A stretch of DNA of 64,000 bases. It comes from Lutimonas saemankumensis (GTDB lineage Bacteria > Bacteroidota > Bacteroidia > Flavobacteriales > Flavobacteriaceae). Of the stretch, positions 1 to 64,000 are shown in pieces. The notes under the pieces are model-generated. The model was not told the origin of the DNA. It did no database searches and saw only the letters and a program-made list of their open reading frames with translations. The first letter of the stretch is position 1, and each line of letters opens with the position of its first letter. The DNA is taken from positions 558,001-622,000 of the forward strand of contig NZ_JAIUZR010000004.1 in the NCBI RefSeq assembly GCF_020171465.1, written 5' to 3'. A program made the translations under genes and the position numbers.

Positions 1-497
1 ATTTACTGGAGGTATTTGATGTTCTGATGTTCAGTGGCGCTGTAAGTAAGGGAAAATTTGATTTTTTACCCGAAGTCCTTGATGAATTGGGAGTAGAAAA
101 ATACTTTCACAAAGTGAAGCAAAGACCGGGAAAGCCTTTTTGGTTTGGAAAAAAGAAAAAGGCTACCATTTTTGCCTTTCCGGGAAATCCTGTTTCAACC
201 TTTGTAAGCTGCCTGAAATACTTTATGCCCTGGTTTCAGAAAAGTCAGGGTCTTGATTTTGATCATAAGCATTATGCTGTTTTAGCCGATGATTTTTCAT
301 TTAAACCAGAATTGACCTATTTTCTTCAGGTGAAAATTAACAATGAAGAAGGGCGCCTGATGGCAAAACCGGTTGCCGGTAACGGCTCCGGAGATCTGGC
401 TAATCTGACTCTGAATGACGCTTTTTTAGAGTTGCCGTCGAATAAGGATTTATTTAAAAAAGGAGAAATATTTCCAATTGTTAAGTATAGATATTAA
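1..497 (+). CDS. moeA: Molybdopterin molybdenumtransferase MoeA, C-terminal part
   Basis: The reading frame is already open at the left edge (codons start at base 3), so this is the 3' end of a gene that begins outside the window. MoeA inserts molybdate into adenylylated molybdopterin in the cytoplasm, the last step of molybdenum-cofactor synthesis. The visible part holds the family motif SGAVSKGKFDF near the edge and the substrate-loop motif PGNPVS at about 181-198, followed by the MoeA C-terminal beta domain (domain IV). The stop is 11 bases before moaC, so the two are probably co-transcribed. The family identity is clear; the N-terminal two thirds cannot be judged. Confidence 0.9.
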   Translation, partial: LLEVFDVLMFSGAVSKGKFDFLPEVLDELGVEKYFHKVKQRPGKPFWFGKKKKATIFAFPGNPVSTFVSCLKYFMPWFQKSQGLDFDHKHYAVLADDFSFKPELTYFLQVKINNEEGRLMAKPVAGNGSGDLANLTLNDAFLELPSNKDLFKKGEIFPIVKYRY

Positions 498-508
498 AAA
501 GAGGAGCT

Positions 509-988
509 TTGAATAAATTTTCACATATTGATGAGAACAATAAGCCAAAAATGGTTAATGTCAGTGGTAAAAAAATTACCAAAAGAATGGCTTCAGCAGA
601 GGCCCTTATGTTCTTGGGTAAGGATATTATTAAACTCCTGAACAAGGATGAGATCCAAACCAGGAAAGGCCCTGTTTTTCAAACGGCAGTAATCGCCGGG
701 ATACAGGCGGTTAAAAAAACGGCTGAACTTATCCCAATGTGTCACCCCTTGCCTCTTGATGGAATCAAGATTGATATCGAAATTATTTCCGAAGAGGCAA
801 TCAGAATTCTTTGCAGGGTTGAAATGGAAGGTAAAACCGGCGTAGAGATGGAGGCCCTTACAGGAGCTAGTGTTTCTGCCCTGACCGTCTACGATATGTG
901 CAAAGCTATCTCTCAGAAAATGATCATTAAGGAAGTAAAACTTCTCGAAAAAAGAGGGGGTAAATCTGATATACTCCGCAGTCAGTAG
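509..988 (+). CDS. moaC: Cyclic pyranopterin monophosphate synthase MoaC
   Basis: MoaC turns the MoaA product into cyclic pyranopterin monophosphate. The 159-residue length matches the family. The motifs MCHPLP (conserved His) and DMCKA (catalytic Asp and Lys, equal to D128/K131 of E. coli) are present, as is the stretch KTGVEMEALTGAS. The start is a TTG: the protein must begin upstream of MVNVSGKK because the E. coli homologue aligns over the HID..NKPKMVNVS stretch, and no ATG lies there. A purine-rich GAGGAG at 501-506 precedes it but is unusually close (2 bases). It follows moeA directly. The partner gene moaA is not in the window. Confidence 0.95.
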   Translation: MNKFSHIDENNKPKMVNVSGKKITKRMASAEALMFLGKDIIKLLNKDEIQTRKGPVFQTAVIAGIQAVKKTAELIPMCHPLPLDGIKIDIEIISEEAIRILCRVEMEGKTGVEMEALTGASVSALTVYDMCKAISQKMIIKEVKLLEKRGGKSDILRSQ

Positions 989-1317
989 AAAATATAAAAC
1001 CGGCAGAAAAGACCCTGATGGATTTAATAGAATGATCCGAATACAGTTTCTGTTGAAACTCAAATTAAACTTATTAATCTGTTAAGATCGAATCTATCTG
1101 TAACTTAGCTTCAAAACTGATCTCAACAATAAATTCCATAAGTGCCTCATCTCCTATTGCTTTTGTTTACAGGCAATGCTCCTGGTTGGTGACTAATTTT
1201 GACATTTTAAGACTCATTTCAATAGAAAAGAAAGATTACAGAGGCACCCTATCAAGTAATCAATATTGATTATTTTAGCGATTGAAAAATGATGCAACTA
1301 AAATTTGAAACAGGTCT
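989..1317. other. Gene-free gap between moaC and mobA
   Basis: No credible coding region is seen in these 329 bases on either strand. The only longer reading frame is antisense to moaC and shows no recognisable protein. A TAATTTTG at 1194-1201 fits the Bacteroidota -7 consensus and could be the promoter of the mobA gene, about 115 bases before its start, but no matching -33 TTG stands at the usual distance. The gap separates moeA-moaC from mobA-moeB, so these may be two transcripts. Confidence 0.4.
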
Positions 1318-2433
1318 ATGAAAAAACATGAAAAACACGCAAAGCTAACGCGTCGACAATATGGAGAAATAGGCTCTTTTGAACTCTCAATTCTCGGTAC
1401 TAAATGTTCTTTGATCAAAGATCTTGTCAGCGAAGTTTCATCAAGATTAAAATCGAATTACAAAATTGCCTATGCGGATGCTTCTCACGATAAAAATGTT
1501 GAGGCGCCTGTTTATGATGAATATGTCTTTCATTCTTCCGGTGATTTAAAAGTAGGTATTGATTTTATCAAAAACCCCTATACAGATAAATTATTATTCT
1601 CAGGCTATGACTTGGTTTTTATCAATGGCAACCATTTCCTGGGCAACAAGCAAATCCTTATTCTTGATCCGGATAAAGAGGCTTCTATACTTAAAAGACT
1701 GGATCAAATCAATGAAATTGCGTTTTTGATCAATTTGAATCACAACTCAAGAATTTTTGATTTTTTAAAAGAAAAGCATCCCGATATTGAAAATTTAAAA
1801 ACCTATTCGATACATGATCTTGATAATATCAGTACACATGTTGAAGAACTGATTCATAATAGTGCAGCAACTCTTAACGGTTTGGTACTTGCAGGTGGAA
1901 AGAGCGAGAGAATGGGTAAAGATAAAGGCTTGCTCGATTATTTTGGAAAATCTCAGCGCTTATATTCCCTGGAAATGCTGGAGAAACTTAATTTAAAATC
2001 CTATTTATCCGTAAGAAAGGAACAGGAAATCAAACAAGATAATATCATTGAAGATAAATTTATTGGTTTGGGGCCTTTTGGAGCAATTTGTTCAGCATTT
2101 CAATACGATCCAAATAATGCATGGCTTGTTTTAGCCACCGACCTTCCTTATGCAGATGAAAAATTGATTCGACATTTAATTGAACAAAGGGATCCAAGTA
2201 AAGTTGCCACCGCTATAAAAGGTAAAAACAAGCGTTTTCCAGAACCTTTGATTACAATTTGGGAACCAAGATCGTATTCTGTTTTGTTACAATATATGGC
2301 TATGGGAATCTCATGTCCTCGAAAAGTTTTGATCAATTCCGATGTGAAAATTGTTGAAGTAGATGATGACTATATTGTCAATGTAAATACACCCGAAGAG
2401 TTTTCTATGGTCAAAAAGCATTTAGAAAAATAA
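1318..2433 (+). CDS. mobA: MobA-type molybdenum cofactor guanylyltransferase with degenerate MobB-like N-terminal domain
   Basis: Residues about 186-371 form a MobA nucleotidyltransferase that joins GMP to Mo-molybdopterin to make the guanine dinucleotide cofactor. The signature LAGGKSERMGKDKG and a TDLP metal-binding motif are visible. The first ~180 residues look like a MobB-type P-loop domain whose Walker A has decayed: where GxxxSGKTT is expected the sequence reads ILGTKCSLIKDLV, so nucleotide binding there is doubtful. Fusion gives 371 residues against about 190 for plain MobA. The gene ends 5 bases before the MoeB-like gene. The bis-MGD product is what the molybdoenzyme encoded at 7934-10825 would need. 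MobA identity is firm; the MobB origin of the front half is inference. Confidence 0.85.
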   Translation: MKKHEKHAKLTRRQYGEIGSFELSILGTKCSLIKDLVSEVSSRLKSNYKIAYADASHDKNVEAPVYDEYVFHSSGDLKVGIDFIKNPYTDKLLFSGYDLVFINGNHFLGNKQILILDPDKEASILKRLDQINEIAFLINLNHNSRIFDFLKEKHPDIENLKTYSIHDLDNISTHVEELIHNSAATLNGLVLAGGKSERMGKDKGLLDYFGKSQRLYSLEMLEKLNLKSYLSVRKEQEIKQDNIIEDKFIGLGPFGAICSAFQYDPNNAWLVLATDLPYADEKLIRHLIEQRDPSKVATAIKGKNKRFPEPLITIWEPRSYSVLLQYMAMGISCPRKVLINSDVKIVEVDDDYIVNVNTPEEFSMVKKHLEK

Positions 2434-2438
2434 GTGGA

Positions 2439-3530
2439 ATGACCATGGAAGAGACGAAAAAGAAAATGTATATCCGTCAAACTACCCTTCCCGAATTAGG
2501 GCTCAAGGGTCAGAAAAAATTGAATTCGGCCAAAATCGCAGTTATTGGTTGTGGCGGATTGGGAAGTGCCGCTGCCGTATATCTGGCAGGGAGCGGAATC
2601 GGGCATATTCATCTTATCGATTATGATCAAATAGATCAAAGTAATCTTCATCGACAGGTTTTTTATCATTTGGACCAGGTAGGAGAAAGTAAAGCTAAAG
2701 TTTTATCAGAGCATATCTCATTATTGAATCCGTATGTAAAAACCAGTATCGATAATCGGGCCTTAACCAAAGAAACAATACATTCGCAATTATCCGATTA
2801 TCAGATTATAGTTGATTGTACGGATAGCTTATCGACCAAGTACCTTTTGAACGATTACTCTGTACTCAATGAAAAAGTACTGGTTTATGGATCTTTATAC
2901 AAGCATGATGGATATGTAGGGGTATTCAATTTAGAAACCGAAAGTGGCCGATCCTCCAATTTGAGGGATGCATTTCCACAAATGCCAAAGAATCCTGTAC
3001 CTAATTGCTCAGAGATAGGAACCTTGAATCCAATTGCTGGAATCATCGGTTTGATGCAGGCCAATGAAGTGATTAAAATTGTAACCGGACTGGGTGAGCC
3101 ACTTATTAACAGTATTCTCATTTACAACACCCTTGATAATTCTCAATATAAAATGAATCTCAAACGCGGCTTTTCAAAAGCAAAAATTGATTCCTTCTAT
3201 GAGTCAGAACCCTATTTTGACCCCGCTTGCCAGCCCCAGGAAAAGGTTTTGTTGATTGAAGGTGTTGAATTGAAAAGCAGGCTGGGCTCAGAAAGTCTTA
3301 TGATACTATCCGTTATTGAAAATGAGGAGGTAAAACACCCTTTTGAAGTGGACCTCAGGATGTCATTAAAGAAATTTGATCCTGAAAAGCTTCAGCCTTT
3401 CCATGATCATGATATCGTTGTGGTATGCCATAAAGGTATCTCCAGTTATTTAGCGACAAAACGCATTAAAAAAGAATTTCCAGAGATGAATGTCTTAAGT
3501 CTCAAAGGAGGGATTGACAGGTTCATGTAA
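2439..3530 (+). CDS. moeB: MoeB/ThiF-family adenylyltransferase with C-terminal rhodanese domain
   Basis: MoeB-like enzymes adenylate the C-terminal glycine of MoaD so that sulfur can be loaded on it. Residues about 1-240 are an E1-like fold with the nucleotide-binding GCGGLGS, an acidic DYDQIDQSNLHRQ segment, DCTDS, and the PNC motif. The last ~100 residues are a rhodanese domain with its active-site loop around VVCHKGISS, so the protein could both activate and supply sulfur, as human MOCS3 does. Odd point: both CxxC zinc pairs of E. coli MoeB are missing (RSSNLRD replaces the first, and no CxxC follows the NTLDNSQYK stretch). It follows mobA by 5 bases. ThiF or HesA are alternatives, but the Moco neighbours favour MoeB. 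Confidence 0.85.
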   Translation: MTMEETKKKMYIRQTTLPELGLKGQKKLNSAKIAVIGCGGLGSAAAVYLAGSGIGHIHLIDYDQIDQSNLHRQVFYHLDQVGESKAKVLSEHISLLNPYVKTSIDNRALTKETIHSQLSDYQIIVDCTDSLSTKYLLNDYSVLNEKVLVYGSLYKHDGYVGVFNLETESGRSSNLRDAFPQMPKNPVPNCSEIGTLNPIAGIIGLMQANEVIKIVTGLGEPLINSILIYNTLDNSQYKMNLKRGFSKAKIDSFYESEPYFDPACQPQEKVLLIEGVELKSRLGSESLMILSVIENEEVKHPFEVDLRMSLKKFDPEKLQPFHDHDIVVVCHKGISSYLATKRIKKEFPEMNVLSLKGGIDRFM

Positions 3531-3578
3531 AATCTTTTTTTAAGACCTGTTCAAATAATAATTCGCCAAATAAACCTA

Positions 3579-5357
3579 ATGTCTGAAATAAAAAATCCTT
3601 TATCCTTTTACCAGTCAGAAAAACGAAGATTGGAACAAATTGGAAACACCTTGAAATCACAACTAAAACTGATAGGGCTTCTGAGGACGGGACTGTTCCT
3701 GATCCTGTTGATTTCGAGTTATTATCTGATCGAACGTACCTTGATTCTTTTAACGGTGATCGGACCGGGATCTGTTTTATTTTTGATGCTGGTTCTCAAA
3801 TATCAAAAGCTACAAAAAAAAAGGAAACTCTCTTTGCATTTGTTAAATATAAACCTCGAGGAAATTGAAATTTTACAGGGAGAATTTCATCATTTCCCTT
3901 CTGGAATAGAATTTTCGGATCCCCGTCATTACTACAGTAACGACATTGATCTTTTTGGCCAGGGGTCATTTTTCCAATTTATGAATAGGACAGCAACCCG
4001 GTCAGGTACATCGAAACTTGCATCCTTGCTTCTTGAAAACAAAGTCGAACAGATAAAACAAAAACAATTCGTTGTTCAAGAGCTTGCACAAAAAGTATCC
4101 TGGAGACAACATTTTCTGGCTAAAGCCCGAATGGTCAAAAATGAAACAAATCCTGAAGACATCATTTCTTGGATAAAGAATCACAAAAGGTTTCTTCCAG
4201 GGTTCATGAAATATTTGACGCTGATATTTAGTTCTCTTTCTCTCATTTTTGTCATCCTCACGGCACTATCCCCGGACTTTTTTTACCTCCTTGTAATATG
4301 GTTTTTTGCAGGTCTACTGATCACTTTACCTTATTTTAAAAGAATAAATACACTTTATGAAGCTTCGGGCAAGATCAAAAATACCTTTAAACAATACGAA
4401 TCTCTACTAAGCCAGATTGAATCGGTTGAATTAAATGCCGTTCTCGCCAGGGAGCAACAAAACAGAATACACTCTACTGATAAGAAAGCCTCAGAAATTT
4501 TTAAAGAATTTTCACAAATACTCGATGCTTTTGATCAAAGAAATAACATGCTCTTCGGAATTCTCGGGAATGGATTTCTATTATGGGACATAAAAAATAC
4601 GAACAGAATAGATTCTTGGATTTCAAAATACCGGCATCAGGTTGATCAATGGTTTGAGGTGATTGCTTACTTTGATTCTCAGATCTCTTTATCCAATTAT
4701 GTTTTTAATCATCCCGATCATAATTTCAGCTCCATCGTGGATACGAATCAAATTTTGAAGGCCAGGGAACTGGGTCACCCCTTGATAAGCAGGGACCAGC
4801 GAGTTTCAAATGACTATGAAATAAACGATAAAGAATTTCATATTATCACCGGGGCTAACATGGCCGGTAAAAGTACCTTTTTAAGAACGGTATCTTTAGC
4901 ATTGGTGATGACAAATGTCGGGCTTCCGGTCTGTGCAAAACGTATGGCATACAGTCCAATTAAATTAATTACCAGTATGAGAACCAGTGACTCTCTTAAG
5001 GATGATGACTCGTACTTCTATGCTGAAATAAAGCGATTGAGATTTATAGTGGAATCCATGAAAAAAGAGTCGTATTTTGTTATTCTCGATGAGATCCTAA
5101 AGGGAACAAACAGCAAAGACAAGGCACTTGGATCTATAAAATTTGTTGAAATACTGGTTCACTCCGGGTCCTCCGGAATCATTGCCACACATGACCTGAG
5201 TTTATGTGAAATTGAGAAAAAATTTGATCAGGTTCAAAACAAGTATTTTGATGCTGAAATCCGAAATAAAGAATTGTTCTTTGACTATAAATTGAAAGAT
5301 GGGGTTTGCAAAAACATGAATGCGTCGTTTCTACTTAAAAAAATGGAAATTATTTAA
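3579..5357 (+). CDS. Membrane-associated MutS-like ATPase
   Basis: The C-terminal third is a MutS-type ABC ATPase: Walker A GANMAGKST at about residues 425-433 and Walker B VILDEILKGTNS near 500, with a late GIIATHD switch histidine. The N-terminal half has no mismatch-recognition domain. Instead there are two hydrophobic hairpins (about residues 32-70 and 210-252) that predict four membrane segments. This architecture recurs in Bacteroidota as a MutS-related protein of unknown role. It starts 48 bases after the moeB-like gene and its stop abuts the stop of the convergent moaE with no base between. The ATPase fold is certain; a role in mismatch repair is not supported. Confidence 0.8.
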   Translation: MSEIKNPLSFYQSEKRRLEQIGNTLKSQLKLIGLLRTGLFLILLISSYYLIERTLILLTVIGPGSVLFLMLVLKYQKLQKKRKLSLHLLNINLEEIEILQGEFHHFPSGIEFSDPRHYYSNDIDLFGQGSFFQFMNRTATRSGTSKLASLLLENKVEQIKQKQFVVQELAQKVSWRQHFLAKARMVKNETNPEDIISWIKNHKRFLPGFMKYLTLIFSSLSLIFVILTALSPDFFYLLVIWFFAGLLITLPYFKRINTLYEASGKIKNTFKQYESLLSQIESVELNAVLAREQQNRIHSTDKKASEIFKEFSQILDAFDQRNNMLFGILGNGFLLWDIKNTNRIDSWISKYRHQVDQWFEVIAYFDSQISLSNYVFNHPDHNFSSIVDTNQILKARELGHPLISRDQRVSNDYEINDKEFHIITGANMAGKSTFLRTVSLALVMTNVGLPVCAKRMAYSPIKLITSMRTSDSLKDDDSYFYAEIKRLRFIVESMKKESYFVILDEILKGTNSKDKALGSIKFVEILVHSGSSGIIATHDLSLCEIEKKFDQVQNKYFDAEIRNKELFFDYKLKDGVCKNMNASFLLKKMEII

Positions 5358-5786
5358 TCAGGGATGCGCATTGACCCATACCTCTCCATCTTCAAAGTAT
5401 TCTTTTTTCCAGATCGGTACAGTTTTCTTCAAGGTATCTATAGCATACTGACACGCTTTGAAAGCCGCTTCTCTGTGCGCTGAAGATACAGCCACGATCA
5501 CAGGAACTTCACCTATTGCCAGTACTCCTTTTGTGTGATGCAATGCCAGCCTGTGCACACCAAACTTTTCTACTGCCTGCACGGCAATCAAACTCATTTC
5601 CTTAACGGCCATTGGATCATAGGCTGAAAATTCAAGCTTTAAAACCTCTTTTTCTTCAGTTCGGTTTCTAACTGTTCCCACAAAAAATGCAAGCCCTCCA
5701 CAGCCCTCATCCCGAACAAACTCATAACATTCATCAAGCGACAATGCTTCCTCGGTAAGTTTAACAAAAATTCTGTTGTTCCTCAT
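5358..5786 (-). CDS. moaE: Molybdopterin synthase catalytic subunit MoaE
   Basis: MoaE, with MoaD, inserts two sulfurs into cyclic pyranopterin monophosphate to form molybdopterin. The 142-residue protein shows the family pattern: GCGGLAFFVGTVRN near the start, HREAAFKACQYAID, and the C-terminal WKKEYFEDGEVWVN segment that carries the catalytic lysines. It lies 3 bases after moaD on the same strand, so the two subunits are co-transcribed. Its stop codon touches the stop of the opposing MutS-like gene. Confidence 0.95.
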   Translation of the reverse strand: MRNNRIFVKLTEEALSLDECYEFVRDEGCGGLAFFVGTVRNRTEEKEVLKLEFSAYDPMAVKEMSLIAVQAVEKFGVHRLALHHTKGVLAIGEVPVIVAVSSAHREAAFKACQYAIDTLKKTVPIWKKEYFEDGEVWVNAHP

Positions 5787-5789
5787 TCT

Positions 5790-6032
5790 TTACCCTCCGC
5801 TTACGGGCGGTATAACCGCGATTATGTCATTATTATTGATTTGTGTATCATCTTCGGCATAACTTTCATTAACAGCAATAGAAAAGGTATCCATCGAACT
5901 GAATGAAGGATAGTTTCTTAAGAGTAATTCTCTAACATCCTTAACTGAAATATCTTTCTCGATTTGAAAGTTTGTGCTGTTTGTTCCAGCCAGGTCTTTG
6001 GATATACCAAAGAACAGTATCTTAATCTCCAT
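5790..6032 (-). CDS. moaD: Molybdopterin synthase sulfur-carrier subunit MoaD
   Basis: An 80-residue ubiquitin-fold protein ending in VIPPVSGG; the terminal Gly-Gly is the tail that the MoeB-like protein adenylates and thiolates. It is the first gene of moaD-moaE. A TATTTTTG -7 box on the minus strand at 6046-6053 lies 13 bases upstream, predicting a very short leader. The gene is divergent from the molybdoenzyme operon, so cofactor supply and enzyme could share the control region at 6054-6263. Confidence 0.93.
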   Translation of the reverse strand: MEIKILFFGISKDLAGTNSTNFQIEKDISVKDVRELLLRNYPSFSSMDTFSIAVNESYAEDDTQINNNDIIAVIPPVSGG

Positions 6033-6045
6033 AGTTAGGTTTTGA

Positions 6046-6053
6046 CAAAAATA
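6046..6053 (-). promoter_or_regulatory. Predicted -7 box of moaDE
   Basis: Minus-strand TATTTTTG matches the Bacteroidota TAnnTTTG element and stands just upstream of moaD. No clear -33 TTG was identified. Confidence 0.45.
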
Positions 6054-6127
6054 GTTAATACAGTCAAGAGCAAAAAATTAACTCAGAAGAATCAATAAAT
6101 ACCTTCGAATGATATTATGTAACTTAA

Positions 6128-6170
6128 GTAACTAATGTTACAACCCAACCGTGGCTTTTCACTAAATTTG
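6128..6170 (+). promoter_or_regulatory. Crp/Fnr-type operator plus -7 box of the molybdoenzyme operon
   Basis: GTAAC-TAAT-GTTAC at 6128-6141 is a perfect 5-4-5 inverted repeat. A -7 box TAAATTTG follows at 6163-6170, with 21 bases between the two. The operator centre would sit near -41 relative to a start about 6 bases after the box, the class II activator position. The same operator, spacing and box recur at 15608-15650. The half-site resembles those of Crp/Fnr regulators such as HcpR; which protein binds is inferred, and no such regulator gene is in the window. A further GTAAC at 6119-6123 may be an extra half-site. Confidence 0.65.
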
Positions 6171-6263
6171 AGTAACTGTACCCGGACTTTCCTTTTCGAT
6201 CCTTGTACTCGTTCTTTACGCCTTCTTTATCAGAAGTTTAATTAACAAGAAGCCATTGCGCAT

Positions 6264-7880
6264 ATGAAATACGGATTTATTATTGACAACAGAAAATGTA
6301 TTGGTTGTCATGCGTGCACCACAGCCTGTAAAAGTGAACATGATGTTCCCATAGGGGTTAACAGAACCTATGTAAAACAAGTCGAAAAAGGAGTATTCCC
6401 AAATACCCGAAGAATTTTTTCTGTCATGCGATGTAATCATTGTACTGATGCACCCTGTGTGGAAATCTGCCCGGTTGAGGCTTTGTACACAAGAGAGGAT
6501 GGAATCGTTGACTTTGACAATAACCGTTGCATAGGATGTAAATCCTGTATGCAGGCTTGTCCTTATGATGCCCTGTACATTGATCCTGACAACAAAACAG
6601 CTGCAAAATGTAATTATTGCGCGCACAGAGTAGAAGTAGGAAGGGCACCGGCATGTGTAGATGTTTGTCCTGAACACGCCATTATTGCGGGCGACATGGA
6701 TAATCCGCATACTGAAATTGCGACCTTACTTGCAAGGGAACAGGTAATGGTAAGAAAACCGGAAAAAGGTACGAACCCTAACTTGTTTTACATCAACGGT
6801 GATTACCAATCTCTTGATCCTGATACCACGGCAAGATCGGGTCCAGGTCTGTGGAATTCTCAGGCTCGGGGAGTTGGTCATTACGCCAAGGCCGCTGAAA
6901 AACTAATGAATACCAATGACGACATCAATCTTTTGCAAATGAGTATTGATAATGATCTTCAGGCCGCATATCAGAAAAAAGAAATGCAAAATCCAAATTA
7001 TATTGATGTGCTCAATGGAAAAGCCAGGCGTGTATACGATACTCCGGATAAAGGAATTCTATGGGGCTGGGAAGTATCCGCATATGTAACAACTAAAGCG
7101 ATCGCTGCAGGAGCTTTTTTGATCCCTTTGATGGCAATCATTTTTGGTTATGAGATCTCTTCCACAACAAAGCTTATTTCTGTAGGGCTTTCTCTGGGAT
7201 TTCTTGGATTGACCGGACTGTTTCTTGTGATGGATTTAGATCGTCCGGATAGATTTCTGAATGTTCTTTTACGTCCTCAATGGAATTCATGGCTGGTAAA
7301 AGGAGGATATACGATTTCAATTTTTGGCTTGCTGATGACTGTTTGGGGCGTAGCTACTTTTTTAGAATGGAGTATTCCTGAATTTTTTATTCTTGGGCTC
7401 ACAGGAGTTTTCGGTGTGATTTTAGCTATTTATACGGCCTTCCTTTTTGCTCAGGCCAAGGGTAGAGATTTTTGGCAAAGTCCAACCTTACCCCTTCACA
7501 TGCTGGTTCACAGTGTTCTGGCCGGTGCAGCCGTTTTTGCCATCCTCGCTGTTGTCTTCCAACCTGAAATCTGGATGGAAATTCTGGGAAGCGTAATCGG
7601 GGTTTCTTTAGTGATCAACCTGCTGACATTGGTAAGCGAGCTCACCATTACACACCCAACAAAAGCTGCGAAAAAAGTGGTGTCCATGATTCTGAAAGAA
7701 CAATATCGCGGACTGTTTTGGTTTGGAACTGTTATTCTTGGAAACATCGTGCCGCTATTGCTGATCATCTTTGTGCCGGGGGCAATAACTCTTGCTATTG
7801 CAGGAGTTTTGATCCTGATCGGGATTTATATAACTGAAAAAATATGGGTGGAGGCACCGCAACGAATACCTCTTGCTTAA
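6264..7880 (+). CDS. Four-cluster ferredoxin subunit fused to NrfD-type membrane subunit (CISM B-C fusion)
   Basis: Residues 1-~140 hold four [4Fe-4S] motifs with 16 cysteines (C12/15/18/22, C57/60/65/69, C89/92/95/99, C116/119/131/135), the DmsB/PsrB pattern of the electron-transfer subunit. A linker to about residue 265 leads to about eight hydrophobic segments of the NrfD/PsrC family, with the motif DLDRPDRF, which exchanges electrons with the quinone pool. In most complex iron-sulfur molybdoenzymes these are two proteins; here they form one 538-residue chain. No signal peptide precedes the ferredoxin, so the clusters face the cytoplasm. The catalytic subunit follows 53 bases downstream. 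An operator-promoter pair lies at 6128-6170. Confidence 0.9.
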   Translation: MKYGFIIDNRKCIGCHACTTACKSEHDVPIGVNRTYVKQVEKGVFPNTRRIFSVMRCNHCTDAPCVEICPVEALYTREDGIVDFDNNRCIGCKSCMQACPYDALYIDPDNKTAAKCNYCAHRVEVGRAPACVDVCPEHAIIAGDMDNPHTEIATLLAREQVMVRKPEKGTNPNLFYINGDYQSLDPDTTARSGPGLWNSQARGVGHYAKAAEKLMNTNDDINLLQMSIDNDLQAAYQKKEMQNPNYIDVLNGKARRVYDTPDKGILWGWEVSAYVTTKAIAAGAFLIPLMAIIFGYEISSTTKLISVGLSLGFLGLTGLFLVMDLDRPDRFLNVLLRPQWNSWLVKGGYTISIFGLLMTVWGVATFLEWSIPEFFILGLTGVFGVILAIYTAFLFAQAKGRDFWQSPTLPLHMLVHSVLAGAAVFAILAVVFQPEIWMEILGSVIGVSLVINLLTLVSELTITHPTKAAKKVVSMILKEQYRGLFWFGTVILGNIVPLLLIIFVPGAITLAIAGVLILIGIYITEKIWVEAPQRIPLA

Positions 7881-7933
7881 ATGAATTCACATAAACTACA
7901 GACTGAAGTATTTTAAACTTTTAAATCAAAAAC

Positions 7934-10825
7934 ATGGGCTATAAGAAGGCATCTTTTATAGAGAATCTGGCAGAGAAAATTGGCCTTATTCCTGATCTTC
8001 ACAAGGAAGGTTATCAAGAACACGATCAAGACATGCGTCACTTCAGTGATGAAGAGGTGGCTGCTATGTACGAAAATTTTCCACCTCCGGAAAAATGGGA
8101 TAACTGGATCGAGTATGATCCCAAAGCCTGGCCGAAAAAGAAAAAAACGGATTATCAAATTGTTCCCACTACATGTTTCAATTGCGAGAGCGCCTGTGGT
8201 TTAACGGCTTTTATAGACAAGTCTTCGGGGGAAATTAAAAAATTTGAAGGCAACCCTTATCACCCCGGAAGCAGGGGCAGAAACTGCGCAAAGGGGCCTG
8301 CAACTATTAATCAGATCACAGACCCAGACCGAATACTCTTCCCTTTGAAAAGAAAGGGTAAAAGAGGTGATGGGGAATGGGAGAGAATTTCCTGGGATGA
8401 GGCGCTGGATACAATTGCAAAACGTATCAGAAAAGCCTTGAAAGAAGATAGGCATAATGAGATCGCTTATCACGTTGGAAGACCAGGGCATGAGGGGTTT
8501 ATGAACTGGGTTCTGCCTTCTTGGGGAATTGACGGACATAATTCTCATACCAATATCTGCTCTTCAGGAGCTCGTTTTGGATACAATATCTGGTATGGTT
8601 ACGACAGGCCATCCCCAGATCACGCTGAAGCCAAATTTATATTGTTGATCTCAGCACATCTTGAATCCGGACATTATTTTAATCCACATGCCCAGAGGAT
8701 CATTGAAGGAAAAATGAAAGGTGCCAAACTTGCCACAATGGATCCAAGATTGTCAAATACGGCCTCCATGAGTGACTATTGGCTTCCTTCCTATCCGGGA
8801 ACAGAAGCTGCTGTTTTACTGTCAATGGCACTCATTATTCTTCAGAAAAATCTATACAACCGAGCCTATCTTGAAAACTGGACCAACTGGGAAGCATACT
8901 TAAAAGCCAAACACCCTGATAAAGAGCTGGTATTTGAGAATTTCATTGAGGCGATGAAAGAAGAATACAAGGAATTCACACCTGAATTTGCTGAAAAAGA
9001 ATCCGGGGTCAAAGCAGAAATGATACGAGAAATAGCTGTTAAGATAGGTGAAGCAGGAGAGCGTTTTGCAAGTCACAACTGGAGAAGTGCAGGTGCTTCC
9101 AATTTAGGGGGCTGGGCTGTAGCCAGATGTCTTCATTTTCTCACGGTACTCACTGGAGCCGTTGGGGCAAAAGGAGGAACTTCGCCAAATTCATGGAACA
9201 AGTTTAAACCGGAAGTTCCCAATCCTCCCAAACCCCAGAAAAAATGGAATGAGATACACTTTCCCAAAGAATACCCTCTTGCATTTTTTGAAATGAGTCA
9301 GTTGCTCCCGCACTTCCTCAAGGAAGGAAGAGGAAAAATGGACGTCTATTTCTCCAGGGTCTTTAATCCCGTATGGACCTATCCTGACGGATTTACCTGG
9401 ATGGAAATGTTTATGGACGAAACGAAGTTTGGCCTGCACACTGCCCTAACTCCTACCTGGAACGAGACTGCTTTTTTTGCAGATCTTGTCCTGCCCATGG
9501 GTCTGGCAGCGGAAAGACATGATATCAATTCCTATGCTACTCATGGAGGAACCTGGGTTGCATTCAGGCAGCCGGTTTTAAGGGAAGCTGCGCGCCGAAA
9601 TGGTTCACCGGTGGAATATACTTATGAAGCTAATCCCGGCGAAGTATGGGAAGAAGATGAATTCTGGATCGAGTTGAGCTGGCGCATTGACCCTGATGGA
9701 AGCATGGGTATCAGAAAACATTTTGAATCTCCTTACAGGCCCGGTAAAAAAATAACAATTGAAGAATATTACCAATATATTTTTGAGCGCATCAAAGGAT
9801 TACCGGAGGCTGCTAAAAAAGAGGGTCTTACCGAATTTCAATATATGTCAAAGTACGGTGCTTTTGAAATTGAAAAAGGAGAGTCCTATAAAAAGAATGA
9901 AACCCTTTTGACGAAAGAAGAACTCAAAGATTCTGTTGTTGACAAAGACACGGGAGTCATCCGAAAAAATGGAAAAGATATCGGGGTGATGATCCAGGGC
10001 AAAGCTATGGTTGGTTTTCCTACGCCCTCGCGGAAAAATGAATTTTATTCTCAAACCATGGTAGACTGGAACTGGCCCGAATACGCAATTCCACAATATA
10101 TAAAGAGTCATATCCATAATGAGGTGCTTGATAAATCAAATGGTGAATATGTCCTGGTACCTACTTTCCGTTTACCTACCCTTATTCATTCCCGATCAGG
10201 AAACGCAAAATGGCTGGTGGAAATCTCTAACCGAAACCCTATTTGGATGCACCCTGATGATGCAGCAAAATGGAATTTTAAAACGGGTGATCTGGTTAAG
10301 ATGAATACAGATATCGGTTACTTTGTAGATAAGGTCTGGGTTACTCAGTCAATGAAACCAGGAGTTGTAGCCTGTTCTCATCATATTGGAAGATGGCGCC
10401 GTGAGCAGGATACTATCGGAAACCGATGGGCAACCAATACAGTTGACATTAAAAACGAAGCCAAGGGAGAGTGGAAAATGACTACAAAAAGAGGGATAAA
10501 GCCTTTTGATTCTGATGACAAAGATTCAAAGAGAATTTTTTGGAAAGACGGCGGAGTTCATCAGAACATAACACATGCGGTTCATCCTGATCCGATAAGT
10601 GGAATGCATACCTGGCATCAAAGGGTACGTATTGAAAAACCGGGTCCCGATGACAGTTACGGCGATATTTTTGTCGATACAAATAAGTCTCATGAAGTTT
10701 ATAAAGAGTGGTTATCCATGACTAGGCCGGCGCCTGGCCCCGATGGCTTAAGAAGGCCTCTTTGGTTTAAGCGTGCTTTTAAACCCGATGAATCCACTTA
10801 TTATATAAAAGATGAGAAAAAATAA
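7934..10825 (+). CDS. Molybdopterin oxidoreductase catalytic subunit, cytoplasmic (candidate SoeA-like sulfite dehydrogenase)
   Basis: A 963-residue DMSO-reductase-family enzyme. One [4Fe-4S] site is formed by C81, C84, C88 and C118. C209 in NICSSGAR is the likely molybdenum ligand, as in the Psr/Phs/Soe branch. The C-terminal cofactor-binding domain is recognisable around VLVPTFRLPTLIHS. There is no twin-arginine signal, only a ~75-residue polar extension before the cluster, so it works in the cytoplasm, unlike PsrA, PhsA or TtrA but like SoeA. It pairs with the fused ferredoxin/NrfD protein upstream. Neighbouring SulP transporters and persulfide dioxygenase favour sulfite as substrate. The family is certain; the substrate is inferred. 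Polysulfide or another sulfur or arsenic compound remains possible. Confidence 0.85.
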   Translation: MGYKKASFIENLAEKIGLIPDLHKEGYQEHDQDMRHFSDEEVAAMYENFPPPEKWDNWIEYDPKAWPKKKKTDYQIVPTTCFNCESACGLTAFIDKSSGEIKKFEGNPYHPGSRGRNCAKGPATINQITDPDRILFPLKRKGKRGDGEWERISWDEALDTIAKRIRKALKEDRHNEIAYHVGRPGHEGFMNWVLPSWGIDGHNSHTNICSSGARFGYNIWYGYDRPSPDHAEAKFILLISAHLESGHYFNPHAQRIIEGKMKGAKLATMDPRLSNTASMSDYWLPSYPGTEAAVLLSMALIILQKNLYNRAYLENWTNWEAYLKAKHPDKELVFENFIEAMKEEYKEFTPEFAEKESGVKAEMIREIAVKIGEAGERFASHNWRSAGASNLGGWAVARCLHFLTVLTGAVGAKGGTSPNSWNKFKPEVPNPPKPQKKWNEIHFPKEYPLAFFEMSQLLPHFLKEGRGKMDVYFSRVFNPVWTYPDGFTWMEMFMDETKFGLHTALTPTWNETAFFADLVLPMGLAAERHDINSYATHGGTWVAFRQPVLREAARRNGSPVEYTYEANPGEVWEEDEFWIELSWRIDPDGSMGIRKHFESPYRPGKKITIEEYYQYIFERIKGLPEAAKKEGLTEFQYMSKYGAFEIEKGESYKKNETLLTKEELKDSVVDKDTGVIRKNGKDIGVMIQGKAMVGFPTPSRKNEFYSQTMVDWNWPEYAIPQYIKSHIHNEVLDKSNGEYVLVPTFRLPTLIHSRSGNAKWLVEISNRNPIWMHPDDAAKWNFKTGDLVKMNTDIGYFVDKVWVTQSMKPGVVACSHHIGRWRREQDTIGNRWATNTVDIKNEAKGEWKMTTKRGIKPFDSDDKDSKRIFWKDGGVHQNITHAVHPDPISGMHTWHQRVRIEKPGPDDSYGDIFVDTNKSHEVYKEWLSMTRPAPGPDGLRRPLWFKRAFKPDESTYYIKDEKK

Positions 10826-10847
10826 ATCTGAAATCTATAATTAGTTC

Positions 10848-10855
10848 TATATTTG
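10848..10855 (+). promoter_or_regulatory. Predicted -7 box of the TlpA-like lipoprotein gene
   Basis: TATATTTG fits TAnnTTTG and stands 29 bases before the ATG at 10885. The gene may therefore have its own transcript. Confidence 0.4.
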
Positions 10856-10884
10856 GCTTTAGAATTTTAATTTAAAGCTTACTA

Positions 10885-11916
10885 ATGAAAAAAATTGTAT
10901 ATCTACTGGCTGTAATAGTCCTTGCAGCCTGTCAAAATGAACCCAAGGATTACGTTACAATCTCAGGACAGATTACGGACAAAAATAGCGATTCGGTAGT
11001 GATCAGAAGCAGGACCTATTCTAAAACTATTCCTGTTGATGAAAACGGAAGTTTTTCAGATACCCTGAAGGTAGAAACGGGTACCTATAACTTTTATGAC
11101 GGGGGAGAATCTACTTCGATCTTTTTGAAAAACGGATTTGATCTTGTTATTTCACTGGACACCAAGATGTTTGATGAAACAGTAAAATACTCAGGAACTG
11201 GTGCAGAACACAGTAATTTCCTGGCTAAAAAAGCCTTGCTTCAGGAAGAATTATTAGATCTTGATGCCCTAATGGCAATGGACTCAGTTTCCAGAGAAGA
11301 AGAATTTTCTTCAATAGAAAATCAACTTACAGAATTTTATAATTCTGACAAAGCAATCGATACCTCAGTGGTAAATAACAGTATCAGAACAATTCAGCCC
11401 ATGCTGAATTCGTATAGAAGGTATATCAATAATGATCTTGCAATGAAAAGGGACCTTCCAAAAGGAGCTGCCTCTCCTACATTCACGGATTACGAAAATT
11501 TTTCAGGTGGTAAAACCTCTCTTTCAGATCTTAAAGGAAAATATGTTTATGTTGATGTCTGGGCAACCTGGTGTGGACCATGTAAGGCTGAAATACCATC
11601 TTTGAAAAAAGTTGAAAAATTGTACCACGATAAGAATATTGCTTTTGTAAGTGTCTCTATAGATGATGACAGATCACATGGAGGGTCATGGGAACAGGCA
11701 AATAAAGATTGGAGAAAAATGGTTGAAGAAAAAGAATTAGGAGGTATTCAGTTGTTCGCTCCTAATGGTTGGAAATCTGAATTTGTGGAAGCCTATAAAA
11801 TTAACGGTATTCCTCGTTTTATTCTTATCGACCCAGAAGGTAACATTGTTACCCCTAGCGCGCCAAGACCATCAAGTGAAGCGCTGATAGAGCTCTTCAA
11901 TGAAGAGCAAATCTAA
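10885..11916 (+). CDS. TlpA-like thioredoxin lipoprotein with N-terminal DUF4369-type domain
   Basis: The N-terminus is a lipoprotein signal with lipobox LAAC (Cys at residue 16), so the mature protein is anchored on the periplasmic side. Residues about 22-110 resemble the DUF4369 beta domain common in Bacteroidota. A helical linker follows, then a thioredoxin fold with active site WATWCGPC near residue 230 and cis-proline GIPRF. Such proteins reduce periplasmic disulfides. It lies 59 bases after the molybdoenzyme gene and before the sulfate transporters, so it may handle thiols in sulfur metabolism, though this is guesswork. Confidence 0.85.
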   Translation: MKKIVYLLAVIVLAACQNEPKDYVTISGQITDKNSDSVVIRSRTYSKTIPVDENGSFSDTLKVETGTYNFYDGGESTSIFLKNGFDLVISLDTKMFDETVKYSGTGAEHSNFLAKKALLQEELLDLDALMAMDSVSREEEFSSIENQLTEFYNSDKAIDTSVVNNSIRTIQPMLNSYRRYINNDLAMKRDLPKGAASPTFTDYENFSGGKTSLSDLKGKYVYVDVWATWCGPCKAEIPSLKKVEKLYHDKNIAFVSVSIDDDRSHGGSWEQANKDWRKMVEEKELGGIQLFAPNGWKSEFVEAYKINGIPRFILIDPEGNIVTPSAPRPSSEALIELFNEEQI

Positions 11917-11937
11917 ATGCATCAGGAAAAATAAAAT

Positions 11938-11960
11938 AAGGAGAGCAAAGTCTCTCCTTT
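11938..11960 (+). terminator. Weak hairpin after the TlpA-like gene
   Basis: AAGGAGAG pairs with CTCTCCTT around a six-base loop and is followed by a poor T tract. It is a possible terminator only. Confidence 0.4.
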
Positions 11961-12079
11961 CTATATATTCAGCAAAAAACATAGGCCTGGTCTATGTTGG
12001 AAAATTGTCTTGCAAAGAGGCCTTTTTTTACCTTTTTAAAAGAAGTAATGCTGTTTATAGATTATTGTAATTCTGAGTA

Positions 12080-13801
12080 ATGTTACAACGATTATTTCCT
12101 TTTCTCGTATGGTTACCACAGGCAAAAAAGTCATGGAAAGATGATTTAGTTGCCGGATTGACCGGTACCATTATTGTTATTCCTCAGGCTGTGGCTTTTG
12201 CCATTATTGCAGGGCTCCCACCAGTTTATGGATTTTATACGGCTATGATTACTCCAATCATTGCTGCTTTGTTCGGATCCTCATATCACTTGATTTCCGG
12301 ACCTACCACTGCCATTTCTATTGTAGTCTTTGCCACGGTAAGTGAAATGGCAGACCCTATGACTGAAATCGAAACCTATGTTTCCCTCACCCTTGTGCTC
12401 ACTTTTATGGCTGGATTGATTCAGTTTGCCATGGGACTGGCAAGAATGGGAAAACTCGTAAATTTTGTGTCGCATTCTGTGATCATAGGTTTTACTGCGG
12501 GTGCCGGGGTCCTGATTGCTTTTAAGCAGTTACAACATGTATTTGGAATGGAAATTCCAAGAGGAAGTTCGTTTTATACCATTCTGAAAACGATCATATC
12601 AAACATTGAACAAACCAACTGGTATGTTTTTACGGTTGCTATTGGAACCATGGTGATTGCAATTATCATCAAGAAATATATTCGCCCCCTTTCCAGGTTC
12701 TATATGCTTATTGCAATGATTCTTGGAAGTATTTTGGCCTTTTTACTAGGGGGAGAAGCAAAAGGGATAGAAAACATCGGTACAATTCCCTCAAATTTAC
12801 CCCCGTTTAGTATTCCTGCATTTTCTCTTACCAATATTCAGGAACTTAGTACCGGAGCATTAACCCTGGCCTTACTTGGACTCATTGAAGCCGTTGCCAT
12901 CGCCAGGTCAATTGCCTTGTCATCTCACCAAAGAATAGATGGAAATCAGGAGTTCAAAGGACAGGGATTGTCAAATATGATAGCCAGTTTTTTTTCCAGC
13001 TATGTGGGATCCGGTTCCTTCACAAGATCAGGTGTTAATTATCAGGCAGGAGCAAAAACTCCCTTATCTGCCATTTTTGCCGCCGTTTTTTTGATGATTG
13101 TTCTCTTGCTTTTTTCACCTTATGCTTCCTACCTTCCCAAATCCGCTATGGGCGGAATTATTCTTTTGGTTGGTTATAACCTTATCGATTTTCATCATAT
13201 TCATCAGGTTCTAAAAAGCAGCGGTCGCGAGATCATTGTTTTGGGAACAACGATGTTTGGGGCATTATTTTTTGAACTGGAAACTGCCCTGTTTTCCGGA
13301 ATCGGGCTTTCTCTGTTTTTCTATCTCGAAAAAACGGCTAAACCTAATATTGCGATTCTTGGAACCACTAAAGCTCATCGTTTTATCAATATTATTAGAA
13401 ATCCGGAAGTAAAGGAATGTCCTCAGCTAAAAATAGTTCGAATCGATGGTTCTATTTATTTTGGTGCTTTGGAGGTGGTGTCGGAATTCTTTTCAAATCT
13501 TTATGAAAAAGGCGAAGTAAAGCATGTGTTGGTCATTGCCAAGGGAATTAACTTTATCGATCTATCCGGTGCAAGTTGGCTCGCTTATGAAGCAAAAAAA
13601 TGGCAGGATCGAGGAGGCGGAATTTATTTTAGCGGTTTGAAAATTGTCAGTCAGCAAATTCTAAAGAAAGGAGGCTTTCGAAACGAAATTGGTGAAGAAA
13701 ATTTTTACCCTGACAAACCTTCGGCGATCAGTGATATTTATTCCAAATTGGACAAAAACATTTGTGAGACCTGTAAAGTTCGTATCTTTCACGAATGTTA
13801 A
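12080..13801 (+). CDS. SulP family inorganic anion transporter with STAS domain (first copy)
   Basis: A 573-residue inner-membrane SulP permease. The N-terminal ~400 residues hold the multi-helix core with IPQAVAFAIIAGLPPVYGFY, the characteristic early SulP signature. The last ~130 residues form a cytoplasmic STAS domain (IDGSIYFGALE, FIDLSGASWL). The C-terminus ends in CETCKVRIFHEC, a Cys-rich tail that could bind a metal. SulP proteins carry sulfate, bicarbonate or other anions; next to the molybdoenzyme, sulfate or sulfite movement is the natural guess. The second copy is 55 bases downstream, and the two differ clearly in sequence. Confidence 0.9.
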   Translation: MLQRLFPFLVWLPQAKKSWKDDLVAGLTGTIIVIPQAVAFAIIAGLPPVYGFYTAMITPIIAALFGSSYHLISGPTTAISIVVFATVSEMADPMTEIETYVSLTLVLTFMAGLIQFAMGLARMGKLVNFVSHSVIIGFTAGAGVLIAFKQLQHVFGMEIPRGSSFYTILKTIISNIEQTNWYVFTVAIGTMVIAIIIKKYIRPLSRFYMLIAMILGSILAFLLGGEAKGIENIGTIPSNLPPFSIPAFSLTNIQELSTGALTLALLGLIEAVAIARSIALSSHQRIDGNQEFKGQGLSNMIASFFSSYVGSGSFTRSGVNYQAGAKTPLSAIFAAVFLMIVLLLFSPYASYLPKSAMGGIILLVGYNLIDFHHIHQVLKSSGREIIVLGTTMFGALFFELETALFSGIGLSLFFYLEKTAKPNIAILGTTKAHRFINIIRNPEVKECPQLKIVRIDGSIYFGALEVVSEFFSNLYEKGEVKHVLVIAKGINFIDLSGASWLAYEAKKWQDRGGGIYFSGLKIVSQQILKKGGFRNEIGEENFYPDKPSAISDIYSKLDKNICETCKVRIFHEC

Positions 13802-13856
13802 ATTCTGCAGTTTTATTTATACAATAACTTCTCAATACCTTTATTACTAGTGTCTT

Positions 13857-15590
13857 ATGCGTTTAAAACAGCATATTCCTTTTCTTCAATGGCTCAAAGA
13901 ATATCAGTTGAGCTGGTTAAAAAATGACCTCTTTGCAGGTATTACCATTGGAGTCATACTTATACCACAAGGAATTTCATATGCCATTATTGCGGGGCTA
14001 CCTCCTATTTATGGCCTCTATACGGCTTTAATACCGCAAGTGGTTTATGCCTTTCTGGGGACTTCGAGGCAACTGGCCATTGGGCCCGCAGCTATGGACT
14101 CGTTGATCGTGGCTTCAGGGATTGCCACACTGGCAACGATTGGATCCGAACATTTTATCGTTTTAGCTATATTACTTGCTTTTATGGTTGGGTTCTTTCA
14201 AGTGATTTTCGGGATATTCCGTATGGGATTTCTGGTGAATTTCCTGTCAAAACCTGTAATCAGTGGTTTTACATCAGGGTCTGCCATAATCATCGGAATG
14301 AATCAGATTGGCAATTTGCTTGGCGTTGAAATAAACAGAAGTAACCAGCTTCAGGAATTGATAAAGGCAGTTTTTAACGAATTCAATAACATGCATCTCT
14401 ACTCAGCATTGATAGGAATCATCTCGATACTATTGGTTGTTGGAATAAAGAAACTTAATAATCGGATTCCTGCCGCATTGATAGCGGTTATTCTCTCAAT
14501 TCTAGTCGTATACATGTTTGATCTGGATGGAAAAGGGGTAGTTATATTAGGTGAGATTCCAGCCGGTTTGCCTCAGTTTATCATCCCGGTTTTTGATACC
14601 GATCTGATGCAGGAAATTTCAGGACTGGCTTTGACACTTGCACTAATTGGCTTTATGGAAGCCATTTCAATAGCCAAATCAATTGAGTCAAAACACAATA
14701 GTTACAGAGTAGATGCAAATAAAGAATTAATTGCCCTTGGATTTGGCAACATGGTGGGATCCCTTTTTCAAACCTATCCAGCCACAGCGGGTTTCGCAAG
14801 GTCTGCGGTTAATGACCAATCCGGAGCAAAGACACCTTTATCTTCTTTATTTGCGGCCATGGTCATCGCTTTGTCATTACTGTTTTTAACACCGGCATTT
14901 TTCTATCTACCCAAAGCCGTACTTGCAGGAATCATTATTGTTGCTGCCTATGGCCTGCTGGATTTTTCCATGCCCAAAAAAATATTGACCTACAATATAA
15001 GAGACCTCATTATTTTGAACAGTACCTTAATGGTAACCATTTTTGTTGGGATCAAGGAAGGGATTATGTTTGGAATTATTCTCTCTCTGGTTATGCTGAT
15101 TTACAAAACAACCAAACCCCACATCGCTGTTCTGGGTAACGTCCCCGGTACTCATTTCTACAGAAATGTCAGGCGCTTTAAAGATGTGATCGTTCATAAA
15201 GAAATTCTTATTATCAGATTTGACGCCCAGTTGTATTTTGCAAATACTCAATATTTCAAAGATAAGCTCAAGGAATTTTCGTCTGAAAAAGGAAATGATC
15301 TCAGGCTTCTGGTAATTGACGGAGAAAGCCTGAATGCACTTGACAGTAGTGCAATTTATGCGCTCGAGGAGATTCATGATTATTTTACCGCAAAAGGTAT
15401 TACCATCGTATTTTCTGGATTAAAAGGTCCGGTAAGAGATACTTTAGTGAAGTCAAAACTGATGAAAAAAATTCGGTACGATCATTGCTTTATGAGTATA
15501 CAGGAAGCAGTAGATTGCTATAAAGAAAACTGCTTTGAATTACCGAAACGGTATAGTTATCAGGAATATACGAAACAATCGAATCGTTAA
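13857..15590 (+). CDS. SulP family inorganic anion transporter with STAS domain (second copy)
   Basis: A 577-residue SulP permease with the signature IPQGISYAIIAGLPPIYGLY and a C-terminal STAS domain (FDAQLYFANTQ, LDSSAIYALEE). It lacks the Cys-rich tail of the first copy. The short 55-base spacing suggests one transcript with it. Keeping two diverged copies side by side points to different substrates, directions or expression. The substrate cannot be read from sequence. Confidence 0.9.
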   Translation: MRLKQHIPFLQWLKEYQLSWLKNDLFAGITIGVILIPQGISYAIIAGLPPIYGLYTALIPQVVYAFLGTSRQLAIGPAAMDSLIVASGIATLATIGSEHFIVLAILLAFMVGFFQVIFGIFRMGFLVNFLSKPVISGFTSGSAIIIGMNQIGNLLGVEINRSNQLQELIKAVFNEFNNMHLYSALIGIISILLVVGIKKLNNRIPAALIAVILSILVVYMFDLDGKGVVILGEIPAGLPQFIIPVFDTDLMQEISGLALTLALIGFMEAISIAKSIESKHNSYRVDANKELIALGFGNMVGSLFQTYPATAGFARSAVNDQSGAKTPLSSLFAAMVIALSLLFLTPAFFYLPKAVLAGIIIVAAYGLLDFSMPKKILTYNIRDLIILNSTLMVTIFVGIKEGIMFGIILSLVMLIYKTTKPHIAVLGNVPGTHFYRNVRRFKDVIVHKEILIIRFDAQLYFANTQYFKDKLKEFSSEKGNDLRLLVIDGESLNALDSSAIYALEEIHDYFTAKGITIVFSGLKGPVRDTLVKSKLMKKIRYDHCFMSIQEAVDCYKENCFELPKRYSYQEYTKQSNR

Positions 15591-15607
15591 AATAAAAAAT
15601 ATTTCAG

Positions 15608-15650
15608 GTAACAAGAGTTACATATGATAATAATCCTTTGCTTAACTTTG
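15608..15650 (+). promoter_or_regulatory. Crp/Fnr-type operator plus -7 box of the persulfide dioxygenase gene
   Basis: GTAAC-AAGA-GTTAC at 15608-15621 is a perfect 5-4-5 inverted repeat. The -7 box TAACTTTG is at 15643-15650, again with 21 bases between them, identical to the arrangement at 6128-6170. The bases after both boxes also match (AGTAA). This is strong internal evidence for one shared activator acting from near -41. Confidence 0.65.
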
Positions 15651-15669
15651 AGTAAATTTAAAACAAAAA

Positions 15670-17094
15670 ATGATGAAAGTTGAACAATTATTTACAGGAT
15701 GTCTTGCTGAAATGGCCTACTATATTGAGTCAAATGGAGAGGCTGCAATCATTGATCCACTGAGAGAAACTGAACCTTATTTAAGAATGGCGGAGGCTGA
15801 CAATGCGAAAATTAAATATGTGTTCTTAACTCATTTTCACGCAGATTTTGTTTCCGGGCAATATGACCTGGCTCAAAAAACCGGAGCAAAAATAGTTTTC
15901 GGTCCAAATGCGACTGCAGAATACGATATATACAATGCTAAGGATGGTGAAGAATTCCCTCTTGGGGAAGGTAAAATAACCTTATTACACACTCCGGGGC
16001 ACACTATGGAATCTTCTTCTTACCTGATTACTGACGGGGAAGGAAACACGCCTTATATCTGTACTGGCGATTGCCTGTTCATCGGTGATGTGGGAAGACC
16101 TGATTTAGCTGTAAAGCAAGGTAAACTGACAGAAAAAGATCTGGCTGGTTACTTGTATGACTCATTGCGAAATAAAATTATGACACTACCTGATGATATC
16201 ATTATCTATCCAAATCATGGCGCTGGTTCGGCATGTGGTAAAAATATGAGTAGTGAAACTTTTGACACCCTGGGTAATCAAAAGAAAACCAATTATGCAC
16301 TTCGTGCAGACATGACCAAAGAGGAATTTATAGATGAGGTAACAACCGGTCTAAAACCACCACCACAGTATTTCCCTAATAATGTAAGAATGAACAAAAC
16401 GATCAATACAAGTATTGAAGACATTCTTCACAAAGGGACGACTCCTCTTGATGCAGCCACATTTAAAGAGATGAGTGAACAGAAGGATATTCTTGTTGTG
16501 GACACGCGTAGTAAAGAATTATATGCTGAGGAAGGAACGGTTCCTGGAGCCTGGTACATAGGTATTGATGGCAGTTTCGCACCTTGGGTTGGAGCTCTTA
16601 TCAAAGACATTAACCAAAAAATTATATTTATTGCAGATAGTGAAAACAGGGTAAATGAAATTGTAACAAGATTCTCACGAGTAGGTTATGATAATACTCT
16701 TGGGTATTTGGAAGGGGGAATCGCAAACTGGAAAAGCCATGGTTTCAAAGTAGACACGATAGGTTCTATTTCTGCTCATCTTTTTGCAGAGAAACTCGCG
16801 AAAGGTGAAATGGAAAAACCATTAGACGTGAGAAAAGAATCAGAGTATCTGTCGGAGCATGTTGTTGGTGTAGAAAATTTCCCTCTGGATTTCATCAATT
16901 CGAATTTTGCTGAAATAGATCCTAAAAAAGAATACTTTCTTCACTGTGCCAGTGGATATCGTTCATTGGTAGCAGCCTCAATTTTCAAGGCCAATGGCGT
17001 TGAAAAGGTAACGGATGTAAGAGGTGGATTCAAGGACCTAAAAGAAACTGACGCTCCTTTGACAGATTACGTTTGTCCTACGACCCTCTTGTAA
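15670..17094 (+). CDS. ETHE1-like MBL-fold persulfide dioxygenase fused to two rhodanese domains
   Basis: Residues ~1-240 are a metallo-beta-lactamase fold with the motif THFHADF (H55, H57, D59) and LLHTPGHT, then CTGDCLF and YPNHGAG. ETHE1-type enzymes bind one iron and oxidise glutathione or protein persulfide to sulfite. The sixth motif residue, normally His, is Phe60, which fits a single-metal site. Two rhodanese domains follow: the first has Asp where the catalytic Cys belongs (FIADSENR), the second has it (LHCASGYRS). Such fusions pass sulfane sulfur from the rhodanese to the dioxygenase. Sulfite produced here could feed the molybdoenzyme at 7934-10825. The substrate is inferred from family. 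Confidence 0.85.
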   Translation: MMKVEQLFTGCLAEMAYYIESNGEAAIIDPLRETEPYLRMAEADNAKIKYVFLTHFHADFVSGQYDLAQKTGAKIVFGPNATAEYDIYNAKDGEEFPLGEGKITLLHTPGHTMESSSYLITDGEGNTPYICTGDCLFIGDVGRPDLAVKQGKLTEKDLAGYLYDSLRNKIMTLPDDIIIYPNHGAGSACGKNMSSETFDTLGNQKKTNYALRADMTKEEFIDEVTTGLKPPPQYFPNNVRMNKTINTSIEDILHKGTTPLDAATFKEMSEQKDILVVDTRSKELYAEEGTVPGAWYIGIDGSFAPWVGALIKDINQKIIFIADSENRVNEIVTRFSRVGYDNTLGYLEGGIANWKSHGFKVDTIGSISAHLFAEKLAKGEMEKPLDVRKESEYLSEHVVGVENFPLDFINSNFAEIDPKKEYFLHCASGYRSLVAASIFKANGVEKVTDVRGGFKDLKETDAPLTDYVCPTTLL

Positions 17095-17115
17095 ATTTGA
17101 TTTAAGCAATAGTTC

Positions 17116-17142
17116 AAAAGGGAGTGAATCACTCCCTTTTTT
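17116..17142 (+). terminator. Terminator of the persulfide dioxygenase gene
   Basis: AAAAGGGAGTG pairs perfectly with CACTCCCTTTT around an AAT loop and runs into a T tract, a textbook intrinsic terminator 21 bases after the stop. Confidence 0.85.
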
Positions 17143-17175
17143 CGTATCATTGTAAATGATAATCTAATTATTTGA

Positions 17176-17601
17176 ATGATGAAATACTTAAAAAAAATAG
17201 TTTTTATTGCCTTGATCTTTAGTGGAATACTGTCTTCATGTGGCCAGGATAAAAAAACCAAATCTGGAATGAGCGAGGTGGAAGAGTCAAAAATTTCACT
17301 GATTACTGCTAAGGAACTTCACAAATTAAACGATTCAATCCTCCTGATTGATGTGAGGACACCAGAAGAATTTGCTTCAGGTCATATAGAGAACTCCATC
17401 AATATCAATATGAGATCCGATGATTTTAAAGAACAAATCGCTGCCCTTGAAAAAGGTAAGGAAATTTACCTCTACTGTAAAAAAGGAGGCAGAAGTAACA
17501 GTGCCGCAAAGATGATAGAGGATATGGAGTTTGAAAAAATCTATGACCTGAAAGGTGGAATTACTGCATGGGAAGACGAAGGGCTGAAAACCGTAAAATA
17601 A
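17176..17601 (+). CDS. Periplasmic rhodanese-domain lipoprotein
   Basis: A 141-residue protein with a lipoprotein signal (lipobox LSSC, Cys22) and one rhodanese domain: IDVRTPEEFASGHIENS, then the active loop YCKKGGRSNSA with its catalytic Cys. It would handle sulfane sulfur, such as thiosulfate or polysulfide, at the periplasmic face. It sits after the terminator of the dioxygenase gene, so it has its own start, and runs 21 bases ahead of the haem lipoprotein gene. Confidence 0.88.
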   Translation: MMKYLKKIVFIALIFSGILSSCGQDKKTKSGMSEVEESKISLITAKELHKLNDSILLIDVRTPEEFASGHIENSININMRSDDFKEQIAALEKGKEIYLYCKKGGRSNSAAKMIEDMEFEKIYDLKGGITAWEDEGLKTVK

Positions 17602-17622
17602 AACTTTAAATAATTAAATGAA

Positions 17623-18186
17623 ATGATCCGGTATGTTTTTCTTCTGCTTCTGTCAATAGTTTTATATTCCTGTTCTAAAAAATTGACCAAGAAAGAAGCT
17701 GGACTCTTTAAAGAAAGAGGAAATCTAATTGTTCAAAAAACAGCAAAAGAACTATCTGGAAATCTCATGTCAAAAATGAAAGAAGGTGGTATTCCGCTGG
17801 CTGTGGAGTATTGTAATACGGCGGCCATTCCACTTACCTCAAAAGTATCAGAAACCGAGAAAGTAACCATAAAAAGGACTAGCCTAAAAACCAGAAATCC
17901 GTTAAACAAACCCAATGAAGAGGAACTAAAGGTTTTGAAAAAGTATTCCTCCAGGATAAATAAAAATGCTTCCCTTGAAGCCATTATTGAATTGGATGAA
18001 TCGGGCAAACCCCATTATTATGCACCTATACTGGTTGAAAAAAAGTGCCTTATGTGTCATGGAAGCCTTGACAAGGAGGTCTCAAAACAAGCTGACTCCA
18101 TAATAAAGTCGTTTTATCCCAACGATCTCGCCACGGGGTTTAGCGAGGGAGACTTAAGAGGAATCTGGAGCATTTCATTTCCCTGA
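17623..18186 (+). CDS. DUF3365 (Tll0287-like) c-type haem lipoprotein
   Basis: A 187-residue lipoprotein (lipobox LYSC) with a single haem-binding CLMCH near residue 143 and the DUF3365 pattern (AVEYCNTAA, RTSLKTRNPLNKPN). Proteins of this fold are haem sensors or small periplasmic electron carriers. It follows the rhodanese lipoprotein closely, suggesting a redox partner for periplasmic sulfur. No second haem motif is seen. The pairing is inferred from position only. Confidence 0.8.
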   Translation: MIRYVFLLLLSIVLYSCSKKLTKKEAGLFKERGNLIVQKTAKELSGNLMSKMKEGGIPLAVEYCNTAAIPLTSKVSETEKVTIKRTSLKTRNPLNKPNEEELKVLKKYSSRINKNASLEAIIELDESGKPHYYAPILVEKKCLMCHGSLDKEVSKQADSIIKSFYPNDLATGFSEGDLRGIWSISFP

Positions 18187-18257
18187 CATAATATCCATGC
18201 TCCAGTCAAGAATCGTTTTTCCATTATCCGCTCATCCCTGCAGCCCTTGTAGATCTT

Positions 18258-20441
18258 CTAGAACCTGAGGTTAACCCCTAGCAGAAAATTGATTTCGGCC
18301 TGCGGATAATATCCGGCTCCGGTTATTGTTGTTACATTATCAGGGTCCGTCCAGGTATCATCATAGGTATAAAAATATCCGTTAGAAACGTATTTCACAT
18401 TAAAAAGGTTATTTACAAGGCCGCTAAACACGATGGATTTAAAAAGCTTATTGGTAATGATTTCATAACTGACTTGAAAGTCATTAACAAAATAGGCATC
18501 AAGTTTAGACTCCTCTAGCTCTATATTGCTCATATATTGCTCACCAACGTACTTTGAAAGCAAGCTGAACTGTAGTTTCTCCAAAGGCTCAAATCTAATA
18601 TTACTTCCTGCTATAACACCTGGAGAAAATGACAGTTCGGTATTTCCAAAATTCACCAGCTCACCGTCAAACTCATAATATTTATCAATATTCTTGTTGG
18701 TACTTAGCGCCAGATTAGGCTGCCAGGTTAATTTTTCACTGAATCTAAACACCGCATCGATTTCAAGTCCAAGTCTGTAACTTTTACCAATATTGTCCGC
18801 AATTGGGTTTCCTACATCATCAATATTTCCTGTCAGCACAAGCTGATCGATATAGTTCATATAATAAACATTGGTTCTAAGCCTGAAATTTTCAGCATTA
18901 TAATTCCATCCCAGTTCAAAATCATCTAAAGATTCTGGTTTTACATCAGGGTTAGCCAGATAATCCGCTCTTTTGGGTTCCTTGTTTCCCTTGGCGTAAG
19001 ACAAATAGAAATTACTCTTGTCGAGAAAATAACTAACACCAAATTTAGGATTGAAAAAATTATTTTCATCCTTTATCGAAATTTCTAACGGCCCCTCATC
19101 AATTCCTTCAACCTTGTAATCCACATTGCGATACTGTAAATCACCAAACAGGCTCCATCGCTCATTTAAAGCATAATCTGCCTTGGCATAAAGGTTAAAA
19201 TCTGTCTTTTCGCCTGTATTGTCATAAAAACGCTGGTTGATCATCTCACTGCCGTATTTGGCCCATTTAACCTCCCCAAAATGATCTCCGTCATATTTAT
19301 TGAACGCTCCTCCAATGATAACATTGACATTTTCAAAATTCTTTAGAACCGAAAAGGTAGTTCCGTAAAAATCATTATCCAGCCATTTTCGCTGTACAAG
19401 GTCCGTGGAACTTATTTCCTCACCGTCTACATTGATCGGATCAAATCCGTATACGGAAAAGTCAGCATCATTTTCATACTGCTCATAAAATCCTCTTCCA
19501 TACGTATAATGAAAAGCCAGATTCCCTGTCCAGTCATTCCCAAAATCATGGTTGATATGCAACTGATAATGATCCTGCTTATAATTGTCAACCTGATTGT
19601 CATAAAACCCAACCAACTCTCCATTTTCATCGTAAATTTCCCCGGCCGGATTATACTTTCTGTCCGTCTCTAAAGTCTCCTGATCAATTCCATACCAGGC
19701 CTGATAGGTTATTTCATGGCCTCCAAAGGCCAGGGCCTTTATCAAGGTGTTTTCATTAAAAAAACTAGCTGACAGGTAAATAGACCTAAGATCTGAAGTT
19801 GCTCTGTCAATATAACCATCAGATTGAATTGTGGATACCCTGCCTGTAAATTCTGACTGCCAACCTCCTTCTGCACCAATAACGCCTGATCCAAACTGAA
19901 CATTGGCCTTTAGAGTATTGTACGAACCTCCCGAAAAACTTGCTTCTCCAAAGGCATTATCTCTTATTCCATTGGTTGACAAACTCAGACTTGCCCCAAA
20001 TGCTCCTGCTCCATTGGTCGAAGAACCCACACCTCTTTGAAGCTGCATACTCTGCGTTGAAGTTGCAAAATCCGGAAGGTTAACCCAAAAAACGCCATGT
20101 GACTCACTATCATTTAGCGGAATACCATTGATGGTTACATTAACTCTCGTTGCATCACTTCCCCGAACACGAATACCTGTGTAACCAATTCCGTTACCGG
20201 CATCTGAAGTTGAAACAACGTTCGGAAGAAAATTCAACAATACCGGTATGTCCTGACCGAGATTTCTTGATTCTATTTCTTCTTTGGTTACATTACTTCG
20301 AACAAAAGGTGCTTTTTCATCAACCCGGGTAGCCTTTACCAGAACCTCGTCCAAATTGATGGTGTCTTTTAAAATACTTTTTTCCTGTGCCCATACAACC
20401 GTAGACAAGCACAAGATGAAAATTACAGTTAACTGTTTCAT
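18258..20441 (-). CDS. TonB-dependent outer-membrane receptor, probable thiamine uptake
   Basis: A 727-residue receptor with a Sec signal peptide ending in VVWAQ, a plug domain (GIRVRGSDATRVNVTING) and a 22-strand-type barrel ending in phenylalanine (NLRF). It imports a scarce nutrient across the outer membrane with TonB energy. A TPP riboswitch in its leader (20537-20608) indicates control by thiamine pyrophosphate, so thiamine or a precursor is the likely cargo. It is a single gene downstream of the thiamine-binding/PnuC operon on the same strand. The receptor class is certain; the cargo is inferred from the riboswitch. Confidence 0.88.
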   Translation of the reverse strand: MKQLTVIFILCLSTVVWAQEKSILKDTINLDEVLVKATRVDEKAPFVRSNVTKEEIESRNLGQDIPVLLNFLPNVVSTSDAGNGIGYTGIRVRGSDATRVNVTINGIPLNDSESHGVFWVNLPDFATSTQSMQLQRGVGSSTNGAGAFGASLSLSTNGIRDNAFGEASFSGGSYNTLKANVQFGSGVIGAEGGWQSEFTGRVSTIQSDGYIDRATSDLRSIYLSASFFNENTLIKALAFGGHEITYQAWYGIDQETLETDRKYNPAGEIYDENGELVGFYDNQVDNYKQDHYQLHINHDFGNDWTGNLAFHYTYGRGFYEQYENDADFSVYGFDPINVDGEEISSTDLVQRKWLDNDFYGTTFSVLKNFENVNVIIGGAFNKYDGDHFGEVKWAKYGSEMINQRFYDNTGEKTDFNLYAKADYALNERWSLFGDLQYRNVDYKVEGIDEGPLEISIKDENNFFNPKFGVSYFLDKSNFYLSYAKGNKEPKRADYLANPDVKPESLDDFELGWNYNAENFRLRTNVYYMNYIDQLVLTGNIDDVGNPIADNIGKSYRLGLEIDAVFRFSEKLTWQPNLALSTNKNIDKYYEFDGELVNFGNTELSFSPGVIAGSNIRFEPLEKLQFSLLSKYVGEQYMSNIELEESKLDAYFVNDFQVSYEIITNKLFKSIVFSGLVNNLFNVKYVSNGYFYTYDDTWTDPDNVTTITGAGYYPQAEINFLLGVNLRF

Positions 20442-20536
20442 TTTCTATTCCTTAAAGGATATTTAATTGATGATAATCGAATTAAAGAGGTAAGATCCGA
20501 TTCTTTCTAAACTACCATTCATTTCTTATGAATAGC

Positions 20537-20608
20537 CATCCCTAAACAGCATTACCTGTTCCAGGTTCAACGGGTTTAATCTCAGCCGATATTTGGCACC
20601 CCTTTTAA
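20537..20608 (-). promoter_or_regulatory. TPP riboswitch (THI element)
   Basis: Read on the minus strand, the leader has the conserved THI-box blocks in order: GGGGTGCC, GGCTGAGA, ACCC, GAACCTG, then AACAGGTAATGCTGTTTAGGGA, which contains the P5 pair ACAG/CTGT. GGGT pairs with ACCC and GCC with GGC, as in thiM-type riboswitches. About 95 bases separate it from the receptor start, enough for an expression platform. Bacterial TPP riboswitches repress when TPP is bound. Confidence 0.93.
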
Positions 20609-20616
20609 GATTGCCG

Positions 20617-20624
20617 CAAATTTA
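20617..20624 (-). promoter_or_regulatory. Predicted -7 box of the riboswitch-receptor transcript
   Basis: Minus-strand TAAATTTG matches TAnnTTTG and lies just upstream of the riboswitch, so transcription would start at about its first base. Confidence 0.5.
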
Positions 20625-20659
20625 AGCAACAATAACCAATTAAAAAATGAAATTTTGAT

Positions 20660-21064
20660 TTAATCAAGCCCTGGCTTCTGACGCAGTGATTTTTTGTAAG
20701 AATGCCTTTTCTTTTCATCCAGCCTTTTCATTTTTTTAAGTCGTCCAATTTTGGTAGGAATTCTTTTTTTTTCACTTTTTAATGCGCTGCTTATTAATTT
20801 TAAAAATCGATGGGTTACTGTTTCCTTGTTCTTATGCTGACTTCTGCTTTGATCACAGGTTAGAATCAGTTTTCCCTGTTTATTAAGTTTTGTGGACAAC
20901 CTTTCAGATATCTTAATTTTTTCCGAACCGTTCAGGGCCATTGAATGATACAAGTCAAAAGTCAGTACAACTTTGGATGAAACCTTATTGGCGTGTTGCC
21001 CTCCCGGACCGCCAGATCTTACGGCTGTATATTCTATTTCTTCCTTAATAAGATCTGTATCCAT
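20660..21064 (-). CDS. arfB: Peptidyl-tRNA hydrolase ArfB-like, ribosome rescue
   Basis: A 134-residue class I release-factor-like protein with the catalytic GGQ loop in RSGGPGGQHANKVSS and a basic C-terminal tail (RLKKMKRLDEKKRHSYKK) that in ArfB enters the mRNA channel of stalled ribosomes. Length matches ArfB/YaeJ. It is the last gene of the operon that runs from 23241 down, 22 bases after the NadR-like gene; its function is unrelated to thiamine. Confidence 0.9.
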   Translation of the reverse strand: MDTDLIKEEIEYTAVRSGGPGGQHANKVSSKVVLTFDLYHSMALNGSEKIKISERLSTKLNKQGKLILTCDQSRSQHKNKETVTHRFLKLISSALKSEKKRIPTKIGRLKKMKRLDEKKRHSYKKSLRQKPGLD

Positions 21065-21086
21065 CTTTTTTAGAATCTAGATTATT

Positions 21087-21683
21087 TTAGAGACTCCCTG
21101 AATAGGTACTCAGATTATCCCGTTGGTTCATTAATTCATCAATAGCTTTTACAGCTACTTTAAACCTTGTTTTAATGTCTCCGTTCAATCGGATAAACGG
21201 GCGGTTATTTGTGATCAGGGCATTTTCAAATGCTTTGTACATTTCCTCCCGCTGTTCAGGACGGTCTCTCAAATCGTCTGCCTCCCACGGCGTGTCAATA
21301 TTCGTAAGCAGGTAAAGGTCATATTGATTTTTGAGGGCATACAAATTCAGTTCCGGATGAACAATTCCTCCATAATATTCCTCAGAATACACCTTGGTTT
21401 CTAAAAGATCCGTGTCACAGATAAGCACTTTATCCGCCTTAAGAGCCAATTCGTTTTCAAGTCTTATCTGCCCTCTGGCAATAGGCAGTAAATCAGTATC
21501 TTCACAGGTTTTCCTCTCATTGTTCCATTTGTTTTGAAGGTATTCACGTGCATACTCAGGAACCCAGACCGTATTGTAATGTTTGGCAAGAAGTTCTGAC
21601 ATGGTTGTCTTACCCGTTGATTCGGGACCAAACAAGACTACTTTGATTAAATTTATTGGTAATTGTTCAAGTGCTTTTTCCAT
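21087..21683 (-). CDS. NadR-type nucleoside kinase-like ATPase
   Basis: A 198-residue P-loop protein with Walker A GPESTGKTT and the AAA_28/NadR kinase pattern (VPEYAREYL, CDTDLLETKVYSEEYYG, DDLRDRPEQR). NadR kinases phosphorylate nicotinamide riboside after PnuC uptake. Its gene overlaps the end of pnuC by 31 bases, so the pair is translationally coupled and the two act together. Given the thiamine-binding protein and nearby TPP riboswitch, thiamine could be the true substrate; sequence alone does not decide between vitamin B3 and B1. Confidence 0.8.
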   Translation of the reverse strand: MEKALEQLPINLIKVVLFGPESTGKTTMSELLAKHYNTVWVPEYAREYLQNKWNNERKTCEDTDLLPIARGQIRLENELALKADKVLICDTDLLETKVYSEEYYGGIVHPELNLYALKNQYDLYLLTNIDTPWEADDLRDRPEQREEMYKAFENALITNNRPFIRLNGDIKTRFKVAVKAIDELMNQRDNLSTYSGSL

Positions 21684-22276
21684 GCCAGATATCCATAAAT
21701 AGCGATAATTGTAAAGCCAAGATACTGAAAAGCTGTAAAAGCAAGCCCTTTATATAAATACAAGGGTACAGAAATAACATCCCCGATAATCCAGTAAATC
21801 CAGTTTTCAATTTTTCTTTTTGCCATTAACCACATTCCAACAAAGAATATAGCAGTGGTAACCGTATCAACATAGGCAGTCCAGCCCGTCCATTTATCGT
21901 TGTAATAATAGACAATAAACACAAATATTATGGTGGCTAAAAAGATCAGTCCCGACTTCTTTTTTTCTAAAGAAGTGGTTCTGCTTATAGGTGTTACGTG
22001 AGATGCGTCAACTTTTCGTGTCCAAATATACCATCCGTAAACACTCATGATAAAGTAATACCCGTTAATCATCATGTCACCTAAAAGACCCCATTGAAAC
22101 AAAAGGTATACAAAAATAGAAGTACTGATCATTCCAGTCGGAAAGACCAGAACCTTGTTTTGTTTGGAAAACCAAACAGATAAAAATCCAAAAACAACGG
22201 CGACAATCTCTAAAACAATATCTAAGTAATGGTAATCCTGATACTGTTCAAACAAGTAATCAATAATCTGCTGCAT
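21653..22276 (-). CDS. pnuC: PnuC-family vitamin transporter (nicotinamide riboside or thiamine, PnuT-like)
   Basis: A 207-residue inner-membrane protein with about seven hydrophobic segments and the family motif FIMSVYGWYIW. PnuC proteins are facilitators trapped by a partner kinase, here the overlapping NadR-like gene. The upstream gene encodes a thiamine-binding protein and overlaps by 17 bases. In Bacteroidota PnuT relatives under TPP riboswitches import thiamine. This operon itself has no riboswitch upstream that I can see, so the cargo is open. Confidence 0.85.
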   Translation of the reverse strand: MQQIIDYLFEQYQDYHYLDIVLEIVAVVFGFLSVWFSKQNKVLVFPTGMISTSIFVYLLFQWGLLGDMMINGYYFIMSVYGWYIWTRKVDASHVTPISRTTSLEKKKSGLIFLATIIFVFIVYYYNDKWTGWTAYVDTVTTAIFFVGMWLMAKRKIENWIYWIIGDVISVPLYLYKGLAFTAFQYLGFTIIAIYGYLAWKKHLNNYQ

Positions 22277-22520
22277 GATGTCTGCGGTCGTCAGTGACTA
22301 TTTTTAATACAAAAACACAATTTTTTTCATCCAACAGGGCACTATGGATATTCTCGTTTAAAAAGTTCATTACTTCCTTATACGCTCCAAATATTTGAGT
22401 GCTCAAACCGTTTTCCTCAATATGAAATCCGGATGTCCTTAAAGATTTTATAAAGTTAATAATGGGTTCCTCAAAATCCTTATGAAGAGGATACATGGAT
22501 ATATCAACAGATATGTTCAT
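22260..22520 (-). CDS. Thiamine-binding protein, MTH1187/YkoF-like
   Basis: An 86-residue protein of the Thiamine_BP (DUF77) family: ISMYPL near the start, GLSTQIFG in the middle, and DDRRH near the end, which matches the family's conserved terminal DDRRD. It overlaps both neighbours by 17 bases (pcrB-like upstream, pnuC downstream). Family members bind thiamine or its pyrimidine parts in the cytoplasm. This gene is the best evidence that the operon deals with vitamin B1. Confidence 0.75.
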   Translation of the reverse strand: MNISVDISMYPLHKDFEEPIINFIKSLRTSGFHIEENGLSTQIFGAYKEVMNFLNENIHSALLDEKNCVFVLKIVTDDRRHHAADY

Positions 22521-23241
22521 TGTTCAAATTTTTTTCTAAAAACTCTATATTTTCTTCAAATGCAGTTCCGATTACAACCAGGTCAGCACCATTTTCATAA
22601 GCCTGTTCCAAGGCCGATTTTGAACGTATTCCACCTCCAACGATCAAAGGGATATTAAGGGTCTCTTTTACAGATTTGATAACCTCAGGTAAAACAGGGT
22701 TCAGGGCCCCGCTCCCAGCTTCCAGATAAATAAGCTTTTTACCCATGTACATACCGGCCAAGGCAGTTTGACTTATTTCCTCCACATTCTTCGCCGAGAT
22801 TGGCTTAGTTTCACTAACTCTTTGAACAGCTGTTTCCTTTCCTCCATCGATGAGAATATATCCCGTCGGAATGACCTCAAGATTTGATTTTTGTAATTGA
22901 GGTACTGCTTTGATCTGTTGTTCAATTAAATACTCAGGATTCCTTCCGGAAATTAGCGATAAAAACAAAATGGCATCTGCATGATCAGAGATTTGCTCAT
23001 AATTTCCTGGAAACAATACAATTGGTAATTCAGAATAATTACGGATTTTAAGAACCAGGTTGTCGGTCATTTTTTCCTGAACACTGCTCCCACCAACAAA
23101 GATCATATCAACAGAAGTATTTCTGATCCTGTTAAAAATTGGCTCCAAATGGCTTTCGTCTACTTTATCAGGGTCCAGCAAGATGGCCAACAGCTTTCTC
23201 CCATTCCTACTCGAAGTGACTATTTGATTGTATATCCTCAT
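22504..23241 (-). CDS. Geranylgeranylglyceryl phosphate synthase family protein (PcrB/GGGPS)
   Basis: A 245-residue TIM-barrel prenyltransferase with AILLDPDK near the start, GYILIDGG, YLEAGSG and the phosphate-binding IVGGGIRSKSALEQA. GGGPS joins a polyprenyl diphosphate to glycerol 1-phosphate, the first step of archaeal-type ether lipids; Bacteroidota carry group II forms. The start of the operon lies 50 bases after the phosphopantetheinyl transferase gene. Its link to the vitamin genes downstream is not evident. Confidence 0.85.
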   Translation of the reverse strand: MRIYNQIVTSSRNGRKLLAILLDPDKVDESHLEPIFNRIRNTSVDMIFVGGSSVQEKMTDNLVLKIRNYSELPIVLFPGNYEQISDHADAILFLSLISGRNPEYLIEQQIKAVPQLQKSNLEVIPTGYILIDGGKETAVQRVSETKPISAKNVEEISQTALAGMYMGKKLIYLEAGSGALNPVLPEVIKSVKETLNIPLIVGGGIRSKSALEQAYENGADLVVIGTAFEENIEFLEKNLNNEHIC

Positions 23242-23290
23242 TCCTGTTCAAGTGCAATGCACGATTTGGATTTAGTTTATGATTCTGCTT

Positions 23291-23923
23291 TTAATTGACT
23301 TTTTCAATGGCATAGACTAAGGTGAATCCTTCCCTGAAAAACTCAAATTTAATTTCGTATTCCTTTTTCCAGTTTCCAAAGATAACTCTTCCAGAGGACC
23401 TACCATCGGCAAATAAAAACGGATTTATGCCGATATGGTCATGAAAGCTCAGGCCCCCATAAGGATAGGTTTTGTACATGGACTCTTTAGCCCCCCAGAT
23501 AACCGTAAGCTGTTTTACCAGATCTTCATCTGAGAGCGAATCAACTTCCGTATTCACAAATCGATGCTGAATTTTAACGATCTTTTCCCTGTTTTTTTCA
23601 ATGTCCACACCTGCTTCCCGATCACTGATCAAAATGGCAGCAAACTCAAACGAATGTGTTATTGAAATATGCTTACCATTGTTCAAAAGTGGTTTGCCAT
23701 ATTCATTATATCGCAGATTTGCATCTTCATATCCGGCAAGAACAAGCAAATTCCTGACACTTAAAAACCCTTTCTGATGCAACTCAGATTTCATGCCCTT
23801 TATCCTGTTGATACTATTCTCAGTCAATTGAAGCCCGTCCTTTAATTCCGCTAAAGACTCTTCTATTTTCCAAACATAAATTGCAGTTCCACCTTCTGAA
23901 TTAATGGTTTTATAAAGTGCCAT
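23291..23923 (-). CDS. 4'-phosphopantetheinyl transferase superfamily protein
   Basis: A 210-residue Sfp/AcpT-type enzyme that moves phosphopantetheine from CoA to carrier proteins. The family motifs GVDIEKN (Mg-binding Asp) and WGAKESMYK are present. No carrier protein or synthase gene lies nearby, so the target may be the fatty-acid carrier or a cluster elsewhere. It is divergent from ahcY with 54 bases between. A minus-strand TATATTTG at 23964-23971 could be its -7 box. Confidence 0.85.
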
Positions 23924-23977
23924 AACATCTTTAAAATCTATTTTGTATTTTTACCGCCGAAAACAAATATAAAAATT

Positions 23978-25294
23978 ATGAGTTCAGAAACATCAACTTA
24001 TGTGAAATATAAGGTTAAAGATATCAACCTTGCAGAATGGGGTAGAAAAGAAATTCATTTGGCCGAAGCTGAAATGCCCGGACTAATGAGTTTAAGGGAA
24101 GAGTACAAAGGTGAAAAACCTCTAAAAGGAGCCCGAATTGCAGGATGTTTGCATATGACGATCCAAACTGCAGTTCTTATTGAGACTTTAGTTGAACTTG
24201 GTGCTGAGGTAACCTGGAGTTCATGTAATATATTTTCCACGCAGGATCAGGCTGCCGCCGCAATCGCCGCAGCTGGAATATCGGTATATGCATGGAAAGG
24301 CCTTACTGAAGAAGAATTTGACTGGTGTATAGAACAGACACTGTTCTTTGGTGAGGACAAAAAGCCTTTAAACATGATTCTGGACGACGGAGGTGACCTT
24401 ACAAATATGGTTTTTGATCGTTACCCTGAATTGGTAAAAGGAATTCGCGGTCTTTCTGAAGAAACCACAACAGGGGTTCACAGATTGTATGACAGAATGA
24501 AAGAAGGAACTTTGGTTATGCCGGCAATCAATGTGAATGATTCTGTGACCAAGTCTAAATTTGATAACAAATACGGTTGTAGAGAAAGTGCCGTTGATGC
24601 CATAAGAAGAGCTACTGATACGATGATGGCAGGTAAAGTTGTCGTTGTGGCAGGGTATGGTGATGTTGGAAAAGGTACTGCAGCTTCTTTTAAAGGAACG
24701 GGTGCAAGGGTGATTATAACTGAAATTGACCCGATTTGTGCGCTTCAGGCCGCAATGGAAGGATTTGAAGTCAGGAAAATGGATAATGTTGTGGGGAAAG
24801 CAGATATTGTGATCACAACTACAGGCAATAAGGATATTGTTCAGGCCCGTCATTTCAAAGCCCTTAAAGACAAAGCCATTGTATGTAATATCGGGCATTT
24901 TGACAATGAAATTGACATGGCCTGGTTAAACGAAAATTATGGATCAACCAAAGTTGAGATCAAGCCCCAGGTAGATCAGTATAACATTGACGGGAATGAA
25001 ATTCTTGTGCTTGCTGAAGGAAGGCTTGTTAACTTAGGTTGTGCAACAGGACACCCTAGTTTCGTGATGAGTAATTCTTTTACGAATCAGACTTTGGCAC
25101 AGATCGAACTTTGGAACAATGCTGGGAATTATGAAAACAAAGTCTATATGCTTCCAAAGCACCTGGATGAGAAGGTAGCAAGACTTCATTTGGCAAAAAT
25201 AGGTGTGGAACTTGAAGAACTCAGACCCGATCAGGCAGAATACATTGGGGTAAAAGTTGAGGGTCCGTTTAAACCTGATTACTACAGATACTAA
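23978..25294 (+). CDS. ahcY: Adenosylhomocysteinase
   Basis: S-adenosylhomocysteine hydrolase splits SAH to adenosine and homocysteine, keeping methylation running. The 438-residue protein carries the NAD-binding GYGDVGKG near residue 225, the family stretch [10 protein letters not shown], and the C-terminal [13 protein letters not shown] and YRY ending. The leader is only 54 bases, too short for an SAH riboswitch plus promoter. It is followed by a terminator at 25318-25352. Confidence 0.97.
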
Positions 25295-25317
25295 AAATCG
25301 AAGATGACCAAATAAAT

Positions 25318-25352
25318 AAGACTTCCTGGTGAAAACTTGGAAGTTTTATTTA
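25318..25352 (+). terminator. Terminator of ahcY
   Basis: AAGACTTCC pairs with GGAAGTTTT (one G-T pair) around a 12-base loop, followed by a T-rich stretch. Confidence 0.65.
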
Positions 25353-25386
25353 TTTTTAACTTTCCTTATTTCTAATTCAAGAACTC

Positions 25387-26184
25387 ATGAAAAATATTTT
25401 GGTTCCTATTGGCAGTAATGACCATGCCACGAACACCTTACAATACGCAATTGATTTTGCACAGGTTTTTGATGCAAAAATATACTTGGTTCATGTTTAC
25501 AGCAGTCCAAAGATCAGTGGAGGCATCCTTAATGTGGATCAGATCATGGAAAGGGACAGCAAAGCGATTTTAAAGGATCATTTGAAAAAAGTTGATAAAA
25601 AAAATGTTGATATCATGACAAGTACCCTAAAAGGATATTCGATCATTGATACCTTAAAACAACTGAATAAATTACTGAATATAGACCTGATCATAGCCTC
25701 TACCAAGAATGACGGGGCTGATGAAAACATTTTTGTTGGAAAAATTACAGGAAATATAATTAAGGACACGAAAGTTCCGGTTTTGATCGTACCTTCTCAA
25801 GTGGCCTTTAAACCCATGAAAAAGATCTTAATGACCATTAAATCGGGGTCGATAAAATCTGTTTCTACCCTGGATCTTTTGATAAATATAAAAGAGAAGT
25901 TTAGTGCAACGATCAATCTTCTACAGGTAAAAACGCCCAAACTGGAAGCAAAAGACATGGAACTGAATGAAACCCTGGAAAGCCATATCAGTAAATTGGT
26001 TCCAACAACAAATGCAACTGTTTATCAGGGAGTGCTGGAGTTCTTACATGAAGAAAACCCGGATATGATTTGCGTGATACGAAGAAAAAGAGGGTTCTTT
26101 AAAAAGCTCTGGGAAGATGACCGCGTGAAAAAAGTTGATTTTGAAAGCAAGATTCCTTTGCTTGTTTTAAAAGGAATGTCGTAA
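25387..26184 (+). CDS. Universal stress protein, two-domain
   Basis: A 265-residue UspA-type protein. The first domain (about 1-140) begins MKNILVPIGSND and ends in the nucleotide-binding-like stretch GKITGNIIKD..PVLIVPS. The second domain (about 148-265) is more degenerate. Tandem Usp proteins of this size are frequent in Bacteroidota. It has its own start after the ahcY terminator; a specific role cannot be assigned. Confidence 0.85.
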   Translation: MKNILVPIGSNDHATNTLQYAIDFAQVFDAKIYLVHVYSSPKISGGILNVDQIMERDSKAILKDHLKKVDKKNVDIMTSTLKGYSIIDTLKQLNKLLNIDLIIASTKNDGADENIFVGKITGNIIKDTKVPVLIVPSQVAFKPMKKILMTIKSGSIKSVSTLDLLINIKEKFSATINLLQVKTPKLEAKDMELNETLESHISKLVPTTNATVYQGVLEFLHEENPDMICVIRRKRGFFKKLWEDDRVKKVDFESKIPLLVLKGMS

Positions 26185-26204
26185 TTTGCGTTCTTAAATT
26201 TACC

Positions 26205-26278
26205 GGGGCTATAGCTCAGTTGGCTAGAGTGCTTGACTGGCAGTCAAGAGGTCCGGGGTTCGAATCCCCGTAGCTCCA
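26205..26278 (+). tRNA. tRNA-Ala (anticodon GGC)
   Basis: A complete cloverleaf of 74 bases. The acceptor stem GGGGCTA/TAGCTCC contains the G3-T70 wobble pair that marks alanine tRNA. The anticodon stem CTTGA/TCAAG encloses CTGGCAG, giving anticodon GGC. The T arm is GGGGTTCGAATCCCC. The discriminator is A and the CCA end is not encoded in full. Confidence 0.97.
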
Positions 26279-26290
26279 CAACAAAAAAGA

Positions 26291-26318
26291 AAAGCCTTCA
26301 TCCGAAGGCTTTTTTTAT
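26291..26318 (+). terminator. Terminator after tRNA-Ala
   Basis: AAGCCTTC pairs with GAAGGCTT around a four-base loop and is followed by a run of T. The 3' arm is also the beginning of the first 68-bp repeat copy. Confidence 0.85.
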
Positions 26319-26371
26319 TTCTAAGGAATTCGACTAAGCAAAGCTTAAAGGAAGGATTTCTAAGAAATAAA
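26304..26371. repeat. 68-bp direct repeat, copy 1
   Basis: This stretch recurs at 26456-26523 with one mismatch (T26361 against C26513). Its ends are partly inverted (TTATTTCT against AGAAATAA) and it holds a small AAGC-AAA-GCTT hairpin. It starts in the 3' arm of the tRNA-Ala terminator. Confidence 0.9.
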
Positions 26372-26455
26372 AACCATGCTGCTTTGCAGTATTTTCTTTT
26401 TTGTTGTTAGGCGCACCATTCAGGGATCAGCGCAGCTAATCCCTCGAAATGTTCA

Positions 26456-26523
26456 GAAGGCTTTTTTTATTTCTAAGGAATTCGACTAAGCAAAGCTTAA
26501 AGGAAGGATTTCCAAGAAATAAA
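26456..26523. repeat. 68-bp direct repeat, copy 2
   Basis: The second copy lies 152 bases downstream of the first. The spacer between the copies contains two more small hairpins (CTGC-TTT-GCAG, and AGGGAT with ATCCCT). The element ends about 30 bases before the stop of the convergent microprotein gene. Confidence 0.9.
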
Positions 26524-26552
26524 TCGTTCCAAATAAAATTGTTCTTTAAGTT

Positions 26553-26834
26553 CTAGTTCAATACCTGTATTAAATAAGTAGCTAGTCCAATGGTACCTAA
26601 GAAACCTAGTTTAGCCAGGTTTGCCAAGGTTCTATTTGGATGATTCCACAAACTGAATGCTCCAAATGCGCCACAAGCTCCAAGAGGACCTATCCAGATA
26701 CCCAGTAATCCAAGCAGACCCAAAGCACCTAATGCTCGCATTTTTGATCCAGATGTTTCCTTTGGAACTTTTTTTACAAATGAAATTAATCCTAGTAATC
26801 CTACGGCACCTAAAATTGGAATATATTCTATCAT
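26553..26834 (-). CDS. Glycine-rich membrane microprotein, copy A
   Basis: A 93-residue unrecognised protein with three hydrophobic, Gly/Leu-rich segments (about residues 6-20, 34-50, 53-62 and a C-terminal one at 74-92) joined by a basic loop (KKVPKETSGSKM). It is paralogous to the 90-residue protein at 33330-33602: LGLLGIWIGPL and ACGAFGAFSLWNHPN are shared almost exactly. The pattern loosely recalls DUF3796-type small membrane proteins, but I do not assign it. It stands at one edge of the accessory cluster. Confidence 0.75.
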   Translation of the reverse strand: MIEYIPILGAVGLLGLISFVKKVPKETSGSKMRALGALGLLGLLGIWIGPLGACGAFGAFSLWNHPNRTLANLAKLGFLGTIGLATYLIQVLN

Positions 26835-27047
26835 TTTTATAATTTGTAATTACTGTTTTGTTTTAAAGCAAATGTGAGTAGAGCTCATTTCCCGAGTTTA
26901 TCAAAGAAGGAGAACTCTTGATAGGAGCTTTGAATTTATATTAAGTTTAGATTTCACCTTTACTCCGATTTAAAGGTCAAAATAATAAAAGGGTCAATGA
27001 CCATAGACCCCTGAAAATATTTTAATGAACATCTTATGAATCTTGAA

Positions 27048-27827
27048 TTATGAAAGACCTCCGCCATCAGCACGGATCTCTGCACCGTTTATGTATGCAC
27101 CATCTTCACTCGCCAACATTACAATAACACTTGCAATCTGATCTGGGGTTGCGGCTTGACCAGTAAGCGGGTTTCCACGGGACATTAGAGAGAAATCTAA
27201 ACTTTCTGGATCAGGCATAGCTGGTTGAGCCGTCATTGAAGTGGACACCTCACCGGGAATAATAGTATTACATCTGATACCCTTCTTAGCAAATTCCACG
27301 GCAATCCCTCTGGTCATAGCGCTCACTGCACCTTTTGTGGCACCATAAAGCACTCCATACCCTACACCACAATAAGCTGAAGATGAACTACAGTTTACAA
27401 TGTTACCACCTGATGCAAGTAGGTGTGGCATAGCTTCTTGACAAACCATGAAAGTGCCTTTAATATTTATATTCACTAAAAAGTCAAACTGCTCTAGTGT
27501 TGTTTTCTCAAAATGCTCAATTAAGAGGACACCTGCTATATTTAATACCGCATCAATTCCTCCCAATTGTTTGGTGCAATCTGCAATAGTAGCTTTTACC
27601 TGAGTCTGGCTAGAGACATCCAATTTAGCGGTAACTACTTTTGCACCATACTTTTTGCATTGTTCAGCAGTGCCAGCTAATCCTTCCTCATTCAAATCGG
27701 TAAGATATAGAGAAGCTCCTTCGGATGCCAAACGAATAGCTGTGGCCTGACCAATACCTGATGCAGCACCTGTTAAATACACTTTTTTGCCTTCAAATCT
27801 GTTCAATGTTCTTTCTTTAGTACTCAT
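27048..27827 (-). CDS. Short-chain dehydrogenase/reductase
   Basis: A 259-residue classical SDR: TGAASGIG (NAD(P) binding) at about residues 19-26, NIAGV, and the catalytic YGATK preceded by serines (CSSSSAY). The Asp-rich end of the second strand (LYLTDLNE) suggests NAD rather than NADP. Such enzymes oxidise or reduce an alcohol or ketone of a small molecule. It is the last gene of a minus-strand set with the epimerase-like and SnoaL-like genes; together they look like a catabolic or modifying route for a cyclic or steroid-like compound, which is inference. Confidence 0.88.
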   Translation of the reverse strand: MSTKERTLNRFEGKKVYLTGAASGIGQATAIRLASEGASLYLTDLNEEGLAGTAEQCKKYGAKVVTAKLDVSSQTQVKATIADCTKQLGGIDAVLNIAGVLLIEHFEKTTLEQFDFLVNINIKGTFMVCQEAMPHLLASGGNIVNCSSSSAYCGVGYGVLYGATKGAVSAMTRGIAVEFAKKGIRCNTIIPGEVSTSMTAQPAMPDPESLDFSLMSRGNPLTGQAATPDQIASVIVMLASEDGAYINGAEIRADGGGLS

Positions 27828-27912
27828 TATTATTATTTTTTGATTGTTGTTAATTCATTTATTGAAGTCTTCCTTCGAAAATTATTAATCGGAGACCTTC
27901 TTTTCTCGGCAG

Positions 27913-28929
27913 TTAATTATTATCGATTGGAACCATCTTAACCTGTTCTCTAATCGCTTCATCCAGTCCACCAGATGTAAGACCAAGGGCAATGCGCGTT
28001 GGTTCCGGATCGAAAAATGCGTTAGCACTTGCGATCTGAACATAAGAGACCGGGTTTATCCCAGTAACCAAACCAGCTTCATCAAGTTTATTTTGATTTT
28101 CTTTAGCTGTTACCATTAACTGATCATGACTTAGGGTATTGATTTCTCTTTCTACACCATCAATCTCAGCAATTTTAGAAATGAGTTCAGTCCATGTTAC
28201 ATTTTGGTCTCCAACAGGGTAACGGTGACCTGAGATTCCTCTTTCCAATGCTCCTAAAGCTGCTTCAGCAACGTGAAGTACACTTGTCATGATGGTACCA
28301 CCACCTTCGTAATTGATTGTTTTTCCGTCTCCTCTTAAGGTATGAATCAAATCTTTCCATTGTGGCTCTCGGTTAGGCATAGTACCCCAGATATATGGTA
28401 ATTCTAAAACCACTACACCAAAATCATCTGTAACAAGATCAAATGCAACTTCTGATTGACGTATACGACTGGCTATGTATGGGTGTTTTTCAGCCATTTT
28501 TAAACTTGGCCACGCTCTGGCGAAATATTCAAAATAGGAACCAAAAATAACGGCTCTAGTCACTCCTGCTGAACGACCTGCTTCCATTACTCGTTTTGTA
28601 GAAACAACATTAATTTCTTCTAATAGCGTTTCAAGTTCATCTTTTGGAAGAGGATAAGTATCATGCCCTCCGGCACTAAACACTAGCCAATCATACCCCT
28701 TCATTAATGACTGAAGCTGGCTGTCACTCATTTCAGATATGTTACCATAGTGCATAGGAACTGATTGAGGAAAAGGCTTGGATGTGTCTGAAGGTAAGGT
28801 TAAAACACTAGGAAAATGCCCATTTTCAATAAGGTGATTAACAGTATGATAGCCAAGTAAACCAGTACCACCAATGACAAGGACTTTCTTTCCTATTGAA
28901 ATACTTTTTAACATTTTCTCAATTTTCAT
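27913..28929 (-). CDS. NAD(P)-binding epimerase/dehydratase-like protein
   Basis: An extended-SDR/NmrA-like protein with the nucleotide-binding GGTGLLGYHTV close to the start, then GNISEMSD and an YWGTM-like region. I chose the ATG at 28929 (338 residues): the longer frame to 28998 would overlap the upstream SnoaL-like gene by 59 bases and adds a polar stretch before the natural beta strand. With this start the genes are separated by 10 bases. The catalytic YxxxK of true epimerases is not obvious, so it may bind substrate or reduce it. Confidence 0.8.
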   Translation of the reverse strand: MKIEKMLKSISIGKKVLVIGGTGLLGYHTVNHLIENGHFPSVLTLPSDTSKPFPQSVPMHYGNISEMSDSQLQSLMKGYDWLVFSAGGHDTYPLPKDELETLLEEINVVSTKRVMEAGRSAGVTRAVIFGSYFEYFARAWPSLKMAEKHPYIASRIRQSEVAFDLVTDDFGVVVLELPYIWGTMPNREPQWKDLIHTLRGDGKTINYEGGGTIMTSVLHVAEAALGALERGISGHRYPVGDQNVTWTELISKIAEIDGVEREINTLSHDQLMVTAKENQNKLDEAGLVTGINPVSYVQIASANAFFDPEPTRIALGLTSGGLDEAIREQVKMVPIDNN

Positions 28930-28939
28930 GATTGATAGT

Positions 28940-29488
28940 TTATTTGTAGAATTTTTCTTTAAATGCAGTTCTTCTTTCTTTGGATTGAACGGACTCATTA
29001 CTTTCTAATGGTTGACCTGGCTCAGGAAAATTCTGAAGCATTGGAAATTTTGAAGTGTCAAATGACATCTCTTCGCTACGAGCAGCGATTTTCCATCCAT
29101 CTTCGGTACGCACATAATCATCAATGTACCAACCACCACAAATGTAGAATACAACGCCATTTTCAGTTTGGATCGGCATTGGGTTATAGAACCCAACTCT
29201 ACCGATTGCTTTGTCTCCCTGGATGTCAATCTCATGATTAAGCATAAAGTGCTGGTGGCCTACAAATGGCACTAAAGCTGTACTTAAGAAGTCAATAATA
29301 CCATCTACATTGCCTCTTATACCTCCCATCGCTGTATAGTCAATCATGGCATCTTCTGTAAAACATGAACGTAGGATATCCCATTCTCTACGGTCAACAC
29401 CTACGGCATATCGAGTGCCTAAATCTTGAATTTGAAGCCTGTCCGCAACATATTCGTGCGTGTACTGATTTGCTTTTAATTGTTTCAT
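28940..29488 (-). CDS. SnoaL-like (NTF2-fold) protein, SnoaL_4 type
   Basis: A 182-residue cone-fold protein of the NTF2/SnoaL_4 group: the RLQIQDLGTRYAVGVDRREW opening, then DYTAMGGIRG, GHQHFMLNHEI and WKIAARSEE. Relatives include dehydratases, cyclases and isomerases acting on polyketides, steroids or aromatics (BaiE, scytalone dehydratase are distant). It heads the three-gene set. The His and Asp residues needed for dehydration in the family are plausible (D51, H near 98) but not proven. Confidence 0.8.
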   Translation of the reverse strand: MKQLKANQYTHEYVADRLQIQDLGTRYAVGVDRREWDILRSCFTEDAMIDYTAMGGIRGNVDGIIDFLSTALVPFVGHQHFMLNHEIDIQGDKAIGRVGFYNPMPIQTENGVVFYICGGWYIDDYVRTEDGWKIAARSEEMSFDTSKFPMLQNFPEPGQPLESNESVQSKERRTAFKEKFYK

Positions 29489-29586
29489 AATGTTTCTTAT
29501 TTATTGGTTCTTTTTGATTTGTGTTCCTGACTGAATTGATCGATGACTAAAAATTAGTGCTCTTAAAAAGTGAGGACATTTGATCG

Positions 29587-29841
29587 TTACTCCGGTTTTC
29601 TGGAAGCAAGCATCTTGTGGATTTCCTCTGCTAGGTCCTTTTGGGCTTGACTAAATTTGAGGAATAAAATTGATCCGTTCTTCTCCTCCAACTTTTTAAT
29701 TTGTTGTTTGCAGATATGATAATCTTCGATAAGCTCTATATAATGATCTATTTCCCAGTTGAGCGTCTCGATGACCTCCTTGTATTCCGGAAATTCAATT
29801 TTCAAAGATTCAATCCAAATTTGTTTTTGTTTTTTTTGCAT
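29587..29841 (-). CDS. Small hypothetical protein, helical
   Basis: An 84-residue protein with no family I recognise. It is highly charged with heptad-like stretches (YHICKQQIKKLEEKNG, SQAQKDLAEEIHKML), so it is probably all-helical or a short coiled coil. It lies between the SnoaL-like gene (98 bases away) and the outer-membrane gene (47 bases) on the same strand. The reading frame is intact, but coding status rests on position and composition only. Confidence 0.55.
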   Translation of the reverse strand: MQKKQKQIWIESLKIEFPEYKEVIETLNWEIDHYIELIEDYHICKQQIKKLEEKNGSILFLKFSQAQKDLAEEIHKMLASRKPE

Positions 29842-29888
29842 TCTCTTTAGTTATATTGATATCCAAAAATGGGTGCTTTTTGATTTAA

Positions 29889-31451
29889 TTAGAATCGATA
29901 TCCTAACATTGCTGTAAGTGAATTCCTGGAACCAATACCAGCCTGAAGGGTAATCTCCCAGTGCTTTGCAAATCCTTTATAAACTCCACCAAAGAAATTC
30001 CAGTTTCTTGGTTCGAAATCCACGAGATAATCAAGGGTTTGATCCTCCCCAATACTAATAGATCCACCTATTTCAGTATCATAAAATTGTCCCTGTGCAC
30101 CTGCCATAATATTCATTCCGAAAGGCAACATATAACCTATCATTGCGGTTAGCGTCTGCGCATTTGTTCGAGCTCCCACATCGGGCACATCAGCGATTAA
30201 GTATTGATAATTCAGTGTCAAGTTAATGTCCTCTATTCCTGCTGCCATGGTGGCCCCTCCACCTATCAAATTTGCCGTAGCATCTACATTGAGATTTAAT
30301 GCATCCGGAACATCCTGTCCCAATAATTCCAGAAGGGCTTTGATTTCGTCTGTAAGCACCAGATTCCCATTGACATTGTTTTCAGCTCGACCAACCAATC
30401 CCATTACATTAAGGAAAGGAAAGATCCAAACGTCGGCCCTTGCGATGTAAGTCAATGTAGATTGTGTTAAACTCGATTCTTCCAGTAAGAATACCCCATC
30501 CAATTCGACAAGATCTCCACCATTCAGTCCAAGTGATAATCCTGTAAATTGTAACTCTTGGGATTGACCATGCGTTAAGAGACTCACCCCAACAGGTCTG
30601 GGTAACTGATATCCCAGTTTTGCTGCAGGTTTTCCAAAAAATGGCAATACTCCACCTAGTTTAACCGTCAATGTGTCTGGTTTCTCAAACATACTCACAT
30701 TCTCTTTTGATTGTGAGTTAAACAATACTTCGCCATCTCTTTCGCCATAAGTCAAAGTTTCTGTTTCTATCCGCAACGTCAAAGGTTCTCCTTTTTGACT
30801 GACTTGATAACTCTCTTCTGCCTTTGAGACAAAATGCCCAATTCCATTGGGGATTTTTTCAAAATGCACCATCTTCACATAGTTGTCTACTCCCTTTTTC
30901 AATGGCCGAGTATTCGTTAATTTGACCATTTCCAGCTCCCCGTTTTTCAGGTAGACCTCTCCCTTCAACCTTTTGACATGAGTCATACTCGGATCAACTG
31001 AGATTCTTCTGTAAAAATATTCAACCACTATTTCTCCTCCCTCATTTTTCAAAATTTTCATAGTTGTCTCATCGTATAAATATTGCTCGACGAGTCTGCT
31101 GAAGTGATGAAGGTTCTTAATCGATTCTTTCAATAACTTGTTACTCTTCTTGGAAGAATTTTCACTGTCAATTACCATCCTAATATCAAGGCCCTCAGTA
31201 TAGGAAGGATCATAAATCGACTGAAGAAAATATTCTTCTTCATTTCCCAAATAGCTTACTTTCACTTTCACATTCTCTTTAAACCAACCATCCTGAAGAG
31301 CACTGTTCGCTGCAAAATCAAGGACTCTTGGAGAAATCCCGTTTGCAATCAAGACATTTGTGTTCATATCTGAGGAATTTTGCGCACCACAGGGGAGAAA
31401 TGAAAGAACTATGAATGAATTTAAGAATAACTTAAAAAATAGTTTGGTCAT
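29889..31451 (-). CDS. Outer-membrane beta-barrel protein with N-terminal periplasmic domain
   Basis: A 520-residue secreted protein. The signal peptide ends around SFLPCGAQ (a Cys is present, so a lipoprotein form is possible). Residues ~30-240 form a soluble beta-rich domain; ~260-520 show alternating aromatic and hydrophobic strands and a terminal aromatic (LGYRF), typical of a barrel. It is divergent from the TolB-like regulator at 31704 and probably heads the cluster, acting as a channel or receptor for its compound. No named family was recognised. Confidence 0.7.
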   Translation of the reverse strand: MTKLFFKLFLNSFIVLSFLPCGAQNSSDMNTNVLIANGISPRVLDFAANSALQDGWFKENVKVKVSYLGNEEEYFLQSIYDPSYTEGLDIRMVIDSENSSKKSNKLLKESIKNLHHFSRLVEQYLYDETTMKILKNEGGEIVVEYFYRRISVDPSMTHVKRLKGEVYLKNGELEMVKLTNTRPLKKGVDNYVKMVHFEKIPNGIGHFVSKAEESYQVSQKGEPLTLRIETETLTYGERDGEVLFNSQSKENVSMFEKPDTLTVKLGGVLPFFGKPAAKLGYQLPRPVGVSLLTHGQSQELQFTGLSLGLNGGDLVELDGVFLLEESSLTQSTLTYIARADVWIFPFLNVMGLVGRAENNVNGNLVLTDEIKALLELLGQDVPDALNLNVDATANLIGGGATMAAGIEDINLTLNYQYLIADVPDVGARTNAQTLTAMIGYMLPFGMNIMAGAQGQFYDTEIGGSISIGEDQTLDYLVDFEPRNWNFFGGVYKGFAKHWEITLQAGIGSRNSLTAMLGYRF

Positions 31452-31607
31452 GGTAATTTATTTTATTGATTGAAACTTTGAATTCTTTTGAGTATTACAA
31501 ATTAAAAATTGCATAGTTCAAGTTCAGAAGCTCGATGACTTCCTTACTTTCTGAAAAATCAATTTTTTAAGAGGCAATTCAAATTTGTTCTTGATATTGC
31601 TGCATTG

Positions 31608-31615
31608 TAATTTTG
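31608..31615 (+). promoter_or_regulatory. Predicted -7 box of the TolB-like regulator gene
   Basis: TAATTTTG fits TAnnTTTG. It predicts a start near 31621 and an 80-base leader that includes the palindrome at 31660-31678. Confidence 0.45.
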
Positions 31616-31659
31616 TATATTGTTCTACAAAAGTCGTAACAAAATGAAGATGATGTTAG

Positions 31660-31678
31660 TAACACACCGTGTGTTACG
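31660..31678. promoter_or_regulatory. Perfect 9+1+9 palindrome in the leader of the regulator gene
   Basis: GTAACACAC, one central C, then GTGTGTTAC: the arms are exactly complementary. It lies 25 bases before the regulator's ATG in the divergent control region. It may be an operator for autoregulation or, in RNA, an 8-pair stem with a CCG loop. Although it begins with GTAAC and ends with GTTAC, the inner spacing is nine, not four, so it is not the operator type at 6128 and 15608. Confidence 0.6.
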
Positions 31679-31703
31679 GTAACTTTAAACATTAAAATCA
31701 GAC

Positions 31704-33299
31704 ATGGAAACATGCCAAAAAGGAAATATTCAAAAGGATGAAGTCCATAAAGAGCTGTCACGAATTTGCAAGAGTAAGGAATTCAGCAGCAAACCACTTA
31801 TGGTCAAGTTTTTGACCTATCTCGTGCAAGAGTACCTGAAAGGAAGAGGGGATCGGCTCAAAGGTTATACCATTGCTATTGAACTGCTGGAACAAGGTGA
31901 GCATTTTGACCCCGATCAAAACACTCTTGTAAGGATCTACGCAGGTCGATTGAGAAGATCTCTTAAAATCTATTACCTGGAAGAAGGACAAGATGATCCC
32001 ATAATAATTGAAATTCCAAAAGGGAGATATTGTCCGACTGTCATTAAAAGAGATACTAAATTAAAGGATATCAGAACAAGTCAGGTTTCGGACATCGAGA
32101 CGAGCGAAAACTCTATCGCAGTATTGCCATTTAAAAACCTTTCAAGGAGTGAAGAGCTCGATTATCTTGCTTTCGGATTTGCACATGAACTATCTGATGT
32201 TTTGACCAAATACTATGAATTGAAAGTGGTCGGGATCAATAAGAAACCGGATAGTTCGGTTTCTGAGGAGGCGCTTATGAACCAAATAAAAGCAAATGGT
32301 GTCAAATTCCTGGTTCTTGGGGAGTTGGCAGGGATCGGATCAAAAATCAAAATAAGCTTTCGGTTGATCCATGTGCCGGAGAATGAAAAAGTTTGGGCCA
32401 GCAGCTGTGTTTTCAACAAAGATGAAGACGCCATGTTTGAAATTCAGGAAAAAGTAAGTAAAGATATTGCTGGTAACCTTGGTGGTGCCTATGGTCGTGT
32501 GAATAAAAAACGATTTGAAATTCTGTTAGCCAGCAAACCTGCTTCTCTAAATGAACAGGAACTTCTCTTAAAACATTATCATGCCCAAACTATCTTGACT
32601 CCAGAATCCGTTAAGGAGTCTTATGAACTAGCCTATGACCTTATTGGAAAAGAGCCAAATTCTGTTTTGGCCAATGCTCTTGTAGCCAGCGTCAATTCTA
32701 CCGTTTACTCTCAAGATTTACCAGGAGCAGAGCAAGCCTACGTCACCATGGGGGAGTTGTCCGAGAAGGCCTATAACTTAAACCCTAACCATAAATTGGC
32801 TTTTACTACCCTGGCCAGCAAAAGCTTTTACTATGGAGAAAGGGATCGTTTGAACCGACTGTTCGAAGAAGGACAAAAGTGGCTACCCAACACCCCTATG
32901 GGAATAGGATTATTTGGTATGTGGTTTTCTCTCTTTGGTGAATGGGAGTTTGGCAAAGAGTTAATTGACAACCTATACGAAGATAATGTATTTATTCCCT
33001 CTTGGTATAGTGGGGTCCGCTGCCTAAATCATTATAGAAATGGAGATTATAAAAATGCATGCTTAGAGGCTAGTAGATTCCAATTGCCTGGAACTTTCAT
33101 GGGGCCCATGTACAGAATTCCTCCATTAGCACAATTAGGACGTATAGAAGAGGCAAAAAAGGAATGGAAGAATCTGCTGAAATTGCGACCAGACTTTAAA
33201 AGACGTGGAAGGTACCTTCATAAAATTCACATTAGAGAAGATACTCTCGTCGATCATTTAATTGAAGGATTTGATAAAATTGGTGTGATAATTGACTGA
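31704..33299 (+). CDS. Transcription regulator-like protein with TolB-like and TPR domains
   Basis: A 531-residue protein in three parts. Residues ~28-110 carry a conserved region (FLTYLVQEYLKGRGDRLKGY, then FDPDQNTLVRIYAGRLRRSL) that heads many cyclase-like or regulator proteins and is a likely DNA-binding module. Residues ~137-270 resemble TolB/FlgO (SIAVLPFKNLSRSEELDYLA). The rest is helical repeats (TPR-like, with pairs such as NPNHKLAF and RPDFKRRG). No transmembrane segment or signal is seen. It is divergent from the cluster's outer-membrane gene, so it is probably its regulator. DNA binding is inference. Confidence 0.75.
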   Translation: METCQKGNIQKDEVHKELSRICKSKEFSSKPLMVKFLTYLVQEYLKGRGDRLKGYTIAIELLEQGEHFDPDQNTLVRIYAGRLRRSLKIYYLEEGQDDPIIIEIPKGRYCPTVIKRDTKLKDIRTSQVSDIETSENSIAVLPFKNLSRSEELDYLAFGFAHELSDVLTKYYELKVVGINKKPDSSVSEEALMNQIKANGVKFLVLGELAGIGSKIKISFRLIHVPENEKVWASSCVFNKDEDAMFEIQEKVSKDIAGNLGGAYGRVNKKRFEILLASKPASLNEQELLLKHYHAQTILTPESVKESYELAYDLIGKEPNSVLANALVASVNSTVYSQDLPGAEQAYVTMGELSEKAYNLNPNHKLAFTTLASKSFYYGERDRLNRLFEEGQKWLPNTPMGIGLFGMWFSLFGEWEFGKELIDNLYEDNVFIPSWYSGVRCLNHYRNGDYKNACLEASRFQLPGTFMGPMYRIPPLAQLGRIEEAKKEWKNLLKLRPDFKRRGRYLHKIHIREDTLVDHLIEGFDKIGVIID

Positions 33300-33329
33300 A
33301 ACCTTTAGTCCTTTTCTGGTTCAAACAAA

Positions 33330-33602
33330 CTAAACAAAAAGAAAGGTGAGAATACCAATAAACCCTAAAAAGCCCAGGTAAGAGGATTTAGATAAAATTG
33401 TGTTCGGATGATTCCACAAACTGAATGCACCAAATGCTCCACAAGCCGCAAGAGGACCTATCCAGATACCCAGTAATCCAAGCAGCCCCAATACTCCAAG
33501 GAGGCGCATTTTTTTTCCATCAGTTTCCTTCGGAATCTTAAACTTAAACGGAACTAATCCCAGAACTCCTATGAGGCCTAAATATTTAATGTATTCAATC
33601 AT
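33330..33602 (-). CDS. Glycine-rich membrane microprotein, copy B
   Basis: A 90-residue paralogue of the protein at 26553-26834, with the same arrangement: hydrophobic segment, basic loop (KFKIPKETDGKKM), then LGLLGIWIGPLAACGAFGAF and SLWNHPN. Over 80 bases (33406-33485 against 26638-26717) the DNA differs at only four positions, while the flanks have diverged. It lies just after the regulator gene, convergent with it. Function unknown. Confidence 0.75.
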   Translation of the reverse strand: MIEYIKYLGLIGVLGLVPFKFKIPKETDGKKMRLLGVLGLLGLLGIWIGPLAACGAFGAFSLWNHPNTILSKSSYLGFLGFIGILTFLFV

Positions 33603-33694
33603 ATTTATAGTTTTATTGAGAAACCCGTATCATATTTTGGTCTATTTTAAACCTATTTAAAAGATATTATATATTTTTCTTATCCTTCAAATAA

Positions 33695-34801
33695 TCAGAA
33701 AGCTTCATTGACTCCAAAATAAAATCCGCTGTTTCCGTCAATTCCAACCCCAATATCCAGACGAAGTAGCGTGTCTTGACTCTTATTGAATTTATATCTT
33801 ATACCTCCTCCAACACTCGGCTTTATATTTTGAAAAAAATTGTCCACCCTGTCGGATACTTCTCCGGCAAGTAAAAATCCGGCAGCGCTCCATCTCTGGT
33901 GAAATTTATATCGATACTCCGCTTGAAACACATACAGAAGGTCATCTATAAATCGACCACGAAAGTATCCCCTAGCCCTTGATCCTCCTCCATACCATGA
34001 CTTGGCCTGAAATGGTACATCTCCAAAAACCCCTTCCCAATAAAGCTGAAAGGCAAGCACATTGGACCTTCCAACCTTCTCAAAGACCCTTGCATCAAAA
34101 GTGAACCTGTTAAAATCTGAGCTGGCTCCAAAATTCTGGCTTGAAAATTGTGCTTTTAACTGAAGTAAATTGCCCTTGCTGGGAGATATGTTATTATTCC
34201 GTTTATCTTGGTTGAAGATCACTCCCAGCCCTGTGATTCTGGCTCCTTCAGCACCCAAAACATCACCCTCGTCCAATATACCTCCTTCTTCGACTTCCGT
34301 AATATCATAGTCATTGAAAAAATATTCAAAACCGAAATTCAGGAAGGGTGGTAACCTTTTGATAAATGCCACAGAGAACTCATTGGAAGTCATATTATAA
34401 CTTTCCATATTCTCATCAGGGGTATCTCCACCAATTCCCCAAAAGGAGTTCGGAAAAATCTTGAACTGATATGCCATGTCAAGGAGATAATCTCCTTTCA
34501 TCAGGTATATTTCGGGATTGATATCAATGAGAAGCTGATTATTCAAGGTATAGATTCCACTCACAAGAATATTGGACTTTCGAAAATTGTATTTATTAGA
34601 ATTCTGAAGCAGAAATATCTGTCCTCCCCCTCCAAATCCAACGTTGGTTTCAGGCGTGTAAAATGCAATGGGAAGGCCAATGATCTTTACCTTTTTGGCT
34701 TTAATAGAATCAATAGGAACATAGGGTTCCTCTGAAAACTGAGAAAAAATATGAGTTGTACTCAGGAAAAGAAACATAAAAAATTTTACTCGTAATTTCA
34801 T
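33695..34801 (-). CDS. BamA/TamA-family outer-membrane barrel protein (Omp85-like, no POTRA seen)
   Basis: A 368-residue secreted protein (signal ending in HIFSQ). The sequence is mostly barrel strands and includes GGGSRARGYFRGRF, close to the VRGF/Y motif of Omp85 proteins, and ends in phenylalanine. No POTRA domain precedes the barrel, which suits the short patatin-associated or stand-alone Omp85 forms. It begins immediately after the end of the gene at 34802 (no base between), so the two form an operon. Confidence 0.8.
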   Translation of the reverse strand: MKLRVKFFMFLFLSTTHIFSQFSEEPYVPIDSIKAKKVKIIGLPIAFYTPETNVGFGGGGQIFLLQNSNKYNFRKSNILVSGIYTLNNQLLIDINPEIYLMKGDYLLDMAYQFKIFPNSFWGIGGDTPDENMESYNMTSNEFSVAFIKRLPPFLNFGFEYFFNDYDITEVEEGGILDEGDVLGAEGARITGLGVIFNQDKRNNNISPSKGNLLQLKAQFSSQNFGASSDFNRFTFDARVFEKVGRSNVLAFQLYWEGVFGDVPFQAKSWYGGGSRARGYFRGRFIDDLLYVFQAEYRYKFHQRWSAAGFLLAGEVSDRVDNFFQNIKPSVGGGIRYKFNKSQDTLLRLDIGVGIDGNSGFYFGVNEAF

Positions 34802-35476
34802 CTAAAAAAAGAATTTATCAAGAATGACACTAAACCCAAACGAAAAGGAAAGGTCTGCAACCGTGAAGTTCTCCTTTGACTTTTTATTTTCAGGGGTTTC
34901 AGTCACATCAGCGGACAACCACGAATTATTGTAATTCAGGCCAAGCCCAAAAACCACTCGGTCATGCAAAACATAGGAATATCCGAATCCTAACAGAATT
35001 CCAAATCCATTTCCGTCGATAAGAATTAGAGGGGGGTCTTCCCCCTGGGCAAGTCCTGATTCATCCCTGAAACTTACATATCCCCCGGCGCCATTCAAAA
35101 ATAAGGAGCCTTTTTCCCCATCTGCCAAATACCACATTACCATTGGTGCAGCAAAAAGGGTTTCTGCAGTTCGTTTCACAAATTCGTCTGATTTGTCTCT
35201 TGAGAAAGATATAAGCCCGCCTACTAATAATCTATCTTTTATAAATTTCCCAGTCCGGAAATCAATGGAATACTGGTTCCTGTTAATGCCAGAATTGCTG
35301 CTTTTAAGACTATTGGACCCTGAGCTAATGGATCCTGAAAGTCCCGTAATCCATCTGCCTTTGCGAAAAGGGGTCTTGACTGATACTGAGTCTTGTTGAT
35401 TTTGAGACAACAGAGGAATACTAATCAAAAGTAGACTTACAAAAATAAACAGGATCCGTGGTTTGGTATTGAACAT
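34802..35476 (-). CDS. Small outer-membrane beta-barrel protein
   Basis: A 224-residue protein with a Sec signal ending near LLSQN, alternating strand pattern (SIDFRTGKFIKDRLLVGGLI, FGILLGFGYSYVL, VFGLGLNYNN) and a terminal aromatic (DKFFF). It looks like an 8- to 10-strand barrel of the OmpW/OprF-like size. It is first in a two-gene unit with the Omp85-like gene. No specific function is visible. Confidence 0.7.
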   Translation of the reverse strand: MFNTKPRILFIFVSLLLISIPLLSQNQQDSVSVKTPFRKGRWITGLSGSISSGSNSLKSSNSGINRNQYSIDFRTGKFIKDRLLVGGLISFSRDKSDEFVKRTAETLFAAPMVMWYLADGEKGSLFLNGAGGYVSFRDESGLAQGEDPPLILIDGNGFGILLGFGYSYVLHDRVVFGLGLNYNNSWLSADVTETPENKKSKENFTVADLSFSFGFSVILDKFFF

Positions 35477-35637
35477 AGGATAAATTTAGAAATTGTCAGG
35501 TCGAACCTTTTCAGGCCTCAGGATTTTGTTTCATCAAGCTTCACATCTCTTGAACTAAATTATAAAAATAACATTATGAAACATCACACTTGATTAACAT
35601 TTATTTTATAGGTAACTTAATACTCTATTCACAACAG

Positions 35638-36423
35638 ATGAATTCTAAAGAACATACTTCTGAGAAAAAACCTCCTATGCCCAGCAGAGGGATTCTATCA
35701 GATATTGCGAACTTCTTTATAAATAAACCAAAATATGATACATTTATCAAATTTGATACATCAGAAGAGCGCTACCAATACAACAACAGGATCATACAAA
35801 GAATCGGTATTGATTCCGATCAATACTCTGTGTTAAACATCAATAAAATTGGAATTGATGCCCCGGTAAATAATATCTTCAATGAGTTAATACTCTTTGA
35901 CGGCAATCCGCGCTGTTGGCCAAACCATATCGCTAATGTGGATCGAATTAATAATGATTTCAAAAACATTCGAATGCTTCCTTTTGGCTGGAAACGATAT
36001 CCATTCAAATCGATGAAAAGTTTCTTTGGATTACCGTTGATTCCATTGTTTCTGTTAAAAGCGGTCAGAGTAAAAGATGTTCCGGATAATTTTGACTTTG
36101 ACAATGCCCGCTATGTGCTTTATGAATGCTCAGGAGGATATCCAATAGGGTTTTTAGCCATCTATGTCCGGTCCTCTATTCCGGAAATGGGGGAGACATC
36201 CAAATCACAGTTGGTTTTTGGAGTGGGTTTCAATTTCTTTGGCCGAAAAGAATGGCAGGGAAAACGAAGGTTTCTAAGTTCTTTATGGGAAGCAGTGCAC
36301 AATCGGGTGACTGCCAATGTCCTTAACCGAATAAAACAGCTAAGTGAATGGCGAGTGGAAAACCTGCTTGAAAGTGTAAATAATCCTCCCAGAAATAACC
36401 CGGCAAAAAGTAGTTGGGATTGA
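35638..36423 (+). CDS. Hypothetical protein
   Basis: A 261-residue soluble-looking protein I do not recognise. I use the ATG at 35638 (MNSKEHTSEKKPPMP); the open frame extends to a TTG at 35590 but that adds a hydrophobic, AT-rich stretch typical of leader DNA. Visible features are a short basic and hydrophobic patch (FFGLPLIPLFLLKAVRV) in the middle and an aromatic-rich WQGKRRFLSSLWEAVHNRV segment near the end. It lies alone between the outer-membrane pair and tRNA-Val. Confidence 0.6.
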   Translation: MNSKEHTSEKKPPMPSRGILSDIANFFINKPKYDTFIKFDTSEERYQYNNRIIQRIGIDSDQYSVLNINKIGIDAPVNNIFNELILFDGNPRCWPNHIANVDRINNDFKNIRMLPFGWKRYPFKSMKSFFGLPLIPLFLLKAVRVKDVPDNFDFDNARYVLYECSGGYPIGFLAIYVRSSIPEMGETSKSQLVFGVGFNFFGRKEWQGKRRFLSSLWEAVHNRVTANVLNRIKQLSEWRVENLLESVNNPPRNNPAKSSWD

Positions 36424-36478
36424 ACCTTAAATATCAAAAATATTTGTAGTTTTGGACACTCGTTTTTAAACGAATAAA

Positions 36479-36553
36479 GGGTCATTAACTCAGTTGGTTT
36501 AGAGTGTTACCTTGACAGGGTAGAAGTCACTGGTTCGAATCCAGTATGACCCA
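36479..36553 (+). tRNA. tRNA-Val (anticodon GAC)
   Basis: A complete 75-base cloverleaf. Acceptor GGGTCAT/ATGACCC; anticodon stem TACC/GGTA around TTGACAG, giving anticodon GAC; T arm CTGGTTCGAATCCAG; discriminator A. CCA is not fully encoded. Confidence 0.97.
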
Positions 36554-36558
36554 CATCG

Positions 36559-36675
36559 AATACGATCCCGGTGCCGCAGGCACTGGGATTTTTTGTTTTA
36601 GACCCGTAAAGTGTTTACACTTTTAAGGGGATTAAGCAAAAAATCCCAAAGGAGCGGAGCTCTCGGGATCGTATT
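36559..36675. repeat. Nested inverted repeats after tRNA-Val
   Basis: Three nested pairs are seen. Outer arms AATACGATCCCG (36559-36570) and CGGGATCGTATT (36664-36675) are perfect over 12 bases. Middle arms GGGATTTTTTG (36585-36595) and CAAAAAATCCC (36637-36647) are perfect over 11. The inner pair AAAGTGT/ACACTTT is centred at about 36615. The whole 117 bases could extrude as a cruciform or fold as RNA. The left side doubles as a terminator. Confidence 0.85.
36566..36594 (+). terminator. Terminator after tRNA-Val
   Basis: TCCCGGTGCC pairs with GGCACTGGGA (one G-T pair) around GCA, then TTTTTTG. Confidence 0.8.
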
Positions 36676-36764
36676 TGCAGAAGAGGATCTTCTCTGGATC
36701 ACGCCAGTAATCCAATATTAATCCTCCAGGTGACAAATATCATTTATTTAAAGACTCAAGATCT

Positions 36765-36772
36765 TATTTTTG
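36765..36772 (+). promoter_or_regulatory. Predicted -7 box of the cupin gene
   Basis: TATTTTTG fits TAnnTTTG, 25 bases before the ATG at 36798. Confidence 0.45.
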
Positions 36773-36797
36773 TCATTCCAATAAATACAACATCGAT

Positions 36798-37136
36798 ATG
36801 GCAGCAAACGAGTTCAAAAAAGGAGAAAAATTTAATTTTAATGAAAGTATTGATTATGCAGAAAATGCTGTTGTCAGTAAACATATACTGAAAAAAAACA
36901 ACGGAAATATTTCACTTTTTGCCTTCGATAAGGATGAAGGGTTAAGTGAGCATACCACACCGTTTGATGCTTTGGTACACATTGTTGAAGGAGAAGCTGA
37001 AATTACGATCGATGGCCACCCGGCATCTGTAAAAAAGGGAGAATCCATTGTAATGCCGGCAAATATACCCCATGCACTAAAGGCAATCCAAAAATTCAAA
37101 ATGGTGCTTACTATGATCAGGAGCAAACAGGAATAG
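36798..37136 (+). CDS. Single-domain cupin protein
   Basis: A 112-residue cupin with the two family motifs: EHTTPFDALVHIVEGEAEI (first) and the second around VMPANIPHAL. A His in each motif and a Glu could hold one metal ion. Small cupins are isomerases, dioxygenases or binding proteins; no substrate can be named. It is convergent with the sugar-kinase gene, 12 bases apart. Confidence 0.85.
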   Translation: MAANEFKKGEKFNFNESIDYAENAVVSKHILKKNNGNISLFAFDKDEGLSEHTTPFDALVHIVEGEAEITIDGHPASVKKGESIVMPANIPHALKAIQKFKMVLTMIRSKQE

Positions 37137-37148
37137 ATCCTGACAGCC

Positions 37149-38216
37149 TTAGGATACTTTTCCCATTACCGAATCAAAAGAATCGATTAGTTTAAATTGA
37201 TTTTTTGACCGGTCCAGGTTGTGTTCCGGATAGCTGGTTTTATAATAGACATCATTATTCAGATAATCTGTAAGGAATCTAAGAGCCATTATAAAGATCA
37301 TGGTCTTGGCCGCCAGTGGAAAATATTTCCTTTCCATCGCTGAAACTGAATTTCCAAGAGCCTCCAGATACCCTTTTAAATAGGAATCATAATATTCCTT
37401 GTTAAAGTTGACAAGATCCAAATTGGTTTCGTCTTCCCGGGCTGTATTACAAATGGTTCTTATCGCATCTCCAAAATCATAGTGAATGATTCCGGGCATG
37501 ATGGTGTCTGTATCAATGACGCACAAACCTTTTCCATCATGGTCAAATAAGGCATTGGATATTTTCGTGTCGTTATGTGTGACCCTGATCCTGATTGCTC
37601 CATCATCTTTTAAGTTTTCCAAAAGCTGCATTTCGGTTCTTAAGGCAAGGGCTTTTTCGATCAAATTTTTAGCTCTTTCTCTGCGCTTCGCCGAGGAATC
37701 CTTAAGAGCCTGATCAAATTGATCAAATCGGAAAGACATATCATGAAATTTTGGAATCACTTCGATGAGTTTGCCCGGATCAAAATCTTCTGTGTCCCTT
37801 ATAAAGGATCCAAAGAGCTTGCCTCCTTCGTAGGCAATTGATTTATCCTCCACCGATTCAAAATTTTGACTCTTTTCAACAAAAAGAGTAACATTCCAGT
37901 AATTTCCGTTCTTATCCCAATAATGATAGCTTCCTTGATGGGATCGCACAAAAGTCAAAACCCTTCTTTCCCTCTCAGATACGGGAAGATGAGTATGTTT
38001 TTTATGCAAATGCCGGCTTACCTGAACCTTATTCATGATCAGGCCGGGAACATCCGGAAACACATCCTTATTGATCTTTTGGAAAATATATCTTTTATCT
38101 GAAGCGCCTTTAACAAGATAGGTGTCGTTGATATGCCCCGATGTCAATTCCTCTGCTGAAACCAGGTTTTCTTCCGGTAAGAAGAACTTAAAAACATCTT
38201 CAGATATTGACTTCAT
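37149..38216 (-). CDS. Aminoglycoside phosphotransferase-fold kinase, NahK-like sugar kinase
   Basis: A 355-residue APH/choline-kinase-fold protein. The catalytic Brenner loop HNDTKISNALF and the metal-binding DTDTIMPGIIHYDFGD are clear. Relatives such as N-acetylhexosamine 1-kinase phosphorylate amino sugars at C1. Its gene starts one base after the end of the nucleotidyltransferase gene, and the two activities together would turn a sugar into an NDP-sugar. The exact sugar is unknown. Confidence 0.82.
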   Translation of the reverse strand: MKSISEDVFKFFLPEENLVSAEELTSGHINDTYLVKGASDKRYIFQKINKDVFPDVPGLIMNKVQVSRHLHKKHTHLPVSERERRVLTFVRSHQGSYHYWDKNGNYWNVTLFVEKSQNFESVEDKSIAYEGGKLFGSFIRDTEDFDPGKLIEVIPKFHDMSFRFDQFDQALKDSSAKRRERAKNLIEKALALRTEMQLLENLKDDGAIRIRVTHNDTKISNALFDHDGKGLCVIDTDTIMPGIIHYDFGDAIRTICNTAREDETNLDLVNFNKEYYDSYLKGYLEALGNSVSAMERKYFPLAAKTMIFIMALRFLTDYLNNDVYYKTSYPEHNLDRSKNQFKLIDSFDSVMGKVS

Positions 38217-38217
38217 T

Positions 38218-39126
38218 TTACCATAAATGTCTTGGATATACGTTTTTCTCCTTCAGGGCCTGAATCTCCTTCTGAACAGATTCCTTATCCTCTTTATACG
38301 TTACTCCAAACCATTTGGCATCCGAAGTAAGTACCTTTACCGATCCAGTTCCATTCTCAATATAGCCATTGACAATTAAAGGAATGTAGTACTCCGATTT
38401 AAGGTTGTCCTTATTGTCTTCCAGAAAGGTTTCAAACAGGCTTTCAGTATACTCAAAGCATCTCGGCGTAAATCCCCAGAAATTCATTGAAACCACAGTG
38501 TCTTCATCAATTGGAATAAAACTCCCGTTATCATCCTTGCGCATTAAAACACCGTCAATTCTTTCAATATGAGTCCTCTCAACAACATTTGTAAGATATC
38601 CGTCCTCGCTTACAGCACATTCTCCTCTTGAGACAAATCCGTGTTCAGAAATGGTATTTTTCAGCAGGTAAGCCATGGTGCCAAAATCATGTGAATTTTT
38701 ATCAATAGATCGCAAATAGGCAGCCATCTCTACAAAAGCTTCTCTACCATAAAAATCATCCGCATTAATAATGGCAAAGTTTTCTTTTACAGCATCTTTC
38801 GCCATCAACATGGCATGGCCCGTCCCATAGGGCTTGACACGATCAGGATTGAAATATTTTTCGGGTACTCTGTCCAGTTCCTGGAAGACATACGCTACCT
38901 CAGCTTTTCCAGCTAACTTCGGGTCAATCTCCGCTCTAAAATCCTTTTCAATACTTTTTCGAATGATAAAAACAAACTTTCCAAATCCGGCCTGAAGCGC
39001 ATCATAAATGGAAAAATCTATGATCGTGTCTCCTTCTGGGGTAAAAGTATCTAATTGTTTCAATCCTCCGTATCGGCTTCCAATTCCTGCCGCCAGGATC
39101 ACCAAGGTTGGTTTTTCGGTTCCCAT
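38218..39126 (-). CDS. Sugar nucleotidyltransferase (NDP-sugar pyrophosphorylase family)
   Basis: A 302-residue NTP-transferase with LVILAAGIGSRYGGLKQ at the start, the metal-site INADDFYG, and FIIRKSIEKDF. It joins a sugar 1-phosphate to a nucleotide. It is first in a two-gene unit with the kinase. A minus-strand TAGTTTTG at 39152-39159 is its likely -7 box. The usual substrates of this branch are hexose or hexosamine phosphates, not decided here. Confidence 0.85.
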   Translation of the reverse strand: MGTEKPTLVILAAGIGSRYGGLKQLDTFTPEGDTIIDFSIYDALQAGFGKFVFIIRKSIEKDFRAEIDPKLAGKAEVAYVFQELDRVPEKYFNPDRVKPYGTGHAMLMAKDAVKENFAIINADDFYGREAFVEMAAYLRSIDKNSHDFGTMAYLLKNTISEHGFVSRGECAVSEDGYLTNVVERTHIERIDGVLMRKDDNGSFIPIDEDTVVSMNFWGFTPRCFEYTESLFETFLEDNKDNLKSEYYIPLIVNGYIENGTGSVKVLTSDAKWFGVTYKEDKESVQKEIQALKEKNVYPRHLW

Positions 39127-39151
39127 GCTTTTAAATTTTCCGACGAATGTA

Positions 39152-39159
39152 CAAAACTA
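39152..39159 (-). promoter_or_regulatory. Predicted -7 box of the nucleotidyltransferase-kinase operon
   Basis: Minus-strand TAGTTTTG fits TAnnTTTG, 25 bases upstream of the start. Confidence 0.45.
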
Positions 39160-39218
39160 TTGGCTTTTAGGGAAGGAGATTTTGATTTATACTTTTTCCA
39201 GAAGTTGTATAGTCACCA

Positions 39219-40127
39219 TTACCCCATATCCTCCAACTCTCTCCCCGGGATTATTTTTGAAAGTATCCTATTGAGTATTGGGTTTCTGTTGTCCTTATTC
39301 CAGGCAACAGACAACAGGGTACGCTGTTTAAACTTATCCAGTTCGATAAACTTTACATTCATGTCATAGCCCAATTGAAGGGAGGTAGGCACAATTGAAA
39401 TGCCCAGATTATTTTCAACCAGTCTAAATATGGTACTTGCATGGACGGTGTTATGGGAAATTACAGGTTGAAAACCACTCTTCTTAAAAAGTTCCATTAC
39501 TTGTTCGTGATAGGCGGGGCTATAGGATTGCTCAAAAAGAATGAAAGGCATTTCTTTAAATCGTCTCAAAGAACTGAAACTTTTTTGGTCAACAGGATGA
39601 TCCTTGGGCAATACCAGGGAAAATGTGTCTTCAAAAACCGGTGCTATTTCGAGCCCCTTGGGCACCTTGTCAAGCCTTACAAAAGCGAGGTCGATTTCTT
39701 TGCGCATCAGGGCATCAACCTGGTCAGGGTTTTCCATTTCCCTTAGTGAATAATGTACATTAGGGTGCTCTTCCCTGATTTTCAGCAACAACTCGGGAAT
39801 TACGTTTTGCATCGCAGAACCCACATAGCCAAAACTAATCTGCCCTTCCATACCTTCATGAATCATCTGAGCATGTTCAATACTGTCATCAAGATGTTTT
39901 ATCAATAATTTGATCTCCTCCTGTAGGTACCTTCCTGCCTTGGTCAAAATGACTTTACGATTGTTTCGCTCAAAGAGATCAATGCCCATGGTTTTTTCCA
40001 TTTGTTTAATTTGACGGCTTAGTCCAGGTTGTGAGATAAACAGCCTTTCAGCTGCTCTTCTAAAATGAAGTTCTTCTGAAACTGCCAGAAAATACCTCAT
40101 ATGTCTCAATTCTATTTGATAACTCAT
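39219..40127 (-). CDS. LysR-family transcriptional regulator
   Basis: A 302-residue LysR protein. The N-terminal winged helix shows MRYFLAVSEELHFRRAAERL and SQPGLSRQIKQMEK; the rest is a periplasmic-binding-protein-like effector domain. It is divergent from hutH with 80 bases between, so it likely controls hutHU and itself, perhaps with histidine, urocanate or a later product as effector. This is inferred from position; most described hut systems use HutC (GntR) or HutP instead. Confidence 0.88.
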   Translation of the reverse strand: MSYQIELRHMRYFLAVSEELHFRRAAERLFISQPGLSRQIKQMEKTMGIDLFERNNRKVILTKAGRYLQEEIKLLIKHLDDSIEHAQMIHEGMEGQISFGYVGSAMQNVIPELLLKIREEHPNVHYSLREMENPDQVDALMRKEIDLAFVRLDKVPKGLEIAPVFEDTFSLVLPKDHPVDQKSFSSLRRFKEMPFILFEQSYSPAYHEQVMELFKKSGFQPVISHNTVHASTIFRLVENNLGISIVPTSLQLGYDMNVKFIELDKFKQRTLLSVAWNKDNRNPILNRILSKIIPGRELEDMG

Positions 40128-40142
40128 AGTTATTGATTTATG

Positions 40143-40158
40143 ATAATAATGGTATTAT
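40143..40158. promoter_or_regulatory. Candidate LysR binding site upstream of hutH
   Basis: ATAAT-AATGGT-ATTAT is a perfect 5-6-5 inverted repeat and fits the T-N11-A rule of LysR boxes (T44 to A57 is near this spacing). It would sit close to -40 of hutH and over the start region of the LysR gene. Confidence 0.45.
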
Positions 40159-40165
40159 AAAGCAT

Positions 40166-40185
40166 CAAATATAATCGTAAATTTG
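40166..40185. promoter_or_regulatory. Back-to-back -7 boxes of the lysR and hutH promoters
   Basis: Plus-strand TAAATTTG at 40178-40185 serves hutH (ATG at 40208). Minus-strand TATATTTG at 40166-40173 serves the LysR gene (ATG at 40127). The boxes are only four bases apart, so RNA polymerase can hardly bind both at once. Confidence 0.55.
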
Positions 40186-40207
40186 ATACAATTGAAAAGC
40201 AGCAATC

Positions 40208-41755
40208 ATGTTCAAATACGGATCAGATACTTTGACTACCGGTAAGGCACTGGCTATACTCCGAAAAGAGTTAAAAGCAGGCATATCCAACAAGTCCAGA
40301 GAGAAAATTTCAGCCTCCCACAATATTGTTTTGGAAACTGTAAAAAAAGATAAGGCCGTGTATGGCATCAATACAGGTTTTGGGCCACTTTGCGATACGA
40401 TCATTTCAAAAAATGACACCACAGAGCTTCAAAGAAAGATTCTGCTCAGTCATTCTGTCGGGGTCGGAGATTCCATTGATAAGGAACTCGCAAAATTGAT
40501 GCTCATCTTAAAAATGCATTCGCTTTGCCAAGGATACTCCGGAATTTCTTTAGCTGTTTTAGACAGAATACTTTGGCATATTGAGGAAGATGTGATTCCT
40601 GTTGTTCCTGAGCAAGGATCAGTCGGGGCTTCGGGTGATCTGGCTCCTCTCTCCCATCTTTTTCTTCCCTTGATCGGAGAGGGTAAAGTGATGTATAAAA
40701 ATAAAACCATGAATTCCTCAGAGGCATTAAAAGATCACGATTTAGAGCCTTTAAAACTTCATCCTAAAGCAGGACTCGCCTTAATCAACGGAACCCAGTT
40801 TATTTTGGCTCATGCAGTGATGTGTGTGGATAAACTTTACAACTGCCTCTCTCATGCTGATATCATTGGAAGCCTGATGATCGAAGGGCTTATGGGATCG
40901 CAAATGCCTTTTCATGAAGAACTTCACAAGACCAGGCCATTCAAGGGGAACATTCATGTGGCTCAAAGGATCAGTCAATTCCTGAAAGACTCCCAGATCG
41001 GAAAATCCCATATGTTTTGTGGCAAAGTCCAGGATCCTTATTCTTTGCGTTGCATGCCTCAAGTACACGGAAGCTCAAGAAACGCCTGGTTACATCTAAA
41101 AGAATCTGTGGAAACCGAGATGAATTCGGTAACCGATAACCCGGTAATCATATCCGAAGATCTGATCATTAGCGGTGGTAGTTTTCATGGGCAGCCACTG
41201 GCCCTCCCATTAGATTATGCCTGTCTGGCTGCCGCCGAATTAGGCAGCATCTCAGACAGAAGAACGTACCTTTCACTTGAAGGAAAATATGAAGGCACCC
41301 CAAGGCTGTTGTTTGAGGATTCGGGCTTAAATTCAGGATTTATGATCCTGCAATATACTTCAGCTGCACTGGTCAGTGAAAATAAGGGACTTTGTTTCCC
41401 TTCAAGTGCCGACAGCATTCCTACCTCACTAGGTCAGGAGGATCATGTAAGTATGGGGTCAATTGGCGGCAGAAAAGCCCTGCGTGTTATTGATAACCTC
41501 GAAAAAATTCTTGCGATTGAACTTCTTTGTGCGGCTCAGGCTTTTGATTTCAGAAAGCCCTTATTGTCAAGTGAAGTGCTCGATGATGTCCACGATACGA
41601 TTAGAGAGTGTGTAAGTTTTGCTTCAGAAGACAGAATATTTTCACTGGATATTGAAAAAGCCATCGAACTTATCAAGGAAAGAGAATTACTATCGACCGT
41701 AGCTTTTCATTGCGAGGGCTTTGGTGATTATGACGAATTATTTGAATCCTATTAA
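40208..41755 (+). CDS. hutH: Histidine ammonia-lyase
   Basis: HutH removes ammonia from L-histidine to give urocanate. The 515-residue protein has the Ala141-Ser142-Gly143 triad in GSVGASGDLAPLSH, which cyclises to the MIO electrophile, plus the family's NGTQF and QDHVSMG-like (GQEDHVSMGSIGGR) motifs. It begins about 17 bases after the predicted start of transcription and is followed 12 bases later by hutU. hutI and the formimidoyl steps are not in the window. Confidence 0.97.
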   Translation: MFKYGSDTLTTGKALAILRKELKAGISNKSREKISASHNIVLETVKKDKAVYGINTGFGPLCDTIISKNDTTELQRKILLSHSVGVGDSIDKELAKLMLILKMHSLCQGYSGISLAVLDRILWHIEEDVIPVVPEQGSVGASGDLAPLSHLFLPLIGEGKVMYKNKTMNSSEALKDHDLEPLKLHPKAGLALINGTQFILAHAVMCVDKLYNCLSHADIIGSLMIEGLMGSQMPFHEELHKTRPFKGNIHVAQRISQFLKDSQIGKSHMFCGKVQDPYSLRCMPQVHGSSRNAWLHLKESVETEMNSVTDNPVIISEDLIISGGSFHGQPLALPLDYACLAAAELGSISDRRTYLSLEGKYEGTPRLLFEDSGLNSGFMILQYTSAALVSENKGLCFPSSADSIPTSLGQEDHVSMGSIGGRKALRVIDNLEKILAIELLCAAQAFDFRKPLLSSEVLDDVHDTIRECVSFASEDRIFSLDIEKAIELIKERELLSTVAFHCEGFGDYDELFESY

Positions 41756-41767
41756 TTTCTACGACGT

Positions 41768-43792
41768 ATGATTTCAGAAAAAAATACAATGACCTTTAAA
41801 GATCAGATTATTCAGGGGGTTCCGGAACAACTTCCTGGTAAAAAAACCTATCCCAAAGGAGTAAACAGAGCTCCTAAAAGGAAAGATATTTTAACAAAAG
41901 AAGAAAAAAAACTGGCCATCCGAAATGCTTTGCGATATTTCCCAAAAGCCTGGCATAAAGAATTATCCGAAGAGTTCCTCAGTGAACTTAAAGATTTCGG
42001 AAGAATCTATATGTATCGCTTTAAACCGGATTACAAGATGTATGCCCGGCCCATCGAAGACTACCCCTCAAAATCCAGAAAAGCTGCGGCCATAATGCTC
42101 ATGATTCAGAACAACCTTGATCCAGCCGTGGCTCAGCATCCCGAAGAACTCATTACTTACGGTGGTAATGGTGCTGTATTTCAAAACTGGGCACAATACC
42201 TGCTTTGCATGAAATATTTGAGCCAGATGACAGAGGAGCAGACACTTCATATGTACTCAGGCCATCCCATGGGTTTGTTCCCTTCTGATAAAAAGGCTCC
42301 CAGAGTCATTGTAACCAATGGAATGATGATTCCCAATTATTCTAAACCCGATGATCTGGAAAAATACAATGCACTTGGTGTTACTCAATACGGTCAGATG
42401 ACTGCCGGTTCATTTATGTACATAGGCCCTCAGGGAATTGTGCACGGAACAACCATTACCCTGATGAATGCGTTTAGAAAGATTCTCAAAGAAGGTGAAA
42501 CCACAAAAGGCAAGGTGTTTCTGACCTCTGGCCTTGGTGGAATGAGCGGAGCTCAACCCAAAGCCGGAGATATAACTGGATGTATCACTATATGCGCCGA
42601 AGTCAATGAAAAGGCGGCTCGAAAAAGGTATGAGCAAGGCTGGGCCAGCGTCATTATTGACGATATGGATGAGCTCGTTGAGCGCGTAAAAGAGGCAAAA
42701 GAAAATCTCGAAGTTTTATCAATCGCATTTCACGGGAACGTTGTGGATGTATGGGAAAGGTTTGATAAAGAAAATATTTTTATCCATGTGGGGTCTGATC
42801 AGACTTCACTTCACAACCCCTGGTCTGGTGGTTATTACCCGGTTGGACTTAGTTTTGATGATGCCAACAAAATGATCAGCGAAGATCCGGATGGGTTTAA
42901 GAAATTGGTTCAGGAATCGTTACGAAGACAGGCATCAGCCATCAACAGGCATGCTGCAAAAGGAACTTACTTTTTCGATTACGGGAACGCGTTTCTTCTG
43001 GAAGCCTCAAGGGCAGGAGCAGATATTATGGGTGAAAAAGAAGGAGAATTCATTTATCCTACTTATGTACAGGACATTCTTGGCCCCATGTGTTTTGACT
43101 ACGGGTTTGGCCCGTTCAGGTGGGTATGCACCTCAGGTAATGCAGAAGATCTTGATAAATCTGATCAGATTGCTTTGGAGGTTATGAGAAAAATCCAGGA
43201 AGGTGCCCCTAAAGAAATTCAGCTGCAAATGAATGACAATATCATCTGGATTAAAAATGCAAAAAAGAACAAATTGGTTGTAGGCTCGCAGGCGAGAATT
43301 CTTTATGCTGACGCCGAAGGAAGGGCAAAAATTGCCTCTGCTTTTAACGATGCCATTGCTGATGGAAAAATTTCGGCTCCTATTGTTCTCGGCAGGGATC
43401 ATCACGATGTAAGCGGAACAGACTCACCTTTCAGGGAAACCAGTAATATTTACGACGGAAGCCAGTTTACAGCTGATATGTCAATTCACAATGTCATTGG
43501 TGATAGTTTCAGAGGTGCTACCTGGGTGTCAATTCACAATGGCGGTGGCGTAGGCTGGGGAGAAGTGAGTAACGGAGGATTTGGAATGGTACTGGACGGT
43601 TCTCAGCAAGCAGAAAAACAACTCCGTTCCATGTTGTTTTATGACGTCAATAATGGAATTGCCAGACGCAGCTGGGCCAGGAATAAAGAGGCGTTGTTCG
43701 CTATCAAAAGAGAAATGGACAGGTCTCCGGATCTTAAGGTTACCCTTCCTAATCTAGTTGAAGAGAATTTACTGGATAATCTTGACATTTAG
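41768..43792 (+). CDS. hutU: Urocanate hydratase
   Basis: Urocanase hydrates urocanate to imidazolone propionate with a tightly bound NAD. The 674-residue protein is longer than the ~555-residue pseudomonad form and belongs to the long type. Conserved stretches are TYGGNGAVFQNWAQY, GLGGMSGAQPKA (NAD binding) and the C-terminal VSIHNGGGVGWGEV. It is co-transcribed with hutH. A bidirectional terminator follows at 43805-43830. Confidence 0.96.
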   Translation: MISEKNTMTFKDQIIQGVPEQLPGKKTYPKGVNRAPKRKDILTKEEKKLAIRNALRYFPKAWHKELSEEFLSELKDFGRIYMYRFKPDYKMYARPIEDYPSKSRKAAAIMLMIQNNLDPAVAQHPEELITYGGNGAVFQNWAQYLLCMKYLSQMTEEQTLHMYSGHPMGLFPSDKKAPRVIVTNGMMIPNYSKPDDLEKYNALGVTQYGQMTAGSFMYIGPQGIVHGTTITLMNAFRKILKEGETTKGKVFLTSGLGGMSGAQPKAGDITGCITICAEVNEKAARKRYEQGWASVIIDDMDELVERVKEAKENLEVLSIAFHGNVVDVWERFDKENIFIHVGSDQTSLHNPWSGGYYPVGLSFDDANKMISEDPDGFKKLVQESLRRQASAINRHAAKGTYFFDYGNAFLLEASRAGADIMGEKEGEFIYPTYVQDILGPMCFDYGFGPFRWVCTSGNAEDLDKSDQIALEVMRKIQEGAPKEIQLQMNDNIIWIKNAKKNKLVVGSQARILYADAEGRAKIASAFNDAIADGKISAPIVLGRDHHDVSGTDSPFRETSNIYDGSQFTADMSIHNVIGDSFRGATWVSIHNGGGVGWGEVSNGGFGMVLDGSQQAEKQLRSMLFYDVNNGIARRSWARNKEALFAIKREMDRSPDLKVTLPNLVEENLLDNLDI

Positions 43793-43804
43793 AATTGATC
43801 CAAA

Positions 43805-43830
43805 AAAAGCCCATTTTAAAATGGGCTTTT
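43805..43830. terminator. Bidirectional terminator between hutU and the thioredoxin gene
   Basis: AAAAGCCCATTTT and AAAATGGGCTTTT form a perfect palindrome with A and T runs on both sides, so it can end both convergent transcripts. Confidence 0.85.
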
Positions 43831-43852
43831 AAATATCTTAAATTAAAAAGAG

Positions 43853-44494
43853 TTACTTTTTAATAGAACAGCCAATTGCCTTGGTACTTGCCAACTCTAC
43901 AGGCATTCCTTTCAACAGGGCATCAACTGCATTTTCAACATATCTGGTCTTCACACTTCCTTCATTTCTGGCACTATCATCAATTGAACCAATATATTGA
44001 ACGATCAGATCCTTGTCTTGCTTCTCCAACACGTATACATGAGGAGTTTTTGACGCGCCATACTTTGGATAAACTTTTTGCCCTTCGTCGAATAAATAAG
44101 GAAAGTCAAATCCTTTTTCCTTGGCTCTGACCTTCATAAGTTCATAACTGTCTCCGCCTGAAACCTCCGGATTATTCGGATTAATGGCAATAACAGGAAA
44201 GCCCTTGCTTTTATACTTCTTGTTCAGTTCAATGATTCGGTCTTCGTTAGCTACAGATACAGGACAGGTGTTACAGGTAAAAATAACAATGAACCCTTTG
44301 GCTTCTTTAAAATCGGAAAGTGACACCATTTTCCCATCTACATTTTTTAACCTGAAATCGTCTGCTTTGTCACCTATTTTATAACTAAAAATAAAATCTG
44401 AGACCCCGGCATTAATTCCGGAGAAGGCAAATACTGAGATTATTGTTGAAAGGGAAATAACGGTCAACAACAAGATATAATGTTTGTTTTTCAT
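43853..44494 (-). CDS. Secreted peroxiredoxin/thioredoxin-fold protein
   Basis: A 213-residue protein with an N-terminal membrane-anchor or signal segment (residues ~7-25). A redoxin domain follows: FRLKNVDGKMVSLSDF, then the redox motif TCNTCPVS with two cysteines (CxxC), and KTPHVYVL as the cis-Pro region. Related thioredoxin-family proteins carry the TCNTCPVA motif in many Bacteroidota. Its gene is 4 bases after the TlpA-like gene, so the pair acts in the periplasm together. Confidence 0.85.
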   Translation of the reverse strand: MKNKHYILLLTVISLSTIISVFAFSGINAGVSDFIFSYKIGDKADDFRLKNVDGKMVSLSDFKEAKGFIVIFTCNTCPVSVANEDRIIELNKKYKSKGFPVIAINPNNPEVSGGDSYELMKVRAKEKGFDFPYLFDEGQKVYPKYGASKTPHVYVLEKQDKDLIVQYIGSIDDSARNEGSVKTRYVENAVDALLKGMPVELASTKAIGCSIKK

Positions 44495-44498
44495 AATA

Positions 44499-45029
44499 TT
44501 AGGTTTTTATAAATTCTGATAGTTCGTATTCGAGTTCTTCCTGAGTAAATGACCTTTCGTAAAAGGCCTTTTTATCCTTGTAAATCATAAGTGTTGCAGG
44601 AATGGCTCCGCTCCAAGAAGCATCGACCTTGGGAATCCATTCATTTTCGTAAGGGTCATCCAGTAATATCACTTGTGACTTCAACTCTTTTCTATTCACG
44701 AAAGGTTTGAGTTGACTTTCCAGTTTATTTGGAAAATCAAGACTTACAAGAATAACTTTTACTTTTGATTTATGATTTTCCTGAAGAGCTTCAAAATAGG
44801 GTAATTCCTCAATGCAGGGCTTGCACCAGGTTGCCCAGAAGTTAACTACGAGTAACATATCATCCTCTGATTTAAGGAAATTTTCAAGCTCATTAAAATC
44901 ATAGACTTCAATATCCGTATTCTCTTGTTTTTCACCTTTTTCAACCTTAAAACTAGTTCCTTGCTGGCTCTCTTTCTTAGAACAAGAAAACGACAATAAT
45001 AAGACAAATGCAATGATAAAATACTTCAT
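44499..45029 (-). CDS. TlpA-like thioredoxin lipoprotein
   Basis: A 176-residue lipoprotein (lipobox LSFSC, followed by SKKES) with a thioredoxin domain, active site WATWCKPC, and cis-Pro AIPAT. It is a membrane-tethered thiol-disulfide reductase. It heads the two-gene unit; a minus-strand TAAATTTG at 45049-45056 is its likely -7 box. Confidence 0.87.
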   Translation of the reverse strand: MKYFIIAFVLLLSFSCSKKESQQGTSFKVEKGEKQENTDIEVYDFNELENFLKSEDDMLLVVNFWATWCKPCIEELPYFEALQENHKSKVKVILVSLDFPNKLESQLKPFVNRKELKSQVILLDDPYENEWIPKVDASWSGAIPATLMIYKDKKAFYERSFTQEELEYELSEFIKT

Positions 45030-45048
45030 TTCAGAGGGTTCGTTTCAA

Positions 45049-45056
45049 CAAATTTA
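45049..45056 (-). promoter_or_regulatory. Predicted -7 box of the thioredoxin operon
   Basis: Minus-strand TAAATTTG fits TAnnTTTG, 19 bases upstream of the TlpA-like start. Confidence 0.45.
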
Positions 45057-45150
45057 TATTTTATCACCACTCCAAAATGACGAATTAACAATTTTATAAA
45101 AACTTTAACGAATTAAAAATCAAGATTGAAGACCCGTAAATTGCAACCTG

Positions 45151-46527
45151 TCAATTCTTGAATATCAGTGAAAATGTAGTTCTAACTCCTGGTTCAGAAC
45201 TCACAAGAAGGTTGCCTCCATGTTTTTTTAAGATGTTTTTGGAAAGACTCAGGCCAATTCCCGAGCCATTCTTCTTAGTAGTAAAAAATGGAATAAAAAT
45301 CTGATTCAATATTTTTTCCTCGATCCCTTTACCATTGTCCGAAACCATGATTATACTCTTGTCCTGTTCTACCAGACAGCTCAATTTAATCCATGGGTTC
45401 TCAATTCCTTTTAAAGCATGAAGACCGTTATTGATAAGGTTAATGATCACTTGTTCAATGAGCTTTCTATCCATATGTACAGTGGCATTCGCAGGAATCG
45501 GAAGTAAACTGACTTCAACTCCTGCCTCTTTTGATGCCGAGGCCATAAGCAACTCCATTTCGGACAAGAAACCTTTCACATTGACGGGTTCCATTTTTGG
45601 TACCGGTATGCTGGCAATTGTGCGGTAATCCTGGACAAAAGCCAACAATCCGTCAGATCTTTTTTTTATGGTAGATGCCGCTGTATTAATATCCTCTATA
45701 TCCTCACTATCCAGATCATTCAAACCGATTGTGGCACCGCTCTCTGTTTCTGTTATACTTTTAATGGTAGAAGCCAGGCTGCTCACCGGGGTAAAGGAAT
45801 TAAGCATTTCATGAGCCAGAATTCTGATTACATTATGCCAGGCTTCAATTTCTTTCTGTTCGATCTCTGATCTGATATCCTGAAATGCAATAATTAAATA
45901 CGGAGCGTTTAGCAACTGAATTTCCATGACCTCAAGTGACAATTGCTTTCTCTGGATATCATCTCCAAAATCAATCAGGGACTTACCTCCGTTTTCCAGT
46001 TTTTTGATCTCGCTCTCCAGCCAGGGTAAATTTGATGCAATTCTATGCCAGTATTTGTGCTGGGGTTGTTGTAAAATATCGCATGCAGCCTTATTTAAAA
46101 ACAAGATTTCAGAAGCTGAATGATGGTTGTATAAATCCTCCTTTTTAATTGAAATAATCCCGAGGTTCACATGTTCAAGGATGTATTTGAAATATTTATA
46201 CTGAGCCTCTTTCTCGATTTTATTTCGTTTGAAGATCTTGATGATCAGGTTAAAATCATCGTAGACTTTAGAGAAAGAATCTCCTTTTTTAGTAGGCGAA
46301 AAATAAACCGAATAATCCTCCGTTTTTAAGGCGTCTAAAAACTTAACCAGCGAATAATTTGTGTTGTTCACGTAACGGATCAAAAAATAAACCTGCAGGA
46401 TAATCAAAGCCGCGATTCCCGCGCTGCTGAACCAGAAATTCTTAACAAGAAAATAAGAAAACAAAACACAGAACAAAAGAATTATAAAAATTCGAAGGGT
46501 AACTTGTATGGTAAATCTTTTAATCAT
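45151..46527 (-). CDS. Sensor histidine kinase (NtrY-like, PAS-containing)
   Basis: A 458-residue kinase. Two membrane segments (about residues 9-28 and 34-52) are joined by only a few residues, so there is no periplasmic sensor domain. A PAS-like region spans ~110-220. The phospho-acceptor His is in RILAHEMLNSFTP, and the ATPase domain shows NLINNGLHAL (N box), DNGKGI (G1) and GSGIGLSLS (G2). It follows the sigma-54 regulator gene by 8 bases and is surely its partner. The signal is likely cytoplasmic or from the membrane. Confidence 0.92.
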   Translation of the reverse strand: MIKRFTIQVTLRIFIILLFCVLFSYFLVKNFWFSSAGIAALIILQVYFLIRYVNNTNYSLVKFLDALKTEDYSVYFSPTKKGDSFSKVYDDFNLIIKIFKRNKIEKEAQYKYFKYILEHVNLGIISIKKEDLYNHHSASEILFLNKAACDILQQPQHKYWHRIASNLPWLESEIKKLENGGKSLIDFGDDIQRKQLSLEVMEIQLLNAPYLIIAFQDIRSEIEQKEIEAWHNVIRILAHEMLNSFTPVSSLASTIKSITETESGATIGLNDLDSEDIEDINTAASTIKKRSDGLLAFVQDYRTIASIPVPKMEPVNVKGFLSEMELLMASASKEAGVEVSLLPIPANATVHMDRKLIEQVIINLINNGLHALKGIENPWIKLSCLVEQDKSIIMVSDNGKGIEEKILNQIFIPFFTTKKNGSGIGLSLSKNILKKHGGNLLVSSEPGVRTTFSLIFKN

Positions 46528-46535
46528 ATAAATCC

Positions 46536-47927
46536 TTATAAATTAAATTTTTCCAGTCTTCGGTACAAGGCCGCTCTGGTAAGGCCCAGTTCCTTTGCAG
46601 CTTTTGAAATATTTCCGTCGTGCTTTTCGAGTGCTTTCTCCACTAACATTTTTTCTATTTCATGAATATTGAGGTTTTCTATTTCATGCACAGGGGAAGA
46701 AGCCGCGGGAGGAGCAGCAGAAAGGTTGAAATCCGTAATTCTAATTTCATGACCGTCTGACATAATCACACCCCTCTCAATGGTATGTTGAATTTCCCTG
46801 ACGTTCCCCGGCCAGCTGTGTTCCCTTAAGAGGTCAATTGCGTCCTTGTTAATGCTTAGATTCGATTTATGGTATTTGCGCTTGAATATTTCCAGAAAGT
46901 GAAAAACAAATTCCTCAATGTCCTCCGGTCGGACTCTTAACGGAGGTATTTCTAATTCAACAGTGTTGATCCTGAACATCAGGTCCTGTCTGAATTTACC
47001 TTCATCTACCCATTCCTTTAAGGGAGCATTAGTAGCAAATAATAATCTGGCATTAAAGGGTCGTTCCAAACTTTCTCCGATCCTGGAAACTTTTCTGTCC
47101 TGCAAAACCGTAAGCAATTTAGACTGCAGATTGTAGGGAAGATTTCCTATTTCATCCAAAAAAAGGGTTCCGTTTTCTGCAAGTTCAAATCTACCTGGCT
47201 TATCCTCATGGGCATCTGTAAAGGACCCTTTCATGTGTCCAAACAGTTCGCTTTCAAACAAATTCTCCGATAAGGCACCTAAATCAACATGTACAAATGG
47301 CCCTTCTTTCACATGAGATCTTTTGTGAATTTCACGGGCTAAATGCTGTTTTCCCGTTCCGTTTTCGCCAAGAATCAAAATATTTGCGTCGGTCACACTC
47401 ACCTTATCCACCACTTCCATCAACTTCATCATTTCTTTTGATTTACCTACTATGGGGCCAAACTTCTGATCAATATCCTTTTCCAGAACTTCTTTTGCTC
47501 CCGTAAGCAGCGTTACCTTGTTACGGCTTTTGCTTAACTTAAGTCCTGCTTGAATAGTAGCAAGAAATTTTTCATTGGTCCAGGGCTTCAGAATAAAATC
47601 GAAAGCACCTTTTTTTATAGCGTTGACAGCCAATTCTACTTCCCCATAAGCCGTCATCAAAATAACTACCATCTCCGGCCTTACATCCAATATATGCCTC
47701 AGCCAATACATTCCTTCCTTTCCATCATTGAAACCAATTCTGTAATTCATATCCAGAACGATGACATCAATAGGCTCTGAAGACAATAATTGGTTCAGTT
47801 CCTTGGGTGTGTCTTTTATAAGAACTTTTGAATAATGCTTTTTCAGGAGAAGTTTAGCCGACAAAAGAATATCCTCGTCATCATCGATTATAAGTATTGT
47901 CGCATCTGTTTTTGCCATTTTACACAA
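46536..47927 (-). CDS. Sigma-54-dependent response regulator (NtrC type)
   Basis: A 463-residue regulator: receiver domain (~8-125; DDDEDI acidic pair and phospho-Asp in VIVLDMNY), AAA+ domain (~160-385; Walker A GENGTGKQ, Walker B TLFLDEIGNL), and a Fis-type helix-turn-helix at the end (NISKAAKELGLTRAALYRRL). The sigma-54 contact loop reads GSFTDA instead of GAFTGA. The gene is divergent from the export operon. Two palindromes and a -24/-12 promoter in between are its likely targets. Confidence 0.93.
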   Translation of the reverse strand: MCKMAKTDATILIIDDDEDILLSAKLLLKKHYSKVLIKDTPKELNQLLSSEPIDVIVLDMNYRIGFNDGKEGMYWLRHILDVRPEMVVILMTAYGEVELAVNAIKKGAFDFILKPWTNEKFLATIQAGLKLSKSRNKVTLLTGAKEVLEKDIDQKFGPIVGKSKEMMKLMEVVDKVSVTDANILILGENGTGKQHLAREIHKRSHVKEGPFVHVDLGALSENLFESELFGHMKGSFTDAHEDKPGRFELAENGTLFLDEIGNLPYNLQSKLLTVLQDRKVSRIGESLERPFNARLLFATNAPLKEWVDEGKFRQDLMFRINTVELEIPPLRVRPEDIEEFVFHFLEIFKRKYHKSNLSINKDAIDLLREHSWPGNVREIQHTIERGVIMSDGHEIRITDFNLSAAPPAASSPVHEIENLNIHEIEKMLVEKALEKHDGNISKAAKELGLTRAALYRRLEKFNL

Positions 47928-47956
47928 CGCATAAATTATTCGCCTAAAGTACGAAA

Positions 47957-47972
47957 TGTTCGAAAACGAACA
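47957..47972. promoter_or_regulatory. Enhancer site 1 for the sigma-54 regulator
   Basis: TGTTCG-AAAA-CGAACA is a perfect 6-4-6 palindrome. It lies 30 bases from the regulator's start codon and about 95 bases upstream of the -24 element, the typical place of an NtrC-type activator site. Confidence 0.65.
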
Positions 47973-47978
47973 ACGTTT

Positions 47979-47994
47979 TGTCCGAAAATGAACA
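47979..47994. promoter_or_regulatory. Enhancer site 2 for the sigma-54 regulator
   Basis: TGTCCG-AAAA-TGAACA repeats site 1 with two changes. The centres are 22 bases apart, two turns of DNA, so two dimers would stand on the same face. Confidence 0.6.
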
Positions 47995-48058
47995 CTTATA
48001 AATTTTTGTAAAAATCTTAAATAGTTGTTTTACAGGGGTTTAAAAAATGTAAAAGTTG

Positions 48059-48074
48059 TGGCACGTAGATTGAA
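48059..48074 (+). promoter_or_regulatory. Sigma-54 (-24/-12) promoter of the export operon
   Basis: TGGCACG, four bases, TTGA matches the consensus TGGCACG-N4-TTGC except for the last C. The GG and the -12 dinucleotide have the required spacing. It points toward the HlyD gene. Confidence 0.8.
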
Positions 48075-48106
48075 CTAAAAAGGGCAGACCCCAAAATTCA
48101 AAAGTT

Positions 48107-48172
48107 ATGATAGGTATTTTAATAAATATAGTAATAAGTATAATTAATGCTCTCGAAGCGATTCTTATGTAG
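48107..48172 (+). CDS. Leader peptide ORF 1, 21 residues, hydrophobic
   Basis: ATG at 48107 to TAG at 48170-48172 encodes 21 residues, nearly all Ile, Leu, Val and Met with one Glu, enough for one membrane helix. It is the first ORF after the sigma-54 promoter. Coding status is not proven; no known family can be claimed for so short a peptide. Confidence 0.35.
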   Translation: MIGILINIVISIINALEAILM

Positions 48173-48179
48173 CATTAAT
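48143..48179 (+). other. Hairpin joining the two leader ORFs
   Basis: ATTAATGCT (48143-48151) and AGCATTAAT (48171-48179) are perfect inverted repeats with 19 bases between. The 3' arm contains the stop codon of ORF 1 and part of the start codon of ORF 2, so the hairpin could couple or block their translation. Confidence 0.5.
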
Positions 48180-48330
48180 GTTGAAACCAAAATTGAAACC
48201 CCTTAAATTAAAAGATATGAAAACGATATTATATAACACCACAACCGAAAGCAGAAGTCACGAATTACACCTACTCTTTAGAAACAGCAGAAGAGTTCAG
48301 TGGTCAACTTACAGAAATTACAAACTTTAA
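48178..48330 (+). CDS. Leader ORF 2, 50 residues, basic
   Basis: ATG at 48178 to TAA at 48330 encodes a 50-residue basic, polar peptide (MLKPKLKPLKLKDMKTILYN at its start). An internal ATG at 48217 would give 37 residues starting MKTILYNTTTESRSHELHLL. It ends 34 bases before the HlyD start. The high Arg, Ser and His content does not look like random AT-rich leader DNA, but it matches nothing I know. Confidence 0.35.
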   Translation: MLKPKLKPLKLKDMKTILYNTTTESRSHELHLLFRNSRRVQWSTYRNYKL

Positions 48331-48363
48331 AAAGCAGAATGTCTAAAAATGAGACAACTTGGT

Positions 48364-49608
48364 ATGGATAAGAGGATTGAAAAAAAGAAATGGACCAGAA
48401 AAAAGATTACATATATCACTGGTTCCATTCTCTTTGTGTTACTGGCTTTTTTTGGATTTAAATCTTTCAACAAAAAAATCTTTAAGGCTGATGCTTCAAG
48501 AATTACAGTTAAGGAAGTTATAGAAGGCCAGTTTCAGGACATGATATTGATCGATGGTGATATTGAACCCATAAACCTGGTTCTTGTCAACACACTGGAA
48601 GGAGGATCTGTAAAGGAAATTTTTGTTGAAGATGGTGTATTCGTTGAGAAAGGAACACCATTGATTCACCTGAGCAACCCAACAGCAACCTTGGGCTATT
48701 TAAATCAGGAGACGGCAATTGTAGAACAGATCAATAACCTGAGAAATTTAAAATTATCTCTTGAGAAGGACCAGAGAAATCTGGACGAATCCCTGATTGA
48801 CAGTGAAAACAGTCTTGCTGAAACTACCCGACGCTATAAAACAGATTCCATTCTTTATGGAAAAGATGTAATCGCTAAAAACGATTTTATAGATATAAGG
48901 GAAAGCTATCGCTATGAAAGAGAAAAAAGAAATCTATTGAGTAACAATGTGAGAAAAAGCAGTCTTGATAATAAAGTTCAGATCGAGCAGATCAATAAAT
49001 CCATTGAAATGATGCAGCGAAACCTTGAACTGATTCATGAAAACATTGAAAAAATGCTAGTTCGGGCACCCGTAAGCGGTATGTTATCATCTTTCGATCC
49101 TGTTATTGGAGAATCTTACGGCAGAAATCAGACCGTAGCAAAAATAGATATTCAATCAGGATTTAAGATAAAGGGAAGAGTGGATGAATACTATTTAAGC
49201 ACCGTTAAACCGGGCCAACTTGCAAGATTTTCTTTTGATGGCCAGTTGATTGACCTAAAAGTTAAAAAGGTCCTTCCTGAAGTTAACAACAGACAGTTTG
49301 AAATTGAATTGGAATTTGTTGGTGAAGTGCCTGAGGCAATTACCATAGGTCAATCCGTTCAGGTCAGACTAGAGCTTTCAAAGGCCCAGCACTCCGTGAT
49401 GATACCAAGAGGAAATTATTTCCAGGCCTCAGGTGGTCAATATGTTTTTGTTCTGAACGATCAGGGAGAAGCGCACAAAAGGTATATCAAACTTGGAAAC
49501 AATAACCCTGGTTACTATCAGGTTCTTGAAGGACTTGAGGCTGGAGAAAGATTTATCAGCTCGTCCTACCAGGATTTTAAAAATTATGAAACAATCGAAA
49601 TCAAATAA
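48364..49608 (+). CDS. HlyD-family periplasmic adaptor subunit
   Basis: A membrane-fusion protein of about 414 residues. I prefer the second ATG (48364, MDKRIEKKKWTRKK), since the family in this phylum starts this way; the first ATG is at 48349. One N-terminal membrane segment (ITGSILFVLLAFFGF) is followed by a lipoyl domain (VNTLEGGSVKEIFVEDGVFV), a long coiled-coil hairpin, the returning half (VRAPVSGMLSSF) and a beta-barrel domain. It links an inner-membrane transporter to an outer-membrane exit. It heads the operon under sigma-54 control with the ABC ATPase (10 bases later). Confidence 0.9.
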   Translation: MDKRIEKKKWTRKKITYITGSILFVLLAFFGFKSFNKKIFKADASRITVKEVIEGQFQDMILIDGDIEPINLVLVNTLEGGSVKEIFVEDGVFVEKGTPLIHLSNPTATLGYLNQETAIVEQINNLRNLKLSLEKDQRNLDESLIDSENSLAETTRRYKTDSILYGKDVIAKNDFIDIRESYRYEREKRNLLSNNVRKSSLDNKVQIEQINKSIEMMQRNLELIHENIEKMLVRAPVSGMLSSFDPVIGESYGRNQTVAKIDIQSGFKIKGRVDEYYLSTVKPGQLARFSFDGQLIDLKVKKVLPEVNNRQFEIELEFVGEVPEAITIGQSVQVRLELSKAQHSVMIPRGNYFQASGGQYVFVLNDQGEAHKRYIKLGNNNPGYYQVLEGLEAGERFISSSYQDFKNYETIEIK

Positions 49609-49618
49609 TACTAAAATT

Positions 49619-50314
49619 ATGATCAAATTAGAAAACCTCAGCAAAGTTTACAGAACTGACGAAATAGAATCAACAGCCCTGAACAAGGTGTCCTTTGAAA
49701 TTGAAAAAGGAGAATTTGTTTCAGTAATGGGACCATCGGGTTGCGGGAAATCAACCCTACTTAACATACTAGGAATGCTCGACAAACCTGAGAGCGGAAG
49801 TTATGAGTTTCTGGGTAAGGAAGTGAGTAATTTAAATGAAAAAGGCCGTTCTTCGGTTCGAAAACAAAATATCGGTTTTATCTTCCAAAACTTCAATTTA
49901 ATTGATGAATTAACTGTTTTCGAAAATATTGAATTACCTCTTATCTATACAAAAGTAAGTTCCTCCGAAAGAAAGGCTCGCGTAAATGAGCTCATCGATA
50001 GGATAGGTATCTCACACAGATCTTCACATTACCCACAGCAATTATCCGGTGGGCAACAACAAAGAGTTGCAGTAGCAAGGGCGCTTGTTACCAAGCCACC
50101 ATTGATTCTTGCTGATGAACCTACCGGTAACCTAGACAGTTCACATGGAAATGAAGTTATGGAATTACTATGTAACCTCAATGAATTGGGAACTACCATT
50201 GTAATGGTGACGCACTCTTCGCACGACGCGAGTTACTCTCAAAGAATTATCAACCTTTTAGACGGTCAGATCGTTTCTGAAAAAAGGAACAAACTGAGTC
50301 AAGCTGCCGTTTAA
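49619..50314 (+). CDS. MacB/LolD-type ABC transporter ATP-binding protein
   Basis: A 231-residue ATPase with Walker A GPSGCGKST, signature LSGGQQQR, Walker B LILADEPTGNLD and the H-loop VTHS. The reading frame extends upstream to 49493, but that part overlaps the adaptor gene; the ATG at 49619 (MIKLENLSKVYRTD) is the natural start. It powers the FtsX-type permease encoded 15 bases downstream. Confidence 0.95.
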   Translation: MIKLENLSKVYRTDEIESTALNKVSFEIEKGEFVSVMGPSGCGKSTLLNILGMLDKPESGSYEFLGKEVSNLNEKGRSSVRKQNIGFIFQNFNLIDELTVFENIELPLIYTKVSSSERKARVNELIDRIGISHRSSHYPQQLSGGQQQRVAVARALVTKPPLILADEPTGNLDSSHGNEVMELLCNLNELGTTIVMVTHSSHDASYSQRIINLLDGQIVSEKRNKLSQAAV

Positions 50315-50329
50315 TCAAACTTTTCAACG

Positions 50330-52735
50330 ATGTTAAAGAATTATTTTAAAGTTGCCCTTAGAAACCTTAGCAGAAACAAGGTATATGCCTTTATCAATAT
50401 ACTCGGCCTGGGATTAGGATTGGCCATTACAATTCTGGTCTTTATGTTCGTAAAAGATGAAACAAGCTACGACAAACACTGGCATGGGTATGATCGTATA
50501 TACCGCACAGGTATTAAGGCAGACATGATGGGGCAAAAAATGGATGGACCTTCATCTCCGAGCCCTATGGCCCAATCCTTCAGAACAGAGTTCAATGAAG
50601 TGGAAACGGCAACAAGATTTCAGCCTGTTCGTCAGGAAATTATGATGAGACAGGAACAAAACAAAGTTTATATTCAAAAAGGAGTATATGCAGATAGTTC
50701 CTTCTTTAAAGTTTTTGATTATGAATTCGCCCATGGAAATGCAGAATCGGCTTTGAATGAGCCCAATGCCATTGTACTGACCGAAGAAACCGCCAAAAAA
50801 CTTTTTGGTGATAAAAGTGCCATCGGGGAGGTTGTGAATTACGACAATCGAAGAGATTATATTGTAAAAGGCATTGTTAAAGAGCCTAAAGGACATTCAC
50901 ATTTTCATTTCGACATGTTCATGGCACAGAATCAAATCGAAAATATCTGGATCAGCAATAATTTTTATACTTACTTCAGGTTGAAGGAGAATACAAATTT
51001 TGCCGATTTTGAAGAGAAAATGAAGGCTAATTTCATGAAAAAAATTGAGCCTAATGTTGAAGCTTTTTTAAAAATTAACATTGAAGAATTTTTCAAGCAA
51101 GGAAACTCCTTTGAGTACCAGCTCCAGCCTATTACCAGCATTCATTTGCATTCACAAAAGCAATGGGAAATTCAGCAAAACGGAAATATTATTTATGTAT
51201 ATGTCTTTATCGGAATAGCTGTTTTGGTCATCCTGATTGCCGGAATCAATTTTATGAACCTTTCAACGGCAAGATCGGGTAAAAGAGCCAAGGAAGTTGG
51301 TGTAAGAAAAGTAACAGGAGCCTCAAGAAAAATGTTGATCGTTCAGTTCCTAACTGAATCTGTAATTCAAAGTGTACTGGCCTTATTCCTTGCCTTTATC
51401 CTAGTGGAATTATTTCTTCCCGGATTTAATAATGTCATGGGAACCGAGCTAAACCTTTTCAATGATTATCTGTGGCAAACCGTACTATTTTCTGTAGGTG
51501 TAACACTATTTTACGGGATTTTTGCAGGAAGCTACCCCGCATTTTTCCTTTCCAGCTTCAAACCTGTTTCAGTTTTAAAAGGTGACTTAACCAAAACAAA
51601 GGGAGGTGCTTTTCTTAGAAAGTCTCTTGTTGTGACTCAATTTGCGGCATCAATTATACTCATTATTGGAATGATCATCATTTTCCAGCAAATTTCATAT
51701 TTGCACAACAAAGACATTGGATTCCAAGGAGATCAGGTTTTGATCGTACCAATACAGACAGACCAGATGCAGCAGAATTTCAGAAATTACAAGGATATTT
51801 TTCTTAAAAACACCAATGTTCATGGGGTTTCACGTGCATCCTATTTTCCGGGAGATAACCCCTGGCAAAACATGTATGTTCTCGAAGGAACCGAAGATCA
51901 GATCCCTCTTTGGAATATGTTCGTAGATTTTGACTTTTTCAAAACACTTGACATTCAGTTGTCAGAGGGTCGATTATTCGACTTGGAAAAGGATAATGAT
52001 TCCATTCCAACGTATATTTTAAATGAAGCGGCAGTCAATAATTTTAACATCCAAAACCCTATTGGTAAAAGAATGGGAACTTTTATAGACATGGAAGGTA
52101 ATATAGGCTACGGTGAAATTATCGGTATCGTAAAAGACTTTCATGTAGAAGGTTTCGACCAGCCAATACGTCCTATGATCTTATCTGTGAGTAATAATGT
52201 CTGGTTTACAGCCTTCAAAATAGCTCCTGAAGATATGAACGCCACAATAACCTATATAGAAACGGAATGGAACAAACTGGAGCCTACGCATCCTTTCAGA
52301 TACAGATTCCTTGATGATAAGTTTGGCGAACTTTTGAAGCAACAGGAAAACTTTGGTTCCATGTTCCTCTACCTTACCATACTTGCAATTATAATTTCTT
52401 CAATGGGTCTTTATGGTCTTGCCTCATACACTGCAGAACAGAGAACCAAGGAGATAGGTGTGAGAAAAGTTCTGGGTGCATCTGTAGGTCAGATCATGAA
52501 TATGCTGAACCGCGACTTTATGAAACTTGTACTGATTGCTAATATTTTTGCCTGGCCGATCTCATATTTGTTGGCTAAGGACTGGTTGTCCAATTTTTCA
52601 TACCAAATTGATATGCCTCTGCTTCCTTTTGTTTTTGCGACACTGATTGCTTTGATCATAGCTTTGATAACGGTAAGCACCCAATCCTATGTGGCTGCAA
52701 ATTCAGATCCAGTTGATGCGCTTAAATACGAATAA
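50330..52735 (+). CDS. MacB/FtsX-type ABC transporter permease
   Basis: An 801-residue permease. It has an N-terminal membrane segment (NILGLGLGLAITILVFMFV), a large periplasmic MacB_PCD domain, a three-helix FtsX block (~285-400), a second segment and periplasmic domain, and a final FtsX block (~680-790). This duplicated plan is standard in Bacteroidota. MacB-like systems move periplasmic substrates such as lipoproteins, peptides or toxic compounds outward through mechanical motion. The substrate is unknown. It ends the operon; a terminator follows at 52778-52810. Confidence 0.92.
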   Translation: MLKNYFKVALRNLSRNKVYAFINILGLGLGLAITILVFMFVKDETSYDKHWHGYDRIYRTGIKADMMGQKMDGPSSPSPMAQSFRTEFNEVETATRFQPVRQEIMMRQEQNKVYIQKGVYADSSFFKVFDYEFAHGNAESALNEPNAIVLTEETAKKLFGDKSAIGEVVNYDNRRDYIVKGIVKEPKGHSHFHFDMFMAQNQIENIWISNNFYTYFRLKENTNFADFEEKMKANFMKKIEPNVEAFLKINIEEFFKQGNSFEYQLQPITSIHLHSQKQWEIQQNGNIIYVYVFIGIAVLVILIAGINFMNLSTARSGKRAKEVGVRKVTGASRKMLIVQFLTESVIQSVLALFLAFILVELFLPGFNNVMGTELNLFNDYLWQTVLFSVGVTLFYGIFAGSYPAFFLSSFKPVSVLKGDLTKTKGGAFLRKSLVVTQFAASIILIIGMIIIFQQISYLHNKDIGFQGDQVLIVPIQTDQMQQNFRNYKDIFLKNTNVHGVSRASYFPGDNPWQNMYVLEGTEDQIPLWNMFVDFDFFKTLDIQLSEGRLFDLEKDNDSIPTYILNEAAVNNFNIQNPIGKRMGTFIDMEGNIGYGEIIGIVKDFHVEGFDQPIRPMILSVSNNVWFTAFKIAPEDMNATITYIETEWNKLEPTHPFRYRFLDDKFGELLKQQENFGSMFLYLTILAIIISSMGLYGLASYTAEQRTKEIGVRKVLGASVGQIMNMLNRDFMKLVLIANIFAWPISYLLAKDWLSNFSYQIDMPLLPFVFATLIALIIALITVSTQSYVAANSDPVDALKYE

Positions 52736-52777
52736 TATGATCCTCATTTAATTTAATCATACTTTTGTCTAATCTCG

Positions 52778-52810
52778 AAAATGGTCAAGCATAAGCTTGG
52801 CCATTTTCTT
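52778..52810 (+). terminator. Terminator of the export operon
   Basis: AAAATGGTCAAGC pairs with GCTTGGCCATTTT (one G-T pair) around ATAA, followed by a T-rich end. Confidence 0.75.
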
Positions 52811-52973
52811 TGAATTCAAAAAAAAAAAGAATCGTTGAAGGAAGTTTTCCTGTACCTTGAAAATCTCACTAATGAAGGTTCTGGATATTTATAAATATAA
52901 CATTGCCATTCGGCAAATTCTATTATATTCACTTAAGAATTTGTCCTGTAAATAGTGAATCCAATCTGAATAT

Positions 52974-54677
52974 ATGCGCTGGATTGAAAAAAGAAAACCT
53001 GAAAAAGAAAAAATTGAACTTCTTTCAAATGCCTTGGGAACAGATCCTGTTTTAAGTACTATTTTGATACAGAGAGGTGTAGAGAATTTTGAGGAGGCTA
53101 AAAATTTTTTTAGGCCATCCCTGGACCAATTGCATGATCCTTTTTTAATGAAAGACATGGACAAAGCAGTCCGGCGAATTGAAAAGGCAATTCAAAATTC
53201 TGAGCATATCATGATCTACGGGGATTACGATGTAGACGGCACCACTGCCGTGAGTCTTGTTTATGATTATATGAGCAGGACATATGAAAAAATCTCTACC
53301 TATATCCCGGACAGATACAAGGAAGGTTATGGTATCTCTTATACGGGAATAGATTATGCGGATGATAATGAAGTCAGCCTGATTATTGCCCTTGATTGTG
53401 GTATAAAAGCCATAGAAAAAGTTGATTATGCCAGGAAAAAAGGAATTGATTTTATAATCTGTGACCATCACAGGCCCGGAGAAATTATTCCTGGGGCAGT
53501 TGCCGTTCTAGATCCAAAGAGGGGCGATTGTCAATATCCCTATAATGAACTTTGCGGATGCGGGATTGGCTTTAAGCTAATTCAGGCGATTGAGCAAAAA
53601 AAGGGGAACGGACTCGAGAATCTGAGTTCCTCCCTCGATTTGGTCGCCACCTCAATTGCAGCAGATATTGTTCCGTTGACAGGAGAAAACAGGATTCTTG
53701 CTCATTATGGTCTCCTGGTTATCAATAGTCAGCCCCGTCCTGGGATAAAAGCATTGCTTCATGGTGTTAAGAAGCCTTTGTTAAATATTACAGACGTGGT
53801 ATTTATAATAGCTCCAAGGATCAATGCAGCGGGCAGAATGAAACACGGGTCATATGCTGTTGAACTACTAACTGAAAATGATTTCTCCAGGGCAATGAAA
53901 TACGCAGCTGCCATTGATTCCTATAATTTAGAAAGAAAAGAATTGGATCAGTCTATTACTGAAGAGGCATTGTCACAGATCATGGAAAATGGAGAAGAAA
54001 CCAGATCCTCGACCGTGGTCCGAAAAGATACCTGGCACAAAGGAGTTATTGGAATTGTGGCTTCTAGGTTGATTGAAAAATATTACAGGCCCACCATAGT
54101 TTTTACCAAAAGTGGAAATAAACTGGCTGCTTCTGCGCGGTCTGTAAAAGGTTACGATGTCTATGCGGCGCTGAACCAATGCAGTGATTACATAGAACAA
54201 TTTGGAGGACATAAATATGCAGCCGGACTTACACTTTTACCTGAAAATTACCTGGCATTTAAGGAAGAATTTGAAAAAGTTGTTGCCAAGGAAATACCAC
54301 TTGCCTCTCAGGAACCTCAAATTGAAATTGACTCGGAAATATACCTTTCAGATATAACACCAAAATTTAATCGAATATTAAAACAGATGGGGCCTTTTGG
54401 GCCGCAGAATATGAAGCCCGTGTTTATGGCCAGGGGCCTTCGCGATAATGGATATGCCCGAAAAATTGGTGCAAAACAGGATCATTTGAAACTCAACATC
54501 ATATGTGGAGCGGATCAAAAGACCTATAATGCCATTGGGTTCCGACTTTCAGAAAAATATGAACTGGTCACCTCAGGCGCACCCTTTAAAGCTGCCTTTA
54601 CCATTGAGGAGAATCATTGGAATGGAATTACCTCAATTCAACTAAATATAAAGGATTTGAAACCAGACGATGATTAA
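52974..54677 (+). CDS. recJ: Single-stranded-DNA-specific exonuclease RecJ
   Basis: A 567-residue 5'-3' exonuclease used in recombination and mismatch repair. The DHH-family motifs GDYDVDGTTA, LDCGI and CDHHRPGE are present, with the DHHA1 motif around GAQ-like GRMKHGSYA and the late FGGHKYAAG. Length matches RecJ. It is convergent with rpe, four bases apart. Confidence 0.96.
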   Translation: MRWIEKRKPEKEKIELLSNALGTDPVLSTILIQRGVENFEEAKNFFRPSLDQLHDPFLMKDMDKAVRRIEKAIQNSEHIMIYGDYDVDGTTAVSLVYDYMSRTYEKISTYIPDRYKEGYGISYTGIDYADDNEVSLIIALDCGIKAIEKVDYARKKGIDFIICDHHRPGEIIPGAVAVLDPKRGDCQYPYNELCGCGIGFKLIQAIEQKKGNGLENLSSSLDLVATSIAADIVPLTGENRILAHYGLLVINSQPRPGIKALLHGVKKPLLNITDVVFIIAPRINAAGRMKHGSYAVELLTENDFSRAMKYAAAIDSYNLERKELDQSITEEALSQIMENGEETRSSTVVRKDTWHKGVIGIVASRLIEKYYRPTIVFTKSGNKLAASARSVKGYDVYAALNQCSDYIEQFGGHKYAAGLTLLPENYLAFKEEFEKVVAKEIPLASQEPQIEIDSEIYLSDITPKFNRILKQMGPFGPQNMKPVFMARGLRDNGYARKIGAKQDHLKLNIICGADQKTYNAIGFRLSEKYELVTSGAPFKAAFTIEENHWNGITSIQLNIKDLKPDDD

Positions 54678-54681
54678 AATT

Positions 54682-55338
54682 TTAGTACTTCAGGTGCTTA
54701 AGGTCATGGATGGTTTGTTCCGGATCTTCACTTCGAAAGACGAAACTTCCCGCCACTAAGGCATTTGCTCCAGTAGCAACCAGCTTTTCCGCATTTTTAT
54801 CATTAACCCCGCCATCGATCTCAATAATGGCCTGTGAACCAGATTTTTCGATCATCTGTCTTAACTGGGCTATTTTCTTGTAGGTGTTTTCAATAAAACT
54901 CTGGCCTCCGAAGCCCGGATTGACACTCATTATCAGCACAAGATCAAGATCTGATATAATATCCTCGAGTACAGATACCGGAGTGTGTGGATTCAAAGAA
55001 ACCCCTGCTTTCATTCCCTCCTGTTTTATGGCCTGAACCGTTCTGTGAAGATGCCTGCAGGCTTCATAGTGAACCGTTAAAATATCGGCGCCAACTCTTT
55101 TGAAATCGGCAATATATCTGTCTGGATCAACAATCATCAGGTGAACATCCATGGTTTTTGAAGCATGTTTCTTGATGGCTGAAATTACCGGCATACCAAA
55201 TGAAATATTGGGAACAAAAACCCCATCCATGACATCAATGTGAAACCAATCCGCCTCACTTCGGTTTACTAGTTCGATATCTCGTTGAAGGTTGGCAAAA
55301 TCTGCCGCCAAAATAGAAGGTGCAATAATGTGTGACAT
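54682..55338 (-). CDS. rpe: Ribulose-phosphate 3-epimerase
   Basis: A 218-residue TIM-barrel enzyme that interconverts ribulose 5-phosphate and xylulose 5-phosphate in the pentose phosphate pathway. Motifs SILAADFANL, HIDVMDGVFVPNISFG, VHLMI and VNPGFGGQSFI are present. It has its own minus-strand -7 box TAGTTTTG at 55354-55361 and lies downstream of rpoD on the same strand. Confidence 0.96.
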   Translation of the reverse strand: MSHIIAPSILAADFANLQRDIELVNRSEADWFHIDVMDGVFVPNISFGMPVISAIKKHASKTMDVHLMIVDPDRYIADFKRVGADILTVHYEACRHLHRTVQAIKQEGMKAGVSLNPHTPVSVLEDIISDLDLVLIMSVNPGFGGQSFIENTYKKIAQLRQMIEKSGSQAIIEIDGGVNDKNAEKLVATGANALVAGSFVFRSEDPEQTIHDLKHLKY

Positions 55339-55353
55339 GAATCAAAATTTTTA

Positions 55354-55361
55354 CAAAACTA
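55354..55361 (-). promoter_or_regulatory. Predicted -7 box of rpe
   Basis: Minus-strand TAGTTTTG fits TAnnTTTG and lies right after the rpoD terminator. Confidence 0.45.
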
Positions 55362-55372
55362 AGACAAAAAAT

Positions 55373-55402
55373 AAAAAGCCTGCGATTAATCACAGGCTTT
55401 TT
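55373..55402 (-). terminator. Terminator of rpoD
   Basis: AAAAAGCCTG and CAGGCTTTTT are perfect arms around a ten-base loop, with a T tract on the minus strand. Confidence 0.85.
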
Positions 55403-55423
55403 AAAATCTATTTGTTCTTCATT

Positions 55424-56287
55424 TTATCCAAGGTATGTTCTCAATATCTTGCTTCTCGAGGTGTGCTTCAATCTTCTGATTGCTTTTTCCTTGATCTGTC
55501 TGACTCTTTCACGCGTCAAATCAAAAGTCTCCCCGATTTCCTCAAGTGTCATGGGATGCGCATCTCCTAATCCAAAGTACAATTTAACCACATCAGCTTC
55601 TCTTGGTGTAAGTGTCTCCAATGCTCTCAAAATTTCCACTTTAAGAGATTCATGCAGCAAACTTTTATCCGGATTTGGCGATTCCCCAGAATTTAATACA
55701 TCATATAAGTTCGAATCTTCTCCTTCGATCAAAGGTGCGTCCATGGAAACATGTCTTCCGGAGTTTTTCATAGACTCTTTTACATCACTAACGGTCATAT
55801 CCAGTTCTTTTGCGATCTCTTCCGCCGATGGAGGCCTTTCATTTTCCTGTTCTAACCTGGCAAAAGTCTTGTTTATCTTATTGATCGATCCAATTTTATT
55901 CAATGGCAACCTGACAATTCTGGATTGTTCAGCTAATGCTTGTAAAATAGATTGCCTAATCCACCAAACTGCATATGAAATAAATTTAAATCCTCTTGTT
56001 TCATCAAATCTTTTTGCCGCTTTGATCAAACCCAAATTTCCTTCATTGATCAAATCAGGTAAAGTCAACCCTTGGTTCTGATATTGCTTGGCAACAGATA
56101 CTACGAACCTTAAATTTGCTTTTGTCAATTTTTCCAAAGCTACCTGATCTCCTGCTTTAATTCTTTGTGCAAGTTCAACCTCCATATCAGCTGTAATCAA
56201 ATCAACTTTACCTATTTCTTGCAAATACTTATCCAAAGAAGCAGTCTCCCTATTCGTAACCTGCTTAGTTATTTTTAGTTGTCTCAT
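55424..56287 (-). CDS. rpoD: Primary sigma factor RpoD (sigma-70 family)
   Basis: A 287-residue sigma factor lacking region 1.1 and the non-conserved insert, the normal form in Bacteroidota. Region 1.2 ([10 protein letters not shown]), 2 ([18 protein letters not shown], then [11 protein letters not shown]), 3 and 4 (the [18 protein letters not shown] helix-turn-helix) are present. It should direct transcription from the -33/-7 promoters listed across the window. Confidence 0.96.
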
Positions 56288-56377
56288 TAAAAAATTGGAA
56301 TTTTAGTTTAAAAAGTTTTGTCGTGTACTTGTTATACGTACGATTCTCGATAAATGTTACAAAACATCATAAAAAAA

Positions 56378-56397
56378 CCTCGAGAAATATCTCGAGG
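56378..56397 (-). terminator. Terminator of pnp
   Basis: CCTCGAGA and TCTCGAGG form a perfect eight-pair stem with an AATA loop; on the minus strand it is followed by seven T. Confidence 0.85.
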
Positions 56398-56423
56398 CCT
56401 TCTATAACTATTTGTTTTACAGA

Positions 56424-58571
56424 CTACTTACCGTCTCTTGAAGGTTTTCTGTTTTCGCGTTCAGGTCTTTTGAGCAAAGCCTTTCTCGAAACTTTTTCCT
56501 TTCTGGTTTTTGGGTCAACCCCAAAATATTTAACATCGATGATATCACCTAAATTGACGACATCGGTTACATTATTGGTCCTTTCCCAGGCAAGTTCAGA
56601 GATATGAAGTAAAACCTCATTACCTGGTGCTTCAGTATATTCAACTACTGCTCCAAAGTCAAGTAATTTAATAACCTTTACTTCGTACACGCTTCCTTTT
56701 TCCGGTTTAAAAGTAATTGCCTTAATCTTGGCAAGTACTTTGTCAATACCTTCTTGTTCCGTTCCAAGGATCTCAACAACACCGTCTTCGTCAACTTCAT
56801 TGATCACAATAGTTGTGCCCGTTTCTTTTTGAAGTTCCTGAATTACTTTGCCTCCAGGCCCTATCAAAGCACCAATATAATCTCCCGGAATGGTTCTGGT
56901 AACCATTTTCGGAGCGTGAGCTTTGACATCAGCATTAGGTTCAGCTATTGTTTCAGTTAACTTCGAAAGAATATGTAATCGCCCGTCTTTCGCCTGTTTT
57001 AGTGCGCTGACCAAAATATCATAGGACAGGCCTTTGATCTTGATATCCATTTGACAAGCTGTAATTCCGTCTTCAGTACCCGTAACTTTAAAATCCATAT
57101 CTCCAAGATGATCTTCATCTCCTAAAATATCCGAAAGAACCGCGTATCTGTCTCCGTCGGATATCAATCCCATTGCGATTCCTGAAACCGGTTTCTTCAA
57201 TTTGATACCAGCATCCATTAATGCCATGGTTCCTGAACACACTGTTGCCATAGACGAAGATCCATTACTCTCTAGCACTTCACTCACAACACGAACTGTA
57301 TATGGGCAATCCTCAGGGATCATTCCTTTTAAAGCTCTTTGTGCAAGATTACCATGTCCAACTTCTCTTCTTGAAGTCCCTCGCAAAGGTCTGGCCTCTC
57401 CCGTACTGAATGGAGGGAAGTTGTAATGTAAATAAAAAGTTTCCTCACCTTGATAACTCGGTAGATCAATTGTACTCGATTCTCTCGAGGTACCAAGAGT
57501 TACCGTTGCCAAAGCCTGAGTTTCTCCTCTTGTAAAAATTGACGAACCATGTGTTGATGGTAAATAATCAACCTCACACCAAATTGGTCGAATTTCCGTA
57601 GTCTTTCTACCATCGAGCCTAAGGCCTTCTGACAGGGTAAGTTCTCTTACAGCTTCTTTCTGTGCTTTACCGAAATATTTTCCAATCAATCCCCCAAACT
57701 CTTCAAGCTCTTCTTCAGAAAAAGAAGCCATGATTTCTTCCTTAACCTCAGCAAAGGCCGTTGACCTCTCATGTTTAGAGGTTCCCTGTTTCGCTATATC
57801 ATAGCATTTCTGATATGCTGCTTCATGTATTTTTGAAGCTAATTCTTCGTTTTCTTCTTCAGGTTCGTATTCCCTTGTTTCCTTCTTACCAAATGCTTCA
57901 GCCAATTTAATTTGTGCCTCACACTGAACCTTAATAGCTTCATGCGCAAATTTTATCGCCTCTGCCATTTCTTCTTCAGAAATTTCATCCATTTCACCTT
58001 CAACCATCATTACAGAATCTGAAGATGCACCAATCATCATATCAAGGTCAGATAACTCCAGCTGAGCCCTGCTTGGGTTGATCACAAATTCTCCATCAAT
58101 TCTTGCAACTCTTACTTCTGAAATAGGAGTCTCAAAAGGAATATCGCTCAGCTGAATTGCGGCTGAAGCTGCCAGCCCTGCCAAAGCGTCCGGCATCACG
58201 TCATCATCATGTGACATCAACTGGATCATCACCTGAGTCTCTGCGTGGTAATCTTTAGGGAATAGTGGTCGTAAAACCCTGTCTACCAATCTCATGGTAA
58301 GAATTTCATCGTTACTGGGCCTTGCTTCCCTTTTAAAGAATCCACCTGGATATCTTCCTGCAGCTGCAAACTTTTCTCTGTAATCTACTGTTAGTGGAAG
58401 AAAGTCTACCGGACTGGCTTCATAATTTGATACTACCGTACAAAGCAACATGGCGTTACCCATTTGTACTACTACCGATCCGTGGGCCTGTTTTGCCAAC
58501 TTTCCGGTTTCGATGGAAATCTGTCTTCCATCACCAAGGTCTATGACCTCATTAAAAACTTTTGGAATCAT
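56424..58571 (-). CDS. pnp: Polyribonucleotide nucleotidyltransferase (PNPase)
   Basis: A 715-residue 3'-5' phosphorolytic exoribonuclease of the RNA degradosome type. It holds two RNase PH domains ([12 protein letters not shown] in the first; the second begins near residue 315), a KH domain ([15 protein letters not shown]) and a C-terminal S1 domain ([20 protein letters not shown]), then a basic tail. It follows rpsO on the same strand, the classic rpsO-pnp order, but with a terminator between. Confidence 0.97.
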
Positions 58572-58778
58572 AATTTTTCTTTAGAATTTGCCCAATAAGG
58601 CAAATCAGTTAATTCATGGTTAAACTTGTTGTAGTTGTGTTGTCGAATCTCCGGACGGAGACAATAGTTTGCCAATGAATTACTTTAGTTCGCCATTTCT
58701 TTATCACAAAGAATGACATATTGGATTTTTTAACGAAATTAAATAACTTTTATTCCAAATCCTAATGAATAAAAAACT

Positions 58779-58806
58779 AAAAAAAAGAGAGGCTCTTTGC
58801 CTCTCT
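58779..58806 (-). terminator. Terminator between rpsO and pnp
   Basis: On the minus strand AGAGAGGC pairs with GCCTCTCT around AAAGA and is followed by T residues, four bases after the rpsO stop. It probably reduces read-through into pnp. Confidence 0.8.
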
Positions 58807-58810
58807 GATT

Positions 58811-59080
58811 TTATTTTCTTAATCCAAGTTCTTTAACGATCGCACGGTATCTTGTAATATCCGTTTTGATCAAATAGTTCAAAAGGTCTCTTCGCTTACC
58901 AACCAGTTTTACCAATGAACGCTGCGTATTAAAGTCTTTACGATTGTTCTTTAAATGCTCCGTCAAGTGATTGATTCTGTAAGTAAATAAGGCAATTTGT
59001 CCTTCAGAAGAACCTGTGTCTGCAGCAGATTTGCCGTGCTTGGCAAAAATCTCCTCTTTTTTCTCTTTTGTTAAATACAT
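58811..59080 (-). CDS. rpsO: 30S ribosomal protein S15
   Basis: An 89-residue S15 protein, with GSSEGQIALFTYRINHLTEH and GKRRDLLNYL as the family core; the length is exact. It binds 16S rRNA in the platform of the small subunit. A minus-strand -7 box TATCTTTG lies at 59137-59144. Confidence 0.98.
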   Translation of the reverse strand: MYLTKEKKEEIFAKHGKSAADTGSSEGQIALFTYRINHLTEHLKNNRKDFNTQRSLVKLVGKRRDLLNYLIKTDITRYRAIVKELGLRK

Positions 59081-59136
59081 GCTAACATTAAGTTTAAAAT
59101 TAATAATTTTTATGTACTAATAATTTAATTAGGCGG

Positions 59137-59144
59137 CAAAGATA
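59137..59144 (-). promoter_or_regulatory. Predicted -7 box of rpsO
   Basis: Minus-strand TATCTTTG fits TAnnTTTG, 56 bases upstream of rpsO; the leader may hold the S15 autoregulatory site, which I cannot define. Confidence 0.5.
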
Positions 59145-59254
59145 CTATTATTTAATTGATTAGCAATAGCACTGATTGAATAAGTTTTTTTGTGGCCAGA
59201 TTAAACCATTGTATCGAATTACTGTCACAACATATATTAACCGAAACATTCTTG

Positions 59255-59262
59255 TAAATTTG
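59255..59262 (+). promoter_or_regulatory. Predicted -7 box of the lipoprotein gene at 59290
   Basis: TAAATTTG fits TAnnTTTG, 27 bases before the chosen ATG, and so supports that start over the upstream one. Confidence 0.5.
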
Positions 59263-59289
59263 AATGTTTCATATAAACCTCTAATTATT

Positions 59290-60174
59290 ATGAAAAGTAA
59301 ATATTACAGTAAAAGTATTTTAGGGATCTCAGCACTATCATTCTTTTTTCTTTTTACAACATTAAGCTGTGACTCGGACAGTCAGGATATAGAAACTAAC
59401 ATGGCCGACATCAGCCTGGCTGAGGTTTCTGACTTTACGGAGATTGAGAATGCAGAAGAATCCATTGATGAAATGACCGAGGGCCTGTCCTTCTTAATGA
59501 AATCAACAAACGAAAAGGACCTGGGAAAAGACTTGACTAAGGATTTTAAAAATCGACGAATTCCTGATTGCGCTGATATATTTGTTGAAACTGCATCCAA
59601 TGTTACAACAATAACCATTGATTTTGGTGATGAATGCGTTACAGAAAAAGAAAATGTCTTATCCGGAAAAATTATAATGAAGTTCAGATTTATGCTTCAA
59701 AATGCCTCCATGATGACTACAAGGATCTATGAAAATTTCTATTTTAATGATAAAAAAATGGAAGGGAGGGTTTCAAAACAACGTTTTGGTAGAACAGAAA
59801 ATACGAATCCTTATTCAACGGTGAGCAAGAACATTCAGGTAACCTGGAAAGATGATAGCTATATGACAATGACTGCAGAGAAGAAAAGAGAATGGATAGA
59901 AGGAAATGAAAACATGATCTGGTCTGATAATGTTTTTCTCATAACAGGTGAGAGTAGCTTTCAAAAAAGAGGCGGAAAATCCAGATCGGTTTTGATTACC
60001 AAACCATTGAGACGAGAAATGTCTTGTAAATTCATCGTGAGTGGTACCAAAAAAATATCCAGCGACAAAGGGGATGCCGTTTTAGACTACGGCAATGGAG
60101 AATGTGATGGCCTGGCCTATCTGACGGTGGGTGATCAAACCACAGAAATCCAAATACGTAAAAGAAAAAAGTAA
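59290..60174 (+). CDS. Hypothetical lipoprotein
   Basis: A 294-residue lipoprotein by the ATG at 59290: MKSKYYSKSILGISALSFFF, then lipobox TLSC. The frame is open to 59176, but the -7 box at 59255 and the signal peptide favour the later start. The mature part is acidic at first and then beta-rich (TTITIDFGDECV, IQVTWKDDSYMTMTAEKKRE), with four cysteines, and may be an adhesin-like or lipid-binding surface protein. No family recognised. Confidence 0.7.
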   Translation: MKSKYYSKSILGISALSFFFLFTTLSCDSDSQDIETNMADISLAEVSDFTEIENAEESIDEMTEGLSFLMKSTNEKDLGKDLTKDFKNRRIPDCADIFVETASNVTTITIDFGDECVTEKENVLSGKIIMKFRFMLQNASMMTTRIYENFYFNDKKMEGRVSKQRFGRTENTNPYSTVSKNIQVTWKDDSYMTMTAEKKREWIEGNENMIWSDNVFLITGESSFQKRGGKSRSVLITKPLRREMSCKFIVSGTKKISSDKGDAVLDYGNGECDGLAYLTVGDQTTEIQIRKRKK

Positions 60175-60191
60175 CTGGAAACTTATATTTC

Positions 60192-60225
60192 AAAAAAAGC
60201 CTCCAACTGATTGGAGGCTTTTTTT
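60192..60225. terminator. Bidirectional terminator between the lipoprotein gene and accD
   Basis: A perfect 15-pair stem (AAAAAAAGCCTCCAA and TTGGAGGCTTTTTTT) with a CTGA loop; it overlaps the stop codon of accD. Confidence 0.85.
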
Positions 60226-61084
60226 ATTTTCTAATAGGGTTGTTCTGAATCAAATCAATGAAAAGGTTTATCTGCTCTTTCAGTTTTTTCCTTTCCACGA
60301 TTTTGTCAAGAAAACCGTGTTCCAGTAAAAATTCTGATCTCTGAAAACCTTCAGGTAAATCTTTACCAGTTGTATCTTTCACAACTCTCGGGCCTGCAAA
60401 GGCCACAAGAGCATTGGGTTCTGCAATATTGATATCTCCCAACATGGCGTATGAAGCTGTAGTTCCTCCTGTGGTAGGGTCTGTACACAGCGAAATATAA
60501 GGGACTTTTGCATCTGCAAGCTGGGCCAGTTTTGCTGATGTTTTTACGAGTTGCATCAACGAATAAGATGCCTCCTGCATTCTCGCTCCTCCAGATTTTG
60601 AAATCATCAAAAACGGAATTTTCTTTTTAATGGAATAATCTATGGCGCGTGCGATCTTTTCACCAACTACGCTTCCCATGGATCCACCGATAAAACTAAA
60701 GTCCATGGCAGCAATAACTAGGTCCTTACCTAATGACTTTCCCACTGCGGTTCTGACTGCATCGTGAAGATTCGTTTTTTTTTGGGCCTCCTTGATTCGG
60801 TCAGTATACTTTTTTGTGTCCTCAAATTTCAATGGATCCTTAGCCGACAACTTTGCATCCAGTTCTTTAAATTTATTATCATCGAACAGTATCTCAAAAT
60901 ATTCGGCGCTTCCTATTCTAACGTGATAGCCATCTTCAGGGCTGACATAAAGATGTGTCTTTAGATCATCAGAATCAATGATTTTTCCACTGGGTGTTTT
61001 ATACCAAAGTCCTTTCGGGGTATCTTTCTTCTCGTCTGTTGGCGTCTGGATCCCTTTATTCTTTCTTTTAAACCAAGAGCTCAT
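60224..61084 (-). CDS. accD: Acetyl-CoA carboxylase carboxyltransferase subunit beta, zinc-ribbon cysteines absent
   Basis: AccD with AccA moves CO2 from biotin to acetyl-CoA, the first step of fatty-acid synthesis. The 286-residue length and core motifs ([43 protein letters not shown]) are typical. The start at 61084 ([11 protein letters not shown]) is chosen over a frame extension. In E. coli the N-terminus has a four-Cys zinc ribbon; here the matching segment [22 protein letters not shown] contains no cysteine. This seems to be a lineage trait of flavobacteria, not a pseudogene. Confidence 0.96.
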
Positions 61085-61157
61085 AGTTAGCTGTTTTACA
61101 TTGTCATTTGAACCGACAAAGATTATAAAAATTAACTGAAAATGGCAAATCAATAAA

Positions 61158-61194
61158 AAAATCGGAGTGGCTCGATACCGGCCACTCCGATTTT
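61158..61194 (-). terminator. Terminator of fbaA
   Basis: AAAATCGGAGTGGC and GCCACTCCGATTTT are perfect 14-base arms around a nine-base loop, with T residues on the minus strand. Confidence 0.85.
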
Positions 61195-61206
61195 ATTTAA
61201 CTGTAA

Positions 61207-62274
61207 TTAAAGCGTATTCACATTATTAAGATCCTCGAAGGCCTGCTTAATTCTTGTGATAAAAGCATCCTCTCCCTTTCTTACCCATACTCTTGGATCG
61301 TAGAATTTCTTATTCGGAGAATCTTCTCCTGTCGGGTTACCAATTTGGCCCTGGAGATAATCCGTCTTCTCCGACATATAATCTCTTACCCCAGACATAT
61401 AGGCGTATTGAAGGTCGGTGTCAATATTCATTTTTATAACCCCGTAGCCAATGGCTTCTCTGATCTCTTCCAAGGAAGAACCTGAACCGCCATGGAACAC
61501 AAAATCAACCGGGTTCTTGTCGGTTTTGTATTTTTCCTCTATAAACTTTTGAGAGTTGTCTAGAATTTTCGGGGTCAGTTTAACATTTCCTGGTTTATAA
61601 ACACCGTGTACATTTCCAAAAGAAGCTGCAACTGTAAAACGAGGACTTACTTTTAGTAATTCTTCATATGCGTAAGCTACTTCTTCAGGCTGAGTATAAA
61701 GTTTGGAAACATCTACATCTGTGTTATCAACACCATCTTCCTCTCCTCCTGTGATTCCCAATTCTATTTCGAGTGTCATTCCAAGCTTGTCCATGCGCTC
61801 AAGGTACTTTTTTGAGATCTCGATGTTCTCTTCTATTGGCTCCTCAGATAGATCGATCATGTGAGAACTGAATAATGGTACTCCGTTCTCTTTGTAGAAA
61901 GCTTCCCCGGCATCAAGCAATCCATCAATCCAGGGCAACAATTTCTTAGCACAATGATCAGTATGAAGAATTACAGGAACACCATATTCCTTTGCCATAA
62001 CATGTACGTGCTTTGCACCAGCAACAGCACCTGCAATAGCAGCTTTCTGACCTTCATTGCTCAAACCTTTTCCAGCGTTGAAATGAGCTCCTCCATTTGA
62101 AAACTGAATAATAACCGGTGCATTCAATTCCTTGGCCGCTTCTAAAACAGCATTTATGGTACTTGAACTAATAACATTAGCCGCCGGTAATGCGAAACTC
62201 TTTTCTTTGGCAAGTTTGAAGATCTCCTGAACCGCATCTCCGGTAGCTACTCCTGATTTGATTTTTTGTGACAT
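61207..62274 (-). CDS. fbaA: Class II fructose-bisphosphate aldolase
   Basis: A 355-residue zinc aldolase of glycolysis and gluconeogenesis. The zinc site HTDHCAKK, the second His region (ASFGNVHGVY) and the phosphate-binding HGGSGSS are present; length agrees with the E. coli enzyme (359). A minus-strand -7 box TACTTTTG lies at 62308-62315, 34 bases before the start. Confidence 0.97.
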   Translation of the reverse strand: MSQKIKSGVATGDAVQEIFKLAKEKSFALPAANVISSSTINAVLEAAKELNAPVIIQFSNGGAHFNAGKGLSNEGQKAAIAGAVAGAKHVHVMAKEYGVPVILHTDHCAKKLLPWIDGLLDAGEAFYKENGVPLFSSHMIDLSEEPIEENIEISKKYLERMDKLGMTLEIELGITGGEEDGVDNTDVDVSKLYTQPEEVAYAYEELLKVSPRFTVAASFGNVHGVYKPGNVKLTPKILDNSQKFIEEKYKTDKNPVDFVFHGGSGSSLEEIREAIGYGVIKMNIDTDLQYAYMSGVRDYMSEKTDYLQGQIGNPTGEDSPNKKFYDPRVWVRKGEDAFITRIKQAFEDLNNVNTL

Positions 62275-62307
62275 TTTTATTTGATTTTATTTAAAATAAC
62301 TAATGCT

Positions 62308-62315
62308 CAAAAGTA
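62308..62315 (-). promoter_or_regulatory. Predicted -7 box of fbaA
   Basis: Minus-strand TACTTTTG fits TAnnTTTG. Confidence 0.5.
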
Positions 62316-62329
62316 CGAAAATATTAGCA

Positions 62330-64000
62330 TTAGAATGGATAATTTATACCAATATTATAGACCGCGTTACCAAAATTATAATTGACAAACCATCTGCTAC
62401 CGGCCGGAAGGTAAGGCTCATAAGTTTTAAACCCGATATCAAAACGGAATACAAGAAATCCAAAATCATACCGCAATCCAAAACCTGATCCTACAGCGGT
62501 GTACTGTAAAGAACTCAAACTTGTCAGTTTTCCTTCCTCACTAACAAGATTTGAATTTGTGATATCCCAAATATTACCGGCGTCAATGAACAATGCACTG
62601 TTAAATTTGTTGGTCAGTTTGAATCGGTATTCAAGGTTTCCTACTAATTTAAACGTCCCTACCTTGTATTCCAAATTATTGAGCTCCCCTCCGGGCCCTA
62701 GGTCAAAAGTTCTCCAGGCTCTTATCTCATTACTACCACCGGCGCTGTAACTTCTACTAAAAGGTATATCAGAGGAATTACCATAGGGAAAGGCCGCCCC
62801 GATAAAACTTCTGAATACCAGTATATTCTCATCTCTGAGTTCCCAGTACTTTTTATATTCAAATTCCGTCTTGATGTACTGGGCAATAGGAACATCTCTT
62901 AAAGTTCTTCTCCCAAATTCATCTTTATTTGGAAATATCAACTCGGAAAAGGTTCCTGCCGAAACCAACCGTGCGGTGAAATAAGAAAAATCATTGTCAT
63001 TAATATTTTCCCGGGTATTATAAACAAAGGAGTAGGAAATGGCAGGTACAAAGGAATCCTCAATCAAGATATCATGCCTTTCATCAACATCTGAAACAGT
63101 ATCATATTCATCCGGATATAGTTCTGAATTATCCGGATCCGCAAGAAAATCATTCATAATACCTAAAATTTCCAAATAATTTTCCTGTTTATTTTCAGGA
63201 AGAGGATCAGCACCAATTGATTCCTGAACATCAACCAGTTTGTTGTACTCCGATTTATAGATCACAAAATAGTTATCAACATTCTGGTTTTTTATATATT
63301 GTAAATTGAACAGATCGACTCTGTGTGCCACTTTCTTGGAACTTTTCCAGCCATAAGCCATCCCTGCTGTTGTGGTTTGTCTGTCAAGCCCTACATTTTT
63401 TTGAAAGCTTAAACTTGCGTCAAAATTAGTAGTGGGAGCCATATATTTTGGAATTATCTTGTCAGTATTGACAGGGAATAATATTCTTGGAAACCTCAGT
63501 GAGGCACTCGATAATATTTCCCAACCATTAAAGAACCCCCTGCTGTCCGAGGGGTCCTCTGCCAGATTGAATATGGATCCCTGAAAAGACAGTTCCATAA
63601 TTTCTGATCCCCTGAACATATTTCTTCCCAGAAAAGAGAATTTTCCCAAAATACCAAAGGGCTTTATATTAGAGGTAGTTGCATCCAGATCTACGGTTAT
63701 GGCATATTTCTTCAAGGGTGTAAGATATACGTCCGCAGTCAAAGACTCGTCCTCATTTTCCGTGTACGCAATGTCTACTGAGGAAGAAAAGGTTTGTAAA
63801 TTTCTGATATAACTCTGAGTTTGTGCCTTTTCCGAGTCCTTATAAAGTCCGTTGGGAGTTATAAACAGGGAGTTGACCAAATACTTTGGTTTAAACTTTA
63901 ATTTATCATAACTGTAGAACCTGTATCCTTTATAGGTGGCAGAATCCTTAACTTTTTTAGTTCTGTTCGCCGGTGTGGCATCCGTGTAAACATTAACCTC
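62330..64000 (-). CDS. BamA/TamA-family outer-membrane protein (TamL-like), N-terminus beyond the window
   Basis: The frame is open through the right edge (it starts before base 64000), so only the C-terminal ~556 residues are seen. They comprise the end of a POTRA region (LKFKPKYLVNSLFITPNG, then a repeat-like YRFYSYDKL) and a 16-strand barrel with SAGGSNEIRAWRTFDLGPG (the Omp85 lid-loop region) and GLRYDFGFLVFRFDIGFKTY, ending in phenylalanine (NYPF). In Bacteroidota this is the lipoprotein TamL, which with TamB moves proteins into or across the outer membrane. BamA is less likely. It is 55 bases after fbaA's start on the same strand. Confidence 0.85.
   Translation of the reverse strand, partial: EVNVYTDATPANRTKKVKDSATYKGYRFYSYDKLKFKPKYLVNSLFITPNGLYKDSEKAQTQSYIRNLQTFSSSVDIAYTENEDESLTADVYLTPLKKYAITVDLDATTSNIKPFGILGKFSFLGRNMFRGSEIMELSFQGSIFNLAEDPSDSRGFFNGWEILSSASLRFPRILFPVNTDKIIPKYMAPTTNFDASLSFQKNVGLDRQTTTAGMAYGWKSSKKVAHRVDLFNLQYIKNQNVDNYFVIYKSEYNKLVDVQESIGADPLPENKQENYLEILGIMNDFLADPDNSELYPDEYDTVSDVDERHDILIEDSFVPAISYSFVYNTRENINDNDFSYFTARLVSAGTFSELIFPNKDEFGRRTLRDVPIAQYIKTEFEYKKYWELRDENILVFRSFIGAAFPYGNSSDIPFSRSYSAGGSNEIRAWRTFDLGPGGELNNLEYKVGTFKLVGNLEYRFKLTNKFNSALFIDAGNIWDITNSNLVSEEGKLTSLSSLQYTAVGSGFGLRYDFGFLVFRFDIGFKTYEPYLPAGSRWFVNYNFGNAVYNIGINYPF

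Follow-up and report, generated by a model that had tools for sequence, protein, structure and literature searches.

The window is a 64-kb stretch of DNA. The locus under study begins with the gene BC (6264-7880; 538 aa), whose product carries the Pfam domains Fer4_11 and NrfD in a single chain, and continues with A (7934-10825; 963 aa), encoding a molybdopterin oxidoreductase with the Molybdop_Fe4S4, Molybdopterin and Molydop_binding domains. Downstream are a gene for a TlpA/ResA-like thiol-disulfide lipoprotein recognised by family and domain matches (10885-11916), the transporter genes SulP1 (12080-13801) and SulP2 (13857-15590), and the gene for a persulfide dioxygenase fusion, PDO (15670-17094; 474 aa), with Pfam Lactamase_B and two Rhodanese stretches. 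At its 3' side PDO is followed by genes for a rhodanese lipoprotein (17176-17601; family and domain matches) and for a lipoprotein with a Tll0287 domain and a CxxCH motif (17623-18186; Pfam and sequence). All these genes are on the plus strand; the initial annotation had placed BC, A, both SulP genes and the PDO fusion on one strand and was silent on the three lipoproteins.

Genes for bis-MGD cofactor synthesis had also been claimed to adjoin the locus, and they do: moeA (its 3' part), moaC, a MobA-like and a ThiF/MoeB-like gene occupy 27-3530 of the plus strand, and moaE and moaD (5358-6032, minus strand) are divergent from BC, an arrangement seen also in locus L138. In locus L149, from a relative, a TlpA-like gene again lies between A and SulP1. 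The reported pair of SulP transporters was recovered too, since each protein contains Sulfate_transp and STAS domains and exceeds the TIGR00815 cut-off of 380.45 bits (383.2 for SulP1, 514.9 for SulP2).

Promoter palindromes and transcription units

The palindrome GTAACNNNNGTTAC occurs exactly twice in the 64 kb (at 6128 and 15608), with 0.03 copies expected, and none of 100 shuffled windows contained two, in agreement with the shared operator proposed earlier. The first operator-like copy, GTAACTAATGTTAC (6128-6141), is located 122 bp upstream of BC and is followed by a -7-like box, TAAATTTG (6163-6170); the second, GTAACAAGAGTTAC (15608-15621), lies upstream of the PDO fusion with its own box, TAACTTTG (15643-15650). 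In both promoters the centres of operator and box are 32.0 nt apart. The BC promoter of L149 has the identical 14-mer palindrome and an equal spacing, and its PDO promoter has the palindrome with one mismatch at the same spacing as in the window. The search of the 64 kb revealed no exact match to the palindrome upstream of SulP1.

A terminator-like hairpin downstream of the TlpA-like gene (11938-11959, plus strand) suggests three units, BC-A-TlpA, SulP1-SulP2 and PDO-rhodanese-Tll, although this is weak evidence, as the scan yielded 10 terminator-like sites in the window and 11.7 in shuffled sequence. Thus, the locus probably is not a single operon.

The persulfide dioxygenase and the molybdoenzyme

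The PDO protein consists of a metallo-β-lactamase (MBL) domain, a rhodanese domain that lacks the loop cysteine, and a second rhodanese domain with the only rhodanese-loop cysteine of the protein (Cys426). Over almost its full length and all three domains it matches PDB entries 3r2u, which we take to be CstB, and 3tp9 (E 1.4e-49 and 5.4e-54, respectively). A persulfide dioxygenase/rhodanese fusion is therefore present as annotated, but it is of the CstB-like three-domain type and not a plain ETHE1. For CstB, thiosulfate is given as the end product (PMC9774590), and because the window PDO is CstB-like, thiosulfate may be a side product of it. A difference from CstB-type persulfide dioxygenase-sulfurtransferases is that the window PDO adjoins a molybdoenzyme predicted to be quinone-linked.

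The N-terminus of A has no twin-arginine motif, as the initial annotation had observed. It bears a [4Fe-4S] motif of the form C-x2-C-x3-C...C, read from the sequence, and Cys209 of A aligns with cysteines of 2vpw, 6cz7 and 2e7z that presumably are molybdenum ligands. In all seven aligned family members this cysteine is directly followed by serine. Formate dehydrogenases have His at that place, and the serine thus argues against A being an NrfD-anchored dehydrogenase for formate or another C1 compound ('FqoABC'). The review PMC8076601 tentatively assigns to formate an uncharacterised NrfD group of Chlorobi, Actinobacteria, Crenarchaeota, Chloroflexi and Deltaproteobacteria, phyla that partly overlap with those considered here, but describes its A, B and C subunits as separate; we regard this assignment as very improbable for A.

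An RR-x-F/M/L pattern appears in only 3 of 34 rows of the A family, either in the stretch just upstream of the first cysteine motif or in the same RRY context, and twin-arginine N-termini occur in all nine rows of its sister clade in the tree. Among the named references of that tree, a set without SoeA or another characterised sulfite oxidase of this type, PhsA/Psr, TtrA and ActB lie closest to the family, with the branching order among them unsettled; none of these is a sulfite oxidase. The best match among solved structures is 2vpw (124 bits), named 'thiosulfate reductase' and presumably PsrA of T. thermophilus. Both observations would fit a quinol-driven polysulfide, thiosulfate or tetrathionate reductase of the Psr/Phs/Ttr kind; PsrA, like A, is a DMSO-reductase-family protein with cysteine at the ligand position. 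Nevertheless, A scores below the curated cut-off in all 24 NCBIfam families listed, Fdh among them, and lies far below those of PhsA (184.6 bits against 694), TtrA (96.9 against 1750), ArrA (119 against 1600) and DmsA/YnfE (203.3 against 777.7). The references for PhsA, TtrA and Psr bear twin-arginine signals, in contrast to A, which is predicted to face the cytoplasm, and a reductase of this kind appears improbable to us. A search of viral contigs gave no match.

The ferredoxin/NrfD partner of A predicted by the initial annotation has both expected parts, but they are fused in one gene and not separate: BC combines a 4Fe-4S domain with 16 cysteines (four clusters) and an eight-TM NrfD domain. 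Lysine and arginine are concentrated in the BC loops on the B side (mean 16.0, against 1.06 on the other side), which is the richer one in each of 70 BC sequences. This pattern is opposite to that of E. coli NrfD, E. coli DmsC and a plasmid-borne TtrC; the HybB control gave 16 against 5 on the N-terminal side, a value not comparable with the other controls as ten segments were called. The distribution of positive charges predicts a cytoplasmic position for A and B, in line with the absence of a Tat signal in A and with the cytoplasmic placement suggested at the outset.

SoeABC of Allochromatium vinosum and Aquifex aeolicus resembles the complex in its cytoplasmic molybdenum subunit without a Tat signal, the cysteine at the ligand position and the N-terminal [4Fe-4S] motif of A, and the four-cluster B subunit. 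It differs in having separate soeA, soeB and soeC, whereas the window has two genes in the order BC-A with B and C fused. An inverted orientation of the NrfD-like SoeC is proposed in PMC8076601, and the orientation of BC matches it.

Several candidate SoeA genes were rejected. The gene of Rhodobacter plasmid pEJ01 looks ArxA-like by its neighbours, that of an Alisedimentitalea plasmid adjoins chlorite dismutase, and plasmid candidates from Phaeobacter, Paracoccaceae, Sinorhizobium and Rahnella showed no A-B-C order among their neighbours. The same order was not seen in the open frames around the Caballeronia and Cupriavidus candidates, where the records are unannotated, and candidates from further genomes were Tat-bearing Psr-like, ActB-like or other proteins.

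Gene neighbourhoods in other genomes

Partners of BC-A were counted, without regard to kinship, by tblastn with chosen proteins around 80 named loci, comprising 626 kb of near sequence (within 5 kb of BC-A) and 415 kb of far sequence; a second count covered 38 loci whose flanks were complete on either side. In 71 of the 80 named loci the BC gene comes before A. A PDO-like gene was found nearby in 26 loci and farther out in 2, and the full-flank loci yielded 12 PDO-like matches in 11 loci, against 0.26 expected from whole-genome density. In 54 of the 80 loci, some of them short, no PDO-like gene was found within 5 kb, and none was found in the flanks of 27 of the 38. SulP genes are near BC-A in 18 loci and farther out in 2; they occur in the flanks of 11 of the 38 loci, with about 0.36 genes expected (80 SulP matches in 191.6 Mb). 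Mrp/NBP35, hinted at as a partner by Rhodococcus and Natrinema plasmids, was near none of the 80 loci and was rejected as a general one.

Sulfur carriers are also found within 5 kb, namely TusA in 9 loci and DsrE in 8 (none farther out), and rhodanese in 21 (3 farther out), a count that overlaps with the domains of PDO itself. On Rhodococcus plasmid pRHL3 the DsrE and TusA genes immediately precede BC-A. This might indicate that A directly oxidises sulfane sulfur or a sulfonate bound to a carrier (TusA, DsrE or rhodanese) and not free sulfite. However, TusA is near only 3 of the 26 PDO-linked loci (L077, L084 and L109), and a gene of the sulfite exporter family TauE, which points to free sulfite, is near 6 of the 80; we give this alternative little credence.

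Among 81 genomes of the Chlorobium family, counted irrespective of kinship like the figures that follow, A is present in 43 and AprA in 10, with both in a single genome; A and AprA are nearly exclusive in green sulfur bacteria. The Chlorobiaceae copies are 63-68% identical to the window A. DsrA exceeded its cut-off in 39 of the 43 A-bearing genomes, but not in the other 4, and in 14 of the 38 without A. The resulting 53 DsrA-positive genomes comprise 39 with A, 7 with AprA, 1 with both and 8 with neither. A and DsrA share a contig in 23 of the 39 genomes, at distances of 4.5-5.7 kb in 19 and 14-23 kb in four. In G363 the order is BC-A-TauE-DsrE2-rhodanese-TusA-(CobB/CobQ-like)-DsrC-DsrA-(second NIR_SIR protein).

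These neighbourhoods fit an assignment of BC-A to the PSRLC3 type (polysulfide-reductase-like complex 3), by gene number, host and place and not by published sequence. PSRLC3, a presumed sulfite oxidiser of green sulfur bacteria, likewise has two genes, found in Chlorobiaceae beside dsr, as are the adjacent BC and A of G363, and it would stand in for AprBA in handling the sulfite that reverse Dsr produces, with which the near-exclusion of A and AprA agrees. The window differs in that BC-A sits with PDO and SulP and not with dsr. The linkage of BC-A to an O2-using PDO, and to the dsr cluster in green sulfur bacteria, also speaks against the Psr/Phs/Ttr reductase considered above.

Proposed route from persulfide to sulfate

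We consider it quite likely that the locus encodes cytoplasmic oxidation of persulfide to sulfate, with BC-A as a PSRLC3-type complex that works like SoeABC but has B and C fused. This reading draws on the linkage of BC-A to two unrelated types of sulfite-generating enzyme, PDO and reverse Dsr, as well as on the near-exclusion of A and AprA, the SulP linkage, the cytoplasmic face and the same operator-to-box spacing in the two promoters. On these comparative grounds, the pathway that the initial annotation drew as complete is partly supported, with a fused BC-A order unlike soeABC and a CstB-like PDO. We count against it the identity of the nearest named references in the tree, the thiosulfate that a CstB-like PDO may pass on in place of sulfite, the loci lacking a PDO-like gene, the A-bearing Chlorobiaceae without DsrA above the cut-off, and the DsrA-positive genomes with neither A nor AprA.

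The domains, cofactor motifs, orientation, gene linkage and common promoter layout are read from the sequence; we infer the substrate of A, the direction of electron flow, and the substrate and direction of the SulP proteins. PDO with its rhodanese would convert persulfide sulfur to sulfite using O2. A, the proposed sulfite dehydrogenase, would be anchored by BC to the inner face of the membrane and oxidise sulfite to sulfate, its electrons passing through the four clusters of BC to quinone, and the SulP proteins would serve as membrane transporters for sulfate or some other oxyanion.

The literature searched, mostly titles and abstract openings, did not yield any account of a PDO-SulP-PSRLC3 cluster beyond the green sulfur bacteria. 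A study of Bohai Sea sediment (PMC12345210) reports type III PDO in 114 Bacteroidota MAGs, while it detected no SoeABC and only low-abundance SUOX and SorA. PDO is widespread in heterotrophs, and for the sulfite that it makes in such cells a PSRLC3-type complex encoded beside PDO, here with the promoter layout in common, is a specific candidate oxidase that can be put to the test. We give even odds to the idea that BC-A supplies the sulfite oxidase so far missing from PDO-carrying heterotrophs: one inward-facing family with fused B and C, present in more than ten bacterial phyla and in haloarchaea, that would serve reverse Dsr in anaerobic phototrophs or PDO in aerobes and conserve energy from sulfur thought to be merely detoxified. 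If so, detoxification would become a quinone-linked energy step. At this locus, waste sulfur most likely is oxidised inside the cell to harmless sulfate and its electrons are delivered to respiration. The family of A has received little study yet occurs in many phyla, so this step may be widespread in the sulfur cycle without having been noticed.

Gene content and promoters of the locus

The initial annotation had placed a molybdoenzyme, two SulP transporters and a persulfide dioxygenase (PDO) together at positions 6264-17094, and this gene placement was borne out by open reading frames and domain searches. The catalytic subunit A (7934-10825, plus strand) belongs to the DMSO-reductase family and carries an N-terminal [4Fe-4S] motif; as had been claimed, a twin-arginine signal is absent from its N-terminus. 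Both domains of the proposed ferredoxin/NrfD partner are present, not as separate proteins but as one chain, BC (6264-7880, plus strand), in which a 4Fe-4S domain with 16 cysteines is followed by an NrfD domain. After A comes a TlpA/ResA-like lipoprotein (10885-11916, plus strand), then the two SulP proteins, which supply two of the eight SulP matches of their genome (one gene being split in two), and finally PDO (15670-17094, plus strand). This protein of 474 residues has the order metallo-beta-lactamase/rhodanese/rhodanese and aligns over nearly its full length with PDB entries 3tp9 and 3r2u, the latter presumably CstB; its first rhodanese loop lacks a cysteine, and the second contains Cys426. 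Where bis-MGD cofactor genes had been noted next door, molybdenum cofactor genes were confirmed upstream, and amid them lies a MutS-like ATPase of 592 residues (3579-5357). Elsewhere in the window, a urocanase and aromatic amino acid lyase pair stands beside a divergent LysR regulator (39219-43792).

The shared operator reported earlier, GTAACNNNNGTTAC, indeed occurs twice in 64 kb, upstream of BC and of PDO, and this 5-4-5 palindrome is presumably Crp/Fnr-like; within the 64-kb window, no exact match was found upstream of SulP1. At both promoters a TAnnTTTG box (31 occurrences on the window plus strand), which we take to be the Bacteroidota -7 element, is centred 32.0 nt downstream of the palindrome. 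The spacing is identical in four promoters, two in the window (operator-to-box stretches 6128-6170 and 15608-15650) and two in L149, a related locus from a Flavobacteriaceae MAG (26-68 and 9432-9474), where the palindrome upstream of PDO has one mismatch. This fixed position of operator relative to box suggests that one activator may turn on both the BC and PDO units.

Distribution, phylogeny and membrane orientation of the A family

A belongs to a wider family. Within the order to which the window belongs, it was detected in 1 of 296 genomes, its own (E <= 1e-50), and this patchy occurrence suggests that A may have moved between genomes within Bacteroidota. Across the phylum, 80 of 395 genomes gave matches at 1e-40: 63 contain family members (own genome included, the others 51-76% identical), and the remaining 17 have only matches of about 30% identity. 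Copies on plasmids are 59% identical in Thermomicrobium roseum, 52-57% in haloarchaea and 55.5% on Rhodococcus jostii pRHL3. An Mrp/NBP35 ATPase gene lies directly 3' of A in a haloarchaeal locus (L040:15011-16171) and on the Rhodococcus plasmid (L041:14793-15962). The named-genome scan gave 565 relatives, the best 80 of which (at 58-95% identity with the protein from T. roseum) come from Thermomicrobia and other Chloroflexota, Chlorobium, Saprospiraceae and other Bacteroidota, Rokubacteria, Planctomycetota, Acidobacteriota, Gemmatimonadota, Nitrospinota, KSB1 and others. BC matches lie upstream of A in 71 of these best 80 loci, and several of the other nine start close to the edge of a short contig.

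On the phylogenetic tree the 34 A-family sequences form one clade (SH-aLRT 100), whose sister is a group of nine sequences, Azoarcus among them, all nine with a twin-arginine N-terminus. The branching order of PhsA/Psr, TtrA and ActB beyond this group is not settled by the tree, a quick one with several very long reference branches, for which reason conclusions are drawn from the family clade and its sister alone. The window A and its L149 counterpart (86% identity) belong, together with Saprospiraceae/Lewinellaceae sequences, to a set of five that is starred on the tree. The Tat-bearing sister locus of Azoarcus pAZKH (L042:8251-13411) has separate B and C subunits and a TorD chaperone, with an ars cluster a few kb away.

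An alignment of 70 BC sequences has eight membrane segments, and the loops on the B-domain side are richer in Lys and Arg in all 70 (mean 16.0 vs 1.06 on the opposite side). The reverse is seen, as N-terminal versus other side, in E. coli NrfD (5 and 12) and DmsC (4 and 8), plasmid TtrC (6 and 12, from nine called segments), as well as in the C subunits of Azoarcus (2 and 10) and Sulfurovum (5 and 15); HybB (16 and 5) had ten segments called and is not comparable with these controls. Single-sequence calls for four BC proteins gave only 6-8 segments, and T. roseum, at 10 vs 10, was uninformative. Given the excess on the B side and its reversal in NrfD, DmsC, TtrC and the two C subunits, A and B are expected on the cytoplasmic face of the membrane. 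The same inward-facing orientation was proposed for SoeC (PMC8076601).

Conserved neighbours of BC-A

Among the best 80 of 565 relatives, we compared a near zone within 5 kb of BC-A (626 kb in total) with far zones (415 kb). PDO-like genes were near in 26 loci and farther out in 2, SulP in 18 and 2, and rhodaneses, partly PDO's own domains, in 21 and 3. Respective counts were 9 and 0 for TusA, 8 and 0 for DsrE, 6 and 0 for TauE, 4 and 0 for CsoR-like proteins, 2 and 0 for DsrC, 1 and 2 for DsrAB, and 4 and 1 for TlpA; Mrp was found in neither zone of these 80 loci. As a density control, the genomes of 38 loci with both flanks full were searched whole (191.6 Mb). They hold 57 PDO-like matches, spread over 31 of the 38 genomes, giving 0.26 expected in the flank stretches versus 12 seen, in 11 loci; at least one SulP gene flanks 11 of the 38 versus about 0.36 genes expected from 80 matches, split and weak ones counted. 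The 26 PDO-linked loci among the best 80 of 565 belong to Bacteroidota, Chloroflexota, Rokubacteria, KSB1, a deltaproteobacterial MAG and Acidobacteriota, and thus the link is not confined to one lineage. L149 keeps the whole order BC-A-TlpA-SulP1-SulP2-PDO-rhodanese.

A rhodanese and a Tll0287-type protein (window 17176-18186) recur as a pair in two other Bacteroidota, about 7-10 kb from A (L053:18705-19517 and L054:18159-18972). In a Sphingobacteriia MAG (L138:1775-7548), moaE and moaD are divergent to BC-A-SulP1, like in the window. A 'metal-sensitive transcriptional regulator' directly 5' of BC-A in T. roseum (L039:13078-13356), presumably CsoR-like, is a possible persulfide sensor.

Green sulfur bacteria and the proposed pathway

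One family holds 45 of the 63 family-bearing genomes in the phylum and is taken as Chlorobiaceae, since match coordinates in one member (G376) are identical to those of Chlorobium sp. N1 (G643). Of its 81 genomes, 43 have A, 53 DsrA and 10 AprA over the cut-off. DsrA accompanies A in 39 of 43 genomes vs 14 of 38 lacking A (Fisher p 3.5e-7), and A and AprA co-occur in one of 81 (one-sided p 0.004), both tests treating related genomes as independent. Among the 53 DsrA-positive genomes, 39 have A and 7 AprA, one of them having both, and 8 have neither. A and DsrA share a contig in 23 of 39 genomes, 19 at 4.5-5.7 kb and four at 14-23 kb; in the other 16 they are on different contigs, hence no distance is available. 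In one genome (G363) the order is BC-A-TauE-DsrE2-rhodanese-TusA-(CobB/CobQ-like)-DsrC-DsrA-(second NIR_SIR protein, DsrB-like). The Chlorobiaceae loci fit polysulfide-reductase-like complex 3 (PSRLC3) as described in PMC6338057 and PMC5473276, and from host, two-gene make-up and place we infer that they are PSRLC3.

The kind of system is known, from SoeABC and from PSRLC3 as a predicted sulfite oxidizer. Since Nitrospinota are reported to have SoeABC (PMC10839748) and the best 80 of 565 relatives include a Nitrospinota MAG (L075), part of the published SoeABC annotations may represent the A/BC family. In the literature searched, no description was found of the PDO- and SulP-linked version of BC-A, its spread across phyla, or the common BC/PDO promoter layout.

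At the level of sequence comparison, it is probable that BC-A performs sulfite:quinone oxidation. Members of the PDO family convert persulfide sulfur to sulfite, and the window PDO would do the same, while its fused rhodanese may convert part of the sulfur to thiosulfate. Sulfite would then be oxidized to sulfate by A, with electrons passing via BC to quinone, and the sulfate would be moved by SulP.
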